A stretch of DNA of 54,514 nt, from positions 1 through 54,514 of the forward strand of contig NZ_SPQL01000020.1 of the NCBI RefSeq assembly GCF_004570385.1, given 5' to 3'. Position numbers and translations under genes: made by a program. This DNA is from Blastococcus sp. CT_GayMR19 (GTDB lineage Bacteria; Actinomycetota; Actinomycetes; Mycobacteriales; Geodermatophilaceae). The notes beneath the pieces were generated by a model, which worked only from the letters and a program-made list of their open reading frames with translations, was not told the DNA's origin and made no database searches. Below are positions 1 to 54,514 of this stretch, in pieces; the stretch's first letter is position 1; each line of letters begins with the position of its first letter.

Positions 1-148
1 GCCAGCCGCCCCGGTCGTCGAACTCGGCGACCAGCCGCAACCACGCCGCGGTCGCCGCCGCCAACCGCACCGCCCCCGCGGTGATCGCCCGCGCCAGCTC
101 CGGCAGCGGCGAACCCGACCCATGCTCCGCGTCCGCTATCGAACTCAT
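1..148 (-). CDS. DUF222/13E12-family HNH endonuclease, N-terminal fragment
   Basis: The minus strand reads open from an ATG at 148 to the window edge, giving about 49 residues beginning MSSIADAEHGSGSP and reaching LRLVAEFDDRGGW. An Ala/Leu-rich helix followed by LVAEFDDRGGW is typical of the start of the DUF222 domain in 13E12-repeat proteins, which normally end in an HNH nuclease domain; that part lies outside the window. A complete relative sits at 42057-43679. The start is supported by an SOS-box-like palindrome overlapping it and by DNA similarity to the 5' region of the other copy (GTCGG, a TA-rich stretch, then CATG.GTTCGA). The family's function is uncertain; these are multicopy putative endonucleases. 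The call rests on a short stretch. Confidence 0.6.
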   Translation of the reverse strand, partial: MSSIADAEHGSGSPLPELARAITAGAVRLAAATAAWLRLVAEFDDRGGW

Positions 149-154
149 GTTCGG
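139..154 (-). promoter_or_regulatory. LexA/SOS-box-like palindrome over the HNH gene start
   Basis: TCGAACTCATGTTCGG matches the actinobacterial SOS box TCGAAC-N4-GTTCGA at 11 of 12 defined positions. Its centre contains the ATG (minus strand) of the HNH/DUF222 gene, so bound LexA would block transcription start or elongation. SOS boxes in front of 13E12-family genes are known from mycobacteria. A related box overlaps the start of the second family member at 42049-42064. Confidence 0.55.
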
Positions 155-200
155 ATGGTATTGGGCGCCACCGACAAAACTCGCTGGTCAGCGGATCGTC

Positions 201-369
201 ACGCTTCCGCGGAAGCGTCCGTGGGGTGGGGTGGATCCCGGTCGGTGCGCGCGAGACGGGGGGACAGGGGGCGCTTCCGCGGAACCGTCCGCGCGGCGAG
301 CTCTGCCGGTGAGGGGGAACGGCGGGCGGGGGTCTCCGAGCAGGGGTGGGCGCTTCCGCGGAAGCGCCC
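201..369. repeat. Three copies of a CTTCCGCGGAAG-type palindrome
   Basis: Three short palindromes share the core TTCCGCGGAA. ACGCTTCCGCGGAAGCGT at 201-218 is a perfect 18-bp palindrome. The copy at 271-288 keeps the 10-bp core. The copy at 348-369 is a perfect 22-bp palindrome with extra GGG/CCC ends. The centres are 70 and 79 bp apart, in the gap between the DUF2786 stop and the start of the HNH gene. A degenerate copy with one extra G lies near 1738. No T-run follows, so they are not obvious terminators; they may be REP-like elements or protein binding sites. I see nothing else in 155-379. Confidence 0.7.
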
Positions 370-379
370 GCATCGGGCA

Positions 380-1600
380 TCAGCGCAGTGAGGACCGGCG
401 AAAGCCGACGTCGGCGCGCTCGGCCGCGTCGCGGCCCGCGTACCAACCATCTGCGTCGACCGACGCCCGGCTGCGGGTTGCGCGCACGCGCGGGAAGAGT
501 TCGGCGACGCGTTCCTCGACCGCCACCTGGCGGCTGCGCAGTACCGGGAGCAGGTCGATGTCGTGCTCGGCCGCTGCCTCAGCAGTGGCGCTCTGCCTGG
601 CAGTGCGCAGCCGTTCGCCGATCCGGTGGGCGTAGCCGAGCAGGAACGACCGCCGGAACGACCGGGAGGCCGATCGGTCTCCCGTCAGGCGCTCGGCAGC
701 CGACAGGGCGTGGGCCACCTGGAGCAGCAGGGACGTGAACAGCAGCTCGACGGCGGCGACGTCGGCCCGGACGCCCACCAGGTTGGCGATCCCCAGGGTC
801 GAGTACCAGACCACCCGGACGTCGTTGGCCTCGGCGACCGCGGCGAGCAGCTGCATCTTGGCGCGGACGTACGGGTCCGAGACGTGCACGCGCCGGGTAT
901 CTACCAGACGGCCATCGGTGGATGACGGTCCGGCCTCGAGGAGTGCCGCGTCGATCGCGTGCCGCGTCATCAGCTCCTGCGCCTTGGCCGTCAGCGACTC
1001 GGCCTCGTCCGGGAACTCGGTCGACTCGGCCTTGGCGAGCAGGCCGCGGATCCGGCGCAGGACCCGGTCGTCGCTGGGAGCCGGGTTCTCGGCGCGACGC
1101 GAGTGACGCGGTCCCCAGCGCGACGGCGGCGGCAGCAAGGCGTCGATGGAGAGGGTGGCCTGCAGCGCGCCGGCGAGCCGGATCACGATCCGCCATGCCT
1201 CCGCGGGCGCCAGTCGTCCGGCGCGATGCCAGGCATGCACCACGGCGGGATCGCCCGGTCCGAGCGCGTCCAGCTCGGACAACTGCTCGACCCAGGCGTC
1301 CGGCGCCCGGTGCACGGCGTCGCTGCGGCGCGCGTGCTCCGCGATCAGGGCCACCACCAGCGGCACGCTGCCCGCCGTCGCCTCCCGCCGGGCGACGTGC
1401 ACGACGTCGGCCGGTTGCCAGCCGCGCTCCCAGGTCTCCTCGAGCGCCGTGAGCAGGGCCTGGGTGACAGTCCCCTGCGCGTCGACCGAGGGATCTCGCG
1501 TCGCGAACGTGGCCGCCAGTTCCTGGGCAACCCCGCCATCGGTCATTGCGCCATGCCGCAGGAGTTCGGAGAGCCACGCGTCGTTCGCCACGTCGAGCAT
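380..1600 (-). CDS. DUF2786 domain-containing protein
   Basis: This is a 406-residue protein when started at the ATG at 1600 (MLDVANDAWL). The frame is open about 60 residues further upstream, but that stretch is Arg-rich and unlike a real N-terminus. The middle holds the DUF2786 signature: RRIRGLLAKAESTEFPDEA followed by AKAQELMTRHAID, an N-terminal helical motif found in many actinobacterial and phage proteins. The remaining C-terminal half, with VRVVWYS and a long helical segment, is the part often annotated with DUF2786. The function is unknown; some relatives are called SprT-like or phage-associated, but no HExxH zinc motif is visible. It is divergent from the HTH-TOBE gene at 1822 and shares a 221-bp intergenic region with it. 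Confidence 0.75.
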   Translation of the reverse strand: MLDVANDAWLSELLRHGAMTDGGVAQELAATFATRDPSVDAQGTVTQALLTALEETWERGWQPADVVHVARREATAGSVPLVVALIAEHARRSDAVHRAPDAWVEQLSELDALGPGDPAVVHAWHRAGRLAPAEAWRIVIRLAGALQATLSIDALLPPPSRWGPRHSRRAENPAPSDDRVLRRIRGLLAKAESTEFPDEAESLTAKAQELMTRHAIDAALLEAGPSSTDGRLVDTRRVHVSDPYVRAKMQLLAAVAEANDVRVVWYSTLGIANLVGVRADVAAVELLFTSLLLQVAHALSAAERLTGDRSASRSFRRSFLLGYAHRIGERLRTARQSATAEAAAEHDIDLLPVLRSRQVAVEERVAELFPRVRATRSRASVDADGWYAGRDAAERADVGFRRSSLR

Positions 1601-1635
1601 GCTGCCCCGCGCTGCCGACGGCGGGCCCGCGCCGG

Positions 1636-1661
1636 CTGTGGACAACGGCCCGCGTCCACAG
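1636..1661. promoter_or_regulatory. Inverted repeat CTGTGGAC/GTCCACAG
   Basis: An 8-bp perfect inverted repeat with a 10-bp spacer lies between the divergent DUF2786 and HTH-TOBE genes. The left arm extends to TGTGGACAA, the reverse complement of the high-GC DnaA box TTGTCCACA; the right arm matches 7 of 9 positions. It may be an operator for either gene or a DnaA site. One such 9-mer is expected by chance in a window this size, so only the paired arrangement adds weight. Confidence 0.35.
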
Positions 1662-1821
1662 TGGCGTCTACCGTCTTGCCGGCCGCTCTGCCGTCGGATC
1701 GCCGGGATGGCCCGCCGGGCGATGGCGCACCTCGTCGACGCTTCCGCGGGAACGCCGATCCCGCGTCTGCGGAGCCTCGCTTCCATTGCTCTTCCGCAGA
1801 TACGGATCTACGGTGTAGGCC

Positions 1822-2217
1822 GTGCCGACTACGTACCGGATCGCCGAGGCCGCCGCGCTGCTCGGTGTCAGCGACGACACCGTCCGGCGGTGGATCGACA
1901 GCGGACGGTTGCCGGCGCATCGGGAGGGGAGCGGCCCCGCCGTCGTCGACGGCGCCGACCTGGCGGCCGTCGCGACCACCCTCCGCGAGCCCCCGGACCC
2001 GGGGACGACGCGGTCGTCGTCGGCCCGCAACCGGCTCACCGGAATAGTCACCCGGGTCGTCCGCGACACGGTGATGGCCCAGGTCGAGATCCAGGCCGGG
2101 CCGTTCCGGCTGGTCTCGCTCATGTCCCGGGAAGCCGCGGACGAGCTGGGCCTCGACGTCGGCGTCCGTGCCGTGGCCACGGTCAAGGCCACCCAGGTCA
2201 GCGTGGACGTGCCATGA
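1822..2217 (+). CDS. MerR/excisionase-type HTH protein with C-terminal molybdate-binding (TOBE) domain
   Basis: The product is 131 residues from a GTG start. Residues 4-50 form a MerR/excisionase-type helix-turn-helix (YRIAEAAALLGVSDDTVRRW, then DSGRLPAHRE). Residues 70-131 form a TOBE/Mop domain (GIVTRVVRDTVMAQVEI through VATVKATQVSVDVP), the fold that binds molybdate or tungstate in ModE, Mop and ModC. It directly precedes modABC in the same direction with a 49-bp gap, so it is probably the molybdate-responsive regulator of the transporter. It is not ModE: the HTH is of a different class and there is a single TOBE unit. DNA binding and molybdate sensing are inferred from the domains and the neighbours. 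Confidence 0.8.
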   Translation: MPTTYRIAEAAALLGVSDDTVRRWIDSGRLPAHREGSGPAVVDGADLAAVATTLREPPDPGTTRSSSARNRLTGIVTRVVRDTVMAQVEIQAGPFRLVSLMSREAADELGLDVGVRAVATVKATQVSVDVP

Positions 2218-2237
2218 GCCGTCGCGACTGCGCGCTG

Positions 2238-2268
2238 ATCGGGGCCATAGCGCCCGGGAAACCCCGAT
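2238..2268 (+). promoter_or_regulatory. Inverted repeat sequestering the modA start
   Basis: ATCGGGG at 2238-2244 pairs with CCCCGAT at 2262-2268, and the second arm runs into the modA ATG at 2267. In RNA this is a 7-bp stem with a 17-nt loop that would mask the start codon. It could be a translational control hairpin or an operator for the HTH-TOBE protein. The structure is short and may be incidental. Confidence 0.3.
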
Positions 2269-3064
2269 GAGCACACACCCGCGCCGACTCGTGACCGCGC
2301 TCGGCCTGGCCGTGGTCCTGGCCGGCTGCGGTTCGCCGGCGTCGTCCTCCGACGTCGCGCCCGGCTCCGCGGACGGGAAGCTGACCGGCACCCTGACGGT
2401 GCTGGCGGCGGCATCGCTGACCGACGTCTTCACCGGTCTCGGCGACCGGCTGATGGCGGAACACCGCTCGCTCGAGGTCCGGTTCAGCTTCGCCGGCAGC
2501 TCGGCACTGGCCACGCAGATCGTCCAGGGGGCGCCGGCCGACGTGTTCGCCTCGGCGAACGAGAGCCAGATGCGCGTGGTCACCGACGCGGGTCTGGAGG
2601 CCGGCGCCCCGACGCTGTTCGCCGAGAACGTCCTGGAGATCGCCGTCCCGCCGGGGAACCCGGGCCGGGTCACCGGTCTCGCGGACTTCGCCGACCCTGA
2701 CCTCGCGCTCGCGATCTGCGCGGCCGACGTCCCGTGTGGCGCGGCCGCGCGGCAGGTCTTCGAGGCCGCGGGCGTCACGGCCGCGCCCGACACCGAGGAG
2801 GAGGACGTGCGCGCCGCCCTCACCAAGGTCGAGCTCGGCGAGGTGGACGCCGCCCTCGTCTACGCCTCCGACGTGCGCAGCGCCGGATCCGCGGTCGAGG
2901 GCATTCCCTTCCCCGAGGCGGAGGAGGCGGTCAACGCGTATCCGATCTGCATCCTCGGCGCCGCCCCCAATCCCGACGCGGCGCGGGCGTTCGTCGACCT
3001 GGTGCGCTCGGAGGAGGGGCAGGCCGCCCTCGAGGGCGCCGGCTTCCGCCCGCAGGCTTCGTGA
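2267..3064 (+). CDS. modA: Molybdate ABC transporter substrate-binding lipoprotein ModA
   Basis: A 265-residue periplasmic-type binding protein delivers molybdate to ModBC. It begins with a lipoprotein signal peptide (hydrophobic stretch, then LAGC with the lipidated Cys at position 21), as expected for a Gram-positive binding protein anchored outside the membrane. The fold is recognisable from LTVLAAASLTDVF near residue 45, SFAGSSALATQI near 80 and APADVFASA just after, which supply the Ser/Ala oxyanion-binding positions of ModA. I chose the ATG at 2267, since the longer open frame lacks a plausible N-terminus. Its stop overlaps the GTG of modB, so modABC is translationally coupled. Tungstate could be an alternative ligand. 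Confidence 0.92.
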   Translation: MSTHPRRLVTALGLAVVLAGCGSPASSSDVAPGSADGKLTGTLTVLAAASLTDVFTGLGDRLMAEHRSLEVRFSFAGSSALATQIVQGAPADVFASANESQMRVVTDAGLEAGAPTLFAENVLEIAVPPGNPGRVTGLADFADPDLALAICAADVPCGAAARQVFEAAGVTAAPDTEEEDVRAALTKVELGEVDAALVYASDVRSAGSAVEGIPFPEAEEAVNAYPICILGAAPNPDAARAFVDLVRSEEGQAALEGAGFRPQAS

Positions 3065-3858
3065 GCCGCCGCGAACGGACCGTCCCCGCGCCGCTGCTCG
3101 TACCCGCCGGCCTCGCGGTGCTCTTCCTCGTCCTGCCCCTGCTCGGGCTGGTCCTCCGCGCACCGTGGTCGGCCATCGGCCCGACCCTCGCCGAGCCCGA
3201 GGTGGGTCAGGCGCTCCGGCTGTCCCTGGTCTCCGCCACGCTCGCCACCGTGCTGTCCCTGCTGCTCGGGGTGCCGCTGGCCTGGGTGCTGGCGCGGTCG
3301 CGGGTCCGGGGCCGGAGCGTGCTCCGCGCGCTGGTCACCGTGCCTCTCGTGCTGCCTCCGGTGGTGGGCGGCGTCGCGCTGTTCCTGGTGCTCGGCCGGC
3401 AGGGGATCGTCGGGCGCTGGCTGTTCGAGCAGTTCGACGTCACGATCCCGTTCACGACGACCGCGGTGGTGATCGCCGAGACCTTCGTGGCCATGCCCTT
3501 CCTGGTGATCAGCGTCGAAGGTGCGCTGCGGGCTGCTGACACGCGGTTCGAGGACGTCGCCGCGACGCTCGGCGCCGACCGCTGGACCACCTTCCGGAAG
3601 GTCACGCTCCCCCTGGTGGCACCGGGCGTGGCTGCCGGAGCAGTGCTCTGCTGGGCGCGGGCGCTGGGCGAGTTCGGCGCGACCATCACCTTCGCGGGCA
3701 ATTTCCCGGGGACGACGCAGACGATGCCGCTCGCGGTCTACCTCGCCCTGCAGCGCGATCCCGAGGCGGCGATCGTGCTCTCGCTCCTGCTCCTCGTGGT
3801 CTCGCTGGCGACGTTGCTCCTGCTGCGGGACCGCTGGCTCGGCCGGGTGGCGCCGTGA
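3061..3858 (+). CDS. modB: Molybdate ABC transporter permease ModB
   Basis: The 265-residue integral membrane permease has about five to six hydrophobic helices. The cytoplasmic EAA loop that docks the ATPase is clear: EDVAATLGADRWTTFRKVTL near residue 165. The N-terminal segment (LLVPAGLAVLFLVLPLLGL) is the first membrane helix. The GTG start overlaps the modA stop as GTGA, and the gene in turn overlaps modC. The length is slightly above E. coli ModB (229 residues). Family plus position between modA and modC make the assignment firm. Confidence 0.92.
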   Translation: MSRRERTVPAPLLVPAGLAVLFLVLPLLGLVLRAPWSAIGPTLAEPEVGQALRLSLVSATLATVLSLLLGVPLAWVLARSRVRGRSVLRALVTVPLVLPPVVGGVALFLVLGRQGIVGRWLFEQFDVTIPFTTTAVVIAETFVAMPFLVISVEGALRAADTRFEDVAATLGADRWTTFRKVTLPLVAPGVAAGAVLCWARALGEFGATITFAGNFPGTTQTMPLAVYLALQRDPEAAIVLSLLLLVVSLATLLLLRDRWLGRVAP

Positions 3859-4901
3859 CCCTCGACGCGTCGATCGCGCTGCGGCTGGGCTCGCTCGACC
3901 TCGTCGTCGACCTGACGGTGGCGGACGGGGACGTGCTCGCCGTCCTCGGCCCGAACGGCGCCGGCAAGTCCACGCTGCTGCGCGTGCTCGCCGGGCTGCT
4001 GCGCCCCGACGGCGGCACCGTCACCGTCGACGGCGCCACCTGGGACGACGGGGCCACCCACCTGCCGCCGCACCGCCGTCCCCTCGGCGTCGTCTTCCAG
4101 GACTCGCTGCTCTTCCCGCACCTGAGCGTCGGCGACAACGTGGCCTTCGGGCTGCGCACCCGCGGGGTCCGCAAGGCGCCGGCCCGTGCGGCGGCGGCCG
4201 CCTGGCTGGCCCGGGTCGGGCTCGACGGGCTGGGCGACCGGCGGCCCGCGGAACTGTCCGGCGGCCAGGCGCAGCGGGCGGCGCTGGCCCGCGCCCTCGT
4301 GGGGGACCCCGCGCTGCTCCTGCTCGACGAGCCCCTGTCGGCGCTGGACGCCCGCACCCGGCTGACCGTGCGCGCCGAGCTGCGCCGTCACCTCGCGGAG
4401 TTCGGCGGCAGCACGGTGCTGGTGACGCACGACCCGGTGGACGCGATGGCCCTGGCGGACCGGGTCCTGGTGGTCGAGCACGGGCGGGTGGTCCAGGCCG
4501 GCACCCCCGACGAGGTGAACCGGCGCCCGCGCACCGACTACGTGGCCCGCCTCGTGGGGCTCTCGCTGCTGCCCGGCACGGGGGACGGGCGCAGCGTCCG
4601 GCTGGACGGCGGGGGAGTGGTCGCGGTCGGCGAGGAGACCGCCGGACCGGTCTTCGCCGCCGTCCGCCCGGAGTCGGTCGCCCTCTACCTCGCACGTCCC
4701 GAGGGCAGCCCGCGCAACGTGTGGCCGGCCCGCCTGGCCGGGGCGACCCCGCACGGGACGACGGTGCGCTGCGAGCTGGCCGGGGAGGTCCCGCTGGTCG
4801 CCGACGTCACCGCCACCGCCTTCGCCGAGCTCGGTCTCGTCCCGGGGGCGGACGTCTGGGCCACGGTGAAGGCCTCCGAGGTGGCCGTCTACGCCCGCTG
4901 A
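3855..4901 (+). CDS. modC: Molybdate ABC transporter ATP-binding protein ModC
   Basis: The 348-residue ATPase energises molybdate uptake. Walker A GPNGAGKST is at residues 32-40, the Q-loop is in FQDSLLFPH, the signature LSGGQAQRAAL is near residue 134, Walker B LLLLDEPLSALD is near 155, and the H-loop is LVTHD. The C-terminal quarter carries a TOBE/Mop regulatory domain, ending in WATVKASEVAVYAR, that senses cytoplasmic molybdate. The GTG start overlaps the end of modB, so the three transporter genes are one unit. The order modA-B-C behind an HTH-TOBE gene suggests feedback by molybdate. Confidence 0.93.
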   Translation: MTLDASIALRLGSLDLVVDLTVADGDVLAVLGPNGAGKSTLLRVLAGLLRPDGGTVTVDGATWDDGATHLPPHRRPLGVVFQDSLLFPHLSVGDNVAFGLRTRGVRKAPARAAAAAWLARVGLDGLGDRRPAELSGGQAQRAALARALVGDPALLLLDEPLSALDARTRLTVRAELRRHLAEFGGSTVLVTHDPVDAMALADRVLVVEHGRVVQAGTPDEVNRRPRTDYVARLVGLSLLPGTGDGRSVRLDGGGVVAVGEETAGPVFAAVRPESVALYLARPEGSPRNVWPARLAGATPHGTTVRCELAGEVPLVADVTATAFAELGLVPGADVWATVKASEVAVYAR

Positions 4902-4947
4902 GAGGGGCCAGGATGGCCATGTCGGCCGCTCTGGGAGGGTGGGTCGG

Positions 4948-5535
4948 ATGAATTCACCGATCGTCGCCGCCGTCGTCCTCGCCGCGGGGGGTGGCCGTCG
5001 CTACGGCATGCCCAAGGCGCTGGTGGAGTACGAGGGCAGCCTGCTGGTCGAGCGGGCAGTGCGGACGGCGCGCGCGGTGTGCGATCCGGTGCTCGTCGTG
5101 CTCGGCGCGCAGGCGGTCGAGGTCTGGCGGCACGCGGACCTGGGCGGATCGGCCGTCCTGGCCAACAAGGACTGGGAGAGCGGGATGGCGTCCTCCCTGC
5201 GCACGGGCCTGGAAGGGCTGCGCGGCTGGCCGGACCAGGTCGACGCGGCGCTGATCACGCTGGTGGACATGCCCGGCATGACCCCGGCGGCCCTGGAGAA
5301 GGTGCGTCATCAGGCCTCCCCCGGCGCGCTGGCGGTCGCGACCTACGACGGCGTCCGCGGGCACCCCGTGCTGCTGGGCCGTGACCACTGGGACGGGGTG
5401 ATCGAGACCCTGACCGGCGACGAGGGGGCCCGCCGCTACCTCGCGGAGCACGACGTCGTCGAGATCGACTGCACCGGGCTGGCCGATCCGACCGACCTCG
5501 ACGTCCCGCCACCCGGAGTAGGTTCGGCGCCGTGA
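4948..5535 (+). CDS. MocA-like molybdenum cofactor nucleotidyltransferase
   Basis: The 195-residue protein has the MobA/MocA nucleotidyltransferase fold. The N-terminal nucleotide-binding loop reads VVLAAGGGRRYGMPKAL, followed by a metal-binding Asp in LITLVDMPGM near residue 108 and RGHPVLLGRDHW further on. Members of this group attach CMP (MocA) or GMP (MobA) to molybdopterin. Because the window also encodes an XdhC protein and a xanthine-dehydrogenase-family enzyme, which uses the cytosine dinucleotide cofactor, MocA activity is the more likely one; this is inference. The ATG at 4948, nine bases after GGGAGG, is preferred over a GTG at 4939 that lies inside that Shine-Dalgarno sequence. 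It overlaps moaE by four bases. Confidence 0.8.
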   Translation: MNSPIVAAVVLAAGGGRRYGMPKALVEYEGSLLVERAVRTARAVCDPVLVVLGAQAVEVWRHADLGGSAVLANKDWESGMASSLRTGLEGLRGWPDQVDAALITLVDMPGMTPAALEKVRHQASPGALAVATYDGVRGHPVLLGRDHWDGVIETLTGDEGARRYLAEHDVVEIDCTGLADPTDLDVPPPGVGSAP

Positions 5536-5942
5536 TCGCGCAGGTGGTGGACGCGCCGCTGTCCGTGGCGGAGCACGAGGACGCCGTGGCCGACAAGGCC
5601 GCGGGCGCCGTCGTCTCCTTCGCCGGGGTCGTGCGCGACCACGACGGGGGGCGCTCGGTGACCGAGCTCGAGTACGTGGGCCACCCGTCGGCGGCCGAGG
5701 TGATCGTCGAGCTGGCCGCGGAGTTCGCCGCCCGCCCCGACGTGCACGCCGTCGCCGTCTCGCACCGGATCGGGCTGCTGGGCATCGGCGACGTCGCGCT
5801 GGCCTGCGCGGTCAGCGCCTCCCACCGCGGCCAGGCGTTCGCCGCCTGCGCCGAGCTCGTCGACGAGGTGAAGAAGCGGCTGCCCATCTGGAAGCGGCAG
5901 GTCTTCACCGACGGCGAGGAGGAGTGGGTCGCCTGCCCCTGA
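5532..5942 (+). CDS. moaE: Molybdopterin synthase catalytic subunit MoaE
   Basis: The 136-residue large subunit of molybdopterin synthase transfers sulfur from the MoaD thiocarboxylate to precursor Z (cPMP). Typical blocks are AGAVVSFAGVVRDHDGG near residue 26, LEYVGHPSAAE, AVSHRIGLLGIGD, and the C-terminal KKRLPIWKRQ, which carries the catalytic Lys residues. The GTG start overlaps the MocA-like gene as GTGA, so the two are co-translated. Its partner moaD lies 1.7 kb away on the opposite strand. A long imperfect palindrome follows the stop. Confidence 0.93.
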   Translation: MIAQVVDAPLSVAEHEDAVADKAAGAVVSFAGVVRDHDGGRSVTELEYVGHPSAAEVIVELAAEFAARPDVHAVAVSHRIGLLGIGDVALACAVSASHRGQAFAACAELVDEVKKRLPIWKRQVFTDGEEEWVACP

Positions 5943-5955
5943 TTCGGCCGTCAGT

Positions 5956-6003
5956 GTGCGCGAACGGGCAGTTCCCGGCCCGAACCTGCCCATCCGCGCG
6001 CAC
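5956..6003. terminator. Imperfect 48-bp palindrome between convergent genes
   Basis: GTGCGCGAACGGGCAG at 5956-5971 pairs with CTGCCCATCCGCGCGCAC at 5986-6003, with small mismatches, and the interior GTTC/GAAC also pairs. It sits between the moaE stop and the stop of the convergent gene at 6048, where a bidirectional terminator is expected. There is no T-run, so it could also be a REP-like element. Confidence 0.5.
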
Positions 6004-6047
6004 CGTGATCAAGGGCCGCCGCCCCCGGAATCGTGGGTGGCCCGCCC

Positions 6048-6389
6048 CTAGCGCGGTGTGGGCACCTGGTGCTTCACCCGGGCCTCGACCAGCTTGGTCG
6101 CCCCGGCGGCATGGGCCTCCACCTCGCCACAGCGCTCTCGCACCCGCTCGAGCATCTCGACGTCGCCCAGCGGCATCGTGGCCAGTATGCGGTCGGCGTG
6201 ATCGACGTCCGGGTGGGCCAGCACCGCGTCGACGAGGCGGGCCCCCGTCCCGGCCGGCAGATGGCCGGATTCCACATGCAGGTCGGTGTGGACGACGCCC
6301 GCAACGTCGGTGGGGCGCACCTCGGCGGTGGCGAGCGTGTGGCCGTTCGTCTCGATGAGGATGGTCGGGCGGTCTGCTGAGCGAGTCAT
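6048..6389 (-). CDS. Hypothetical protein, 113 residues
   Basis: I do not recognise a family. Started at the ATG at 6389 (MTRSADRPTILIETNG), preceded by GGAAGAAC, the protein is acidic and His/Asp-rich in the middle, with HTDLHVESGHLPAGTGARLVDAVLAHPDVDHADRI. No signal peptide, membrane segment or Cys motif is visible. The frame stays open to a GTG at 6548, but that extension is Arg/Pro-rich. The gene is convergent with moaE and follows the SMP-30 gene on the minus strand after about 200 bp in which I see no gene. Confidence 0.55.
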   Translation of the reverse strand: MTRSADRPTILIETNGHTLATAEVRPTDVAGVVHTDLHVESGHLPAGTGARLVDAVLAHPDVDHADRILATMPLGDVEMLERVRERCGEVEAHAAGATKLVEARVKHQVPTPR

Positions 6390-6587
6390 GGGCGTTCTTC
6401 CGCGGCGTCTGGGGTGGGACGTGGCACGACCCGGAAGCGGGCCGTGGCTGAACACAGAGCGGGCCGAGAAGGCCCGAGGACGCGCGACACTGCCCGTCGG
6501 CTCCACCCTCCACCCCATCGGGGTGCGGACGACGGTGATCGGCGCCACGCCGACCGGTTTCGCCGGACTGTGCAGCAGCCGTGACTC

Positions 6588-7433
6588 TCAGCCCGCGAAC
6601 TCGCGCACGGGGAGGCCGCGCACGCCGACGTCCGCCCGGAACAGCGAGCCCGCGACCGGGTCCTCGTCCGGTGCCATCCCCTCGCGGGACGTGGTGATGA
6701 ACAGCTGGTCCAGGCCCGGCCCGCCGAAGGTGCACGCGGTGACCTGTGCGGTGGGCAGCTCCACCACCTCGGCCAGGACGCCGTCGGGCCGGTAGCGGCG
6801 CACCACGCCGCTGCCGTTCAGCGCCACCCACACGCCGCCCTCCGAGTCGACGGTCAGGCCGTCCGGCCGCTCGCCCCTGGTCAGCTCGACGAACGGCCGC
6901 CGGCCGGTCAGCCCGGCGGCCGGGTCGTAGTCGAAGACGTCGACCCGGCCGGTGGCGGTGTCGTCGTAGTAGGCGATCGAGCCGTCGGGGCTCCAGTCCA
7001 GGCCGTTGGAGATCGTGACCCCGTCGAGCACCCGGTGCGCCGACCCGTCCGGGTCGAGCCGGTAGAGCGCCGCCGCGCCCGCGCGCTTGTCGTAGGCCAT
7101 CGAGCCGCACCAGAAGCGCCCGTCGGGGTCGCAGCCGCCCTCGTTCATGCGGACCGAGTCGTCGTCCCACACCGGGTCGAGCGCGGTGACGGTGCCGTCC
7201 GGGTCCTCCAGCGCGAAGCCGCGCTCGACGGCGATCACGGCCCCACCACCGGCGCGGGGGCGGACCGCGGCCGCGATCGTCCCGACGTGGTGACGCCGGA
7301 CGCTCCCGCTCTCGTCGAGGGACAGGATGTCGCCGGCGAGCATGTCCACCCAGCGCAGGCCGCCCCACCGCGGCGACCAGACCGGGCCCTCACCGTGATA
7401 GGCGACCGGCCCGGTCACCTGTTCGGCGCGCAT
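6588..7433 (-). CDS. SMP-30/gluconolactonase/LRE family protein
   Basis: The 281-residue protein is a six-bladed beta-propeller of the SMP-30/regucalcin/gluconolactonase family, which hydrolyses sugar lactones with one divalent metal. Visible family blocks are the metal-ligand Glu in HGEGPVWSP near residue 14, DSVRMNEGGCDPDGRFWCG in the middle (substrate Asn and DPxGRFW motif), TISNGLDWSPDG with a further metal Asn, and PDGLTVDSEGGVWVAL. All key positions look intact, so an active lactonase is likely; the substrate is unknown. It starts three bases after the CsbD-like gene ends, so the two are probably co-transcribed with moaA and moaD. Confidence 0.85.
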   Translation of the reverse strand: MRAEQVTGPVAYHGEGPVWSPRWGGLRWVDMLAGDILSLDESGSVRRHHVGTIAAAVRPRAGGGAVIAVERGFALEDPDGTVTALDPVWDDDSVRMNEGGCDPDGRFWCGSMAYDKRAGAAALYRLDPDGSAHRVLDGVTISNGLDWSPDGSIAYYDDTATGRVDVFDYDPAAGLTGRRPFVELTRGERPDGLTVDSEGGVWVALNGSGVVRRYRPDGVLAEVVELPTAQVTACTFGGPGLDQLFITTSREGMAPDEDPVAGSLFRADVGVRGLPVREFAG

Positions 7434-7436
7434 CGG

Positions 7437-7634
7437 TCAGCGGGCGCCGGCGAGTCCGTCGTCGTCGCGGTGCCCGTCCTTGCGTTCCAGCTCGGCCTCC
7501 TCGGCCTCGGCCTCGATCTGATTGGCCTCGCCCGCCGCGGTGGCCGCGGCATCGCCGTGGGACTCGCCGTAGACCTGCTCGGCCCGGCCCAGGAGCTCCT
7601 GTGCCTTGACCTTCACCTTGTCGAAGATGCTCAT
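7437..7634 (-). CDS. CsbD-like small stress protein
   Basis: This 65-residue, highly charged protein is predicted to be one long helix: MSIFDKVKVKAQELLGRAEQ followed by Ala/Glu-rich sequence. The KVKxKAQELLGRAE segment resembles CsbD-type general stress proteins, which are small, hydrophilic and of unknown function. The similarity is modest, so the family name is tentative. It lies between moaD and the SMP-30 gene on the same strand, three bases from the latter. Confidence 0.6.
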   Translation of the reverse strand: MSIFDKVKVKAQELLGRAEQVYGESHGDAAATAAGEANQIEAEAEEAELERKDGHRDDDGLAGAR

Positions 7635-7674
7635 GTCGCCATCCTTCCGCAGGCCAGGCGCCCGTCATCCATCG

Positions 7675-7944
7675 TCATCCCCCGGCGAAGGGCGGGAGGA
7701 CGTCGACCACGCTCCCGGGTGACAGCGCCGCCGCGCGGTCGCGGGTCGACGTGCCGTCCACGAGGAACGAGCACGCGGTGAGCACCCGCTCGAGCCGCTC
7801 CCCGTGGGTGTCCACGAGCTGCGCGACGAGAGCGTCGAGCGTCGCCGCCTCGCGCGTCTCGGTGTCGACGCCGGAAGCCGCCCGCGCCCCCGCGAAGTAC
7901 CGCACCGTCACGGTTGTCGGGGCGGAGGGGTGGGCGGACGACAC
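7675..7944 (-). CDS. moaD: Molybdopterin synthase small subunit MoaD
   Basis: This 89-residue ubiquitin-like sulfur carrier begins at a GTG five bases beyond the moaA stop and ends in PPFAGG. The C-terminal Gly-Gly is adenylated and thiocarboxylated to feed MoaE. VTVRYFAGARAASG is the first strand and turn of the beta-grasp fold, and FLVDGTSTRDRAAALSPGSVVDVLPPF is the usual C-terminal half. The reading frame is open far upstream into moaA, so the start was set by the moaA overlap context and the normal MoaD length of 80-90 residues. Confidence 0.88.
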   Translation of the reverse strand: MSSAHPSAPTTVTVRYFAGARAASGVDTETREAATLDALVAQLVDTHGERLERVLTACSFLVDGTSTRDRAAALSPGSVVDVLPPFAGG

Positions 7945-7949
7945 CGCGC

Positions 7950-9014
7950 TCAGCCGCCGATCGCCGACATCGGCCGGCTGGGCTGCAGGAAGCTGGGGTC
8001 GTCGATGCCGTGCCCCGGCAGCTTGTTCAGCGTCGCGATCCGCCAGCGGTCGGCGAGCTCCTGGTCGGTCGCGCCCGCCCGCATCGCCCCGCGCAGATCG
8101 GACTCCTCGCGGGCGAACAGGCAGTTGCGGATCTGACCGTCGGCGGTGAGCCGGGTGCGGTCGCAGGCGCCGCAGAAGGAGCGGGTGACCGAGGCGATGA
8201 CGCCGACGGTGGCCGGGCCGCCGTCGACCAGCCAGCGCTCGGCGGGCGCCGAGCCGCGCTCCTCGGAATCGGGCGTGAGCGTGTGCGCGGCCGACAGCTG
8301 CTCGAGGATGTCCTCCGCGGTGACCATCTCGCCGCGGGTCCAGGCGTGGTGTGCGTCCAGCGGCATCTGCTCGATGAAGCGCAGTTGGTAGCCGTGCTCG
8401 AGGCAGAAGTCGAGCAGCGGCAGGGCGTCCTTCTCGTTGAGCCCGCGGAGCAGGACGGCGTTCACCTTCACCGGCCTCAGCCCGGCGGCCTGCGCGGCGG
8501 CCATCCCCGCCAGGACGTCGTCGAGCCGGTCGCGGTGGGTGAGCTGCTCGAAGCGCTCCCGGTCGACCGTGTCCAGGCTGCAGTTGATCCGGTCCAGCCC
8601 GGCCGCGGCGAGCGCGGGCGCGACACGGGCGAGACCGATGGCGTTGGTGGTCAGGCTGACCTCGGGGCGGGGGCGGAGCGCCGTCGCGGCGGCCACGATC
8701 CCGACCAGGCCCGGCCGCAGCAGGGGCTCGCCGCCGGTGAAGCGGACCTCGCGGATGCCGAGCTGCTCGACGCCGATGCGGACCAGGCGGGAGATCTCCT
8801 CGTCGGTGAGCACCTCGACCTTGGGCAGCCAGTCCAGGCCCTCCGGCGGCATGCAGTACGTGCACCGCAGGTTGCAGCGATCGGTCAGGGACACCCGCAG
8901 GTCGGTGGCGACCCGGCCGTGCCGGTCGACCAGACCGCCGGTGCCCGGTGCCACGTTTCCGGGCGCGGGATGGGCAGGTCGCACCCACGGGTCCGGCAAC
9001 GGTTTCCTGCTCAC
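7950..9014 (-). CDS. moaA: GTP 3',8-cyclase MoaA
   Basis: A radical SAM enzyme converts GTP to 3',8-cyclo-dGTP, the first step of molybdenum cofactor synthesis. With the GTG start at 9014 the protein has 354 residues, the usual size. The radical SAM cluster ligands are Cys47, Cys51 and Cys54 (CNLRCTYC); RFTGGEPLLRP is the SAM-binding GGE motif; SFCGACDRTRLTADG and RNCLF hold the second Fe-S cluster; and the C-terminal Gly-Gly tail needed for activity is present. The frame is open to 9155, but that extension overlaps the upstream region of the divergent MFS gene. moaC, moeA and mogA are not in the window. Confidence 0.93.
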   Translation of the reverse strand: MSRKPLPDPWVRPAHPAPGNVAPGTGGLVDRHGRVATDLRVSLTDRCNLRCTYCMPPEGLDWLPKVEVLTDEEISRLVRIGVEQLGIREVRFTGGEPLLRPGLVGIVAAATALRPRPEVSLTTNAIGLARVAPALAAAGLDRINCSLDTVDRERFEQLTHRDRLDDVLAGMAAAQAAGLRPVKVNAVLLRGLNEKDALPLLDFCLEHGYQLRFIEQMPLDAHHAWTRGEMVTAEDILEQLSAAHTLTPDSEERGSAPAERWLVDGGPATVGVIASVTRSFCGACDRTRLTADGQIRNCLFAREESDLRGAMRAGATDQELADRWRIATLNKLPGHGIDDPSFLQPSRPMSAIGG

Positions 9015-9148
9015 CGCCTGAATGTAGTGCCGCGACGGCGATAAGCGGTCGGGAATCTCGAGCGGCAAAGCTAGGCTCGGGCCGCCACCCGAGAGACCGG
9101 CGGAGGACCGACCCGCACTCGCCTGTGGCCAGAGAGCGCGAGACAACC

Positions 9149-10414
9149 GTGGCATCCCGCACCATCTTCGGTCCCTACGCCCGCATCTTCGCCGCCGTAC
9201 CCGGTTCGCCCGCCTTCTCGATGGCGGGCTGGCTGGCCCGGCTGCCCATGCCGATCCTCGGCCTGGGCGCGGTCCTCCTCGTCGAGGGGGAGACCGGCAG
9301 CTACGGGCTCGCCGGCGCCGTCGCCGGGACGCTGGCGCTGGTCGGTTCGCTGGCCAGCCCGCAGTGGGCCCGCTTCATGGACCGGCGCGGCCAGGGCGTC
9401 GTCCTCCGGGTGGCCTTCAGCGGCTACCTCCTCTTCGGGTTCGCCTTCGTCGCCGGCGTCGTCCTCGGCGCGCCCCAGTGGACGTGGTTCGTCCTGGCGG
9501 GGCTGACCGGCGCGTGCGGCCCGAACATCGGCGCGATCGTGCGGGCCCGCTGGGCCGACGCCCTGGATCCCGACGCCCGGCCGACAGCGTTCGCGTTCGA
9601 GTCGGTCGTGGACGAGGTGGTCTTCGTCGTCGGCCCGCCGCTGGTCACGTTCCTCGCCACCCTGATCAACCCGCCGGTCGGCTTCCTGACCGGCGTGGTC
9701 ATCGGCTTCGCCGGGGCCATGTGGCTGTCCGCGCTCCGGGCGACCGAGCCGCCGGTCCAACCGGTGGAGGAGGACGGGCCCCGGCCGCGATCGGCCCTGC
9801 GGCACGCGACGGTGCTCGTCGCCGGGGTCACCTACCTGGCCGTGGGCGCGGTCTTCGGCGCGATGGACGTCGTCGTCGTGGCGTTCGCGGAGGCGGAGGG
9901 CGCCCCCGCGATGGCGGGGGTGGCGCTCGCCGTCTACGCCGGGGGCAGCCTCGTCGCGGGCCTCGTCTACGGCGTCGTCCGGCTGCCCGGCACGTTGGCT
10001 GCCCGCTTCGTCGGCTGTGCGGTCTTCTTCGCGGTCGCCGCCCAGATGCTGCTGGCCGTCGGTTCGCTGCCCGCCCTGATCGGCGCCGGCTTCGTGGCCG
10101 GCCTGGCCATCGCCCCGGTCCTGGTGGCCGGCATGTCGCTGGTGGAGTCGCGGATACCCCGCGCGGCCCTGACCGAGGCCCTCACGTGGGTGGTCACCGG
10201 GCTGACCCTGGGGGTGACCGCCGGCTCGGCGATCGCGGGGTCCGCGGTCGATGCCTGGGGTGCCGAGGCGGCCTTCGCCGTTCCTGCCCTCTCCGCGGCG
10301 CTGGCCGGCGTCCTGGCCCTGGCGGGCGCACCGATCCTGCGCAGCACCGATCAGAATCGCGTTCCGGTCGGCTCCGGGCTCCGGACGACCACCACGACGA
10401 GGGAGATCCAGTGA
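9149..10414 (+). CDS. MFS transporter
   Basis: The 421-residue protein has about twelve hydrophobic segments and the first-half cytoplasmic loop QWARFMDRRGQG (MFS motif A-like). The central loop after ALRATEPPVQ is hydrophilic and divides the two six-helix halves. I chose the GTG at 9149 (VASRTIFGPYARIFAAVPG) with AGAGAG upstream; relatives of this actinobacterial group begin similarly. The substrate is not evident. The stop overlaps the GTG of the tryptophan dioxygenase gene, so transport of tryptophan, kynurenine or a related compound is conceivable but unproven. Confidence 0.8.
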   Translation: MASRTIFGPYARIFAAVPGSPAFSMAGWLARLPMPILGLGAVLLVEGETGSYGLAGAVAGTLALVGSLASPQWARFMDRRGQGVVLRVAFSGYLLFGFAFVAGVVLGAPQWTWFVLAGLTGACGPNIGAIVRARWADALDPDARPTAFAFESVVDEVVFVVGPPLVTFLATLINPPVGFLTGVVIGFAGAMWLSALRATEPPVQPVEEDGPRPRSALRHATVLVAGVTYLAVGAVFGAMDVVVVAFAEAEGAPAMAGVALAVYAGGSLVAGLVYGVVRLPGTLAARFVGCAVFFAVAAQMLLAVGSLPALIGAGFVAGLAIAPVLVAGMSLVESRIPRAALTEALTWVVTGLTLGVTAGSAIAGSAVDAWGAEAAFAVPALSAALAGVLALAGAPILRSTDQNRVPVGSGLRTTTTTREIQ

Positions 10415-11256
10415 CCAGCCGACCGACACCCGCACCGGAAGAGCCTGCGGAGCCGGTGATCGAGTTCGCAGCTCTCACGCCCTACGAGGAGTACGTCGGC
10501 GTCCGCGCGCTGGAGGGGCTCGTGCGGCCGGTCACCGCCCACCCCGCGGAGCCGTCCTTCCTCGTCGTCACCCAGGTGATGGAGCTGTGGTTCCTCCTGC
10601 TGCGCCGCGAGTGGGAGCTGGCCCAGCGACAGCTCCGCGTCGATGACCTGGACGGCGCCCTGTCGGCGGTGCACCGGTCGGTGCACCACCTCCGCTCGCT
10701 GGACGCGAGCTGGGGATCGCTGCTCTGGCTCACGCCGGCGGAGTTCAACGGCTTCCGGGACCAGCTGGGCGAGGCCTCGGGCTTCCAGTCCTACGGCTAC
10801 CGCTTCGTGGAGTTCCTCCTCGGCATCAAGGCGGAGTCGGTGGTCCGCCCGCACAAGGCGCTCCCGGCCGTCCACGCCGACCTGCTCCGGGCGCTCGCGG
10901 CGCCGTCCCTGGAGGACGACGTGCACGCCTACCTCGGACGGCGCGGACTGCCGGTGCCGCTGGAGGTGCTCGAGCGGGACCGGTCCGTCCACCACGAGGC
11001 GCATCCCGCGATGACGGCGCTGTGGGCCGAGGTCTACCGCGACCCGCGTCCCGGCAACGACCTCTTTCTGCTCGGCGAGGCGCTCACCGACGTGGCCGAG
11101 GTCTTCACGACCTGGCGGCAGCGGCACGTGACCGCGGTGCGCCGCGCGATGGGCGCCAAGCCGGGTACCGGGGGGTCCGCCGGGCTGGCCTGGCTCGAGC
11201 GCAGCGCCGCCCGCGTGGTGTTCCCCGACCTGTGGGCGGCCCGCACGGTGCTCTGA
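10411..11256 (+). CDS. Tryptophan 2,3-dioxygenase family protein
   Basis: The 281-residue helical protein resembles heme tryptophan 2,3-dioxygenase, which opens the indole ring to N-formylkynurenine. Family landmarks are LTPYEEYVGV near the N-terminus, FLVVTQVMELWFLLLRRE, GEASGFQSYGYRFVEFLLG in the middle, and RHVTAVRRAMGAKPGTGGSAG near the C-terminus, which contains the axial His region and the Gly-rich substrate loop. The GTG start overlaps the MFS stop (GTGA), indicating coupling. No kynureninase or formamidase gene is nearby, so the downstream pathway must be elsewhere or the role is regulatory or detoxifying. Confidence 0.85.
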   Translation: MTSRPTPAPEEPAEPVIEFAALTPYEEYVGVRALEGLVRPVTAHPAEPSFLVVTQVMELWFLLLRREWELAQRQLRVDDLDGALSAVHRSVHHLRSLDASWGSLLWLTPAEFNGFRDQLGEASGFQSYGYRFVEFLLGIKAESVVRPHKALPAVHADLLRALAAPSLEDDVHAYLGRRGLPVPLEVLERDRSVHHEAHPAMTALWAEVYRDPRPGNDLFLLGEALTDVAEVFTTWRQRHVTAVRRAMGAKPGTGGSAGLAWLERSAARVVFPDLWAARTVL

Positions 11257-11296
11257 GGCGCGGGTTGATCGGGCGGTGCACGGGTAGGCGGGACAC

Positions 11297-11329
11297 GGGC
11301 CGGACGCGGACGACGTCGCGGACCGGCCC
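11297..11329 (+). terminator. Strong hairpin between the dioxygenase and aldo-keto reductase genes
   Basis: GGGCCGG at 11297-11303 pairs with CCGGCCC at 11323-11329, and CGCG at 305-308 pairs with CGCG at 317-320 inside it. It ends about ten bases before the Shine-Dalgarno GAGAGGA of the aldo-keto reductase gene. No T-run follows. It may terminate the upstream operon or act in the downstream leader. Confidence 0.5.
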
Positions 11330-11350
11330 TCCCCGACAGAGAGGAACCCT

Positions 11351-12181
11351 GTGGCAGTCCCCACCATCGCGCTCAACAACGGCGTCGAGATCCCCCAGCT
11401 GGGTTTCGGCGTCTTCCAGATCAAGCCCGGGGAGACCGCCGAGGCCACCCGCACGGCGCTCGAGATCGGCTACCGGCACATCGACACCGCGCAGATGTAC
11501 GGCAACGAGAAGCAGGTCGGCGAGGCCGTGCGCGACTCGGGCCTGGACCGCGGCGAGATCTTCGTGACCAGCAAGGTCAACAACAACCGGCTCCACCGCG
11601 ACGCCATGCTCGCCTCGTTCGACCAGACCCTGGCGGACCTGGGCTTCGACTACCTGGACCTGTTCCTGATCCACTGGCCGCTTCCGGCCGCCAGCGACTA
11701 CGTCGCCCGGTGGAAGGTGATGGAGGAGATCTACGCCAGTGGCCGGGTGAAGGCGATCGGCGTCTCCAACTTCCAGCCTGCGCACCTGCGCAATCTGTTC
11801 GCTTCGTCCGAGGTGCGCCCCGCGGTGAACCAGGTGGAGGTCAGCCCGTTCCTCGTGCAGGACGAGATCCGGGCGTTCGACGCCGACCACGGGATCGTGA
11901 CCGAGGCCTGGTCGCCGATCGCGCGGGGCAAGGTCGCCGACGACCCGGTGATCCGGGGTGTCGCGGAGCAGCTGGGACGGACCCCCGCCCAGGTGACGCT
12001 CCGGTGGCACGTCCAGCGCGGCGACGTCATCTTCCCGAAGTCGGTCCAGCGCTCGCGCATGGAGGAGAACTTCGCGATCTTCGACTTCGAGCTCGACGAC
12101 GCCGCGATGGCCGCCATCACGGCGCTCGACCGCGGCGAGCGCACCGGCCCGGACCCCGACGAGTTCAACTGGATTCCATGA
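11351..12181 (+). CDS. Aldo/keto reductase
   Basis: This 276-residue NADPH-dependent reductase has the (beta/alpha)8 fold of the AKR5-like group (2,5-diketo-gluconate reductase type). The catalytic tetrad is visible: Asp and Tyr in HIDTAQMYGNE near residue 40, Lys in VTSKV near 75, and His in LIHWPLP near 105. Cofactor contacts are GVSNFQPAHL and the C-terminal FPKSVQRSRMEENF. The start is a GTG behind GAGAGGAACCCT. The substrate is unknown; aldehydes, ketones or deoxosones are typical. A REP-like repeat cluster begins right after its stop. Confidence 0.88.
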   Translation: MAVPTIALNNGVEIPQLGFGVFQIKPGETAEATRTALEIGYRHIDTAQMYGNEKQVGEAVRDSGLDRGEIFVTSKVNNNRLHRDAMLASFDQTLADLGFDYLDLFLIHWPLPAASDYVARWKVMEEIYASGRVKAIGVSNFQPAHLRNLFASSEVRPAVNQVEVSPFLVQDEIRAFDADHGIVTEAWSPIARGKVADDPVIRGVAEQLGRTPAQVTLRWHVQRGDVIFPKSVQRSRMEENFAIFDFELDDAAMAAITALDRGERTGPDPDEFNWIP

Positions 12182-12185
12182 CATG

Positions 12186-12449
12186 GCGGTCCGGACCGCA
12201 CCGCTATGACATTGCGGTCCTCCGGACCGCACCGCGGCCAGGTGCCGTCCCGGCGTGATGTGAGCCGCTTCGTCGCGCCTGCGCGGGAGCCTCCGGCCCC
12301 CACTCGGCACGACACAGCGGGCGCCCGGCGTGATGTGAGCCGCTTCGTCGCGCCTGCGCGGGAGCCTCCGGCCCCCACTCGGCACGACACAGCGGGCGCC
12401 CGGCGTTCAGGTGCCGTCCCGGCGTGAGGTGAGCCGCTTCGTCGCGCCG
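12186..12449 (+). repeat. REP-like repeat cluster with a duplicated 75-bp unit
   Basis: The region starts with the perfect palindrome GCGGTCCGGACCGC (12186-12199) and a near copy, GCGGTCCTCCGGACCGC, at 12214-12230. A 75-bp unit is then present twice in tandem without visible change (12251-12325 and 12326-12400), and a partial third copy is at 12420-12449. An inverted copy of about 105 bp (matching roughly 12208-12310) lies at 13821-13925. The two clusters bracket the GntR/membrane-protein pair and each abuts the 3' end of a flanking gene. The palindromes could act as terminators; the family looks like an interspersed REP or MITE-type element. Confidence 0.8.
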
Positions 12450-12468
12450 GGGCGGGAGACGGACGGTG

Positions 12469-12843
12469 TCAGCGGGCCGGCGAGACCAGGGCCGCGCGGA
12501 CGATGGTGAGAACCGTCTCGGCGTCGACCCCGGCGGCGCGCGCCTGTGCGACGAGCTGGGCCGCGGCCGTCCGGACGCCGTCCTGGGCCGGTGCCGGTGC
12601 CGGGCCGGTGACCACCGTGCCGGTCCGCCGGCGGCTCGCGATCAGCCCTCCGGCCTCGAGTTCGGTGTAGGCCCGGGCGACGGTTCCGGTGGCGACGCCG
12701 AGATCGGCCGCGAGTGCCCGCATCGTGGGCAGCCGGGTGCCGGGCGTCAGCACCCCGCCCTGGACATAGGCGGCGATCTGACTGCGGATCTGCTCGTACG
12801 GGGGCGTCGCCGCCTTCACGTCCACCGTGATGTCGAGGGCCAT
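12469..12843 (-). CDS. GntR-family (YtrA-type) transcriptional regulator
   Basis: The 124-residue protein has an N-terminal winged HTH: PPYEQIRSQIAAYVQGGVL, then GTRLPTMRALAADLGVATG and YTELEAGGLIASRRRTGT. The effector region is very short, about 45 residues and helical, which is the YtrA subfamily of GntR regulators that usually control adjacent ABC or membrane proteins. Its ATG overlaps the stop of the membrane protein gene (TGATG arrangement), so both come from one transcript starting near 13750. The dyad at 13754-13779 upstream of the pair is a good candidate for its autoregulatory operator. Confidence 0.88.
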   Translation of the reverse strand: MALDITVDVKAATPPYEQIRSQIAAYVQGGVLTPGTRLPTMRALAADLGVATGTVARAYTELEAGGLIASRRRTGTVVTGPAPAPAQDGVRTAAAQLVAQARAAGVDAETVLTIVRAALVSPAR

Positions 12844-13736
12844 CAGCCGACGGGCACCGCGGGAGCATCGGCCGGGACGCCCGGTGCGCGGAGGCAGGCC
12901 ACGACGACGCCGACGAGCATCGCCACGCCCCCGAGAACGGATGCCGCCGCCGCGGCCACGTCCAGGAGGGCGGCGGAGGCGCTGCTGGTCGACACCGAGT
13001 GGAGCGCCCGGCCGCCGACGAACAGCAGGCCCCCGGAGACGAACAGTGGAACGCCGACCGCCACCCGCAGCACGCGGTGGGCCGAGGCCCGGCGCAGCGC
13101 GGTCTCGATGTCCTCGTGGGTTGTGGCCACGGCCGGCCGGTTGGCGACGATCCAGAGCGCGATCGCCGTGACCAGGGCCAGGACGAGCAGGCCGATGCCG
13201 GCCGGGACGCCGTAGAAGGAGCCGGGGAAGGGGCTGGCGGTGGACATGCCCCTCCCCACCGCGCTGGCGTATCCGTAGCTGACGCTCCGGCCGTCGGCGT
13301 CGGCCAGGAGGGCGCCGCCCAGGAGCGTCGCGGCGGCCAGCGCGAAAGACCCTCCCGCCGTCCGCACGAGCCAGCGCGGGGCGGCGTCCAGGAGACCGCG
13401 GTGCACGAGTCGCGCCCGCCGCACCTCGCCCTCGGGTCGGGGCCAGCTCAGCTCCCCGGCGGCCAGGACGAGGGTGTGCACGATGCCGAAGGTGATCGGG
13501 ACCAGCAGCACGGTGATGCCCAGCCCGCCCGGCGAGCCGTTGCCCAGCTGTGTCGCACCGACGTACAGGGCGGCCAGGAAGCCGAGCAGGAGCGCGGCCA
13601 CCGCCGCCTGGACCGCGTGCCTGCGGGCGGCTGCCACCGCCGTCTCGCGGCTGGGTGGTGAGCGGCGGACGACGGCCGTGCCGATCGCGACCGTCACGAC
13701 GACGGCGAGCAGCAGACCCAGCGGTACCAGTCCCAC
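12843..13736 (-). CDS. Multi-pass membrane protein in a GntR operon
   Basis: The 297-residue protein has about seven hydrophobic segments: residues 3-23, 42-62, 72-92, 128-148, 176-196, 228-250 and 258-285. The start is a GTG preceded by CGGAGGACGAC. I do not recognise a specific family; the topology and the YtrA-type regulator resemble DUF1648-like or transporter-associated membrane proteins. There is no ATPase partner in the window. It is the first gene of the two-gene unit, and expression is probably controlled by the GntR protein encoded next to it. Confidence 0.7.
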   Translation of the reverse strand: MGLVPLGLLLAVVVTVAIGTAVVRRSPPSRETAVAAARRHAVQAAVAALLLGFLAALYVGATQLGNGSPGGLGITVLLVPITFGIVHTLVLAAGELSWPRPEGEVRRARLVHRGLLDAAPRWLVRTAGGSFALAAATLLGGALLADADGRSVSYGYASAVGRGMSTASPFPGSFYGVPAGIGLLVLALVTAIALWIVANRPAVATTHEDIETALRRASAHRVLRVAVGVPLFVSGGLLFVGGRALHSVSTSSASAALLDVAAAAASVLGGVAMLVGVVVACLRAPGVPADAPAVPVG

Positions 13737-13753
13737 GTCGTCCTCCGGTGACT

Positions 13754-13779
13754 CATTGAATCAAGTGATTGACACAATG
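13754..13779 (-). promoter_or_regulatory. Candidate GntR operator
   Basis: CATTG..TCAA....TTGA..CAATG is a 26-bp dyad (9 of 13 arm positions symmetric) that ends 17 bases before the GTG of the membrane protein gene at 13736. It is AT-rich in an otherwise GC-rich region and lies where the promoter should be. YtrA-type regulators bind such dyads upstream of their own operons, so this is the best operator candidate. Confidence 0.5.
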
Positions 13780-13820
13780 GCACTGGCAGTGACGCTGCGC
13801 AAGTGATCATGGAGGCGGGT

Positions 13821-13925
13821 CGAGCCGAGTGGGACCCGGAGGGTTCCGCGCAGGCTCGACGAAACGGCTCCACGCAGGCCGGGGACGGCCCGTGGCCGCG
13901 GTGCGGTCCGGAGGACCGCAATGTC
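13821..13925 (-). repeat. Inverted copy of the REP-like element
   Basis: The reverse complement of this stretch aligns almost base for base with about 12208-12310, including GCGGTCCTCCGGACCGC and AGCCGTTTCGTCGAGCCTG (AGCCGCTTCGTCGCGCCTG in the other copy). It abuts the stop of the DUF3097 gene, just as the other cluster abuts the aldo-keto reductase stop, and the two are in opposite orientation around the gntR pair. Confidence 0.75.
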
Positions 13926-14735
13926 TCAGTCGGTGGTGACGAAGTCGATGAGCTCCTCCACCCGGCCCAGCAGCGCCGGCTCCAGGTCGGTGAAGCTCTT
14001 CACGCGGGCGAGGATGCGCTGCGCCCAGACGTAGCCGGTGTCGTCCTCCCAGCCCAGCGCCGCGCAGACGCCTTCCTTCCACGGCCGGCCCTTGGGGACG
14101 ACCGGCCAGGCCCTGATGCCGACGACCTGGGGCTTGACCGCCTGCCAGATGTCGACGAAGGGGTGCCCCACCACGAGGGCGTGCTCGCCGGTGATCTGCT
14201 CGGCGATCCGGGACTCCTTCGAGCCCTTGACCAGATGGTCGACGAGCACGCCGAGGCGCCGCCCCTGGGTCGGGCGGAACTCCTTCACGATCGCGGGCAG
14301 GTCGTCGACGCCGTGCAGGGGCTCGACGACGACGCCCTCGATCCGCAGGTCGTGGCCCCAGACCTTCTCGACGAGCTCGGCGTCGTGCTTGCCCTCGACG
14401 TAGATCCGCCCGGCTCGGGCCACCCGGGCGTGCGCGCCCACGACGTACGTGGAGCCCGACGCGCTCCGCAGCGGTCCGGCGGGGGCGGCCTGCCGCGGCC
14501 GCACGAGGACGACGGGCCGGCCGTCCACCCAGAAGCCCGGGCCGAGCGGGTAGCCGCGCACCTTGCCGAAGCGGTCCTCGAGGTGGACGACGTCCTTCTC
14601 GCAGCGGACCACGGCACCGACGAAGCCCGAGCTCGGGTCCTCGACGACGAGGTCCTTCTCGGCCTCGACGCTGGGCACCGGCTGCTTCACGGTGCGTGGA
14701 TGGACGAGGTTGTCGTACGGCGACCGGGGAGGCAC
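13926..14735 (-). CDS. DUF3097 family protein
   Basis: The 269-residue protein matches the actinobacterial DUF3097 family: PRTVKQPVPSVEAEKDLVVE at the N-terminus, GFVGAVVRCEKDVVHLEDRFG, then GRIYVEGKHDAELVEKVWG and EPLHGVDDLPAIVKEF, and FVDIWQAVKP late. The EGKHDAELVEKVWG and GVDDL blocks have the look of a Toprim-like fold (conserved Glu, then acidic residues), which suggests nucleic-acid or nucleotide chemistry, but the function is not known. It is a conserved single gene, not obviously linked to its neighbours. The ATG at 14735 gives the normal family length. Confidence 0.85.
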   Translation of the reverse strand: MPPRSPYDNLVHPRTVKQPVPSVEAEKDLVVEDPSSGFVGAVVRCEKDVVHLEDRFGKVRGYPLGPGFWVDGRPVVLVRPRQAAPAGPLRSASGSTYVVGAHARVARAGRIYVEGKHDAELVEKVWGHDLRIEGVVVEPLHGVDDLPAIVKEFRPTQGRRLGVLVDHLVKGSKESRIAEQITGEHALVVGHPFVDIWQAVKPQVVGIRAWPVVPKGRPWKEGVCAALGWEDDTGYVWAQRILARVKSFTDLEPALLGRVEELIDFVTTD

Positions 14736-15063
14736 TCCGTGACGCTAGGCACGCGTGCCCGCCGGTCTCCGGAGACGCGCCGGTGGCCGGGAAGACGACA
14801 CGCGCGGAACCGGTCCCGGGTGCGGAGCGTGACGAGATGTCGACCTGGGTGAGCAAGGCTGGTTGTGCGCCATGCGCTCGCGCGTGACCTGCACGGACAT
14901 GGTTCCGGCCGGTCGGCCGCCGCCGCGGATCCCGTCCGCGGAGCGCCGGATGTGCCTGTGAACCGAGGTCACGGAGAGGACGGCCTTGTTTCGCTGCGTT
15001 CATCCCGGTCACCCATTGGAGTGACCGCACCAGCCCCGTGCATGGAAAAGGAGCGATACGACG
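14736..15063. other. Intergenic region between divergent DUF3097 and PRC-barrel genes
   Basis: This 328-bp stretch contains no convincing gene. It must hold the divergent promoters. A short hairpin CCGCGGA/TCCGCGG is at 14923-14941, and a weak SigB/SigF-like promoter candidate is at 14988-15011. The Shine-Dalgarno sequence for the PRC-barrel gene is AAGGAG, close to its ATG. Confidence 0.5.
14988..15011 (+). promoter_or_regulatory. Possible SigB/SigF-type promoter
   Basis: GTTT at 14988-14991, a 14-base spacer and GGTCAC at 15006-15011 resemble the GTTT-N14-16-GGGTA pattern of actinobacterial stress sigma factors. The position, about 50 bp upstream of a PRC-barrel/DUF2382 stress-protein gene, fits, but the second half matches poorly. 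Confidence 0.25.
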
Positions 15064-15951
15064 ATGATCGGCACCGACACCATCAGCCGCGTGATCGGCC
15101 AGGACGTCTACGACGAGTCCGGCGAGAAGATCGGGTCGGCCGCGGAGGTCTATCTCGACGACGAGACCGGCCAGCCGGAGTGGGTCACCGTCCGCACCGG
15201 ACTGTTCGGCACCAAGGAGTCCTTCGTCCCGATCCGCAACGCGGACCTCACCAACGACGGCGTCCGCGTACCGGTCAGCAAGTCCCAGGTGAAGGACGCT
15301 CCCAAGATCGACACCGACGGGCACCTCTCCCCCGAGGAGGAGCAGGAGCTCTACCGCTACTACGGCATGGGCGCCGGCACCGACACGGGTATCGCCGGCA
15401 CGCAGACCGGTCTCGCCGGGACGCAGACCCGCACCGACACCGGGACCGCCGGCACCGACACCGGGCTCGCCGGCACGGGCCGTGCCGACACGGACCTGAA
15501 CACCCACGGCACCGTCGGCCACGACACCTCCGGCCCGACGACCGACAACGCGATGACCCGCTCGGAGGAGCGCCTCAACGTGGGCACCCGCTCCGAGGAG
15601 GTCGGCCGCGCCCGCCTGCGCAAGTTCGTCGTCACCGAGAACGTCACCGAGACCGTGCCCGTCACCCGTGAGGAGGTGCGCATCGAGCGTGAGCCCATCA
15701 CCGACGCCAACGTCGGCAACGCGTTGGACGGGCCCGCGATCTCCGAGGAGGAGCACGAGGTGACCCTCCACGCCGAGCGCCCGGTCGTGGAGAAGGAGGC
15801 CGTCCCGGTCGAGCGCGTGCGCCTCGACAAGGACACCGTCACCGAGCAGGCCACGGTGACCGAGGGGCTCCGCAAGGAGGAGATCGAGGTCGACGGCGCC
15901 GCCGACACGACCCGCGGCGACACGCTCGAGGACCGCGACCGGCGGATCTGA
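15064..15951 (+). CDS. PRC-barrel and DUF2382 domain stress protein
   Basis: The 295-residue acidic protein has an N-terminal PRC-barrel domain (residues 1-80: VIGQDVYDESGEKIG, then WVTVRTGLFGTKESFVPI) and a C-terminal DUF2382 domain (about 160-285: EERLNVGTRSEEVGRARLRK, VTREEVRIEREP, EVTLHAERPVVEKEAVPVER). The two are joined by a low-complexity linker of TGIAGTQ/TGLAGTQ/TGTAGTD/TGLAGTG repeats. Proteins of this kind are widespread in actinobacteria, soluble, and usually stress-associated; the biochemical role is unknown. The gene stands alone, with a good Shine-Dalgarno sequence before its ATG and a strong intrinsic terminator after its stop. Confidence 0.88.
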   Translation: MIGTDTISRVIGQDVYDESGEKIGSAAEVYLDDETGQPEWVTVRTGLFGTKESFVPIRNADLTNDGVRVPVSKSQVKDAPKIDTDGHLSPEEEQELYRYYGMGAGTDTGIAGTQTGLAGTQTRTDTGTAGTDTGLAGTGRADTDLNTHGTVGHDTSGPTTDNAMTRSEERLNVGTRSEEVGRARLRKFVVTENVTETVPVTREEVRIEREPITDANVGNALDGPAISEEEHEVTLHAERPVVEKEAVPVERVRLDKDTVTEQATVTEGLRKEEIEVDGAADTTRGDTLEDRDRRI

Positions 15952-15989
15952 GCCCGCCCCGGCGTAGTGCCGGGACGATCTGACGGCGG

Positions 15990-16029
15990 CGGCGGCCGGT
16001 CGAGGCCAGGACTCGACCGGCCGCCGTTT
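15990..16029 (+). terminator. Intrinsic terminator after the PRC-barrel gene
   Basis: A perfect 15-bp stem (15990-16004 with 16012-16026; arm CGGCGGCCGGTCGAG) with a 7-base loop is followed by TTT. It ends the PRC-barrel transcription unit and separates it from the MoxR-VWA-XdhC operon. Confidence 0.85.
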
Positions 16030-16177
16030 GCCGTCTCCGGACGCCGCTCCAGGAGGGTTTCTCGTCGTATGGGAGCCCTGCAGCGGTCCCGGAGCGCGAA
16101 GAACGATCCCGTAGCCGATCCGGAGGGTGCGGCGGGCGTCCCCCGGGCGAGGGCGCGCCGCCCGCACCGCAGGTGGG

Positions 16178-17131
16178 ATGCTCGCGGGTGTGAGCGAGTC
16201 CACCGCGCAGCCGATCGCCGCCCCCGATCCCGCGGCACCCGCCTTCGCGGGCCCGGACGAGCTGGGTGCCGCGCTCGAGGGCACCGGCTACCTGCCCGAC
16301 GAGGGGCTCGCCACCGCCGCCTACCTGGCGCTGGTCATGCACCGCCCCCTGTTCCTCGAGGGGGAGGCGGGCGTCGGCAAGACCGCCCTCGCCCACGCGC
16401 TCGCCCAGGTCACCGGGCGGCCCATCTACCGACTCCAGTGCTACGAGGGGCTCGAGGCCAGCCAGGCGCTCTACGACTGGGACTTCGGCCGGCAGCTGCT
16501 GCACCTGCGCGCCGCCGAGGCCGCGCGCGCCAGCCAGGCGGCCCATGCGCCCGAGGACATGGAGACGCTCGAGGCCTCGCTCTACGACCGGCGATTCCTC
16601 CTCGCCCGCCCCCTGCTGCAGGCGCTGGAGGACTCGCCCAGCGTTCTCCTCGTCGACGAGGTGGACCGGGCCGACGACGAGTTCGAGGCGTTCCTCCTCG
16701 AGGTCCTCTCCGACTTCACGATCTCGATCCCGGAGCTCGGCACGATCCGCGCGGAGACCCCGCCGCTCGTCGTCCTCACCTCCAACCGGACCCGCGAGGT
16801 GCACGACGCCCTCAAGCGGCGCTGCCTCTACCACTGGCTGCAGCACCCCGACTTCGACCGCGAGGTCGCGATCCTGCGCCGCCGGCTGCCGCAGGTGACC
16901 GAGACGCTGGCGCGCGAGGTCGCCCGCGCCACCGCCAAGCTCCGCACGCTGGACCTCCTCAAGCCGCCCGGTATCGCGGAGGCGATGGACTGGGCGACGG
17001 CGCTGCACACCCTCGGTGCGCGCGACCTCGACCCCGATCTGGCTGCCCGCACGCTCGGCGCGGTGCTCAAGTACCGCGAGGACACCGACCGCGTGCACGC
17101 CCTGGCCCGGGGAGCGCTCTTCGGTGGCTGA
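16178..17131 (+). CDS. MoxR-type AAA+ ATPase, CoxD-like
   Basis: The 317-residue ATPase has Walker A GEAGVGKTALAHAL near residue 64, Walker B VLLVDEVDRADDEFEAFLLE near 157, sensor 1 in VVLTSNRTREVHDALKRRC near 197 (Asn and Arg finger), and RLQCYEGLEASQALYDW, which is characteristic of the CoxD branch. CoxD/MoxR ATPases work with a VWA partner to insert or mature metal centres; CoxD helps form the [CuSMoO2] site in Oligotropha. It overlaps the VWA gene by eight bases, and XdhC follows, giving the order coxD-E-F. The ATG at 16178 is used; a GTG at 16190 is nearly as good. Confidence 0.85.
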   Translation: MLAGVSESTAQPIAAPDPAAPAFAGPDELGAALEGTGYLPDEGLATAAYLALVMHRPLFLEGEAGVGKTALAHALAQVTGRPIYRLQCYEGLEASQALYDWDFGRQLLHLRAAEAARASQAAHAPEDMETLEASLYDRRFLLARPLLQALEDSPSVLLVDEVDRADDEFEAFLLEVLSDFTISIPELGTIRAETPPLVVLTSNRTREVHDALKRRCLYHWLQHPDFDREVAILRRRLPQVTETLAREVARATAKLRTLDLLKPPGIAEAMDWATALHTLGARDLDPDLAARTLGAVLKYREDTDRVHALARGALFGG

Positions 17132-18266
17132 GACGGCGGCACCCCCGGCGTCCCCCGCCCTGTCGCGGGACGTCGTCGACACCGTGCTGGGCTTCGCCCG
17201 GACGCTGCGGCACGCGGGCGTCACGGCCTCGCCGGACCGGGTGGAGGCGATGCTGGAGGCGCTCGGCTCGCTCGACGTCCTGGATCCCACGGACGTCTAC
17301 TGGGCGGGCCGGCTGACCCTGTGCGGCAGCCCCGACGATCTGGACCGCTACGACGCGGCCTTCGCCGCGTACTTCGCCGGGGAGGCCCCGCGCGCGAGCA
17401 GGAATTCCGCCCCCCAGCAGCCCCAGCTGGCCACCACCGCGCCGCTGGACGCGGGCGACGGCGAGGGCGACGACGACGGGGAGACCCCCGACCTGGCCAC
17501 CCGCGCCAGCGCCGACGAGGTGCTGCGGCACCGGGACGTCGCCGAGCTGAGCGTCGCCGAGCGCGAGCACCTGCGCCGGCTGTTCGCGCTGCTGGTCCCC
17601 GCCTCGCCGATGCGGCCCGCCCGGCGCCGTCGTCCCAGCGGGCGTGGTGCGGTGCACCCGGCCCGGACGGTGCGCCGGGCGCTGCGCAGCGGCGGTGAGG
17701 TGACCCGGCTGATGCACCGGCGGCCGCAGCCCCGCCCGCGCCGCGTCGTCCTGCTGATCGACGTCTCCGGGTCGATGAGCCCGTACGCCGACGCGCTGCT
17801 GCGGTTCGCCCACGCGGCGGTCCGCGCCCGGCCGTCGGCCACCGAGGTCTTCACGATCGGAACCCGGCTGACCCGCGTCACCCGGGAGCTGCGGCTGCGC
17901 GACCCCGACAAGGCCCTGGCCGCCAGTGCCTCGGCCATTCCGGACTGGTCGGGCGGCACGCGGCTCGGCGAGGTGCTCAAGGCCTTCCTCGACCGGTGGG
18001 GGCAGCGGGGGACGGCGCGCGGCGCGGTGATCGTCGTCTGCAGCGACGGGTGGGAGCGGGGCGGCACCGAGTTGCTGGGCGAGCAGATGACCCGCCTGCA
18101 GCGGCTGGCGCATGCCGTCGTCTGGGTGAATCCGCACAAGGGCCGGGCCGGCTACGAGCCGTTGACCGGTGGGATGCAGGCGGCGCTGCCGGCGATCGAC
18201 CATTTCGTGTCCGGGCACAGCATGGCCGCGTTCGAGGAGCTGACGGGAGTGATCCAGCGTGCGTGA
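17124..18266 (+). CDS. VWA domain protein, CoxE-like
   Basis: The 380-residue protein has a helical N-terminus, an acidic linker near residue 110 (GDGEGDDDGETPD) and a C-terminal von Willebrand A domain. The MIDAS metal motif DVSGSM is in VVLLIDVSGSMSPYADALL near residue 212, with the further MIDAS Thr/Asp in WSGGTRLGE and CSDGWERGG. CoxE proteins have this arrangement and pair with the CoxD ATPase. The GTG start lies inside the end of the ATPase gene and its stop overlaps the XdhC gene, so the three are translationally coupled. It is likely cytoplasmic or peripherally membrane-bound; no signal peptide is seen. Confidence 0.85.
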   Translation: MAETAAPPASPALSRDVVDTVLGFARTLRHAGVTASPDRVEAMLEALGSLDVLDPTDVYWAGRLTLCGSPDDLDRYDAAFAAYFAGEAPRASRNSAPQQPQLATTAPLDAGDGEGDDDGETPDLATRASADEVLRHRDVAELSVAEREHLRRLFALLVPASPMRPARRRRPSGRGAVHPARTVRRALRSGGEVTRLMHRRPQPRPRRVVLLIDVSGSMSPYADALLRFAHAAVRARPSATEVFTIGTRLTRVTRELRLRDPDKALAASASAIPDWSGGTRLGEVLKAFLDRWGQRGTARGAVIVVCSDGWERGGTELLGEQMTRLQRLAHAVVWVNPHKGRAGYEPLTGGMQAALPAIDHFVSGHSMAAFEELTGVIQRA

Positions 18267-19380
18267 CGTGCTCGACGAACTGGTCGGCTGGTGGCAGGCG
18301 GGGGAGACCGTCGGCATGGGCACCGTGGTCGCCACCTGGCGCTCCGCGCCGCGCCCCGCCGGCGCCTCGATGCTGGTGGGCCCGGACGGGACGGCGGTCG
18401 GCAGCGTGTCCGGCGGGTGCGTCGAGGGCGCCGTCTACGAGGAGGCGAAGGACGTCGTCGAGACGGGGGAGCCGACCCTCGAGCGCTACGGCGTCAGTGA
18501 CGACGACGCCTTCGCCGTGGGACTGACCTGCGGCGGGATCCTCGACGTCTTCGTCGAGGCGATCTCCCGAGAGTCGTTCCCGGAGCTCGGCGAGGTCGCC
18601 GAGTCGGTCGAGAACCACGAGCCGGTCGCCGTCGTCACCGTGGTGAAGGGCCCCGACGACCGGATCGGCCGGCGGCTGGTGCTGTGGCCCGATCGGGAGT
18701 CCGGAACCCTGGGCCTGCAGCGCCTGGACGACGCCGTCGCCGCCGACGCCCGGGGGATGCTCGCCGCGGGCAGGACCGGGATGCTGCACGTCGGCCACGA
18801 CGGCGAGCGCCGCGGGGACGACCTCACGCTGTTCGTGAACTCCTTCGCGCCGCCGGCCCGGATGGTCGTCTTCGGCGCCATCGACTTCGCGGCCGCGGTC
18901 GCCCGGGTGGGCGCGTTCCTCGGCTACCGGGTGACCGTCTGCGACGCCCGGCCGGTGTTCGCGACGCCGAAGCGCTTCCCCGACGCCCACGAGGTGATCG
19001 TCGAGTGGCCGCACCGGTACCTCCAGGCGGAGGTCGACGCCGGCCGCATCGACGAGCGCACGGTCCTCTGCGTGCTCACCCACGACCCGAAGTTCGACGT
19101 CCCGCTGCTGGAGGTCGCGCTGCGGCTCCCGGTGGCCTACGTCGGCGCCATGGGGTCGCGGCGGACGCACGACGAGCGGCTGGCGCGGCTGGTCGAGGCG
19201 GGACTGACCGAGGCGGAGATCGCCCGGCTGTCCTCGCCGATCGGCCTGGACCTCGGTGCGCGGACGCCGGAGGAGACCGCGGTCTCCATCGCCGCCGAGA
19301 TCATCGCCGGGCGCTGGGGCGGGAGCGGGGAGCGGCTGGCCGGCACCGCGGGGCCGATCCACCGCACGGCCGAGCGCTGA
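18259..19380 (+). CDS. XdhC/CoxF family molybdoenzyme maturation factor
   Basis: The 373-residue protein has an N-terminal XdhC/CoxI domain (MGTVVATWRSAPRPAGASML, SVSGGCVEGAVYEEAK near residue 52, GLTCGGILDVFVE near 90) and a C-terminal Rossmann-like XdhC_C domain (VVFGAIDFAAAVARVGAFLGY, VTVCDARPVFA, LCVLTHDPKFDVPLL, YVGAMGSRRTHDERLARL). XdhC binds molybdopterin cofactor, protects it and helps sulfurate it before insertion into xanthine-dehydrogenase-family enzymes. As third gene after CoxD- and CoxE-like genes it corresponds to CoxF. The most likely client in this window is CoxSLM, 17 kb downstream. The GTG start overlaps the VWA gene. Confidence 0.88.
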   Translation: MRDVLDELVGWWQAGETVGMGTVVATWRSAPRPAGASMLVGPDGTAVGSVSGGCVEGAVYEEAKDVVETGEPTLERYGVSDDDAFAVGLTCGGILDVFVEAISRESFPELGEVAESVENHEPVAVVTVVKGPDDRIGRRLVLWPDRESGTLGLQRLDDAVAADARGMLAAGRTGMLHVGHDGERRGDDLTLFVNSFAPPARMVVFGAIDFAAAVARVGAFLGYRVTVCDARPVFATPKRFPDAHEVIVEWPHRYLQAEVDAGRIDERTVLCVLTHDPKFDVPLLEVALRLPVAYVGAMGSRRTHDERLARLVEAGLTEAEIARLSSPIGLDLGARTPEETAVSIAAEIIAGRWGGSGERLAGTAGPIHRTAER

Positions 19381-19455
19381 GACGTCGAGTCCGAGTTCCC
19401 GCTGGGGGGCCGGACGGGTCGTGGCGGCGGCCGTTCCCAGGTATCCCGGGTGCCG

Positions 19456-19477
19456 GAGTGTGTTCCACGCCATACTC
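19456..19477 (+). promoter_or_regulatory. Dyad upstream of mftA
   Basis: GAGTGTG at 19456-19462 and CATACTC at 19471-19477 form an inverted repeat (6 of 7) with an 8-base spacer, about 37 bp before the mftA ATG. The size and shape suit a TetR-type operator. The usual mftR gene is not present, so the cognate regulator would be elsewhere. Confidence 0.35.
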
Positions 19478-19514
19478 GGCGATGGCACTGCCGGATCAAC
19501 CTGGAGGAGGCACC

Positions 19515-19655
19515 ATGCCCGAGCCCCGTACCCAGCTGCCCACGACCGACGCCGACGTGCTCGCCGGCGAGACGCCGGTTCCGGACGAGGAGGTCCTGAC
19601 GAGCGAGCTGCTGGTCGAGGAGGTCTCCATCGACGGCATGTGCGGCGTCTACTGA
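19515..19655 (+). CDS. mftA: Mycofactocin precursor peptide MftA
   Basis: This 46-residue precursor peptide ends in SIDGMCGVY. The terminal Val-Tyr is the part decarboxylated and crosslinked by MftC and then released by MftE to give the redox cofactor; IDGMCGVY is the conserved family end. The acidic leader (PVPDEEVLTSELLVEEVS) is the recognition segment bound by MftB. The ATG follows a strong TGGAGGAGG. The downstream genes mftB to mftF confirm the identity. No other precursor copy is seen. Confidence 0.96.
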   Translation: MPEPRTQLPTTDADVLAGETPVPDEEVLTSELLVEEVSIDGMCGVY

Positions 19656-19667
19656 TCCCGTCGGACG

Positions 19668-20033
19668 ATGGCTACGGCTGCTGCCGGGCCCCCGGGCACC
19701 CACCCGGCTGACGGCGAGAGCGTGGACCTGGCCCAGGCATGGGCGCTGTCCCCGCTGGTGACGCTGCGCCCAGAACCCTTCGGGGCGCTGGCCTACCACT
19801 TCGGCAACCGGCGTCTGGTGTTCCTGCGCCGCCCGGAGCTGGTGACGGTGGTGCGCGGCCTGGCCGCCGCCGCTGATGTACGTGGAGCCCTTGCGGCAGC
19901 AGGTGTCGCGGAGCGCCACTGGCCGGCCTATGCCGGCGCGCTGGCGCGACTGGCCACGGCCGGGTTGATCCAGCGACGTGAAGGCCATGCACACGGAGAA
20001 CCTGGTCACGACGAAGGGGATGAGCGGCCGTGA
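19668..20033 (+). CDS. mftB: Mycofactocin chaperone MftB
   Basis: The 121-residue RiPP-recognition protein (PqqD-like winged helix) presents MftA to the radical SAM enzyme MftC. Typical features are the N-terminal WALSPLVTLRPEPFGALAYHFG, RRLVFLRRPELVTVVR, and the C-terminal helix YAGALARLATAGLIQRR. The last 20 residues are His/Gly/Glu-rich (HAHGEPGHDEGDERP) and probably disordered. It begins 12 bases after mftA ends, and its stop overlaps the GTG of mftC. Confidence 0.92.
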   Translation: MATAAAGPPGTHPADGESVDLAQAWALSPLVTLRPEPFGALAYHFGNRRLVFLRRPELVTVVRGLAAAADVRGALAAAGVAERHWPAYAGALARLATAGLIQRREGHAHGEPGHDEGDERP

Positions 20034-21289
20034 CACCGGTAGCAGCCATGAACGAGGTCGAGCGGACCAGCGGGCCGCTGGCCGGCTCACTGGTCGAGCA
20101 GTTCGAGTACGGGCTGGACGCGCCGATCTGCCTCACGTGGGAGCTGACCTACGCGTGCAACCTGTCCTGCGCGCACTGCCTGTCCTCGTCGGGCCGCAGG
20201 GACCCGCGGGAGCTCACCACCGCGCAGTGCGAGGGCGTCATCGACGAGCTGCAGCGGATGCAGGTCTTCTACGTCAACGTCGGCGGGGGAGAGCCCACGA
20301 TCCGGCCGGACTTCTGGCACCTGCTGGACTACGCGGTCGGCCATTCCGTGGGGGTCAAGTTCTCCACGAACGGGGTGCGCATCACGCCGGAACGGGCGCG
20401 GTTCCTGGCCTCGACCGACTACGTGGACGTACAGGTGTCGCTGGACGGCGCGACGCCGGAGGTGAACGACCAGGTACGGGGCGCGGGGTCCTTCCGCACC
20501 GCGGTCACGGCCCTCGAGAATCTCGCCGAGGCAGGCTTCACGGACACGAAGATCTCCGTGGTCATGACGCGGACGAACATCCCGCAGCTCGACGACTTCC
20601 AGGCGTTGGCGGACCGGTACGGTGCGACGCTGCGGCTCACCCGGTTGCGACCGTCCGGCCGCGGCGCCGACGTGTGGGACGAGCTGCACCCGCTGCCGAA
20701 CCAGCAGCGGCAGCTCTACGACTGGCTGCGCGAGCACGGCGAGCGGGTGCTGACCGGGGACTCCTTCTTCCACCTCGCGGGATTCGGGGAGTCGCTGCCA
20801 GGACTCAATCTGTGCGGCGCCGGCCGCGTCGTCTGCCTCATCGACCCGGTCGGGGACGTGTACGCGTGTCCGTTCGCGATCCACGAGACGTTCCGTGCCG
20901 GCAACCTGCTGACCGACGGCGGCTTCGCGGCGGTGTGGCGCACCTCGCCGCTGTTCGCCGACCTCCGCTCGCCACAGACCGGCGGCGCGTGCACGAAGTG
21001 CAGCCATTTCGACGCGTGCCGCGGTGGCTGCATGGCGGCCAAGTTCTTCACGGGCCTGCCCTTGGACGGCCCCGACCCCGAGTGCGTGCAGGGGTACGGC
21101 GAGACGGCGCTGGCGGGGGAACGCACCGTTCCGTCGCCCAGTCAGGACCACTCCCGCCGGACGCCGACCAGGAACCAACCCGTGCTGCTGCAGCTGTCAC
21201 GCCGCGAGGAGCAGCCCTGGTCGCCGGCGGCACCTCCGGTATCGGCGTGTGCGGAGCACCCGTTGGCCGGCTTCACACCCACCGCCTGA
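20030..21289 (+). CDS. mftC: Mycofactocin radical SAM maturase MftC
   Basis: This 419-residue radical SAM/SPASM enzyme decarboxylates the C-terminal Tyr of MftA and then forms the Val-Tyr crosslink. The SAM cluster ligands are Cys43, Cys47 and Cys50 (CNLSCAHC), followed by NVGGGEPTIRPDFW. Auxiliary-cluster cysteines occur in LCGAGRVVCLIDPVGDVYACPF and CTKCSHFDACRGGC. The GTG at 20030 overlaps the mftB stop; an ATG at 20048 is possible. The tail after the SPASM domain is about 50 residues and ends in AEHPLAGFTPTA. Confidence 0.95.
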   Translation: MTPVAAMNEVERTSGPLAGSLVEQFEYGLDAPICLTWELTYACNLSCAHCLSSSGRRDPRELTTAQCEGVIDELQRMQVFYVNVGGGEPTIRPDFWHLLDYAVGHSVGVKFSTNGVRITPERARFLASTDYVDVQVSLDGATPEVNDQVRGAGSFRTAVTALENLAEAGFTDTKISVVMTRTNIPQLDDFQALADRYGATLRLTRLRPSGRGADVWDELHPLPNQQRQLYDWLREHGERVLTGDSFFHLAGFGESLPGLNLCGAGRVVCLIDPVGDVYACPFAIHETFRAGNLLTDGGFAAVWRTSPLFADLRSPQTGGACTKCSHFDACRGGCMAAKFFTGLPLDGPDPECVQGYGETALAGERTVPSPSQDHSRRTPTRNQPVLLQLSRREEQPWSPAAPPVSACAEHPLAGFTPTA

Positions 21290-21321
21290 TCGCGCACCGC
21301 CTGATAGCACCCACCGCCTGA
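21280..21321 (+). repeat. Three copies of CACCGCCTGA at the mftC end
   Basis: CACCGCCTGA occurs at 21280-21289 (covering the mftC stop), 21295-21304 and 21312-21321. Each copy contains an in-line TGA. This looks like slippage duplication in the short mftC-mftD gap and has no clear function. Confidence 0.6.
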
Positions 21322-21344
21322 CCGCACCGGGAGACGAGAGCCGA

Positions 21345-22595
21345 ATGTCCAAGCCTGCCTGGCTGGCCAACCCCTGGGCGCAGAACCCGTGGTTCGAGTC
21401 CGTCGCCGTCGCGCAGCGGCGTGCCCGCAAGCGGCTGCCGGCCCCCCTCTACGCGGCACTGATGGCGGGTTCGGAGCGCGGCCAGACCGTGGCAGAGAAC
21501 GAGTCGGCCTTCCGCGAGCTCGGCCTGGCCCCGCACGTGGCCGGCAATCCGCCGGTACGGGAGCTGGCCACCACGCTGATGGGGCAGGAGATCGCGCTGC
21601 CGGTGGTCATCTCGCCGACCGGAGTGCAGGCGGTCCACCCCGACGGCGAGGTCGCGGTGGCCCGCGCCGCCGCGGCCCGGGGGACGCTGATGGGGCTGAG
21701 CAACTTCGCCTCCAAGTCGGTGGAGGAGGTGGTGGCGGCCAACCCGCGGACGCTGTTCCAGATGTACTGGACCGGCGACCGTGACGTCATGGTCGAGCGG
21801 ATGGAGCGTGCCCGCGCCGCCGGGGCGATCGGCCTGATCGCGACGCTGGACTGGTCCTTCTCCATCGGCCGGGACTGGGGAAGCCCGGAGATCCCGGAGA
21901 AGGTCGACCTCCGCACCATGGTCCGGATGGCGCCCCATGTCGTGCACAAGCCGCGCTGGCTGGCGGCGTTCGCCCGCACCGGGCGGCTGCCCGACCTCAC
22001 CGCACCCAACCTGGCCCGTGCCGGCCAGCCCGCGCCGGGATTCTTCGGGGCGTACTACGAGTGGATGAACACCCCGCCGCCGACCTGGGACGACGTCGCC
22101 TGGATCCGGGAGCAGTGGGGCGGCCCCTTCATGCTCAAGGGCGTCGGCCGGGTCGACGACGCCCGGCGGGCCGTCGACGCCGGGGTCACCGCCATCTCGG
22201 TGTCCAACCACGGCGGCAACAACCTCGACGGGACCCCCGCCGCCATCCGGATGCTCAAGCCGGTCGTCGACGCGGTCGGGAAGGACGTCGAGGTCGTCAT
22301 GGACGGCGGGATCCGGCGCGGCTCCGACGTGGTCAAGGCGCTCTGTCTCGGCGCGCGGGCGGTGCTCATCGGCCGCGCCTACCTGTGGGGGCTGGCCGCC
22401 AACGGGCAGGCCGGGGTGGAGAACGTGCTGGACATCATGCGGATGGGCATCGACTCCGCGCTGCTGGGCATGGGCGCCGCCTCCGTGCACGACCTGACGC
22501 CCGGGCACCTGGTGATACCCGAGGGCTTCCACCGCGCTCTCGGCGGGACCGAGGACACCCCCGCGCCGGCGACGTTCGCCGTCGCCACGCCGTGA
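21345..22595 (+). CDS. mftD: Mycofactocin FMN-dependent oxidase MftD
   Basis: The 416-residue flavoprotein of the lactate oxidase/glycolate oxidase family oxidatively deaminates the mycofactocin intermediate AHDP to premycofactocin (PMFT), creating the redox-active alpha-keto group. The FMN-binding and catalytic regions are PVVISPTGVQAVHPDGEVA, YWTGDRDVMVERM, SVSNHGGNNLDGTPAA (catalytic His and phosphate contact) and VVMDGGIRRGSDVVKAL with ARAVLIGRAYLWG. The ATG at 21345 follows GGGAGACGAGAG. The N-terminal LANPWAQNPWFESVAVAQRR is characteristic of MftD. Confidence 0.95.
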   Translation: MSKPAWLANPWAQNPWFESVAVAQRRARKRLPAPLYAALMAGSERGQTVAENESAFRELGLAPHVAGNPPVRELATTLMGQEIALPVVISPTGVQAVHPDGEVAVARAAAARGTLMGLSNFASKSVEEVVAANPRTLFQMYWTGDRDVMVERMERARAAGAIGLIATLDWSFSIGRDWGSPEIPEKVDLRTMVRMAPHVVHKPRWLAAFARTGRLPDLTAPNLARAGQPAPGFFGAYYEWMNTPPPTWDDVAWIREQWGGPFMLKGVGRVDDARRAVDAGVTAISVSNHGGNNLDGTPAAIRMLKPVVDAVGKDVEVVMDGGIRRGSDVVKALCLGARAVLIGRAYLWGLAANGQAGVENVLDIMRMGIDSALLGMGAASVHDLTPGHLVIPEGFHRALGGTEDTPAPATFAVATP

Positions 22596-22596
22596 C

Positions 22597-23343
22597 GTGA
22601 CCGCCGTCCTCGCGGATGCGCCGTGGCTCGACGTCCCTCCCGGGTCCCTCGTGCTCGTCCCCGTCGGGTCGACGGAGCAGCACGGACCCCATCTGCCGCT
22701 GGACACCGATTCGGCCATCGCCGACGCCGTCGCGCATCGGTGCGCCGAGTCCCTGGCCCGCCACCGTGCCGATGAACCGGTGCTCGTGGCGCCGGTCGTG
22801 ACGTACGGCGCCAGCGGCGAGCACCAGGCCTTCCGCGGCACCTGCTCGATCGGCACCGAGGCGCTCCGGATGGTGACCGTGGAGCTGGTCCGCTCGATCC
22901 GCACCTGGGCGGAGCGGGTGGTGCTCGTCAACGGGCACGGCGGGAACGTGCCGGCGCTCCGGGCGGCGGTGTCCCAGCTCCGCGCCGAGGGGCACGCCGT
23001 GGCCTGGGCCTCCTGCGCCACCCGGGACACCGGTGGGCAGGGGGACGCGCACGCGGGCTTCTCGGAGACCTCGCTGATGCTGCACCTGCGACCCCGCGCC
23101 GTCCGGCTGGAGCGGGCCGAGCCGGGCAACACCACGCCGATCGAACGGCTCCTGCCTCGGCTGGTCGCCGACGGGGTCGCCGCAGTCTCGGTCAACGGGG
23201 TGCTCGGCGATCCCACCGGGGCGAGCGCGGCCGAGGGCGCTCGCCTGTTCGCGCAGATGGCGGCGGACGTGACCCGCAGCATCGAGTCCTGGCAGCCCGA
23301 CAGCACCGGCCGGCTACGCCTCCCGGCGGGGACGCGGGTGTGA
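22597..23343 (+). CDS. mftE: Mycofactocin peptidase MftE
   Basis: This 248-residue creatininase-family metallopeptidase cleaves the C-terminal Val-Tyr-derived dipeptide from modified MftA. Metal ligands are visible in VPVGSTEQHGPHLPLDTDS (Glu and His, then Asp) near residue 20, in LVNGHGGNVPAL near 107, and in DAHAGFSETSLML near 150. The GTG start lies one base after the mftD stop, and its stop overlaps the SDR gene. Confidence 0.94.
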   Translation: MTAVLADAPWLDVPPGSLVLVPVGSTEQHGPHLPLDTDSAIADAVAHRCAESLARHRADEPVLVAPVVTYGASGEHQAFRGTCSIGTEALRMVTVELVRSIRTWAERVVLVNGHGGNVPALRAAVSQLRAEGHAVAWASCATRDTGGQGDAHAGFSETSLMLHLRPRAVRLERAEPGNTTPIERLLPRLVADGVAAVSVNGVLGDPTGASAAEGARLFAQMAADVTRSIESWQPDSTGRLRLPAGTRV

Positions 23344-24143
23344 CGGGCTCCTCCTCCCGCGTCGCGCTGGTCACCGGAGCGGCCCGCGGGATCGGCGCCG
23401 CCACCGTCGACGCGCTCTGCCTGCGCGGCTACCGGGTCGTGGCCGTCGACTCCTGCGCCGCGGACCAGGACCGACCACAACTGGGCTACGACCTGGCCAC
23501 GCCGGACCAACTGGAGGCGGTCGCAGGGCGCCACCCCGGTCAGGTGCTGCCCGCGGTGGCCGACGTCCGGGACCGGCCGGCGCTCGCGGCGGCCGCCCAG
23601 GCGGCCCTGGACCGGTTCGGCCGCCTCGATGCCGCGGTGGCCGCCGCGGCCGTCATCACCGGCGGCCGGCCCCAGTGGGAGACCTCGGAGGCGGAGCTCC
23701 GGCATCTCCTGGACGTCGACCTGATCGGCGTGTGGCACACCGCCGCCGTCACCGTGCCGCTTCTGCTGGCCGGACCCGAACCACGCGGCGGCCGGTTCGT
23801 CGCAGTCTCCTCCGCGGCCGGGGTCACCGGCCTCTTCGGGCTCTCGGCCTACGGCGCCGCCAAGCACGCCGTCGTCGGACTGGTCCGGGGGCTGGCCGAG
23901 GACCTCGCTGGCACCGGCGTGACCGCCGTGGCAGTCGCGCCGGGCTCGACGAGAACCGACATGCTGCACGCCACGGCGGACCTCTACGGCCTCGAGGACG
24001 TCGAGCGCTTCGCCGGCTCATCCCTGATGCGCCGCATCCAGGACCCCCACGACGTCGCCGAGATCATCGCCTTCTGCTGCTCCCCGGAGGCCGCTCCGCT
24101 CAACTCCTCGGTCATCCCTGCCGGGGGAGGCTTCCGGCCGTGA
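23340..24143 (+). CDS. Mycofactocin-coupled SDR-family oxidoreductase
   Basis: The 267-residue short-chain dehydrogenase has the nucleotide motif TGAARGIGAATVDAL at residues 10-25, Ser in VAVSSAAGVTGLFG, and the catalytic pair YGAAK near residue 178. SDRs at this exact place, between mftE and mftF, form a recurring subfamily of mycofactocin-associated, non-exchangeable-NAD enzymes. It probably oxidises an alcohol and hands electrons to mycofactocin, or acts on the cofactor itself; both ideas are inference. It overlaps both neighbours by four bases, which ties it to the biosynthetic operon. Confidence 0.9.
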   Translation: MTGSSSRVALVTGAARGIGAATVDALCLRGYRVVAVDSCAADQDRPQLGYDLATPDQLEAVAGRHPGQVLPAVADVRDRPALAAAAQAALDRFGRLDAAVAAAAVITGGRPQWETSEAELRHLLDVDLIGVWHTAAVTVPLLLAGPEPRGGRFVAVSSAAGVTGLFGLSAYGAAKHAVVGLVRGLAEDLAGTGVTAVAVAPGSTRTDMLHATADLYGLEDVERFAGSSLMRRIQDPHDVAEIIAFCCSPEAAPLNSSVIPAGGGFRP

Positions 24144-25630
24144 CCGCCGGCCTGCCGGAAGGCTTCGCCGTACGGCTCGGTCGCCGGGTTCGTGTCCTCG
24201 ACGGTGGCCGCATCCTGATCGGCGGCTCCCCGGCCACGGCCCTGTCCCTCGCCCCCCGCGCCGCGGCAAGCCTCTCGCAGGGAGAGCTCACCGTCACCGA
24301 TCCCGCGACCGGTGCCCTGGCGGGCAGACTGCTCGACCTGGGCATGGCCGAACCCGTGCTGGAGCTCCTGCCGCCCTGCCGCGAGCCGATCACCGTCGTC
24401 GTGCCGGTGCGGGACAGACCCGAATCGCTCCGCCGTCTGCTGGCATCGATCGAGGGCGCTCATCGGGTGGTGGTCGTCGACGATGCCTCGAGACGTCCCG
24501 GCGAGATCGGAGCGGTGGTCGCCGCGGCCGGGGCGGACCTGGTCCGGCTGGACCGGAATCGCGGGCCCGCCGGCGCCCGCAACGCCGGCCTCGCGGACGT
24601 TCGCACGTCCCTGGTGGCCTTCCTCGACTCCGATGTCGAGCTGACGCCGGACGCGCTTCCCCGGCTGGCCCGCTGCTTCGCCGACCCCGGCGTCGGCCTC
24701 GTCGCCCCCCGGGTGCGGGGACGCCTCGCGTCGCCGGGCGGTTCGTGGATGGCGCGCTACGACGCCGACCACTCCGCGCTGGACCTCGGCGCCGACGGGG
24801 GCACCGTTCGTCCCCGAGCCCGTGTCGCCTGGCTCCCGGCCGCGTGCCTCGTGGCCCGGACCGACGCGCTCGGCGCCGGGTTCGCCTCGGACATGCGGGT
24901 GGGCGAGGACGTGGACCTCGTCTGGCGACTCGCCGGCGACGGCAGACGGGTCCTCTACGTCGCCTCCGTCGAGGTGTTCCACGAGGCCCGGGCCGGGGGC
25001 TGGGACGTCCTCTCCCGCCGGCTGCTGTACGGCACCAGCGCCGGCGACCTCGCCCGCCGGCACGGCGCCGCCGTCGCACCCGCCGTCCTCGCACCGTGGA
25101 GCGTCGCCGCGGTCGTGGCTCTGGTCCTGCAGCGGCGATGGTCGGTGCCGCTCTGCGGGCTCGTCACCGGCCTGACCGCCGAACGCATCCGCCGCAGTCT
25201 TCCCCATGCGCCGCACCGCCCGGCTGTTGCTGCCGCGCTCGCGGTGCAGGGCCTCCTCGCCGCGTTGTCGCAGGCCGCCGATCTCGGCCTGCGGCACTGG
25301 TGGCCCGTCGGTGCACTGCTCGGTGCCCGGTCCGCGGCCCTCCGGCGGTTCCTCGTCGTCGCCGCCGTGTGCAGAGGGGTCGCCGAGCACCGGCGCTGTT
25401 CGTCGCACCTCCCCCTCGCCGCCTTCCTCGTCGCCAGGCGGTTGGACGACGTCGCCTACGGGACCGGGGTGTGGATCGGCGCCGTCCGCGCCCGCGCGTG
25501 GAGCGCGCTGCTGCCCGACGTCCGGAGGACCGGGAGGAGCGTCGCCGGTCGTCGGGACGCCGGGGTGCCCCGGCCGGTCGGCGGCCGCTCGCGAGGAGCT
25601 CCGCCGCGGGAGAACACGATGTCGGTATAG
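24140..25630 (+). CDS. mftF: Mycofactocin glycosyltransferase MftF
   Basis: The 496-residue GT2-family enzyme adds beta-1,4-glucose units to premycofactocin. After a substrate-binding N-terminal region the GT-A domain starts near residue 90 with ITVVVPVRDRPESLRRLL, then VVVDDASRR, NRGPAGARNAGL and the DXD motif in FLDSDVELTPDAL near residue 172. GEDVDLVWRLAGDGRRVLY holds the acceptor-side acidic motif. The C-terminal half has several hydrophobic stretches (AVVALVLQRR, AALAVQGLLAALSQ), consistent with membrane association. The last 40 residues are Arg/Gly-rich. It is the last gene of the mft operon; neither mftG nor mftR follows or precedes it. Confidence 0.93.
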   Translation: MTAGLPEGFAVRLGRRVRVLDGGRILIGGSPATALSLAPRAAASLSQGELTVTDPATGALAGRLLDLGMAEPVLELLPPCREPITVVVPVRDRPESLRRLLASIEGAHRVVVVDDASRRPGEIGAVVAAAGADLVRLDRNRGPAGARNAGLADVRTSLVAFLDSDVELTPDALPRLARCFADPGVGLVAPRVRGRLASPGGSWMARYDADHSALDLGADGGTVRPRARVAWLPAACLVARTDALGAGFASDMRVGEDVDLVWRLAGDGRRVLYVASVEVFHEARAGGWDVLSRRLLYGTSAGDLARRHGAAVAPAVLAPWSVAAVVALVLQRRWSVPLCGLVTGLTAERIRRSLPHAPHRPAVAAALAVQGLLAALSQAADLGLRHWWPVGALLGARSAALRRFLVVAAVCRGVAEHRRCSSHLPLAAFLVARRLDDVAYGTGVWIGAVRARAWSALLPDVRRTGRSVAGRRDAGVPRPVGGRSRGAPPRENTMSV

Positions 25631-25655
25631 CCGAGAAGCGATAACATCTCCGCTA
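25628..25655 (+). promoter_or_regulatory. Dyad and leaderless-type promoter of the XRE gene
   Basis: TAGC-N-GAGA...TCTC-N-GCTA is a 28-bp dyad (10 of 14 arm positions) running from the mftF stop codon to the first base of the XRE gene's ATG. Within it TAACAT at 25642-25647 is a good -10 hexamer placed for a leaderless transcript starting at the ATG. This fits autorepression by the encoded XRE protein. Confidence 0.45.
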
Positions 25656-25921
25656 TGCCGCCGCCACGCCGGACGCTGTTCCCCGGTCTGCAGGACCTGG
25701 CCGGCCGCCGTCGTGCGCTCATCGAGGAGCTGGTCCGGGCACGCCGCGAGAGCGAGCTGAGCCAGACCGAGATCGCTGCGCGCATGGGCACCTCCCAGTC
25801 GGCCGTCGCCCGGCTGGAGAGCGGCGAGCTGGACGCGCGGCTGTCCACCCTGGAGCGCTACGCGGCCGCCCTGGGCCGCACCGTCACCTGGCAGGTAGGG
25901 CCGTCCGAGGAGTCCCCATGA
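25655..25921 (+). CDS. XRE-family HTH regulator
   Basis: The 88-residue single-domain protein has a helix-turn-helix of the Cro/CI type at residues 30-65: LSQTEIAARMGTSQSAVARL followed by ESGELDARLSTLERYAAALG. The C-terminal TVTWQVGPS is the short strand seen in antitoxin-like and regulatory XRE proteins. No Shine-Dalgarno is apparent, which suits a leaderless mRNA. Its stop overlaps the ATG of the ClpP-like gene, so the two are a unit. A toxin-antitoxin role is not supported, because the partner is not a known toxin. Confidence 0.85.
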   Translation: MPPPRRTLFPGLQDLAGRRRALIEELVRARRESELSQTEIAARMGTSQSAVARLESGELDARLSTLERYAAALGRTVTWQVGPSEESP

Positions 25922-26616
25922 GCATGCCGATCGGTTCGTCCGTGAACACCTTCCCGCCGCTGCCGCCGCAGCCACCCGACCCGCCCCGTCCCCGGCACAA
26001 CCCGTGGCAGCCCGACGCCCGGCCACCGGGCCCGGGGGCCGCATCGGCGTCCGTGGTGATCGGCGGACCGGACTGGCTGGCCGAGCGGCTGCTCGACCAG
26101 CGGCAGATCGCCCTGGCCGGTGAGCTGGACCCCGAGACGGTCAACCGGACCGTGGCCGCGCTCGGCCTGCTCGACGCCTCCGGCGACGCGCCGGTCCTTC
26201 TCCGGCTGTCCGGTGTGAGCGCCGATCTCGACGCCGCCCTCACGCTGGTCGACGCGCTCGACCTGATGGGTGCCCCGGTGCACGCGACGTCCCTGGGCAC
26301 GCTCACCGGTGCCGCGGTCACGATCCTCGCGGTCGCCGACAGGCGGGTGGCGGGGCGGCACTCGGCGATCCACCTGTGCGAGCCGCGGGCCCCGCACGGC
26401 ATCCCGGGCCGGGAGGTGGAGACGCTGGCCGCGGAGCACGCCCGTCGGCTCCGCACGTTGCAGGAGCGGCTGGCGGCCGCCTCCGGGCGCCCGGTCGACG
26501 ATCTGGCCGCCGACATGCGGACCGGCCGGCTGCTGAGCGTGGACGAGGCGCGGGCCTACGGGCTCCTCGACTCGACCGAGCCGTCCGGGCGCCGTCCGGG
26601 AGGGCCCGAGTCCTGA
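25918..26616 (+). CDS. ClpP/crotonase-fold protein with degenerate catalytic triad
   Basis: The 232-residue protein starts with a Pro-rich, disordered segment (about residues 10-42) and continues as a ClpP-like domain: RQIALAGELDPETVNR, then PVLLRLSGVSADLDAALTLVDAL and GAPVHATSLGTLTGAAVTILAVA. In ClpP the last block carries the nucleophilic Ser; by my hand alignment Ala132-133 occupies that place, and Cys154 (IHLCEP) replaces the catalytic His of MIHQP. The Asp region (DLAADMRTGRLLSVDEARAYGLLD) looks intact. It is therefore probably not an active serine protease. It is coupled to the XRE gene and sits between mftF and the acyl-CoA synthetase. Confidence 0.7.
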   Translation: MSMPIGSSVNTFPPLPPQPPDPPRPRHNPWQPDARPPGPGAASASVVIGGPDWLAERLLDQRQIALAGELDPETVNRTVAALGLLDASGDAPVLLRLSGVSADLDAALTLVDALDLMGAPVHATSLGTLTGAAVTILAVADRRVAGRHSAIHLCEPRAPHGIPGREVETLAAEHARRLRTLQERLAAASGRPVDDLAADMRTGRLLSVDEARAYGLLDSTEPSGRRPGGPES

Positions 26617-26686
26617 CCGGTGGGGTGGTCGCACGCCCGATGGGGGAGGACGATCCGGCCGCACCCCGGAATCAGGAGGTCCTTCC

Positions 26687-28390
26687 ATGCCCGCCAGCTC
26701 CGCGACCGAGCTCTACCGCGCCGCCCGCGACCAGATCCTCGCGCTGCGCGGCGATCACGAGAAGGCGCTCGCCGAGTTCGACTGGCCCCGCTTCGACGGT
26801 CCGTTCAACTGGGCGGTCGACTGGTTCGACAGCTATGCCCGCGGCAACGCCGCGACCGCGCTGCACATCGTCGAGCAGGACGGCCGCGAGGCGCGGTACT
26901 CCTTCGACGAGCTGGTCCGCCGCTCCGACCGGGTGGCCGGCTGGCTCCGGGCACAGGGGGTCGGCCCCCGCGACCGCGTCGTCCTGATGCTCGGCAACCA
27001 GGTGGAGCTGTGGGAGGCGATGCTCGCGGTGATGAAGCTGGGCGCGGTGATCATGCCGACCACCACCGCCCTCGGACCGGCCGACCTGGCGGACCGCATC
27101 GAGCGCGGCGGCGCCCGCCACGTCGTCGTCAACGCCGCGGACGCGGGGAAGTTCGACGCCGTCCCCGGCGACTACACCCGGATCGCCGTCGGGGAGGCGC
27201 CGGACGGGTGGCTCGCGTACGGCGACGCAGCACAGGCCGACGACACCCCGCCGGGGCATCCGGGCACGCTGCCCGGTGACCCCCTGCTGCTGTACTTCAC
27301 CAGCGGGACGACGAGCCGGCCGAAGCTGGTCGAGCACACCCAGGTCAGCTATCCCGTCGGGCATCTGTCGACCGTGTACTGGCTCGGCCTGCAGCCCGGC
27401 GACGTGCACCTGAACATCAGCTCGCCGGGCTGGGCCAAGCACGCGTGGAGCTGCTTCTTCGCCCCGTGGATCGCCGAGGCGACGGTCTACCTCTACAACT
27501 ACACGCGGTTCGACCCGGCGGCGCTGCTCGAGCGGCTCCGCCGGGACCGCATCACCACCTTCTGCGCGCCGCCCACGGTCTGGCGCATGCTGATCCAGGC
27601 CGACCTGTCGGGCGGGCCCGGATCGCTGCGCGAGGTCGTGGCCGCCGGTGAGCCCCTCAACCCCGAGGTCATCGAGCAGGTGAAGGCCCAGTGGGGGCTC
27701 ACCCTGCGCGACGGCTACGGCCAGACCGAGACGACGGCGGCGGTGGGCAACACCGCGGGATCGGCGGTCAAGCCCGGCTCGATGGGCCGGCCGCTGCCCG
27801 GCATGCCGGTGGTGCTGGTCGACCCCGTCAGCGGGGAACAGGCCGACGAGGGCGAGATCTGCCTGGACCTGTCCGGCCCTCCTTTGGCGCTTATGACCGG
27901 GTACCATGGCGATCCCGAGCGGAACGCCGAGGCCATGGCCGGCGGCTACTACCACACCGGCGACGTCGCGAAGCGGGACGCCGAGGGCTACATCACCTAC
28001 ATCGGGCGCGCCGACGACGTCTTCAAGGCGAGCGACTACAAGATCAGCCCGTTCGAGCTCGAGAGCGTCCTGATCGAGCACCCGGCGGTCGCCGAGGCCG
28101 CCGTGGTGCCGGTGCCCGACCCCGTGCGGGCCGCCGTCCCCAAGGCCTATGTCGCCCTCGCGCAGGGGCACGAGCCCACGCGGGAGACCGCGCTGTCGAT
28201 CCTGCGGCACGCACGGGAGAACCTCGCCCCGTTCCTCCGGGTCCGCAGGATCGAGTTCTACGAGCTGCCCAAGACCGTCTCGGGCAAGATCCGCCGCGTC
28301 GAGCTCCGCACGCGCGAGGAGGAGCTGTACCCGACGGGCGGCTCGCCGACGGAGTTCAGCGACGCGGACTTCCCGGAGCTCCGCGGCTGA
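26687..28390 (+). CDS. AMP-forming acyl-CoA synthetase
   Basis: This 567-residue member of the ANL superfamily activates a carboxylic acid with ATP and joins it to CoA. Motifs are LYFTSGTTSRPKLVEHT (phosphate loop) near residue 205, DGYGQTETTAAVG near 340, GYYHTGDVAKRDAEGYI with IGRADDVFKASDYKISP (hinge), and KTVSGKIRRVEL at the C-terminus with the catalytic Lys. The length and WAKHAWSCFFAPW resemble the acetyl/medium-chain acyl-CoA synthetase group. The substrate is unknown. It converges on the VWA-MoxR-ADH genes and could activate the acid produced from the alcohol; this is inference. Confidence 0.87.
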   Translation: MPASSATELYRAARDQILALRGDHEKALAEFDWPRFDGPFNWAVDWFDSYARGNAATALHIVEQDGREARYSFDELVRRSDRVAGWLRAQGVGPRDRVVLMLGNQVELWEAMLAVMKLGAVIMPTTTALGPADLADRIERGGARHVVVNAADAGKFDAVPGDYTRIAVGEAPDGWLAYGDAAQADDTPPGHPGTLPGDPLLLYFTSGTTSRPKLVEHTQVSYPVGHLSTVYWLGLQPGDVHLNISSPGWAKHAWSCFFAPWIAEATVYLYNYTRFDPAALLERLRRDRITTFCAPPTVWRMLIQADLSGGPGSLREVVAAGEPLNPEVIEQVKAQWGLTLRDGYGQTETTAAVGNTAGSAVKPGSMGRPLPGMPVVLVDPVSGEQADEGEICLDLSGPPLALMTGYHGDPERNAEAMAGGYYHTGDVAKRDAEGYITYIGRADDVFKASDYKISPFELESVLIEHPAVAEAAVVPVPDPVRAAVPKAYVALAQGHEPTRETALSILRHARENLAPFLRVRRIEFYELPKTVSGKIRRVELRTREEELYPTGGSPTEFSDADFPELRG

Positions 28391-28414
28391 CGCGGCGGGT
28401 GGTCTCCCGCTGCG
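28391..28414. terminator. Hairpin between convergent synthetase and VWA genes
   Basis: CGCGGCGGG pairs with CCCGCTGCG (one mismatch) around a 6-base loop in the 33-bp gap between the two convergent stops. It is likely a bidirectional terminator, without a T-run. Confidence 0.5.
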
Positions 28415-28423
28415 CCGGCCGCC

Positions 28424-29362
28424 TCACCCGAGCAGTTCCCGGACGGCGGCCGGCGCCTGCGAGGGGCGATGCAGGGCGGCCACCTTCCCGCCCCCGGCCG
28501 AGGCCAGCGCGGCGCAGGACGCCATCGCCTCCTCCTCGCCGGACAGGGCGAGCACCTGCAGCCGGGCGGGTATCCGGGCCAGTGCGGATGCCGCGTTCAC
28601 CGGGTCGGGACTCTCGGTGGCGATGCCGTCGGAGAGCAGCAGCACCTGACGGTCGGCCGCACGCGAGCGCGCCACCTGCGCCGCCGCCGTCCGCAGGCCC
28701 AGCTCCAGGTCGGTGGTGCCGCCGCCGCGCAGGTCGCACAGCCGGTTCACCACGCCGTCGACCCGCGGATCGGCCGACAGCGGGCGGAGCACCACCGCGG
28801 TCGACCAGAAGGCGACCACCCCCAGCTCGTCTCCCGGCCGCATGCGCTGCACCAGCGCCGAGGCGGTGAGGACGGCGGCCGCCAGCTCGTCGCCGGCCAC
28901 CGACCCGGACGCGTCCACCAGCAGCACGACCGCCCGTCCGGTGGACCGCCAGCCGCGGGTGTGCAGGTGCTCGGCCCGCCAGTGCGGCTCCGCGCCCCGG
29001 GCGGCGAGGGTCGCGTCGAGGTCGACGTCGGACCCCGTCGGCTCCCTGCGGGTCACCACGCGGCGGGTGCCCGGCCGGTCGGCGGTCCCGGCGCGTGGGT
29101 TGCCCAGCGGCAGCCGGGCGGCCAGCGACCTGGCCGCCGCCCGCAGCTGGGGGTCGAACGCACGCGCGGCAGCGGCCAGCACCCGGGCGACCGCGTCGGG
29201 ATCCCGGGCCGCGAGGTCGGCCACGGCGGCGGCGTCCAGCTCACCGGCCTGCGGGGACACCGCGTCGAAGTCGGGATTGCTGCGGGAGAGCTGGTCCCGG
29301 CTGCTGCGGCGCGCGGCCTGGGAGCGGAGCAGCTCCGCGACGGCGTCGGGGTCCTCCACCAC
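28424..29362 (-). CDS. VWA domain protein, partner of the second MoxR ATPase
   Basis: The 312-residue protein has a helical N-terminal half (EDPDAVAELLRSQAARRSS, AAAVADLAARDPDAVARVL) and a C-terminal VWA domain with the MIDAS motif DASGS in VVLLVDASGSVAGDELAAAV near residue 146, GGTTDLELGLRTAA and LLLSDGIATES. The GTG at 29362 is the first start in frame, but the frame is open upstream through a Pro-rich stretch, so a non-standard start nearer the MoxR stop is possible. It is a different lineage from the CoxE-like protein at 17124: there is no acidic linker and a DASGS rather than DVSGS motif. Confidence 0.8.
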   Translation of the reverse strand: MVEDPDAVAELLRSQAARRSSRDQLSRSNPDFDAVSPQAGELDAAAVADLAARDPDAVARVLAAAARAFDPQLRAAARSLAARLPLGNPRAGTADRPGTRRVVTRREPTGSDVDLDATLAARGAEPHWRAEHLHTRGWRSTGRAVVLLVDASGSVAGDELAAAVLTASALVQRMRPGDELGVVAFWSTAVVLRPLSADPRVDGVVNRLCDLRGGGTTDLELGLRTAAAQVARSRAADRQVLLLSDGIATESPDPVNAASALARIPARLQVLALSGEEEAMASCAALASAGGGKVAALHRPSQAPAAVRELLG

Positions 29363-29439
29363 CCGGGGCGGGCGCCGGGCGGGGGGCGGGCCGCCCTGGC
29401 CCGGCGGTGGGGGCGGCCCGGGGGCCTCCTCCCCGGGCG

Positions 29440-30330
29440 TCAGGCTTTTCCCAGCTCCTCACCGGCCCGGCGCCAGATGTCGGCGACGACGTCCTCGACC
29501 GGCCGGGCGACGCCGTCCCCCAGCGTGACCTTCCCGGTCATGGCGGCCAGTGCCGCGTCCAGGCCGGTCCCGTCCTCCAGCGCCGCCGTGTCCCGGACGG
29601 CGGCCAGCTCGACGGCGATCAGCACGGTGTCGATCGCGCCGCGGACGGAGGCGCCGATGCGCAGCTCCGGGTGGTCGCGGGTGATCCGCACGGCGCGGAC
29701 CGCGCGGGCGACGAGGTCGGCCGGACCGTCGGTCACCGTCGCGACCACCCGCAGCTCGGCGTCCTCGTCCTGGTACCCCATCGCGACCCGGCACGAGCGG
29801 TCGTAGAGCGCGGGGGTCACGCGCGCGGTGCCGACCGCGTCGAACGGGTTCATCGCCGCGACCAGCCGGAAGGTCGGGCGGGCGGCCACGCGGCCGTAGC
29901 GGGGCACGTGCATCTCCCGCTCGGACAGCACGCCGAGCAGGATGTTCATCGTCTCCTCGGGGACCCGGTTGAACTCCTCGACGTAGAGCAGGGCCCCCTC
30001 GGTCATGGCGCGGGTGAGCGGCCCGGGCACGAAGTTCTCCGGCCGGTAGTCCTCGACGAGCACCCGGGAGGCGTCGTGGTGGCCGACCAGCCGGGTGGGG
30101 GTCAGCTCGGCGTTGCCCTCCACGAGGACCAGCGGCACCCCGGCGCCGTCGGCGAGCGAGCGCAGCAGCGTCGTCTTGCCGGTCCCCGGCGGGCCTTCCA
30201 GGACGACGTTGCGGCCCGCCGACAGCGCGGCGGCGACCACCTCCGCCTCGCGGATCCGGGCGACCACCCGGTCCCGGGCGACGCGCACCATGCCGCCGAC
30301 GTCGAGCCGGACGGCGCTCGACGGGGTCAC
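29440..30330 (-). CDS. MoxR-family AAA+ ATPase (second copy)
   Basis: The 296-residue ATPase has Walker A LEGPPGTGKTTLLRSL near residue 44, Walker B LLYVEEFNRVPEETMN near 115, and sensor 1 in FRLVAAMNPFDAVGTARV. The C-terminal helical lid follows DRSCRVAMGYQDEDAEL. The GAELTP-like NAELTPTRLVGHHD block differs from the CoxD-like copy at 16178, so this is a separate MoxR subgroup. With the VWA protein encoded 77 bp downstream it should form a chaperone pair. The client may be the alcohol dehydrogenase encoded just upstream or another metalloenzyme; this is inferred from position only. Confidence 0.85.
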   Translation of the reverse strand: MTPSSAVRLDVGGMVRVARDRVVARIREAEVVAAALSAGRNVVLEGPPGTGKTTLLRSLADGAGVPLVLVEGNAELTPTRLVGHHDASRVLVEDYRPENFVPGPLTRAMTEGALLYVEEFNRVPEETMNILLGVLSEREMHVPRYGRVAARPTFRLVAAMNPFDAVGTARVTPALYDRSCRVAMGYQDEDAELRVVATVTDGPADLVARAVRAVRITRDHPELRIGASVRGAIDTVLIAVELAAVRDTAALEDGTGLDAALAAMTGKVTLGDGVARPVEDVVADIWRRAGEELGKA

Positions 30331-30360
30331 GGCAGGTCCTCCGGATCCGGGACGCGGACC

Positions 30361-30392
30361 GGGGTGCCGCCCCGGGTGGGAGGCGGCACCCC
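30361..30392 (-). terminator. Hairpin between the ADH and MoxR genes
   Basis: GGGGTGCCGCC (30361-30371) and GGCGGCACCCC (30382-30392) form a perfect 11-bp stem with a 10-base loop, 12 bases past the ADH stop. It may end or attenuate the ADH transcript before the MoxR/VWA genes. There is no T-run on the minus strand. Confidence 0.6.
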
Positions 30393-30404
30393 GGCTCGAT
30401 CGGC

Positions 30405-31532
30405 TCAGTCGTGGACGATGACGCCGCGGATGTTCTTGCCGGCGTGCATGTCCTCGTAGCCCTTGTTGATGTCGTCGAGCTTGTACCGGGTGGTGATCAG
30501 CTCGTCGAGCTTGAGCTTCCCCTCCTGGTAGAGCCGCAGCATCTTCAGCATGTCGGAGCTCGGGTTCTGGTCGCCGAAGAGGGCGCCGCGGATCTCCTTG
30601 GTGAACAGCGCGAGCATGCTGGGGTTGATCGGGATGCCCACGTCGGTGAGGTCGCCGAGGCCGGTGATGACGACCCGGCCGCCCTTGCCGATCGCCTCGA
30701 ACGCCTGGGCGACGTGCTCGCCCTTCAGGACCCCGACGGTGATCAGCGCCTTGTCCGCTCCCTGCCCGTTGGTGACGCTGCGGGCGAAGTCGGCCGCCTC
30801 GTCCATGTTCTCGAAGGCGTGGGTGGCGCCGAGCTCCATGGCCTTCTCGCGCTTGAACGCGACGGGGTCGACGGCGATGACGTGGCTCGCGCCCGCGTGG
30901 GCCGCGCCCTGGACGGCGTTGATGCCGATGCCGCCGATGCCCATGACGATGACCGTGTCGCCGGCCTTGACCTCACCGGCCTGCACAGCGGTGCCCCAGC
31001 CGGTGCCGACGCCGCACCCGACGAGGCAGGCGACCTCGAGCGGGATGCTCTTGTCGATCTTCACCGTCGAGCGGATGTCGACCGTGGTGATCTCGGCGAA
31101 GGTGCCCAGCCCGCACATCTGGCCCACGTCGGTGCCGTCGGAGGTCTGGAACCGGAAGCTCGTGGCGTCGTCCCACCGCGAGCCGACCAGCAGGTTCGCG
31201 CCGGAGTCGCAGATGTACTGCTGACCGTTGGCGCAGTAGCGACAGCGTCCGCAGCCGGGCAGGAACGAGAAGACGACGTGGTCGCCCTCCTCGAAGCCCT
31301 TCGTGCCGGGGCCGACCGCGGTGACGACGCCGGCCCCTTCGTGGCCGCCGAGGAACGGGTACTTGCCCACGGGCATGTCACCGGTGGCGACGTGGTCGTC
31401 GGAGTGGCACAACCCGGAGGCGGCCACCTTGACCTGGAGCTCGCCGGGCTGGGGGTCGTCGACGACGAGATCGACGACCTCCCACTGTCCGGGTGCGGAG
31501 CGCATGATCGCGCCGCGGGTGTTCACGGGCAT
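30405..31532 (-). CDS. NDMA-dependent nicotinoprotein alcohol dehydrogenase
   Basis: This 375-residue zinc-type medium-chain dehydrogenase has a catalytic-zinc Cys in ASGLCHSDDHVATGDMPV near residue 38, GGHEGAGVVTAVGPG, the structural-zinc block CGRCRYCANGQQYIC near 94, and VIVMGIGGIGINAVQGAA (Rossmann) near 194. MPVGKYPFLGGHEGAG, ICDSGANLLVG and DQNPSSDMLKMLRLYQEGK are typical of the NDMA-dependent (Rxyl_3153-type) group, whose tightly bound NAD is re-oxidised by mycofactocin in vivo. This agrees with the mft cluster 5 kb away. The ATG at 31532 follows CAGGAGG. Two GCAACGTT-type sites lie 105-145 bp upstream. Confidence 0.92.
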   Translation of the reverse strand: MPVNTRGAIMRSAPGQWEVVDLVVDDPQPGELQVKVAASGLCHSDDHVATGDMPVGKYPFLGGHEGAGVVTAVGPGTKGFEEGDHVVFSFLPGCGRCRYCANGQQYICDSGANLLVGSRWDDATSFRFQTSDGTDVGQMCGLGTFAEITTVDIRSTVKIDKSIPLEVACLVGCGVGTGWGTAVQAGEVKAGDTVIVMGIGGIGINAVQGAAHAGASHVIAVDPVAFKREKAMELGATHAFENMDEAADFARSVTNGQGADKALITVGVLKGEHVAQAFEAIGKGGRVVITGLGDLTDVGIPINPSMLALFTKEIRGALFGDQNPSSDMLKMLRLYQEGKLKLDELITTRYKLDDINKGYEDMHAGKNIRGVIVHD

Positions 31533-31636
31533 GGGGACCTCCTGGTGGCCCTCGCGTCGAGGGGCTGGGATTGCATGCGTCGGCGCGCATGGCTGATGTG
31601 CACGCTATGGCGTGGGTCACACCGTGAAAAGGGCGT

Positions 31637-31677
31637 GCAACGTTGCGGGCCGAACCGGCGTGCTCGTGCAACGTTCG
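31637..31677. promoter_or_regulatory. Two GCAACGTT operator-like sites between divergent ADH and monooxygenase genes
   Basis: CGTGCAACGTTGCGG (31634-31648, containing the perfect palindrome GCAACGTTGC) and CGTGCAACGTTCGAC (31665-31679) are centred 31 bp apart, about three helical turns. They lie between the ADH (minus) and the FAD monooxygenase (plus). The same palindrome, extended to 18 bp, is upstream of coxS at 36752-36769. Binding by the GAF regulator encoded at 34115 is proposed. Confidence 0.6.
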
Positions 31678-31721
31678 ACCACCCGCAGTGCGCGGTTCAT
31701 GTCGTCGATCACAATGCGCTG

Positions 31722-33221
31722 GTGCCCTCGCTCCCGGTGGTCGTCGTCGGCGCCGGGCCGGTGGGGCTCACGGCCGCGTTGCTCCTCGCCCGCCGCGGGC
31801 TCGACGTCCTGGTGCTCGAACGCCACGCCGAGCCCTATCCGCTGCCCCGCGCGGTGCACCTGGACGACGAGGTCTTCCGCGTGCTGCAGGACGCCGGGGT
31901 GGCCGACGCGCTCCTCCCGCACACCCGCCCGATGGCGGGGCTCCGGCTGCTCGACGGGCAGCACCGCGTGCTCGCCGAGTTCGGTCGGCACGCCGGCCCG
32001 CACGGGTGGCCGCAGGGCTCGCTCGTGCACCAACCCGACCTCGAGGACGTGCTGGCCGCCGCGGCAGCGACCGACCCGCGCATCACGCTCCGGCGCGCCG
32101 CCGTCGTCACCGGGCTCGACCGGGACGACGCCGGCCCCGGCCCCGGCCAGGACGATGCCGGGGTCTCCGTCGTCTACCGGTCCGGCGGGGCGGACCGGTC
32201 CGTCCGGGCGGCTGCGGTGCTCGGCTGCGACGGCGCCGGCAGCACCGTCCGCGGCCTGATCGGCGCGGCGATGCGGGACCTCGGGCCGGCCGACCGCTGG
32301 CTCGTGCTCGACGTCCGGTCGGCTCCCGAGCTGCCGGTGTGGCCGGGTGCGCACCAGGTCTGCGACGCCCGCCGTCCGGCGACGTTCATGCCGGTCACCG
32401 GCGACCGGTACCGCTGGGAGTGCCGGCTGCGCCCGGGGGAGACGGTCGCCGACGCGATGACCCCCGAGCGACTCGCGCGGTTGCTCGCACCCGTCGACCC
32501 GGCGGCGGTCGAGTTCGTGCGCAGCGTCGAGTACACGTTCCGCGCGCAGGTGGCCGACCGGTGGCGGTCCGGCCGGGTCTTCCTGGCCGGGGACGCCGCT
32601 CATCTCAGCCCCCCGTTCATCGGGCAGGGTCTGGGGCTCGGCCTGCGCGACGTGCACCAGCTCGCCTGGAAGCTCGCCGCCGTGCTGGCGGGGGAGGCCG
32701 GGGACGACCTGCTGGACACCTACCAGGCGGAGCGCGAGCCGCATGCCCGGTCGCTGATCCGCGTCGCCCTGCTGCTCGGCCGGCTGATGACCGGCGGCGG
32801 CCGGCTCGGCGACGTCGTCCGCCGGGGTGTGCTCGCCGCCGTCCGGCGGATCCCGGCCGTGGCGCGGCTGGCGACGGACAGCCGGACGCCGCCGTTGCGC
32901 GGACCGCTGGTCGAACGCCGGGGGAGGGCGGGCCGGCGGCTGGCCGGCACGCTGATCCCGCAGCCGGAGGTGCTGGTCGACGGGCGGCGCTGCCGGCTGG
33001 ACGACGTCCTCGGGCCCGGCTCCGCCGAGATCACCGCGGACCTGCTGGTGCGCCGTTCGGACGGGACCGAGGTGGTGGTCGAGGAGCCCGCCGGGACGCT
33101 GACCGCGTGGATGCGGGGCGCCGCGGCCGTGCACGTGCGCCCTGACCGGATCGTCGGCTCCGCTCGTCGCACGTCGATCCGCGGGTCGGGCCGGCCGGCG
33201 GCGGGTAGGCGGCCGGCATGA
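31722..33221 (+). CDS. FAD-dependent aromatic hydroxylase (MhpA-like)
   Basis: The 499-residue class A flavoprotein monooxygenase has GxGxxG in VVGAGPVGLTAALLLARRG at residues 6-24, the middle DG-type motif in LGCDGAGSTVRGLIG, and the second FAD motif GRVFLAGDAAHLSPPFIGQG near residue 284. The overall order matches 3-(3-hydroxyphenyl)propionate hydroxylase and related phenol hydroxylases; the C-terminal thioredoxin-like region ends in Arg-rich sequence. The substrate is unproven, but an aromatic acid or phenol is likely. I chose the GTG at 31722. The stop overlaps the ATG of the small gene at 33218. Confidence 0.85.
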   Translation: MPSLPVVVVGAGPVGLTAALLLARRGLDVLVLERHAEPYPLPRAVHLDDEVFRVLQDAGVADALLPHTRPMAGLRLLDGQHRVLAEFGRHAGPHGWPQGSLVHQPDLEDVLAAAAATDPRITLRRAAVVTGLDRDDAGPGPGQDDAGVSVVYRSGGADRSVRAAAVLGCDGAGSTVRGLIGAAMRDLGPADRWLVLDVRSAPELPVWPGAHQVCDARRPATFMPVTGDRYRWECRLRPGETVADAMTPERLARLLAPVDPAAVEFVRSVEYTFRAQVADRWRSGRVFLAGDAAHLSPPFIGQGLGLGLRDVHQLAWKLAAVLAGEAGDDLLDTYQAEREPHARSLIRVALLLGRLMTGGGRLGDVVRRGVLAAVRRIPAVARLATDSRTPPLRGPLVERRGRAGRRLAGTLIPQPEVLVDGRRCRLDDVLGPGSAEITADLLVRRSDGTEVVVEEPAGTLTAWMRGAAAVHVRPDRIVGSARRTSIRGSGRPAAGRRPA

Positions 33222-33499
33222 ACAGCGACAAGAGCCAGATCCTGGACCTGCTCCGCTCGCAGGGCGACGACAGCAAGGCTCAGCAGGCCGACCAGGAGCT
33301 CCCCGACCAGGTCGACACCGACCGCGACGCCGGGCTGCTGTCCAAGGTCGGCATCGACCCCATGGACCTGGTCAAGAAGCTGGGCGGCGGCGGAGGACTC
33401 GGCGGCCTGCTCGGCGGTTTACGCCCGCCTACAGCTGCACCCGCTCGTTCTCGCCGCCGTCGTAGGCCGTCCCGGTCAGCTTCGCCTTCGCGAAGCTGA
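33218..33499 (+). CDS. Small hypothetical protein with Gly-rich end, overlapping an antisense gene
   Basis: The ATG overlaps the monooxygenase stop (ATGA). The first 68 residues look protein-like: MNSDKSQILDLLRSQGDD, then LLSKVGIDPMDLVKKLGGGG and LGGLLGGL. The last 25 residues are Arg/Ser/Pro-rich and lie antisense to the coding end of the PPOX-like gene (33429-33908), so they are likely spurious coding. A lost stop or a frameshift near 33420 would explain this. The function is unknown; Gly-rich amphipathic ends of this type occur in small secreted or membrane-active proteins, but no claim is made. Confidence 0.5.
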   Translation: MNSDKSQILDLLRSQGDDSKAQQADQELPDQVDTDRDAGLLSKVGIDPMDLVKKLGGGGGLGGLLGGLRPPTAAPARSRRRRRPSRSASPSRS

Positions 33500-33908
33500 T
33501 CACGCTCGCCAGTCGGCCGCCGGGCGAGTCCCAGTACTCGGCCGAGGCGGCATCGACCCGCAGCAGGACGACGTCGGGGTCCTCCTGGCCGTCGGGGAAC
33601 CAGGCCTCGACGACGGCGTTCCACAAGCTGCGCTTCTTCTCCAGGTCGTCGATGACGACGGCGTGCCCCGTCAGCGAGACCCAGCTCGAGCTGCCCGCCG
33701 TGGAGACGTTGACCTGGGGGTTCGCCGCGATGTGGGCCACCTTGCGCGAGCTGCGCGAGGCGAAGAACCACAGGTCGCCGTCGAACTCCACCTCCTGCAT
33801 CGCCATGGGGCGGCTGATCAGGGTCCCGTCGGGCGCGATGGTGGTGAACAGCCCGAACCGTTCGTCCTTCAGCAGCTCGGCGACCTTGGTCGCCTCCTCC
33901 GTCGTCAT
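33429..33908 (-). CDS. Pyridoxamine 5'-phosphate oxidase-like (general stress 26) protein
   Basis: The 159-residue split-barrel flavin-binding protein contains ELLKDERFGLFTTIAPDGTL, SRPMAMQEVEFDGDLWFFAS, SRKVAHIAANPQVNVS and AVVIDDLEKKRSLWN. These are the usual strands of the PPOX/general-stress-protein-26 group, which bind FMN or F420; the exact cofactor and reaction are unknown. The ATG at 33908 (MTTEEATKVAELL) gives the normal length, although the frame is open further upstream. It is convergent with, and overlaps by 71 bp, the small gene at 33218. Confidence 0.85.
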   Translation of the reverse strand: MTTEEATKVAELLKDERFGLFTTIAPDGTLISRPMAMQEVEFDGDLWFFASRSSRKVAHIAANPQVNVSTAGSSSWVSLTGHAVVIDDLEKKRSLWNAVVEAWFPDGQEDPDVVLLRVDAASAEYWDSPGGRLASVISFAKAKLTGTAYDGGENERVQL

Positions 33909-34114
33909 GCGTGGTCCCTGCCCGCATCCGGAGGTTCCTACGCTCGCCGGGTGCGGCGACGTGCGCCGGTGTGGGCCGCTCTCCCCGAGGCGCCGGTGCC
34001 GGCCGCCGGGCGGGAGGGTCCATCGACTCTGGCGGCCACGACGGCATCGCTGGTGCAATCGCCCGCGGCCAGCCACCATGGGCCCGACATGAGCCATCGT
34101 CGGCGGAGCGTCCC

Positions 34115-35437
34115 ATGCCCCCGGTCGTGAACCCGTGGCTGGCGCTCCCCGAGGGGCGGCCCAGTCCGGCACTGACCCGGCGGCTGCGGGCTGCCCACGA
34201 GCGGCTCGTCACCGGCACCGCGCTGCCCCCCGACGACGCGGTGCGCTCGGTCGTCCGCGACTCCTGGCGCCGCTCGCTCAGCTGCGGCGTCGACCCCGAC
34301 GGCGGGACGCCCCCGGTCGAGCTCCTGGACGACGAGCTGCTCGCCTACCGCGAGGCGCACCCGCTGGCGCCGGTCATGCCCGTCATCCGGCGGCTGCTGG
34401 TCCAGGACGCCGAGGCCGACCGGATGATCGTCGCCGTCACCGACTCCGGCGGCCGCATGCTCTGGGTCGAGGGGGACGCGCGGCTGCGCTCGCAGGCGGC
34501 CGGCATGAACTTCGTCGAGGGCGCCCGCTGGGCCGAGGAGGTCGCCGGCACCAACGCGCCCGGCACCGCGCTCGCCCTCGACCACGCCGTCCAGATCTAC
34601 GGCAGCGAGCACTACCGCCGGCCGGTGCAGCCGTGGAGCTGCTCGGCGGCGCCGGTGCACGACCCCGTCACCGGCTCGCTGCTGGGGGCGATCGACGTGA
34701 CCGGGGGCGACCACGTCGCCAGCCCGCACATGCTCACCCTCGTCCGGGCCACGGTCGCGGCCGTGGAGTCGGAGCTGAGGTGGCAGCGGCGGGAGCAGCT
34801 GCAGCGCGGCGCCGGCCGCCGTCCCCCGCCGCTGCAGCGCGTCTCGCCCCGCCTGGAGGTGCTCGGCCGCGACCGGGCGCGGCTCAGCCTGCCGAGCGGG
34901 CCGGTGGAGCTGTCGCTGCGGCACTCGGAGCTCCTGCTGCTCCTGGCCGAGGCGGCCGTCGCGAGCGAGGGCCGCACCGCCGCCCAGCTCGCCGCGGAGG
35001 TCCACCGCGGGGAGGCCGCGGCGGTCACCGTGCGCGCGGAGCTCTCCCGGCTGCGCCGGCTCGTCGGCGCGGAGCTGGTCGGCTCCCGCCCGTACCGGCT
35101 GCTCGGCCGCGTCGAGACCGACCTCGACCAGGTGCGCCGGTTGCTGGCCCGCGGCTCGGTCGGCTCGGCGCTGGAGCGCTATCCGGGCGCGGTACTGCCC
35201 GCTTCGCGCGCGCCGGGTGTCTCGAGCGCGCGCGAGCGGGTGTCCGCGTTGCTGCGCCAGTCCGTCCTGAGGAGCCGGCGGCCCGAGCTGCTCCTGCGGT
35301 ACGGGCAGCTGCCCGAGGCGCGGGACGACGTCGCCGTCTGGCAGGCCTGCCTGGACTGCCTGCCCGCGAGCTCGCCGCGCCGTGCGGCGGCCGCCGCGCA
35401 CCTGCTGCGGCTGCGACGGAGCTCACCTCTCCGCTGA
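34115..35437 (+). CDS. GAF-domain transcriptional regulator (AcoR-like N-terminus, winged-helix C-terminus)
   Basis: The 440-residue protein begins like AcoR-type activators: VVRDSWRRSLSCGVDPDG near residue 46. A GAF sensor domain follows (about 85-215: RMIVAVTDSGGRMLWVEGD, GARWAEEVAGTNAPGTAL, GSEHYRRPVQPWSCSAAPVH, LLGAIDVTGG). No AAA+ domain follows, so it cannot act with sigma-54. Instead residues 250-330 look like a winged helix (SLRHSELLLLLAEAAV, RTAAQLAAEVHRG, VTVRAELSRLRRLVGAEL), and a helical C-terminus is rich in Arg. Such GAF proteins control alcohol and acetoin genes in actinobacteria. It lies between the two GCAACGTT operator regions and is the best candidate to bind them. Confidence 0.82.
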   Translation: MPPVVNPWLALPEGRPSPALTRRLRAAHERLVTGTALPPDDAVRSVVRDSWRRSLSCGVDPDGGTPPVELLDDELLAYREAHPLAPVMPVIRRLLVQDAEADRMIVAVTDSGGRMLWVEGDARLRSQAAGMNFVEGARWAEEVAGTNAPGTALALDHAVQIYGSEHYRRPVQPWSCSAAPVHDPVTGSLLGAIDVTGGDHVASPHMLTLVRATVAAVESELRWQRREQLQRGAGRRPPPLQRVSPRLEVLGRDRARLSLPSGPVELSLRHSELLLLLAEAAVASEGRTAAQLAAEVHRGEAAAVTVRAELSRLRRLVGAELVGSRPYRLLGRVETDLDQVRRLLARGSVGSALERYPGAVLPASRAPGVSSARERVSALLRQSVLRSRRPELLLRYGQLPEARDDVAVWQACLDCLPASSPRRAAAAAHLLRLRRSSPLR

Positions 35438-35448
35438 CCGTCCGGGGA

Positions 35449-36738
35449 ATGCCCGCGAGCCGTTCGCCCTTGGCAGCAGGAGTGAGTGCCGCACCTCCCT
35501 CGACCGTCCGTCCGCCCCTCAGCACCGCCCGCGTGGTCGTCGCGGTCGTCGCGCTGGCGATCGGCGGGTTCGCGATCGGCACCACCGAGTTCGTCACCAT
35601 GGGCGTGCTGCCCGACATCGCCGAGGGCGTGGGTGTCGACATCCCCTCGGCCGGCCACGTCATCTCGGTCTACGCCCTCGGCGTCGTCGTCGGTGCCCCG
35701 GTCATCGCGGCGCTCAGCGCCCGGCTGCCGCGGCGGGCGCTGCTGATCGGCCTGATGGCCGCGTTCCTCGTCGGCAACGGGCTCACCGCGCTCGCGCCCG
35801 GCTACGGCACCCTGCTGCTCGCCCGCTTCCTGACCGGCCTGCCGCACGGCGCCTATTTCGGCGTCGCCTCGCTGGTCGCCGCCTCGCTGGTCGCCCCGCA
35901 CCTGCGCGGACGGGCGGTCAGCTCCGTCATGCTCGGCCTGGCGGCGGCCATGCTCACCGGCGTGCCGGCCGCGACCTGGCTGGGCCAGCAGTTCGGCTGG
36001 CGGTCGGCGTACTGGACGGTGGTCGTGCTGGCCGCGATGACCGTCGCCGCCGTCCTCGCCGTGGTGCCGTCGTCCCCCGGCCGGTCGGAGGCAACCGTGC
36101 GCGGGGAGCTCGGCGCGCTCCGGCGTCCGCAGGTGCTGCTCACCCTGCTGGTCGGGATCGTGGGCTTCGGCGGCATGTTCGCCCTCTACAGCTACATCGC
36201 CCCGGTCGTCACCGACGTCGCCGAGCTCTCGCGGGGCACGGTGCCGGTCGTCCTCCTCGCGTACGGGGCGGGTGGCGTGGTCGGGACGGTGCTCGGCGGG
36301 CGGCTGGCGGACCTCTCGCTGTTCCGCTCCCTGGTGGGCTCCCTCGTCGTCCTCGGCGTGCTGCTGGTCGGTGTCGCGCTGACGTCCCCCTACCCGGTCG
36401 CCCTGTTCGTCGGCGTCTTCCTCGTCTCCGTCGCGGCGTCCACGCTGGCGATCTGCCTCCAGATGCGGCTGATGGAGACGGCGGGCGAGGCGCAGATGCT
36501 CGGCGCCGCCCTGAACCACTCCGCGCTCAACCTCGCCAACGCGCTCGGCGCCTGGCTCGGCGGACTGGTCATCGCGGCCGGCCTGGGCTACCGCGCGCCC
36601 AGCGTCGTCGGTGCCGGCCTGGCCGCGCTCGGCTTGCTGCCGCTGGCGATCTCCGCCGTGCTCCGCCGCCGTGCCGGGCGGACGCCGGTCCGGCTCGCCC
36701 CGGCCCCGACGCGCCAGGTCCGGGTGCCCGCGGCCTGA
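35449..36738 (+). CDS. MFS transporter, DHA1 (AraJ/CmlR-like) family
   Basis: The 429-residue protein has twelve predicted membrane helices. The N-terminal [20 protein letters not shown] near residue 40 is the hallmark of the AraJ/arabinose-efflux type DHA1 family, and [30 protein letters not shown] is its motif C-like helix. Family members export sugars, drugs or small metabolites. Here it follows the GAF regulator by 11 bp in the same direction and precedes the coxS operator, so it may export a pathway compound; the substrate is unknown. The ATG at 35449 is used; a GTG at 35482 is an alternative. Confidence 0.85.
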
Positions 36739-36740
36739 CC

Positions 36741-36769
36741 GGCTGCAACCAGGCTGCAACGTTGCAGCC
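36741..36769. promoter_or_regulatory. 18-bp palindrome with the GCAACGTTGC core upstream of coxS
   Basis: GGCTGCAACGTTGCAGCC at 36752-36769 is perfectly symmetric, and a half-site GGCTGCAAC at 36741-36749 sits one helical turn upstream. The core GCAACGTTGC is the one found before the ADH gene. It is about 190 bp upstream of the coxS ATG and three bases past the MFS stop, which fits an activator binding at a distance. It has no loop, so it is not a terminator. Confidence 0.65.
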
Positions 36770-36796
36770 GCGCCCACCGCCGTGGGGTTCCGGCGG

Positions 36797-36820
36797 AAGA
36801 CCCCGGAATTCCGGTCTTTT
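36797..36820 (+). terminator. Hairpin with T-run before coxS
   Basis: AAGACC (36797-36802) pairs with GGTCTT (36813-36818); the interior GGAATTCC is itself palindromic, and TTTT at 36817-36820 completes the signal. It can end the MFS transcript or attenuate coxS expression. It lies between the palindromic operator and the coxS start. Confidence 0.55.
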
Positions 36821-36955
36821 GGTGCTCGATGGTGCCCGCGGAGGCGTGCCGGGGACCTCGGCGGCCGGTCAGGTCTGGTCAAGCGCGCCTCTCACGGCCA
36901 GACTCCGCCGTGCGGGCCGGGAGTGACCGGTGCCACACCTCAGAGTGGAGGGCAC

Positions 36956-37462
36956 ATGACCGAGATCAACGTGCGGGTCGACGGGGTGGCCTACGCCGAC
37001 GCCGTCGAGCCGCGGACCCTGCTCGTCCACTACCTGCGCGAGCAGCTCGGCAAGGTCGGCACCGTCGTCGGATGCGACACCAGCAACTGCGGGGCCTGCA
37101 CCGTCCACCTGGACGGCGAGGCGGTGAAGAGCTGCACCGTGCTGGCCGTACAGGCCGACGGGTGCGAGGTCACCACCATCGAGGGGATCGCCCCGCAGGG
37201 CAGCCTGCACCCGATGCAGAAGGCGTTCCACGAGATGCACGGCCTGCAGTGCGGGTTCTGCACCCCCGGGATGATCATGGCCTCGATCGACCTGGTGAAC
37301 GACAACCCGAACCCGACCGACGACGAGGTGCGCGAGGGCATCGAGGGCAACCTCTGCCGCTGTACCGGCTACCAGAACATCGTGCGCGCCGTGCAACAGG
37401 CGGCCGCCGAGATGAGCGGCGGCGCACCCACCTCCTCCGAGACGCTGGGAGCGCAGTCATGA
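36956..37462 (+). CDS. coxS: Form II CO dehydrogenase-type small subunit (2 x 2Fe-2S), CoxS-like
   Basis: The 168-residue iron-sulfur subunit of a xanthine-oxidase-family enzyme passes electrons from the Mo site to FAD. The plant-type 2Fe-2S cluster uses Cys40, Cys45, Cys48 and Cys60 ([15 protein letters not shown]), and the second cluster uses Cys99, Cys102, Cys134 and Cys136 (CGFCTPGM and CRCTGYQNI). All eight ligands are present. ATG follows GTGGAGGGCAC. Its stop overlaps the coxL start. The order S-L-M is that of form II enzymes; form I CO dehydrogenases are M-S-L. Confidence 0.93.
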
Positions 37463-39954
37463 CCATGGTCGACGAGCCCACGGGCACCCAGGCGCCGGAG
37501 AAGGAGGTCGGCAAGGCGCGCCGCCGCAAGGAGGACGCCCGGCTGATCACCGGGAAGACGACCTGGACCGACAACATGTCGCTGCCGGGGATGCTGCACA
37601 TCGCCGTCGTCCGCAGCCCCGTCGCGCACGCGCGGATCTCCAACGTCGACGTCAGCGCGGCCAAGGCGGCGCCCGGCGTCATCGAGGTCTACACCGGTCG
37701 CGACTTCGCCGAGGAGCAGGGCTCGCTCCCGTGCGCCTGGCCGGTCACCCCCGACATGGTCAACCCGGGGCACCCCTCGATCGCCGTCGACTCGGTCAAC
37801 CACGTCGGCGAGGCCGTCGCCCTGATCGTCGCGCGCAGCAAGGTCGCCGCGCAGGACGCCGTCGAGCTCGTCGACATCGACTACGACGTCCTCCCGCCGG
37901 TCCTGCGCATGGAGGAGGCGGTCAAGGACGGCGCCGACCTCGTCCACGACGAGCTCTCCTCGAACACCAGCTACCACTTCGTCTTCGACGCCGGGGACGC
38001 CGGCCTCGGGGGGAACACCGACCAGGCGTTCGCCGACGCCGAGGTCGTCGTCAGCCGCCGGTTCGTCAACCAGCGGCTCATCCCGGCGTTCATGGAGCCC
38101 CGGTCGTGCGTCGTCTCACCGCAGGGCGACAACTACACGATGTGGTCGTCCACTCAGATCCCGCACATCCTGCGGGTGATGCTGGCGATGGTGACCGGTG
38201 TACCCGAGCACAAGCTGCGGATCATCGCGCCAGACGTCGGCGGCGGCTTCGGCGGCAAGCTGCAGGTCAACCCCGAGGAGGTGCTGGCGCTCCTCGTCGC
38301 CCGCCGGCTGGGCAAGCCGGTCAAGTGGACCGAGACCCGCAGCGAGTCGCTGATGACGGCGCACCACGGCCGCGACCAGATCCAGTTCATCGACATCGCC
38401 GCCGACCGTGAGGGCAACGTCAAGGGCCTGAAGGTCCGGCTGCTCGCCGACATGGGCGCCTACCTGCGGCTGATCACCCCCGGTGTCCCGGCTCTCGGTG
38501 CGTTCATGTTCCCGGCCATCTACAAGTTCCCGGCCTACCACTTCGAGTGCGACGGCGTCTTCACCAACAAGGTGCCCACCGACGCCTACCGCGGCGCCGG
38601 GCGGCCCGAGGCGACCTTCGCCGTCGAGCGGATCATGGACGAGCTCGCCGTCGAGCTGGGCATGGACCCGCTCGAGCTGCGCCGCAAGAACTGGATCCAG
38701 GCGCAGGAGTTCCCCTTCACCACGATCGCCGGCCTCGAGTACGACAGCGGCGACTACGAGCAGGCGACGCAGCAGGCGCTCCAGCTCATCGGCTACGACG
38801 AGCTGCGCGCCGAGCAGCGGCAGCGGCGCGAGTCCGGCGACCCGGTCCAGCTCGGCATCGGGTTCTCCACCTTCACGGAGATGTGCGGCCTGGCCCCCTC
38901 CCGGGTGCTCGGCTCGCTCGCCTTCGGCGCCGGCGGCTGGGAGCACGCCTCGATCCGGATGCTGCCCACCGGCAAGGTCGAGGTCGTCACCGGCTCGACG
39001 CCGCACGGCCAGGGGCACGAGACGGCCTGGAGCCAGCTCGTCGCCGATGAGCTCGGCGTGCCGTTCGAGGACGTCGAGGTGCTGCACGGCGACACCTCCA
39101 TCTCCTCCCGCGGCCTGGACACCTACGGCTCCCGCTCGCTCGTGGTGGGCGGCACCGCCGTGGTCAAGGCCGCCGAGAAGGTCGTGGCCAAGGCCCGGAA
39201 GATCGCGGCGCACCTGCTGGAGGCCAGCGAGGACGACCTCGAGTTCACCGGCGGCAAGTTCTCCGTCCGTGGGACGCCGGGCACCGGTCTCGGCATCCAG
39301 GAGATCGCGCTGGCGATCTTCGCCGCCCACAACTACCCCGAGGGGATCGAGCCCTCGATCGACGCCGACGCGACGTTCGACCCGGTCAACTTCTCCTTCC
39401 CCCACGGCACGCACATCTGCGCCATGGAGGTCGACACCGAGACGGGCATGGTGAAGATCCGCAAGTACGCGTCCGTCGACGACATCGGGAAGATCGTCAA
39501 CCCGCTCATCGTGGAGGGGCAGATCCACGGTGGGCTGGCCCAGGGCATCGCGCAGGCGCTGTACGAGGAGGCCGTCTACGACGACGACGGCAACCTCACC
39601 ACCGGCACCTTCGTCGACTACCTGGTCCCGGCGGCCTCCGACCTGCCGCACTTCGACACCGGCAACACGGTGCACGAGGCGCCGGGGAACCCGATCGGCG
39701 CCAAGGGCGTGGGCGAGGCCGGCTGCATCGCCAGCACCCCGGCGGTGGTCAACGCCGCGCTGGACGCCGTCCGGCACCTGGGCGTCACGGACATCCAGAT
39801 GCCGCTGACGCCGGAACGGGTCTGGCGGGCCATCCATCAGGGCGGGGACGGCGGGGAGCGCGCCACCGCCGGGACGATCGCCTGGGGTGGCGCCTCGACC
39901 GAGACCACCACCGGCGTGTCCACCGACGCTTCCTCCCTGGGAGGGGACCGATGA
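37459..39954 (+). CDS. coxL: Form II CO dehydrogenase-type large subunit (Mo-binding), CoxL-like
   Basis: The 831-residue catalytic subunit binds the molybdopterin cytosine dinucleotide cofactor. [10 protein letters not shown] near residue 262 and [17 protein letters not shown] near 752 (active-site Glu) are standard for the family. The active-site loop reads AYRGAGRPE near residue 376, the form II signature; form I CO dehydrogenases have AYxCSFR with a Cys that binds copper. The Cys is absent, so CO oxidation is doubtful and an aldehyde or aromatic substrate is likely. The ATG overlaps coxS and the stop overlaps coxM, so S-L-M is one translational unit. Confidence 0.93.
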
Positions 39955-40808
39955 TTCCCGCAGCGTTCGCCTACGCCCGTCCCACCACGATCGACGAGGC
40001 GCTGCAGGCCGTCGCCGACGGCGGGGAGGACGTCAAGATCATGGCCGGGGGGCAGTCGCTGATCCCCGTCATGCGGCTGCGGCTGGCCGCGCCGGAGACG
40101 GTCGTCGACCTGACCCGGGTGGCCGAGATGCGCGGGGTCCGGGAGGAGGGCGACGCGATCGTCATCGGCGCGATGACGACGCACTCCGACGTCCTCTCCG
40201 ACCCGTTGATCGCCCAGTGGGCCCCGCTGATCGCCGACGCGACGGAGACGGTGGCCGACCGGCAGGTGCGGCACCGCGGCACCTTCGGCGGTGCTCTCGC
40301 ACACGCCGACCCGGCCGGTGACCTGCCCGCCGTGGCGCTGGCGCTCGACGCCGAGTTCGTCATCGCCGGCCTGAACGGCCGGCGCACCGTCGGTGCCGCC
40401 GAGTTCTTCGTCGACTACCTCACCACCGCGTTGGAGGAGGGGGAGCTGCTCGTCGAGATCCGGGTGCCCAAGCTGCAGGGCACGTGGGGCATGCACTACG
40501 AGAAGTTCAACCGCGTCGCGCAGGCGTGGTCGATCGTCGCGGTGGCGGCGGCCGTCCGGCGCGAGGGGGGCGTCATCGCGGAGGCCCGGATCGGGCTGAC
40601 CAACATGGGCCCGGTCCCGTTGCGGGCGAGCGGCGTGGAAGCGGCCCTGGCCGGGGCCGAGGCGACGGCCGAGGCGATCGCCGCGGCAGCGGACCGGGCG
40701 GCCGAGGGCACCAGTCCCAGCAGCGACCTGAACGCGCAGGCGGACTATCGGCAACACCTCGTCACGGTGCTCACGCGCCGTGCGGTGACTGCGGCCGCCG
40801 GGCTGTAG
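39951..40808 (+). CDS. coxM: Form II CO dehydrogenase-type medium subunit (FAD-binding), CoxM-like
   Basis: The 285-residue FAD subunit has the pyrophosphate-binding loop VKIMAGGQSLIPVMRLRL near residue 28 and HRGTFGGALAHADPAGDLP near 108, the second FAD motif, with the typical TFGG/HADP residues. The C-terminal domain, from WGMHYEKFNRVAQAW, is the CO_deh_flav_C fold. It delivers electrons onward to an acceptor such as a quinone. The ATG overlaps the coxL stop as ATGA. Confidence 0.93.
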   Translation: MIPAAFAYARPTTIDEALQAVADGGEDVKIMAGGQSLIPVMRLRLAAPETVVDLTRVAEMRGVREEGDAIVIGAMTTHSDVLSDPLIAQWAPLIADATETVADRQVRHRGTFGGALAHADPAGDLPAVALALDAEFVIAGLNGRRTVGAAEFFVDYLTTALEEGELLVEIRVPKLQGTWGMHYEKFNRVAQAWSIVAVAAAVRREGGVIAEARIGLTNMGPVPLRASGVEAALAGAEATAEAIAAAADRAAEGTSPSSDLNAQADYRQHLVTVLTRRAVTAAAGL

Positions 40809-40897
40809 CGTCGGTCTGCCGGTCCGTACTCGTCCGTCTCGGTCGGTTCCTCCGCAGCGGGGGACCGACCGAGCCGCAACATCTGAGGAGGTTCGCC

Positions 40898-41947
40898 GTG
40901 CAGCTGGAGAACTCGTTCACCGTGCCCGTGCCCATCGACGAGGCCTGGCGGGTGCTCCTCGACATCGAGCGGATCGCGCCCTGCATGCCGGGTGCGGCGC
41001 TCGACTCGGTCGACGGTGACGACTTCACGGGTCGGGTCAAGGTCAAGCTGGGCCCGATCAACCTGACCTATCAGGGCAAGGCGTCCTTCATCGAGAAGGA
41101 CGAGGCCGCGCACAAGGCGGTCATCGACGCCCGCGGCAAGGACCAGCGGGGCAACGGCACCGCGGCCGCCGTCGTCACCGCGAAGCTGAAGGCCGAGGGG
41201 TCGATCACCCGCGTCGACGTGCTGACCGACCTCAACATCACCGGCCGGCCGGCCCAGTTCGGGCGCGGCGTCATGACCGACGTCGGCAACAAGCTCCTGG
41301 GCCAGTTCGCCGACAAGCTCGCCGCCCAGCTCGGGGAGGGTGACGCACAGGGCGACGCCGAGCGTGCGGAGAGCGCCGCCGCGAAGGTGGCCGCCACCGC
41401 GTCCGGGGCCGTCGAGGAGATCGCGGCCTCCGCCGAGCAGGCCGCCGGGGACGGTCCCGCCGGCCAGGCCGTGAAGAAGGGAGCGGCGGCGACCAAGAAG
41501 ACCGCTGCTGCCGCCACGGACAAGGCGACCGGCACGACGGACACCGTTGCCATCGATGCGCCGGCCGCTGCCGACAAGAAGGCGCCGGTGAAGGCCGTGC
41601 CGCCGCTGGCCGAGACAGTGCCCGCCACCGCGGACACCACGTCGGCGGCGAAGGCCGGCGCCCCGGCGGCCAAGGACAAGGCGCCCGCGACGGCGAAGGC
41701 CCCGAGCGGGCCGCCGAAGGGAACCACCGCTCCGCCGAGCAAGCCAGCGTCGGGCGGCCCGGTGCGCAGCGTGCCGTCGACCACTCCCGCCGCGTCGCGG
41801 CCGCGCCCGGTCGTGGAGCCGGAGCCGATCGACCTGCTCGAGGTCGCCGGCGGCGCCGCGATGGCCCGGTACGCGGCACCTGCCGCCGGTATCGCTGCGG
41901 TGGTGGTTCTCGTCCTGCTGGTCGTGCGCCGCCGTCGCCGCGGCTGA
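40898..41947 (+). CDS. coxG: CoxG-like SRPBCC protein with C-terminal membrane anchor
   Basis: This 349-residue protein has an N-terminal SRPBCC/CoxG domain (about 1-150: LENSFTVPVPIDEAWRVLLD, ERIAPCMPGAAL, RVDVLTDLNITGRPAQFGRG) as found beside CO-dehydrogenase genes. A long Ala/Pro/Lys-rich linker (about 155-300) follows, then a single hydrophobic helix, AAPAAGIAAVVVLVLLVV, and Arg residues at the C-terminus. CoxG is thought to recruit the dehydrogenase to the membrane; the C-terminal helix here makes the anchor explicit. The GTG start follows TGAGGAGG. It is 90 bp after coxM, so it may share the transcript. Confidence 0.87.
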   Translation: MQLENSFTVPVPIDEAWRVLLDIERIAPCMPGAALDSVDGDDFTGRVKVKLGPINLTYQGKASFIEKDEAAHKAVIDARGKDQRGNGTAAAVVTAKLKAEGSITRVDVLTDLNITGRPAQFGRGVMTDVGNKLLGQFADKLAAQLGEGDAQGDAERAESAAAKVAATASGAVEEIAASAEQAAGDGPAGQAVKKGAAATKKTAAAATDKATGTTDTVAIDAPAAADKKAPVKAVPPLAETVPATADTTSAAKAGAPAAKDKAPATAKAPSGPPKGTTAPPSKPASGGPVRSVPSTTPAASRPRPVVEPEPIDLLEVAGGAAMARYAAPAAGIAAVVVLVLLVVRRRRRG

Positions 41948-42048
41948 GCGCGGCCTCGGCCGCTTCTCCCGGCGGGGCCGGGCGCCTCCCCGTCGTGCAC
42001 CGGGACAGGGACCGGACCGCCCAGAATTGTCGGACCCCTCCCGTAGAT

Positions 42049-42064
42049 TCGCTCATGTGTTCGA
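42049..42064 (+). promoter_or_regulatory. SOS-box-like palindrome at the second HNH gene
   Basis: TCGCTCATGTGTTCGA matches TCGAAC-N4-GTTCGA at 10 of 12 positions; the right half is perfect and the left half has two changes. TAGATT at 42044-42049 just before it fits a -10 hexamer. It overlaps the GTG start at 42057, as the box at 139-154 overlaps its gene. Confidence 0.4.
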
Positions 42065-43679
42065 AGGCGGCGGTTTCGGGGTCGGGGTGACCGTCACCGA
42101 GCTCCATGTCGAGCCGTGGCCGGTGGAACTGCTGCCCCCTGGCGTCACCGACCGCCCGACGCGGCTGGGCGAGATGATGCCGGCCGACGCGCGCACAGAT
42201 GCCGAGATCGCCGTCGAGCTGCAGCGGATCCAGCAGATGGAGGCACGGCTCGCTGCCTACACGGCCGAGCTGATCGCCGAGCTGGCGTCTCGTCGTCCGG
42301 ACAGCGGTGACCGGCAGATCGGGGAGCCGGGGGCGGCGTCGCCGGACTGGGCTCCGGGCCCCGGCCGCGAGGCGGCGCCCGGGGTGAGTGAGTTCTTCGC
42401 CGACGAGCTGGCGCTCGTGCTGAACTGCTCCCGGACGGCCGCGACGAAGCTCGCCGACGGCGCCGCGATGCTGACCGAGCGGCTACCGGAGACGTGGGCC
42501 GCGCTCGCCGACGGTCTGCTGGACTGGCCACGGGCCCGGGCGCTGGCCGCCGAACTGCTCGAGCCGGCCCGCGACCTGGAGCCTGACGTGATCGCCCAGG
42601 TCGAGGCGGCCGTACTTCCCCGGGCGAGGGCCCTCTCCATCACCCGGCTCCAGGCTGCGGTGCGCAGCGAGCTGCTGCGCCACGACGCGGCAGCGGCCGA
42701 CCGGCGCCGCCGGCAGGCCGAACGGGCCGCCGACGTCGTGGTGCGCCCCGCCCGCGACGGGATGGCCGAGCTGTCTGTCTTCCTTCCGGCGCCGTTGGCC
42801 GCTGCGATCCGGGAGACCGTCGACCCCTACGCGGGGATGGCCAAGCGCGACGGCGATCCCCGCCCGATCGGTCAGCTGCGGGCGGGCGTCCTCGGCGACC
42901 TCGTCCTTCGCCCGTGGGACGACACCCGGCCACCGGTCACCGCGCACCTCGCCGTGCTCGCACCGCTGGGAGCCCTGGCGTCGGGCGCGAGTGGTCACGA
43001 CGCCTGCGCCGTCGCGCACTTCCCCGCGCACGCCGCGGGCTCGGCCCACACATCGCCCACCGGCTGCCAGGAACATGAGGCAGCGGCGGTCGACGGCCAG
43101 CCGATCACCGTCGCGCAATTGCGGGATCTGCTCGAGCAGCTGGACGCGTTCTGCCCTGGCGGGCTGCAGGCTCCGGCCGGGGGTTCGCTGAACATCGCCC
43201 TGGTCGATCCCGGCACCGGCGCACTTCGGGCCATCGTCACCCGCTCTGAACTCGAACGCCTCGTCCGACGCGGCTGTCCCGAGCATCCTGGGGGGCCATG
43301 TCGGTGCCCGGTGGTGGACGGGCCGCCTCCGGTGGATCGGTACGTCCCCACTCCGGCTCAGCGCCGCTTCGTCACGACCCGGGATCGCACCTGCCGTCAT
43401 CCGGGTTGCCGCAACGGTGCCGCGTGGGCCGACCTCGACCACGTCGTCCCGCACTCCCTGGGCGGCAACACCGCCTGTGAGAACCTCTGCTGCCTCTGCC
43501 GCAGTCATCACCGGCTGAAGACCCACGCGGCCGGCTGGCGATTCGTCATGACTGCCGACCGCGTGCTGGCGGTGACCACACCCAGCGGCGTCACCCGCAC
43601 CACCCGACCGCCAGGGGTGCACGTATCGGCCGGACCACCGGGGACGCACCCGTTCGACGATGACACACCGCCCTTCTGA
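42057..43679 (+). CDS. DUF222/13E12-family HNH endonuclease
   Basis: The 540-residue protein has an N-terminal DUF222 domain (about 40-330: QRIQQMEARLAAYTAELIAELA, LVLNCSRTAATKLADGAAML, RPARDGMAELSVFLPAPLAAA) and a C-terminal HNH nuclease domain. The latter reads TTRDRTCRHPGCRNGAAWAD, LDHVVPHSLGGNTACENL and CLCRSHHRLKTH, with two Cys pairs and the DH...N...H catalytic set intact. The GTG at 42057 is in frame, but an ATG two bases earlier, matching the start of the first family member, runs into a stop after 11 codons; a small N-terminal frameshift is therefore possible. The role is unknown. Confidence 0.85.
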   Translation: MFEGGGFGVGVTVTELHVEPWPVELLPPGVTDRPTRLGEMMPADARTDAEIAVELQRIQQMEARLAAYTAELIAELASRRPDSGDRQIGEPGAASPDWAPGPGREAAPGVSEFFADELALVLNCSRTAATKLADGAAMLTERLPETWAALADGLLDWPRARALAAELLEPARDLEPDVIAQVEAAVLPRARALSITRLQAAVRSELLRHDAAAADRRRRQAERAADVVVRPARDGMAELSVFLPAPLAAAIRETVDPYAGMAKRDGDPRPIGQLRAGVLGDLVLRPWDDTRPPVTAHLAVLAPLGALASGASGHDACAVAHFPAHAAGSAHTSPTGCQEHEAAAVDGQPITVAQLRDLLEQLDAFCPGGLQAPAGGSLNIALVDPGTGALRAIVTRSELERLVRRGCPEHPGGPCRCPVVDGPPPVDRYVPTPAQRRFVTTRDRTCRHPGCRNGAAWADLDHVVPHSLGGNTACENLCCLCRSHHRLKTHAAGWRFVMTADRVLAVTTPSGVTRTTRPPGVHVSAGPPGTHPFDDDTPPF

Positions 43680-44109
43680 CCGAGGCGTTCGAACGACCGA
43701 GCCACGTGGGCGGTCGGTGCCCGGCGGCGCGAGGCCGAGGGGGATCGCCCAGACAGCCGGCCGATGAGTTGGAGCCGGTGCGCTGGTCGTAGGGGGCGAC
43801 GGCCCTATCAGCGAGGGAGCTTCGCCAGCTCATCGGGACGCTGGTTCGACCGCCGTGACCACCAGCCGTCGTCTCGAGCCGATGCAGACGCCGGAACGCA
43901 CCGCCGCGCCGTCTCGCCAAGGCTCGCATTTGCCGGCGAACCGCGACGAGGTGACCCATAGGCACCCTGCCTGTCCCAGAGCGGCCCACCTAGGGACACC
44001 TCTTGGCCCGGTGGAAGTCAGGACACGGTCGAACCGCAGCGCGTCGAGGCGGCGGGCGATGCGGGCTCGGGCCTTGACGTCGCACTTGCATTTTGCAAGT
44101 GTTGGCCGC
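43680..44109. other. 430-bp gap after the HNH gene
   Basis: No convincing gene, tRNA or insertion sequence is seen on either strand. The composition is less GC-biased than the neighbouring genes. The right end holds a TTGACG -35 hexamer (44074-44079) and the dyad of the VOC/HxlR operon. It may contain decayed sequence. Confidence 0.4.
44083..44101 (+). promoter_or_regulatory. Perfect dyad CACTTGCA-TTT-TGCAAGTG before the VOC/HxlR operon
   Basis: Two perfect 8-base arms with a 3-base AT spacer lie 8 bp before the VOC start codon, just downstream of TTGACG at 44074-44079. HxlR-family regulators bind such AT-containing dyads, and the second gene of the operon is HxlR, so this is the probable autoregulatory operator. 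Confidence 0.65.
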
Positions 44110-44514
44110 ATGAGCCTCTTCATCACCTGCCCCGTCGAGAGCGTCGAGCGCGCGACCGCCTTCTACACAGCCCTCGGCTGGACCCTCAACGCCGAGATGT
44201 CCGATCACAACGTGTCGTGCTTCGCGATCGCGCCCGAGCAGTACGTCATGCTCGGCAGCCGCGAGATGTACGCGAGCGTCGGCGGCGTCGAGGAGGTGGT
44301 CGGTGGACCCCACACGCCCTCGAAAGTCACGGTCTCGTTCGACCTCGGCAGCCGCGAGGCGGTCGACGAGCTCGCCGAGCGCGCCGGCGCCGCCGGCGGG
44401 CGAATCGGTGAGACCGACGACTACCCCTTCATGTACCAGCGCCAGTTCGACGACCCCGACGGCTATCACTACTCGCCGTTCTGGATGAAGCCGGCCGCCG
44501 ATCCGACCGCATGA
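44110..44514 (+). CDS. VOC (glyoxalase/bleomycin resistance) family protein
   Basis: The 134-residue protein is a vicinal-oxygen-chelate fold: MSLFITCPVESVERATAFYT with ALGWTLNAEMSDHNVSCFAI, and C-terminal YPFMYQRQFDDPDGYHYSPF with the Asp-Pro-Asp-Gly turn and metal-ligand candidates. Some members bind metal and act in detoxification or as small-molecule sinks; the substrate is unknown. Its stop overlaps the ATG of the HxlR gene, so both are one unit behind the palindrome at 44083. Confidence 0.82.
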   Translation: MSLFITCPVESVERATAFYTALGWTLNAEMSDHNVSCFAIAPEQYVMLGSREMYASVGGVEEVVGGPHTPSKVTVSFDLGSREAVDELAERAGAAGGRIGETDDYPFMYQRQFDDPDGYHYSPFWMKPAADPTA

Positions 44515-44792
44515 GCGACCTTGCCGCGGCCCTCGACATCGTCGGAGCACGGTGGGCCCTGCTCGTCGTGGAGCGGCTGCTCGACGGGCCGCAGCGCTAC
44601 GGCGATCTGCAGCGCGACCTCGGAGTGCCGACGAACATGCTCGCGACCCGCCTGCGCGAGCTCGAAGCGGCCGGCGTACTGACCCGTCTGCCGCTCCGGC
44701 ACAACACCCGGGCCTACGCGCTGACCGATCGCGGCCTTGCCTTGCGCGAGGCGATCGTCGCGCTCGGACGCTGGGGCGCCGAGGAGGCCTGA
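44511..44792 (+). CDS. HxlR-family HTH regulator
   Basis: The 93-residue winged-helix protein has VGARWALLVVERLLDGPQRY (the family's WxxxIL helix), then GDLQRDLGVPTNMLATRLRE, LEAAGVLTRLPL and YALTDRGLALREAI. It is the short form of HxlR (DUF24) repressors, which often sense aldehydes or oxidants through a Cys. No Cys is present here, so a thiol switch is unlikely and another signal is expected. It is co-translated with the VOC gene. Confidence 0.88.
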   Translation: MSDLAAALDIVGARWALLVVERLLDGPQRYGDLQRDLGVPTNMLATRLRELEAAGVLTRLPLRHNTRAYALTDRGLALREAIVALGRWGAEEA

Positions 44793-44945
44793 GCCTCGCG
44801 CGGAATCACGGGTCGCTCCGACAGGTCGAGCCCGGCTTGCACCGACGTTCGCGCTCAGGCAAGGCGACGACTGTCCCCTAGGCCGCCTTCTGGGCGACGG
44901 TTCCGGAACGCCTTACTGATCCCACGACACCAGCGTGTCCCGTAC

Positions 44946-45575
44946 TCAGCCGGAGGTGAGTTCGCTCAGCCAGGACAGGGCCGCCGCCGCGACGACGTCG
45001 ACGTTGCGCTTCAGGGAGTGGTCGCCCGGGACGGCGTAGACCGACGCGCGCGCCCGGCCGGACAATGCGGCAGCCACCTCCGCCGGCCGGCCCATGGCAT
45101 CCGTCTCGCCCTGCACGACCACCAAGGGCACCGCCACGGCGGTCAGCTCGGCGGCGCGGCTCTTCTCGGGCCGGCCGGGCGGGTAGAGCGGGAAGGCGAG
45201 GGCCAGCACACCGGCCGCGCCGCGCTCGGCCGCCGTCCGGCAGGCGACCCGAGCCCCGGCGCTCCGGCCGCCGAGCACGAGCGGCCCGGTGATCCGGCCG
45301 TCGGCATCCAACTGGTCCAGGACCGTCCGCCAGGCCTCGTCGAGCCTCGGCGGGGCCGGGGCGACCCGCTGGCGCGCCACCCGCCACGGCTGCTCGACCC
45401 GGATCACGCGCCAGCCCGCGGCGGCCGCGCCCACCGCCACCGCGAGCAGGTCCACCGACTCCACGCCGCCACCTGCCCCGTGGCCCAGCACCAGCGTGCC
45501 CCGCACGGCCCCATCCGCCTCGGTGGTGTGCGTCCGCGCCGGGCCGAGGGAGGTGGCGATCTCGACGGGGGTCAT
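44946..45575 (-). CDS. Alpha/beta-hydrolase (dienelactone hydrolase-like)
   Basis: The 209-residue protein has VRGTLVLGHGAGGGVESVDL near residue 26 (oxyanion region), the nucleophile elbow GGRSAGARVACRTA near 98 (GxSxG), AVPLVVVQGETDAMG near 150 and GDHSLKR near 186 (catalytic His). The Ser-Asp-His set is present, and the size and the LVLGHGAGG block resemble the KANL3/Tex30-type family. The substrate is unknown. Its ATG overlaps the stop of the HAD gene, placing it last in a dedA-HAD-hydrolase operon. Confidence 0.78.
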   Translation of the reverse strand: MTPVEIATSLGPARTHTTEADGAVRGTLVLGHGAGGGVESVDLLAVAVGAAAAGWRVIRVEQPWRVARQRVAPAPPRLDEAWRTVLDQLDADGRITGPLVLGGRSAGARVACRTAAERGAAGVLALAFPLYPPGRPEKSRAAELTAVAVPLVVVQGETDAMGRPAEVAAALSGRARASVYAVPGDHSLKRNVDVVAAAALSWLSELTSG

Positions 45576-46243
45576 GCCTCGGGGAGCGCCAGCAGCGCCT
45601 CGACGGCACCCGCCAGGTTCGGAGCGCTCGCGTGCGGCGGCTCGTAGACGGCCGGGTAGACCCGCTCGCTGCGCGGGAACCAGGCGCCGGTCAGCCCCGC
45701 GCGCTGGGCGCCCAGCACGTCCCAGCCGTGGGCCGCGACCAGGGCCATGCGCGCCGGGGCGACGTCGCAGACGCCGGCCGCCCAGAGGTAGACCTCGCGG
45801 GCGGGCTTCCATGCCCGGATCACCTCGCTGGACAGCGAGCGCTCGACCAGCGCCGTCACCCCGCCCCGTTCCAGGCCAGCCTCGGCGACCCCGGGGGACC
45901 CGTGGGTCAGCGTGACCACGCGGATGCCGGCCGCGACCAGCCGGCGCAGGGCCGGCTCCACGTCGGGATGCGGAGCGAGCTCACCGAATGCCTCGGCGAC
46001 CTGCCTGCGGGTGGCGGCATCGAGGTCGCTCTCCTGGGCCAGGGCCGCGTCGAAGGCGTCGCGGAACCGGCACCACGAACCGGTGGAGGACGCGGCGATG
46101 CCCGTCAGCAGGGTCCGCGCGAAGACGGTCGCCAGCAGCGACTCCGGCCGGCCGGCCTCGACCAGTGCCGCACGGACGGGAGCCAGGTCCAGCAGGGTCT
46201 CGTTGACGTCGAACGCGACGACCTCGGGGCGGGTGCGGGTCAT
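45572..46243 (-). CDS. Haloacid dehalogenase type II-like hydrolase
   Basis: The 223-residue HAD protein has the nucleophile motif FDVNETLLDLAPVR near residue 10, motif II in VVTLTHGSPGVAEAGL near 108 (Thr), Lys in IRAWKPAREVYLWAA near 145 and the later AHGWDVLGAQRAGL with the acidic metal position. The cap insertion between motifs I and II fits L-2-haloacid dehalogenase (type II). FDVNETL is a variant of the usual FDAYGTL, so the true substrate may differ. Both ends overlap neighbours by four bases. Confidence 0.83.
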   Translation of the reverse strand: MTRTRPEVVAFDVNETLLDLAPVRAALVEAGRPESLLATVFARTLLTGIAASSTGSWCRFRDAFDAALAQESDLDAATRRQVAEAFGELAPHPDVEPALRRLVAAGIRVVTLTHGSPGVAEAGLERGGVTALVERSLSSEVIRAWKPAREVYLWAAGVCDVAPARMALVAAHGWDVLGAQRAGLTGAWFPRSERVYPAVYEPPHASAPNLAGAVEALLALPEA

Positions 46244-46950
46244 GCGGTCGGGCGGTCGGCGTCGGGGTCCGCGCTGAGCGTCTGGTCCCCGTCCGGCCCG
46301 TACCGGCCCGCGCGACCGCGGTAGACCTGGGTGATCCGCCGGTAGACCATCCAGCCGACGGCCAGGACGACGGCCGCGACCACGGCGTAGTCGAGGTACT
46401 TGAGGTTGTTCCGCACGAAGTCCCCGGCGGCCACACCGAGGCCGATGAGCACGCTGTTCCAGATCAGGCTGCCAGCGGTCGTGAAGAGCAGGAACTGGCC
46501 GAACGGCATCCGCACGACGCCCGCCGGCACCGAGATGAAGCTGCGCACGATCGGCACCATGCGGCCGAAGAAGACCGCCGAGCGACCGTGCCGCGCGAAC
46601 CAGTCGAAGGTCTTGTCCACGTCCTCGGTCTCCACCAGTGGCAGCCGGTCGAGGAAGGCGTGCGAGCGGCGCGGGCCCAGCGCCTTGCCGATCCAGTAGA
46701 AGAAGATCGCGCCGAGCACCGAGCCCAGGGTGGCGAAGAGGACCACCGGGACGACGTTCATGTCGCCGCTGCGGATCAGGACCCCGGCGAGTCCGAGCAC
46801 CGCCTCGCTGGGGATCGGGGGGATGACGGTCTCGGCCAGGATGGCCAGGCCCACGCCGATGGGCCCCAGGCCCTGGACCAGGTCGAGCAGGAAGCCGGTG
46901 ATGCCGCCCTCGTCGGATGCGGCGGCGGCGAGGAGCGACATGGGGTCCAC
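46240..46950 (-). CDS. DedA-family membrane protein
   Basis: The 236-residue polytopic protein has the DedA signature: LAETVIPPIPSEAVLGLAG near residue 39 and FGRMVPIVRSFISVPAGVVRMP near 128, with the conserved Glu and Arg residues. About five membrane segments are predicted. DedA proteins are thought to flip or scramble lipids and to help maintain membrane potential; this is family knowledge. The GTG at 46950 or an ATG three codons later may be the start. It is the first gene of the dedA-HAD-hydrolase unit and is divergent from the amidohydrolase gene. Confidence 0.88.
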   Translation of the reverse strand: MDPMSLLAAAASDEGGITGFLLDLVQGLGPIGVGLAILAETVIPPIPSEAVLGLAGVLIRSGDMNVVPVVLFATLGSVLGAIFFYWIGKALGPRRSHAFLDRLPLVETEDVDKTFDWFARHGRSAVFFGRMVPIVRSFISVPAGVVRMPFGQFLLFTTAGSLIWNSVLIGLGVAAGDFVRNNLKYLDYAVVAAVVLAVGWMVYRRITQVYRGRAGRYGPDGDQTLSADPDADRPTA

Positions 46951-47013
46951 GGTATCGGCGGGTCCGGGCGGGCGCCGCGACCCGAGCCGGATCCGCCGCT
47001 AGGTTCGGGTCCC

Positions 47014-48312
47014 ATGCGGCTTCGGATCACGGCCCGGGCAGTCGTCGTGGGGGACCGGTCCGGAACCGTCGTCCCCGATGCGGTGCTGGACGTCGACGAC
47101 GGGCGGATCACGTGGGTGGGCCCGGCCGGGGACGCGCCTCCGGCCGGGAACGCCGAGGTCACCGCGCTGCCGGGGATCCTGGTCCCCGGCCTGGTCAATC
47201 TGCACTCGCACGCGCCGATGGTGCTGTTCCGGGGCCAGGGCGAGGGGCTGCCGCTCGACCGATGGCTCCGCGAGGTGATGTGGCCGCGGGAGGCGCGGCT
47301 CACCGCCGACGACGTCGAGGTCGCGATGACCGCCGCGTCGGCGGAGATGCTGCGCAACGGGATCACGACCAGCGTCGAGATGTACTTCCACGCCGAGCGG
47401 ATCGCCGCAGCGGTGGGGGCGACGGGGGCGCGGGCGGTCATCCCCGCGCCGCTGGTGCCGCTGCCCGGGATGGGCCCGCTCGAGGAGCAGCTGCAGGCGG
47501 CCGTCGACCTGGCCGCGGGTGCCCCGTCGGACGGCAGCGTCGAGTACGGGATCGGGCCCCATTCCGCGTACACCGTGCCGCTCCCGGTGCTCCGGGACGC
47601 CGCCCGCGCGGCACGGCAGCACGGCCTGCTGCTGCACCTGCACGTGGCGGAGACCGTGGCGGAGGACGCCGGGCTGCTCGCCGAGCACGGGCTCTCGGTG
47701 CCCGCGCTGCTCGCGGCGAACGACGTCCTCGGCGGGCGGGTGCTGGCGGCCCACTGCGTCCACCTGGACGAGGCCGACCTGTCGCTGTGGCGGGAGCACG
47801 ACGTCGCCGTCGCCCACTGCCCGGCCAGCAACGCGAAGCTGGCCAGCGGCATCGCGCCCCTGCGGGCCATGCTCGACCGGGGCATCCGGGTGGGCATGGG
47901 CACCGACGGCCCGGCGTCCAACGACGGTCTGGACCTCTTCGCCGACCTCCGGCTGGCCGCGCAGCTCGCCCGCCTGGCGGGCCGCTCGGCCGAGGCGCTG
48001 ACCGCGGCCGAGGCGTTGTGGCTGGCCACCGGCGCCGCCGCCGACGCCATCGACCGGCCGGACCTCGGACAGCTCGAGGTGGGCCGGCGGGCCGACATCG
48101 TGCACGTGGACACCCGCGACCTCGTGTTCGAACCCGTCGGGGACCCGGGGGACCTGCTCGCGCACCTGGTCTGGTCCGGTGCCGGGCGGCACGTCCGTGA
48201 CGTGTGGGTGGGCGGCCGCCGGGTCGTGCGGGACGGCACGTCGACCACCGTGGACACCGAGGAGCTGCGGGTCGACGTCGCCCGGCGGGCCGCCCGGCTG
48301 GCAACGGGCTGA
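47014..48312 (+). CDS. Amidohydrolase, S-adenosylhomocysteine/methylthioadenosine deaminase-like
   Basis: The 432-residue metal-dependent hydrolase of the ATZ/TRZ group has the metal motif LVNLHSHAPMVLFRG near residue 62 (HxH), HLHVAETVAEDAG near 210, AAHCVHLDEADLSLW near 243, PASNAKLASGIAPL and MGTDGPASNDGLDLF near 297 with the catalytic Asp. The closest recognised type is 5-methylthioadenosine/S-adenosylhomocysteine deaminase, but related enzymes deaminate guanine, cytosine or s-triazines. The TAGGTT hexamer at 47000-47005 eight bases before the ATG suggests a leaderless mRNA. Confidence 0.83.
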   Translation: MRLRITARAVVVGDRSGTVVPDAVLDVDDGRITWVGPAGDAPPAGNAEVTALPGILVPGLVNLHSHAPMVLFRGQGEGLPLDRWLREVMWPREARLTADDVEVAMTAASAEMLRNGITTSVEMYFHAERIAAAVGATGARAVIPAPLVPLPGMGPLEEQLQAAVDLAAGAPSDGSVEYGIGPHSAYTVPLPVLRDAARAARQHGLLLHLHVAETVAEDAGLLAEHGLSVPALLAANDVLGGRVLAAHCVHLDEADLSLWREHDVAVAHCPASNAKLASGIAPLRAMLDRGIRVGMGTDGPASNDGLDLFADLRLAAQLARLAGRSAEALTAAEALWLATGAAADAIDRPDLGQLEVGRRADIVHVDTRDLVFEPVGDPGDLLAHLVWSGAGRHVRDVWVGGRRVVRDGTSTTVDTEELRVDVARRAARLATG

Positions 48313-48384
48313 GCGCGCCCGGCCGCGCGCCGGGTGGTCGAGCGTCCCCGGTCCGGAGCCCGCTCCGGACTCGCTGGATCTTTC

Positions 48385-48446
48385 TCAACCAAATGGTTGA
48401 CAACGAACACCGAAGGGTTCAGTCTCTTACTCAACCGCAAGGTTGA
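48385..48446 (+). promoter_or_regulatory. Twin ArsR-type operators TCAACC-N4-GGTTGA
   Basis: Two identical dyads, TCAACC-AAAT-GGTTGA (48385-48400) and TCAACC-GCAA-GGTTGA (48431-48446), are centred 46 bp apart. A TTGACA -35 hexamer at 48397-48402 overlaps the first, and the second lies about 16 bp before the GTG of the ArsR gene and next to its Shine-Dalgarno. This is a convincing autoregulatory pair. Confidence 0.75.
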
Positions 48447-48462
48447 ATAAGAGGAGGACGAC

Positions 48463-48828
48463 GTGGCGGCAGATCCGCTCTCCCGGGTGTTCTCGGCGCT
48501 GGCCGACCCCACCCGGAGAGACATCGTGGCGCGGCTCGCGATCGGCGACGCCACTGTCAACGAACTCGCCGCGCCGTACGACGTGACCGTCCAGGCCGTC
48601 TCCAAACACCTCCGGGTGCTGGAGGACGCCGGCCTGGTGAGCCGGAGCCGGGAGGCGCAGCGCCGCCCGGTGCACCTCGAGGCGAATGTGTTCGACCTGA
48701 TGACCAAGTGGATCGAGCGCTACCGGCGGCAGGCCGAGGAGCGCTACCGCCGTCTGGACGACGTCCTGCGCTCCATGCCCGATGCCGTTGACACCACCCC
48801 ACCGAAACAGGAAGGAACTCCGTCATGA
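48463..48828 (+). CDS. ArsR-family HTH regulator
   Basis: The 121-residue winged helix reads VFSALADPTRRDIVARLA, TVNELAAPYDVTVQAVSKHL and RVLEDAGLVSRSREAQRRPVHLE. There is no CxC metal site, so it belongs to the SRPBCC-linked ArsR group that usually regulates the activator-type (AHSA1) gene downstream. The GTG start follows AAGAGGAGGACGAC. It overlaps the SRPBCC gene as ATGA and is preceded by two matching operators. Confidence 0.9.
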   Translation: MAADPLSRVFSALADPTRRDIVARLAIGDATVNELAAPYDVTVQAVSKHLRVLEDAGLVSRSREAQRRPVHLEANVFDLMTKWIERYRRQAEERYRRLDDVLRSMPDAVDTTPPKQEGTPS

Positions 48829-49310
48829 CCAGCACCACGCACCACGAGACCCAGATCGTCGCCGACCCCGACGTCCCGATCGTGCGGATCATCCGCGAGT
48901 TCGACGCCCCGCCGGAGAAGGTCTACCGCGCGCACGTCGACCCCGAGCTGGTCGCCCAGTGGATGGGGCCGAACAGCACGCAGACCCGGATCGACGAGTG
49001 GGACTGCCGCACCGGCGGCTCCTGGCGCTACGTGGCGATCCAGGGGGACGAGGAGTACCGCTTCTACGGCAGCTTCCACGAGGTCCGGCCGAACGAGCTC
49101 ATCGTCCAGACTTTCACCTTCGAGGGCTTCCCCGACGGCGTCGCGCTGGAGAAGCTGGTGCTCGAGGACCTCGGCAACGGCCGCACCCGGCTGACCGCGA
49201 CGTCCCTGGTCGACTCCTTCGAGGGCCGCGACGGCTTCCTCGCCAGCGGCATGGATGTCGGCGTGAACGAGGGCTACGCCAAGCTGGACGAGCTCCTCGC
49301 TCGCAGCTGA
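48825..49310 (+). CDS. SRPBCC (AHSA1-type) protein
   Basis: The 161-residue protein has the START/SRPBCC fold: VRIIREFDAPPEKVYRAHVD near residue 24, VAQWMGPNSTQTRIDEWDCR, TGGSWRYVAIQGDEEYRFYG and the C-terminal SGMDVGVNEGYAKLDELLA. These small proteins bind hydrophobic ligands; the ligand is not known. It is co-translated with the ArsR gene. A strong hairpin follows its stop. Confidence 0.87.
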   Translation: MTSTTHHETQIVADPDVPIVRIIREFDAPPEKVYRAHVDPELVAQWMGPNSTQTRIDEWDCRTGGSWRYVAIQGDEEYRFYGSFHEVRPNELIVQTFTFEGFPDGVALEKLVLEDLGNGRTRLTATSLVDSFEGRDGFLASGMDVGVNEGYAKLDELLARS

Positions 49311-49318
49311 ACCATCGG

Positions 49319-49346
49319 GCCCCATGTTCCCGCGGGAACGTGGGGC
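49319..49346 (+). terminator. Hairpin after the SRPBCC gene
   Basis: GCCCCATGTTCCCG pairs with CGGGAACGTGGGGC across the centre at 49332/49333, with one G-T position. It begins eight bases past the stop, so it likely ends the ArsR-SRPBCC transcript. No T-run is present. Confidence 0.65.
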
Positions 49347-49350
49347 ACCT

Positions 49351-49464
49351 CGTCCCACTGAAGACACGACGTCCCACTGAAGACACGACGTCCCACTGAA
49401 GACACGACGTCCCACTGAAGACACGACGTCCCACTGAAGACACGACGTCCCACTGAAGAGGAGC
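49351..49464. repeat. Six-unit 19-bp tandem repeat
   Basis: The unit CGTCCCACTGAAGACACGA is repeated exactly five times (49351-49445). A sixth copy (49446-49464) agrees for 14 bases and then diverges to GGAGC, which creates the GAGGAG Shine-Dalgarno of the VOC gene at 49470. The array fills the whole leader between the hairpin and the start codon. The unit has no stable hairpin and no stop-free function in either strand. Confidence 0.92.
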
Positions 49465-49469
49465 ACCTC

Positions 49470-49862
49470 GTGGAGATGAAGCTCGAACTGGTACCGATCC
49501 CGGTCACCGACGTCGACCGGGCCAAGGCGTTCTACGCCGACCAGCTCGGTTTCCACGTCGACGTCGACGTGCGCCCGGCCGACGGGGTGCGGGTCGTCCA
49601 GCTGACGCCGCCGGGGTCGGCCTGCTCCATCGGCATCGGGACGGGCGTCCCTGCCTACGAGGGCACGCCCGGATCGGTGCGGGGCCTGCACCTGGTCGTC
49701 ACCGACATCGAGGCGGCGCGCGCCGAGCTGATCGGCCGCGGGGTCGACGTCGGCGAGATCCAGGACGTCGGAGGCGGGGTCACCTACGCAGGCTTCGAGG
49801 ACCCGGACGGCAATTCCCTGACCCTGCAGCTGATGCCGTGGCGCACTGGCGACGCCTTCTGA
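49470..49862 (+). CDS. VOC (glyoxalase) family protein
   Basis: The 130-residue protein begins MEMKLELVPIPVTDVDRAKA from a GTG and contains FYADQLGFHVDVDVRPADG, VRGLHLVVTDIEAARAELIG and YAGFEDPDGNSLTLQLM, the usual two-module VOC pattern with the DPDGN turn. His and Glu metal ligands are incomplete, so a binding rather than enzymatic role is possible. Its Shine-Dalgarno sequence is supplied by the last unit of the 19-bp tandem array. It may be regulated by the ArsR unit upstream. Confidence 0.8.
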   Translation: MEMKLELVPIPVTDVDRAKAFYADQLGFHVDVDVRPADGVRVVQLTPPGSACSIGIGTGVPAYEGTPGSVRGLHLVVTDIEAARAELIGRGVDVGEIQDVGGGVTYAGFEDPDGNSLTLQLMPWRTGDAF

Positions 49863-49866
49863 TCCG

Positions 49867-50697
49867 CTAGGGCCGCAGCGAGATCGTGTCGCCGCGTGCA
49901 ACGGTGCGCAGCTCACCGGGCAGCTCGCGGCGGCCGACCTCGGCCAGGAAGTCCCCCAGCGGTGATCTGAACCGGTCGTAGTCGTCGAAGTGGATCGGCA
50001 CGGTGACCGGCGGCTCCAGCAGCTCGACCAGGTCGGCGCCCTGACGGGCGTCCATGGTGACGGTGAGGCCCAGCGCCCTCGTGCCGCCGAGGTGCGGGAT
50101 GAGGACGTCGAGCGGGCCGGTCCGCTCCAGCACCTCGGCCAGGAACGGCCGGTAGAGGGTGTCGCCGGAGATGTAGCCCCGCCACGCCACTGTGTCGTCC
50201 GAGTCCCGCCCACCCGCCACCCCGCCCCGGACCAGCTCGACGACGCTGCCCATGACCTGGGGCAGCACCCGCGCCAGCGGTCCGGGCCCGTGGACGCCGG
50301 GCACGGAGGTGATCCGCAGGGTGTCGGTGCCACGCGTGAACTCGTGCGTCTGCCAGGGCTGGAGGTCGGCGGTCCCGGTGAAGCCGCGCTGGGCCAGGCA
50401 CTTCGCGGCCTCCGGTGTGGTGACCACGGGCGTGGCCTTGGGCAGCGACTTCGTGGCGATGCGGTCCCAGTGGTCGCCGTGCATGTGCGACAGCAGGATC
50501 CCGTCGAGGGCCGGCAGCTGGGTGGGCTGCAGCGCCGGGTCGGTCAGCCGCCTGGCCCGCAGCCCGTGACCCAGGTAGGCACGCTGGCCGCGGCGCAGGA
50601 AGTTCGGGTCGGTCAGCACCGTGAAGGGGCCGACGCGCAGCAGCATCGTGGCGTTCCCGCCGAAGGTCAGCGTGACGTCGTCCCCGGATCCGGCCAT
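49867..50697 (-). CDS. Metallo-beta-lactamase-fold hydrolase (UlaG-like)
   Basis: The 276-residue protein has the metal motif LLSHMHGDHWDRIA near residue 66 (HxHxDH), GNATMLLRVGPFTVLTDPNF near 15, SVPGVHGPG with the next His near 121, YISGDTLYRPFLAEVLE near 161 and the C-terminal PIHFDDYDRF with the last His. All ligands look intact. The substrate is unknown. It is convergent with the VOC gene (four-base gap) and divergent from tldD. Confidence 0.85.
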   Translation of the reverse strand: MAGSGDDVTLTFGGNATMLLRVGPFTVLTDPNFLRRGQRAYLGHGLRARRLTDPALQPTQLPALDGILLSHMHGDHWDRIATKSLPKATPVVTTPEAAKCLAQRGFTGTADLQPWQTHEFTRGTDTLRITSVPGVHGPGPLARVLPQVMGSVVELVRGGVAGGRDSDDTVAWRGYISGDTLYRPFLAEVLERTGPLDVLIPHLGGTRALGLTVTMDARQGADLVELLEPPVTVPIHFDDYDRFRSPLGDFLAEVGRRELPGELRTVARGDTISLRP

Positions 50698-50769
50698 GGC
50701 TGCCGCCGTACCCCGCACCTCGGTCTTCCGACACCCGGGGGGCGGGAGCCTGCTGGTAGACAGAGGCCC

Positions 50770-52278
50770 GTGCCGCGCACCGTCGACGAGTCGTTCCTCG
50801 CCCTGCCGCTGTCCGCGCTGACCGACGCCGCCCTCACCCGGGCGCGGGACCTCGGCTGCGAGCACGCCGACCTCCGGGTGGAGCGGATCCGGACCCAGAC
50901 GATCCGGCTGCGCGACGCGCGCCCCGAGGCGTTCCTCGACGGGGAGGACCTCGGCCTCGCCGTCCGCGTGGTGCTCGACGGCACCTGGGGCTTCGCGGCC
51001 GGCGTCGTCCTCACCGCAGCCGAGGCCGTCCGGCTGGCCGAGCAGGCCGTCGCCGTCGCGACGGTCTCGGCCGCGATCAACAGCGACCGGGTCGAGCTCG
51101 CGCCCGAGCCCGTGTACCCCGACGCCACCTGGGTCTCCGACTACGAGATCGACCCCTTCACGGTGCCGGACGCCGAGAAGTCCGGGCTGCTCACCGAGTT
51201 CTCCGAGCAGCTGATGGCCGCCGACGGCGTCGAGCACGTGCAGACCAGCTGCATGCTGGTGAAGGAACAGAAGTACTACGCCGACACCGCGGGCACCCGC
51301 ACGCGGCAGCAGCGGGTGCGCCTGCACCCCGACTTCACCGCGCTCACCGTCGACCGGGCCACCGGCTCGTTCGAGAGCATGCGCACGCTCGCCCCGCCGG
51401 CCGGCCGCGGCTGGGAGTACCTGACCGGCGACTCCTACGACTGGCGCACGGAGCTCGCCGAGATCCCCGAGCTGCTGCGCGAGAAGACGAAGGCGCCGTC
51501 GGTCGAGGCCGGCCGCTACGACCTCGTCGTCGACCCGTCCAACCTCTGGCTCACGATCCACGAGTCCATCGGGCACGCCACCGAGCTCGATCGTGCCCTG
51601 GGCTACGAGGCCGCCTACGCCGGGACGTCGTTCGCCACCGTCGACAAGCTCGGCACCCTGCAGTACGGCTCGCCGCTGATGAACGTCACCGGTGACCGCA
51701 CCGCCGTCCACGGGCTGTCCACGGTCGGGTGGGACGACGAGGGCGTCGCGGGCCAGCAGTGGGACATCGTCAAGGACGGCGTCCTGGCCGGGTACCAGGT
51801 GGACCGGAACATGGCCCGCCTGCGCGGGCTGCCCCGCTCCAACGGCTGCGCGTTCGCCGACTCCAGCCGGCACGTGCCGGTGCAGCGGATGGCCAACGTC
51901 TCGCTGCAGCCGGCCCCCGACGGGCCGACGACCGAGGAGCTCATCGGCGGGGTCCAGCGCGGCGTCTACGTCGTCGGCGACAAGAGCTGGTCGATCGACA
52001 TGCAGCGCTACAACTTCCAGTTCACCGGCCAGCGGTTCTACAAGATCGAGGGCGGACGGCTGGCCGGGCAGCTGCGCGACGTGGCCTACCAGGCGACGAC
52101 GACGGACTTCTGGGGCGCGATGTCGGTGGTCGGGGGACCGTCGACCTACGTGCTCGGCGGCGCCTTCAACTGCGGCAAGGCGCAGCCGGGGCAGACCGCG
52201 CCGGTGAGCCACGGCTGCCCGACGGCGCTGTTCGAGAACGTGAACATCCTCAACACGGTCCACGAGGCCGGCCGGTGA
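50770..52278 (+). CDS. tldD: TldD-family metallopeptidase
   Basis: The 502-residue subunit carries the zinc motif HESIGHATELDR starting near residue 264 (HExxxH). The N-terminal region, from LTRARDLGCEHADLRVER to VLDGTWGFAAGVVLT, is the TldD/PmbA fold, and the late GGAFNCGKAQPGQTAPVSHG contains a conserved Cys ligand region. TldD and TldE form a heterodimeric protease that degrades unfolded peptides and processes some RiPPs such as microcins. The GTG start has a TAGACA hexamer ten bases upstream, so a leaderless transcript is possible. The partner gene follows 46 bp later. Confidence 0.9.
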   Translation: MPRTVDESFLALPLSALTDAALTRARDLGCEHADLRVERIRTQTIRLRDARPEAFLDGEDLGLAVRVVLDGTWGFAAGVVLTAAEAVRLAEQAVAVATVSAAINSDRVELAPEPVYPDATWVSDYEIDPFTVPDAEKSGLLTEFSEQLMAADGVEHVQTSCMLVKEQKYYADTAGTRTRQQRVRLHPDFTALTVDRATGSFESMRTLAPPAGRGWEYLTGDSYDWRTELAEIPELLREKTKAPSVEAGRYDLVVDPSNLWLTIHESIGHATELDRALGYEAAYAGTSFATVDKLGTLQYGSPLMNVTGDRTAVHGLSTVGWDDEGVAGQQWDIVKDGVLAGYQVDRNMARLRGLPRSNGCAFADSSRHVPVQRMANVSLQPAPDGPTTEELIGGVQRGVYVVGDKSWSIDMQRYNFQFTGQRFYKIEGGRLAGQLRDVAYQATTTDFWGAMSVVGGPSTYVLGGAFNCGKAQPGQTAPVSHGCPTALFENVNILNTVHEAGR

Positions 52279-52324
52279 CCGGCGCCCGGCGACCGGCACG
52301 ACGCACGGCCCCAGGAGCGGAGCG

Positions 52325-53713
52325 ATGACGCAGTACAGGGCTCAGGAGATCGTCGAGCGGGCGCTGGCGGCATCCACCGCCGACGACCAGATCACCTTCG
52401 TGGTCGAGAGCTCGGAGGCCAACCTGCGCTGGGCGGGGAACAGCCTGACCACCAACGGCGCCATGCGCTCCCGCTCCGTCGTCGTCATCTCGTTCGTGGA
52501 CGGCGGGAAGGGCATGGCGGCCGGCACGGTCAGCCGCACCGGGACGCCGGACATCGGTGCCCTCGTCGCCGCGAGCGAGCAGGCCGCCCGCGACGCCGGA
52601 CCGGCCGAGGACGCCGTCCCGCTGGTGAGCGAGAAGCCCCCGGGCGCCGGCGACTGGGACGCCGACCCGGCGTCGACGTCCATCGAGGTGTTCGCCGACT
52701 TCGCCCCCGCGCTGGGGCAGGCCTTCGGCGAGGCGCGGGACCGCGGTGAGCTGTTGTTCGGCTTCGCCGAGCACTCGATGGAGACCACCTACCTGGGCAG
52801 CTCCACCGGGCTGCGGCTGCGGCACGACCAGCCCACCGGCCGGGTGGAGCTCAACGGCAAGAGCCCGGATTTCTCGCGTTCGGTGTGGGCCGGCACCGGC
52901 ACCCGCGACTTCCGCGACGTGTCCGTACCCGACCTCGCCGCCGACGTCGCCCGCAAGATGGCCTGGTCGCAGCGCCGGATCGAGCTGCCGGCCGGGCGGT
53001 ACGAGACGCTGCTGCCGCCGTCCGCGGTCAGCGACCTGATGATCTATCTGTACTGGACGATGGAGGCCCGGGACGCCGACGAGGGCCGCAACGTGTTCGC
53101 GAAGCCCGGCGGCGGCAACCGGGTGGGGGAGCGGCTGGCGCACCTGCCGCTGACCCTGCGCAGCGACCCTGCGGCGCCGGGGCTGGAGGCGGCGCCCTTC
53201 CAGGTGGTGGGCGCCTCGTCGGGCACTGCCTCGGTGTTCGACAACGGCATGGCCACGCCGGCGGTGGAGTGGATCTCCGGAGGCACGCTGACCAACCTGA
53301 TCCGGCCGCGCGCCTGGGCGCTGAAGACGACGGCCCCCGCGACGGCCGCCGTCGACAACCTGATCCTCGAGGACCCGACGGCGACCGCGACCCAGGAGGA
53401 GATGCTCGCCTCGACCGAGCGCGGCCTGCTGCTCACGACCCTCTGGTACATCCGCGAGGTGGATCCGCAGACGCTGCTGCTCACCGGGCTCACCCGCGAC
53501 GGCGTCTTCCTGGTGGAGGGCGGCGAGGTGACCGGCGCGGTGAACAACTTCCGGTTCAACGAGTCCCCGGTCGACCTGCTGGGCCGGGCGGTCCAGGCCG
53601 GCACGACCGAGCGGACGCTCCCGCGCGAGTGGAACGACTGGTTCACGCGGACGGCGATGCCGACGCTCCGGGTGCCCGACTTCAACATGAGCAGCGTCAG
53701 CCCAGCCAGCTGA
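52325..53713 (+). CDS. pmbA: TldE/PmbA-family metallopeptidase subunit
   Basis: The 462-residue partner of TldD has the PmbA fold without the HExxxH motif: VVESSEANLRWAGNSLTTNG, AGTVSRTGTPDIGALVAAS, KMAWSQRRIELPAGRYETLL, MIYLYWTMEARDADEGRNVF and LVEGGEVTGAVNNFRFNESP near the C-terminus. It completes the catalytic heterodimer with TldD. A strong leader-region gap follows its stop before the small Cys-rich gene. Confidence 0.9.
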   Translation: MTQYRAQEIVERALAASTADDQITFVVESSEANLRWAGNSLTTNGAMRSRSVVVISFVDGGKGMAAGTVSRTGTPDIGALVAASEQAARDAGPAEDAVPLVSEKPPGAGDWDADPASTSIEVFADFAPALGQAFGEARDRGELLFGFAEHSMETTYLGSSTGLRLRHDQPTGRVELNGKSPDFSRSVWAGTGTRDFRDVSVPDLAADVARKMAWSQRRIELPAGRYETLLPPSAVSDLMIYLYWTMEARDADEGRNVFAKPGGGNRVGERLAHLPLTLRSDPAAPGLEAAPFQVVGASSGTASVFDNGMATPAVEWISGGTLTNLIRPRAWALKTTAPATAAVDNLILEDPTATATQEEMLASTERGLLLTTLWYIREVDPQTLLLTGLTRDGVFLVEGGEVTGAVNNFRFNESPVDLLGRAVQAGTTERTLPREWNDWFTRTAMPTLRVPDFNMSSVSPAS

Positions 53714-53976
53714 GACTCCTGTGACGGGTGAGAATCACGCCCGTGTAGTTCCGCCAACGCCCGTCGGCGAGCCTGGGAAGTAATGACGGCGACGACTTGT
53801 GCGCGGGTGATTACGCTCAGTACCAGTGAGGCGATGCGGCCACACGGGAGCGGCGCGGAAATTTACGTCCAGGGGATGTAGAACCGCCCAATTCCTGCCG
53901 ATACCTCTGTCAGTACAGCTTTTCTCAACCCGATCCGGGGTCTCCACTCCGGACGGGCTGTCGAGGGGAGGACTCC
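53714..53976 (+). other. Long, relatively AT-rich leader before the Cys-rich gene
   Basis: These 263 bp contain no gene I can support. The stretch around 53850-53930 (for example GCGGAAATTTACG and TACAGCTTTTCTCAACCCG) is clearly richer in A/T than the surroundings, so promoter elements or a structured 5' leader are likely. No known riboswitch is recognised. GGGGAGGA lies just before the ATG at 53977. Confidence 0.45.
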
Positions 53977-54276
53977 ATGAGCCGGAGTCGTAAGCCGTCC
54001 GTCTTCCAGGTGGGCAAGGTCCGCGATGACGGTCGTACCGTCGTCATCTCCGGCTGGGGTCTCGGACTCTGCGCCGCCGGCTGTGCCTGCCACCGTCACC
54101 CCTCGTCCGGGCACCTCGCGATCGCCGAGGACCAGGCCGGTGGCCGCCTCGGGCTGGTCACCTTCGACGAGGACTGCGGCTGCTGCGAGGCGTGGACGGC
54201 GGAGGAGCTCGCCGGCATCCTGCGCGACCTCAAGGCCGTCACCAGCCTGCAGTCGCAGGAGCCACTCGCCGGCTGA
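53977..54276 (+). CDS. Small cysteine-rich hypothetical protein
   Basis: I do not recognise a family. The 99-residue protein has two Cys/His clusters, GLCAAGCACHRHPSSGH near residue 30 and DEDCGCCEAW near 65, so it may bind a metal ion or carry disulfides. GLGLCAAGCACHRHP and FDEDCGCCEAWT flank a short segment, AGGRLGLVTF, and a helical tail, TAEELAGILRDLKAVTSLQ. There is no signal peptide, so it is probably cytoplasmic. Translation starts at an ATG after GGGGAGGA. It stands alone, with a long leader before it and the strongest terminator of the window after it. Confidence 0.75.
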   Translation: MSRSRKPSVFQVGKVRDDGRTVVISGWGLGLCAAGCACHRHPSSGHLAIAEDQAGGRLGLVTFDEDCGCCEAWTAEELAGILRDLKAVTSLQSQEPLAG

Positions 54277-54316
54277 GCCGGAGAACTCTTCCCGCGCACC
54301 CGCGTGGGCGACATTG

Positions 54317-54363
54317 TGCGCCCGGGGCGCATTCCCTTGGCGGAATGCGCCCCGGGCGCATTT
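54317..54363 (+). terminator. Strong intrinsic terminator after the Cys-rich gene
   Basis: A perfect 19-bp stem (54317-54335 with 54342-54360; arm TGCGCCCGGGGCGCATTCC) with the 6-base loop CTTGGC is followed by TTT. It closes the Cys-rich gene. In the remaining 150 bp to the window end I see no gene. Confidence 0.92.
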
Positions 54364-54514
54364 GTCGTGTGCAGGAATCGAGCCGTTCGCCCGGGCAATT
54401 CTGAGCGTGGGGAACGCAACCCGCGTGGCGCATGAAGTCTCCTGGGTCGCATGTGACACGCGTTGCGGCACCGCAGACTCTGACCAGCGCGCCGTCCACT
54501 ACTTGTCGATATCG

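Follow-up and report, generated by a model that had tools for sequence, protein, structure and literature searches.

A GAF sensor protein with a SARP-like module as the probable reader of TGCAACG direct repeats shared by coxSLM and an alcohol dehydrogenase/monooxygenase gene pair in Blastococcus

The product of gene 34115 in Blastococcus sp. CT_GayMR19 is probably an activator that reads TGCAACG direct repeats and thereby co-controls the coxSLM genes and a divergent alcohol dehydrogenase (ADH) and FAD monooxygenase (FMO) pair, a reading which draws on sequence comparison and on a structure model. Judging by where the repeated word recurs, this nearby GAF sensor protein very probably binds there. 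Sequence shows where the sites lie, how far they are conserved, that across genomes they depend on the GAF gene, and what fold is predicted for the protein. The window, that is, the whole 54,514-nucleotide stretch that was analysed, holds the following features.

20030-24143, forward strand: mycofactocin genes mftC, mftD and mftE and a mycofactocin-coupled SDR (TIGR03962, TIGR03966, TIGR03964 and TIGR04504, all above cutoff)
30405-31532, reverse strand: NDMA-dependent (mycofactocin-type) ADH, proposed target (TIGR03989, 586.8 bits, cutoff 440)
31636-31645, forward strand: ADH/FMO gap site 1, TGCAACGTTG, oriented toward FMO
31667-31675, forward strand: ADH/FMO gap site 2, TGCAACGTT, 31 bp past site 1
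31722-33221, forward strand: FMO of the MhpA-like subfamily, proposed target, divergent from ADH (NF004829, 537.7 bits, cutoff 390)
34115-35437, forward strand: candidate regulator, with a DhaR-like GAF sensor (residues 43-234) and a SARP-like winged helix and helical domain (243-440)
35449-36738, forward strand: MFS-type transporter gene between the GAF gene and coxS, named by eye
36744-36762, forward strand: candidate coxS operator, the tandem direct repeat TGCAAC-N5-TGCAACGT with an 11-bp period
36899-36904, forward strand: putative coxS -10 box CAGACT, by resemblance only
36956-37462, forward strand: coxS, 2Fe-2S subunit of a molybdenum hydroxylase, proposed target
37459-39954, forward strand: coxL, molybdopterin subunit, proposed target (AYRGAGR at residue 376)
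39951-40808, forward strand: coxM, FAD subunit, proposed target
40898-41947, forward strand: coxG-like gene (COXG match)

The original prediction had named the ADH, FMO, GAF and coxS, coxL and coxM genes, and profile matches uphold these calls. It had also described a palindrome shared by the two promoters, and the sequence agrees with that description, with GCAACGTTGC at 31637-31646 and GCAACGTTCG, with two changes, at 31668-31677 in the ADH/FMO gap, and ahead of coxS a perfect 18-bp palindrome, GGCTGCAACGTTGCAGCC (36752-36769), which the tandem overlaps, with a half-site, GGCTGCAAC, at 36741-36749. From unit to unit the spacing is 31 bp (31636 to 31667), about three helical turns, and 11 bp (36744 to 36755), about one turn, close to whole turns as had been claimed. 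In the 4.57-Mb genome exact TGCAACGTTGC was found to be confined to the two places reported (reversed control, 0), and the exact tandem TGCAACN{4,5}TGCAAC occurs once, at coxS (control, 0). Looser scans of the same genome gave no clear extra regulon members, with 6 places against 4 in the control for CTGCAACGTTGCAG at up to 2 mismatches, and 18 matches against 12 for TGCAAC-N5-TGCAACGTT at up to 3. Chance recurrence in a GC-rich genome would fit with the lack of enrichment in the window of the 10-mer with up to 2 mismatches (32 found, 26.07 expected from shuffles) and of the hexamer TGCAAC alone (10 found, 9.36 expected). However, the exact tandem has 25 matches in 16 genomes of the genus and none in the reversed control, and together with the conservation at FMO and coxS promoters given below these counts led us to reject chance, which is scarcely credible.

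Conservation ahead of coxS was followed in the best 80 of 172 GAF loci, of which 58 with coxS were counted and 20 were distant loci without a cox match, while L106 and L169 were left out of the coxS count, having no coxS in the available DNA. In 56 of the 58 GAF-linked cox loci the motif TGCAAC-N4/5-TGCAAC(G/C)T precedes coxS, and 1.10 Mb of the GAF-linked loci in this best 80 contained no second tandem outside the coxS site. Of these 56 sites, again from the best 80 of 172, 25 hold the full 10-bp palindrome and 4 the 12-bp form. The palindrome was rejected as the core unit, since it lacks the near-universal presence of the direct repeat; on these comparisons the recognised site is in essence a direct repeat. 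The shared-operator regulon that had been proposed is supported in so far as it joins the ADH/FMO pair to coxSLM, and unsupported in so far as it takes the palindrome for the recognised unit.

It could still be argued that a dimeric, dyad-symmetric regulator, for example one of the TetR type like MftR, uses GCAACGTTGC as its operator. There are two perfect copies of the palindrome, its 11-base form is unique to them in the genome, nearly half of the related coxS sites retain it, and after the second TGCAAC at these sites G, T, T, G and C are each the commonest base of their position. Nonetheless, we regard this as improbable, as the second ADH/FMO unit forms no palindrome and the exact units at FMO promoters all share one orientation (0 reversed). 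MftR itself, a TetR-type repressor of mycofactocin genes, resembles the present case in regulating genes of the same redox cofactor and differs from it in protein type and operator. Its operator core is reported to be T-N2-GGCA-N5-TGCC-N2-A (PMC8728441), which differs from the palindrome found here, and the reading as an MftR operator was rejected on that account. The inverted repeat at 36752-36769 might also be taken for the terminator hairpin of the MFS-type gene ending at 36738, since it starts 13 bases past the stop codon and could fold as RNA. Yet no T run follows it, the palindrome is complete in fewer than half of the coxS sites (from the best 80 of 172) where the direct repeat is kept, and the tandem persists at loci in which no MFS gene separates the GAF gene from coxS (e.g. 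L141, L119 and L129), so that a terminator was judged very unlikely.

The absence of the direct repeat goes with that of the GAF gene, and the check by co-occurrence that the original prediction had put forward speaks for the shared operator at both promoters. Among 28 genomes without the GAF gene at E 1e-120, 22 had a coxL match of at least 75%, and one of these (G212), which has the tandem, was removed because a GAF fragment lies near a contig end. In all 21 remaining genomes, which have cox, the coxS tandem is absent (0/21); these include G330, with an upstream stretch of only 556 bp, and G109, whose contig ends about 2 kb past the start of the stretch, so that its apparent lack of the GAF gene may reflect a gap. 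A single TGCAAC, not scored as an operator, stands at about -20 of coxS in 11 of the 21. Leaving G212 aside, one of 14 GAF-less genomes of the family has a tandem, namely G204, which is without cox. Searched across the order, the pattern hit 107 of 298 genomes; control matches, too, were numerous outside the family, so that it tells little there.

At the FMO promoter, 86 of 96 family genomes had an FMO gene and were counted, with FMO starts taken from alignment starts and possibly off by a few codons. TGCAACG lies ahead of FMO in 33 of the 63 GAF-bearing genomes and in none of the 23 GAF-less ones; the exact site is missing in the other 30 GAF-bearing genomes, including 10 of 10 in genus g4. 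These genome counts overstate independence, as the GAF label is explained by only three changes on an FMO tree of 30 genomes. In four aligned orthologous gaps, TGCAACGTT at site 1 and TGCAACG at site 2 are invariant, and in 29 of 30 loci, the best-matching of the 86 FMO loci, a relative of the ADH gene is divergent from FMO. The window's own ADH/FMO units form no close tandem, standing 31 bp apart and not 11 or 22.

The GAF gene might be a mere neighbour and the sites be read by another regulator encoded elsewhere, since a genome-wide factor could co-vary with the gene island and binding by the GAF protein is a prediction. This, too, seems unlikely. The site accompanies the GAF gene both beside cox and beside aldehyde dehydrogenase genes, and is absent from genomes without the GAF gene in which cox and FMO remain; moreover, the DNA-binding fold predicted for the GAF protein has the same 11-bp geometry. 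The GAF protein is thus the likely reader of the shared operator, as far as such comparisons can tell.

The structure model used (55 alignment rows, pLDDT 92.4) predicts a DhaR-like GAF sensor fused to an AfsR/SARP-like module, in which an OmpR-type winged helix is followed by a helical BTA domain. An earlier model, made from 13 close homologues, had a pLDDT of 52.3 and was set aside. The SARP domain is not N-terminal in this protein; because it comes after the GAF sensor (residues 43-234), we describe the protein as SARP-like in a different architecture and not as a member of the SARPs. Searches of Pfam at E up to 10, in which HMMER filters may mask weak winged-helix or BTAD matches, yielded neither a SARP nor a winged-helix family for the window protein and 12 homologues; among these 13 aligned proteins GAF was matched in four and weak DUFs in three, and the window protein matched GAF only. 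DhaR/AcoR activators carry AAA+ and Fis-type DNA-binding domains. The window protein has a GAF-containing sensor region in common with them, but no Pfam match to an AAA+ or Fis-type domain was found in it, its C-terminal part has another predicted fold, and its score against the DhaR profile (55.6 bits) is far below the cutoff of 551. In SARPs such as AfsR of Streptomyces coelicolor, EmbR and PimR the DNA-binding part is N-terminal, whereas here it is C-terminal, behind the GAF domain; the repeat word TGCAACG, the proposed alcohol and aldehyde oxidation targets, the lack of a SARP profile match and the distance of the coxS tandem from the putative -10 box set it further apart. Direct repeats 11 bp apart are bound by SARPs (PMC10936776). 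In the accessible parts of the open-access literature, nothing was found on a GAF plus SARP-like regulator of aldehyde/alcohol or mycofactocin genes.

Among the 20 distant GAF loci in the best 80 of 172, 19 have an aldehyde dehydrogenase gene after the GAF gene, with the tandem in 19 of 19, and in 19 of the 20 the tandem is followed exactly 10 nt on by TANNNT, an operator pattern written as NGCAACN5NGCAAC, 10 nt, TANNNT. Repeats with a spacing of 11 or 22 bp close to the -10 box are the arrangement expected of SARP sites, and the distant sites have this spacing. This fixed -10 spacing was not found at coxS, where the repeats are present and the putative -10 box lies 144 bp past the start of the second unit and 57 bp ahead of the start codon, and the strict distant-clade pattern had 0 matches in the 16 genus genomes; activation of coxS would therefore act from a distance or on an unrecognised promoter. 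It is conceivable, if somewhat less than an even chance, that GAF plus SARP-like proteins are a family of activators widespread in actinobacteria, with an operator readable directly from genomes and with an ancestral target that was an aldehyde dehydrogenase, which in Geodermatophilaceae was replaced by an AYRGAGR-type molybdenum hydroxylase, with action from a distance along one helical face at coxS. On the same tentative reading, such hydroxylases, having taken the aldehyde dehydrogenase slot, would be aldehyde oxidoreductases behind mycofactocin-dependent ADHs. In the 27 of 56 coxS loci (from the best 80 of 172) with an NAGACT box, distances fall into five clusters with a common phase and a period of about 10.8 bp, a phase that was found post hoc (null fraction 0.00165, from the means of the five clusters, entered by hand).

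We infer DNA binding, activation, the effector and the substrates of this regulon as follows. The 34115 protein would be a ligand-responsive transcription activator, in which a DhaR-like GAF sensor is coupled with a SARP-like module for DNA binding and polymerase contact, and would sit as a side-by-side pair on TGCAACG direct repeats one helical turn apart. It would turn on coxSLM via the tandem at 36744-36762, and the divergent ADH and FMO via the pair of units at 31636-31675, whose spacing is 31 bp, with an aldehyde or alcohol as the presumed inducer. Alcohol would be converted to aldehyde by the mycofactocin-dependent ADH, in whose region the MftC, MftD and MftE profiles all score above cutoff, then to acid by the molybdenum hydroxylase, and perhaps to acyl-CoA by a ligase at 26687. 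AYxCSFR in CoxL is the motif of aerobic CO dehydrogenase. The window CoxSLM belongs to the same three-subunit molybdenum hydroxylase family as that enzyme, but its CoxL has AYRGAGR in place of AYxCSFR, and scores 723.0 bits against the CO dehydrogenase profile, below the cutoff of 991.15.

If this is true, the alcohol and aldehyde side of actinobacterial mycofactocin metabolism would gain a defined operator and regulator, a mycofactocin-dependent ADH and a molybdenum hydroxylase would be joined in one regulon, and CoxL-like enzymes without the CO dehydrogenase motif would gain a testable function in aldehyde oxidation. The SARP mode of polymerase recruitment is known from antibiotic clusters, and the regulon would suggest that it may also serve carbon metabolism, behind a sensor domain.

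The alcohol dehydrogenase (ADH), FAD monooxygenase (FMO) and molybdenum hydroxylase (coxSLM) genes were originally predicted to share a palindromic operator read by a GAF-domain protein. The window features concerned are as follows.

16127-19380: genes for a MadB-like ATPase, a MadC-like VWA protein and an XdhC-like maturation factor, each scoring under its family cutoff
30405-31532, minus strand: NDMA-dependent ADH, divergent from FMO
31722-33221, plus strand: FMO
34115-35437, plus strand: GAF gene, proposed reader of TGCAACG sites
35449-36738, plus strand: MFS-type gene
36744-36762: direct repeat (tandem) of TGCAAC units before coxS

The bases of the prediction were read correctly: GCAACGTTGC is perfect at 31637-31646 and has two changes at 31668-31677, and the 18-bp inverted repeat at 36752-36769, which contains GCAACGTTGC, is perfect, with a half-site at 36741-36749. 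Exact TGCAACGTTGC occurs only in the two predicted places in the 4,574,936-base genome (reversed control 0), and a pattern scan for TGCAACN{4,5}TGCAAC gave exactly one match in the same genome. Neither the 10-mer GCAACGTTGC with up to two mismatches (32 found, 26.07 expected) nor bare TGCAAC (10 found, 9.36 expected) was enriched in the window.

In the window and 13 genus relatives, TGCAAC, 4 or 5 bases, and TGCAAC lie between the regulator/MFS genes and coxS. Among the best 80 of 172 GAF-homologue loci, 58 carry coxS, and the tandem was found at most 320 bp before coxS in 56 of these; in the same 320 bp of the 58 loci the reverse-orientation tandem, the reversed pattern and shuffles all gave 0, and no tandem was found elsewhere in the 1,095,622 bases of these loci. 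The exact tandem is missing at L145 and at L165, the latter having the one-base variant TGCAAC-N5-CGCAACG. Of the 56 sites, 43 have a 5-bp spacer and 13 a 4-bp spacer; in all 56 a T stands at the eighth base of the second unit. The palindrome, proposed as the core unit, is complete at only 25 of the 56 sites in its 10-bp form and at 4 in its 12-bp form, while the tandem is present in nearly all coxS loci; thus the palindrome is a frequent extension and not the core.

Across 16 genus genomes the tandem pattern matched 25 times (reversed control 0): 14 matches lie at coxS, 4 adjoin GAF genes that are more distant (40-43% identity) and 7 are elsewhere. A GAF regulator of a second type (40-43% identity) was seen at L083, L075, L091 and L089 (in G005, G009, G011 and G015) with TGCAAC-N4-TGCAAC near position 1501, in the divergent gap of a neighbouring gene; by eye, the gene after this tandem reads as a flavin monooxygenase in three of the four. 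The seven further tandems are at L073, L076, L085, L086, L087, L080 and L082, and the continuation CCGGCACG common to L073, L085 and L086 suggests that these three are one orthologous locus. Five genomes of genus g28 (G039, G048, G057, G167, G226), have two opposite-strand TGCAAC tandems about 1.7-1.9 kb apart, arranged as if flanking one gene. A further stretch, GTTCCACGTGCAACATCAG(T/C)GACG, is nearly identical in eight genus loci (L054:16515, L057:3740, L058:16319, L059:6363, L060:12484, L061:13638, L063:3881, L064:16197); it is probably coding, and its L060 copy lies between mftF and mftC.

Loss of the regulator provides a natural deletion. A GAF match at E 1e-120 is absent from 28 of 96 family genomes, 22 of which keep a coxL of at least 75% identity. 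One of the 22, G212, carries part of a GAF gene close to the end of a contig and also has the tandem; the other 21 have no tandem in the 320 bp before coxS, nor when the search is extended to as much as 1200 bp (556 bp for G330), and an MFS match is still present before coxS in 14 of them. Lone units at -267 in G006 and -244 in G322 are as expected of decay, and TGCAAC near -20, found in 11 of the 21, probably belongs to the ribosome-binding region.

Twenty distant GAF loci, with regulators 45-52% identical to that of the window, were found in Streptomyces, Nocardiopsis, Actinoplanes, Winogradskya, Jiangella, Rhodococcoides, Cellulomonas, Actinotalea and others, and none has a cox match. In 19 of the 20 the GAF gene is followed by an aldehyde dehydrogenase gene (Pfam Aldedh), and these 19 carry NGCAACN5NGCAAC(G/C) either at the 3' end of the GAF gene or shortly downstream of it; the remaining locus, L164, lacks both. 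In 19 of 19 a TANNNT starts exactly 10 nt past the second heptamer and at no other offset in 0-39 (0.013 expected), the independent cases being fewer than 19 since some loci are close relatives (L157/L158, L160/L161). Judged from sequence, the site appears to follow the regulator in cox and non-cox loci alike.

Of the 86 FMO loci, the 30 best-matching ones were inspected, and 29 of these have an ADH relative divergent from FMO. Both TGCAACG words are invariant across four aligned orthologous ADH/FMO gaps, in which the whole stretch is 76% identical and further blocks are invariant too. The distance between the two units is 31 in the window, 32 in G007 and G010, 22 in G015, 21 in G169 and G312, and 62 in G325. 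The predicted co-occurrence of site and regulator is supported: among 86 family genomes with FMO, 33 of the 63 with GAF and 0 of the 23 without have an exact TGCAACG that faces FMO at a distance of no more than 170 bp. Against it, the exact site is absent from 30 of the 63, among them every one of the 10 GAF-carrying genomes in genus g4. The reverse orientation was not found within 170 bp of FMO in any of the 86, and in genus g2 the site is present in 10 of 10 genomes with GAF versus 0 of 13 without. Mapped on a 30-genome FMO tree, the GAF label requires 3 changes; few events therefore underlie the association in two genera, and the Fisher P value of 1.9e-6 is too small.

At coxS, 159-285 bp separate the second unit from the start codon, and no TANNNT was found at a fixed distance from the tandem. 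A NAGACT box, assumed to be the -10 box, lies 92-149 bp beyond the second unit in 27 of 56 loci, less than half, and at 144 bp in the window (a NAGACT-type box). The distances form five clusters (about 93, 103, 114, 136 and 147) sharing one phase with a period near 10.8 bp; among random sets of five distances, agreement this good had a frequency of 0.00165. The phasing was spotted only in hindsight and is best treated as a hint that the tandem acts from afar. The segment 36797-36820 between operator and coxS has an inverted repeat around CCGGAATTCCGG and then TTTT, and may terminate transcription of the genes upstream or act as an attenuator. By eye, similar hairpin-like stretches occur in some other Blastococcus loci.

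According to PMC10936776, SARP sites consist of direct repeats whose spacing is 11 or 22 bp, the 3' repeat being 8 bp away from the -10; in the afs box, two 11-bp repeats span -40 to -19. PMC5930380 describes heptamers separated by 4-bp spacers as well as a 10-bp form. Counted in 11-bp units, the distant-clade box is 6 bp from the -10, which by those descriptions we reckon to be the same placement as in AfsR, whereas the position of the coxS tandem differs. Most likely, the sensor would bind an aldehyde or alcohol, two protomers would occupy adjacent TGCAACG units on one helix face, and the bound protomers would recruit polymerase.

The profile search placed mftC, mftD, mftE and a mycofactocin-coupled SDR in the window, all above family cutoffs, and an acyl-CoA ligase-type gene is also present; at L060, mftF and mftC separate the GAF/cox genes from the FMO/ADH pair. 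The MadB-, MadC- and XdhC-like genes may serve in maturation of the molybdenum hydroxylase. CoxL has the motif AYRGAGR, lacks AYxCSFR, and scores below cutoffs for CO dehydrogenase (723.0 of 991.15) and glyceraldehyde dehydrogenase (715 of 790). Together with the aldehyde dehydrogenase that occupies the corresponding position in the distant clade, the motif and these scores suggest that CoxSLM of this Blastococcus may be an aldehyde-oxidising enzyme.
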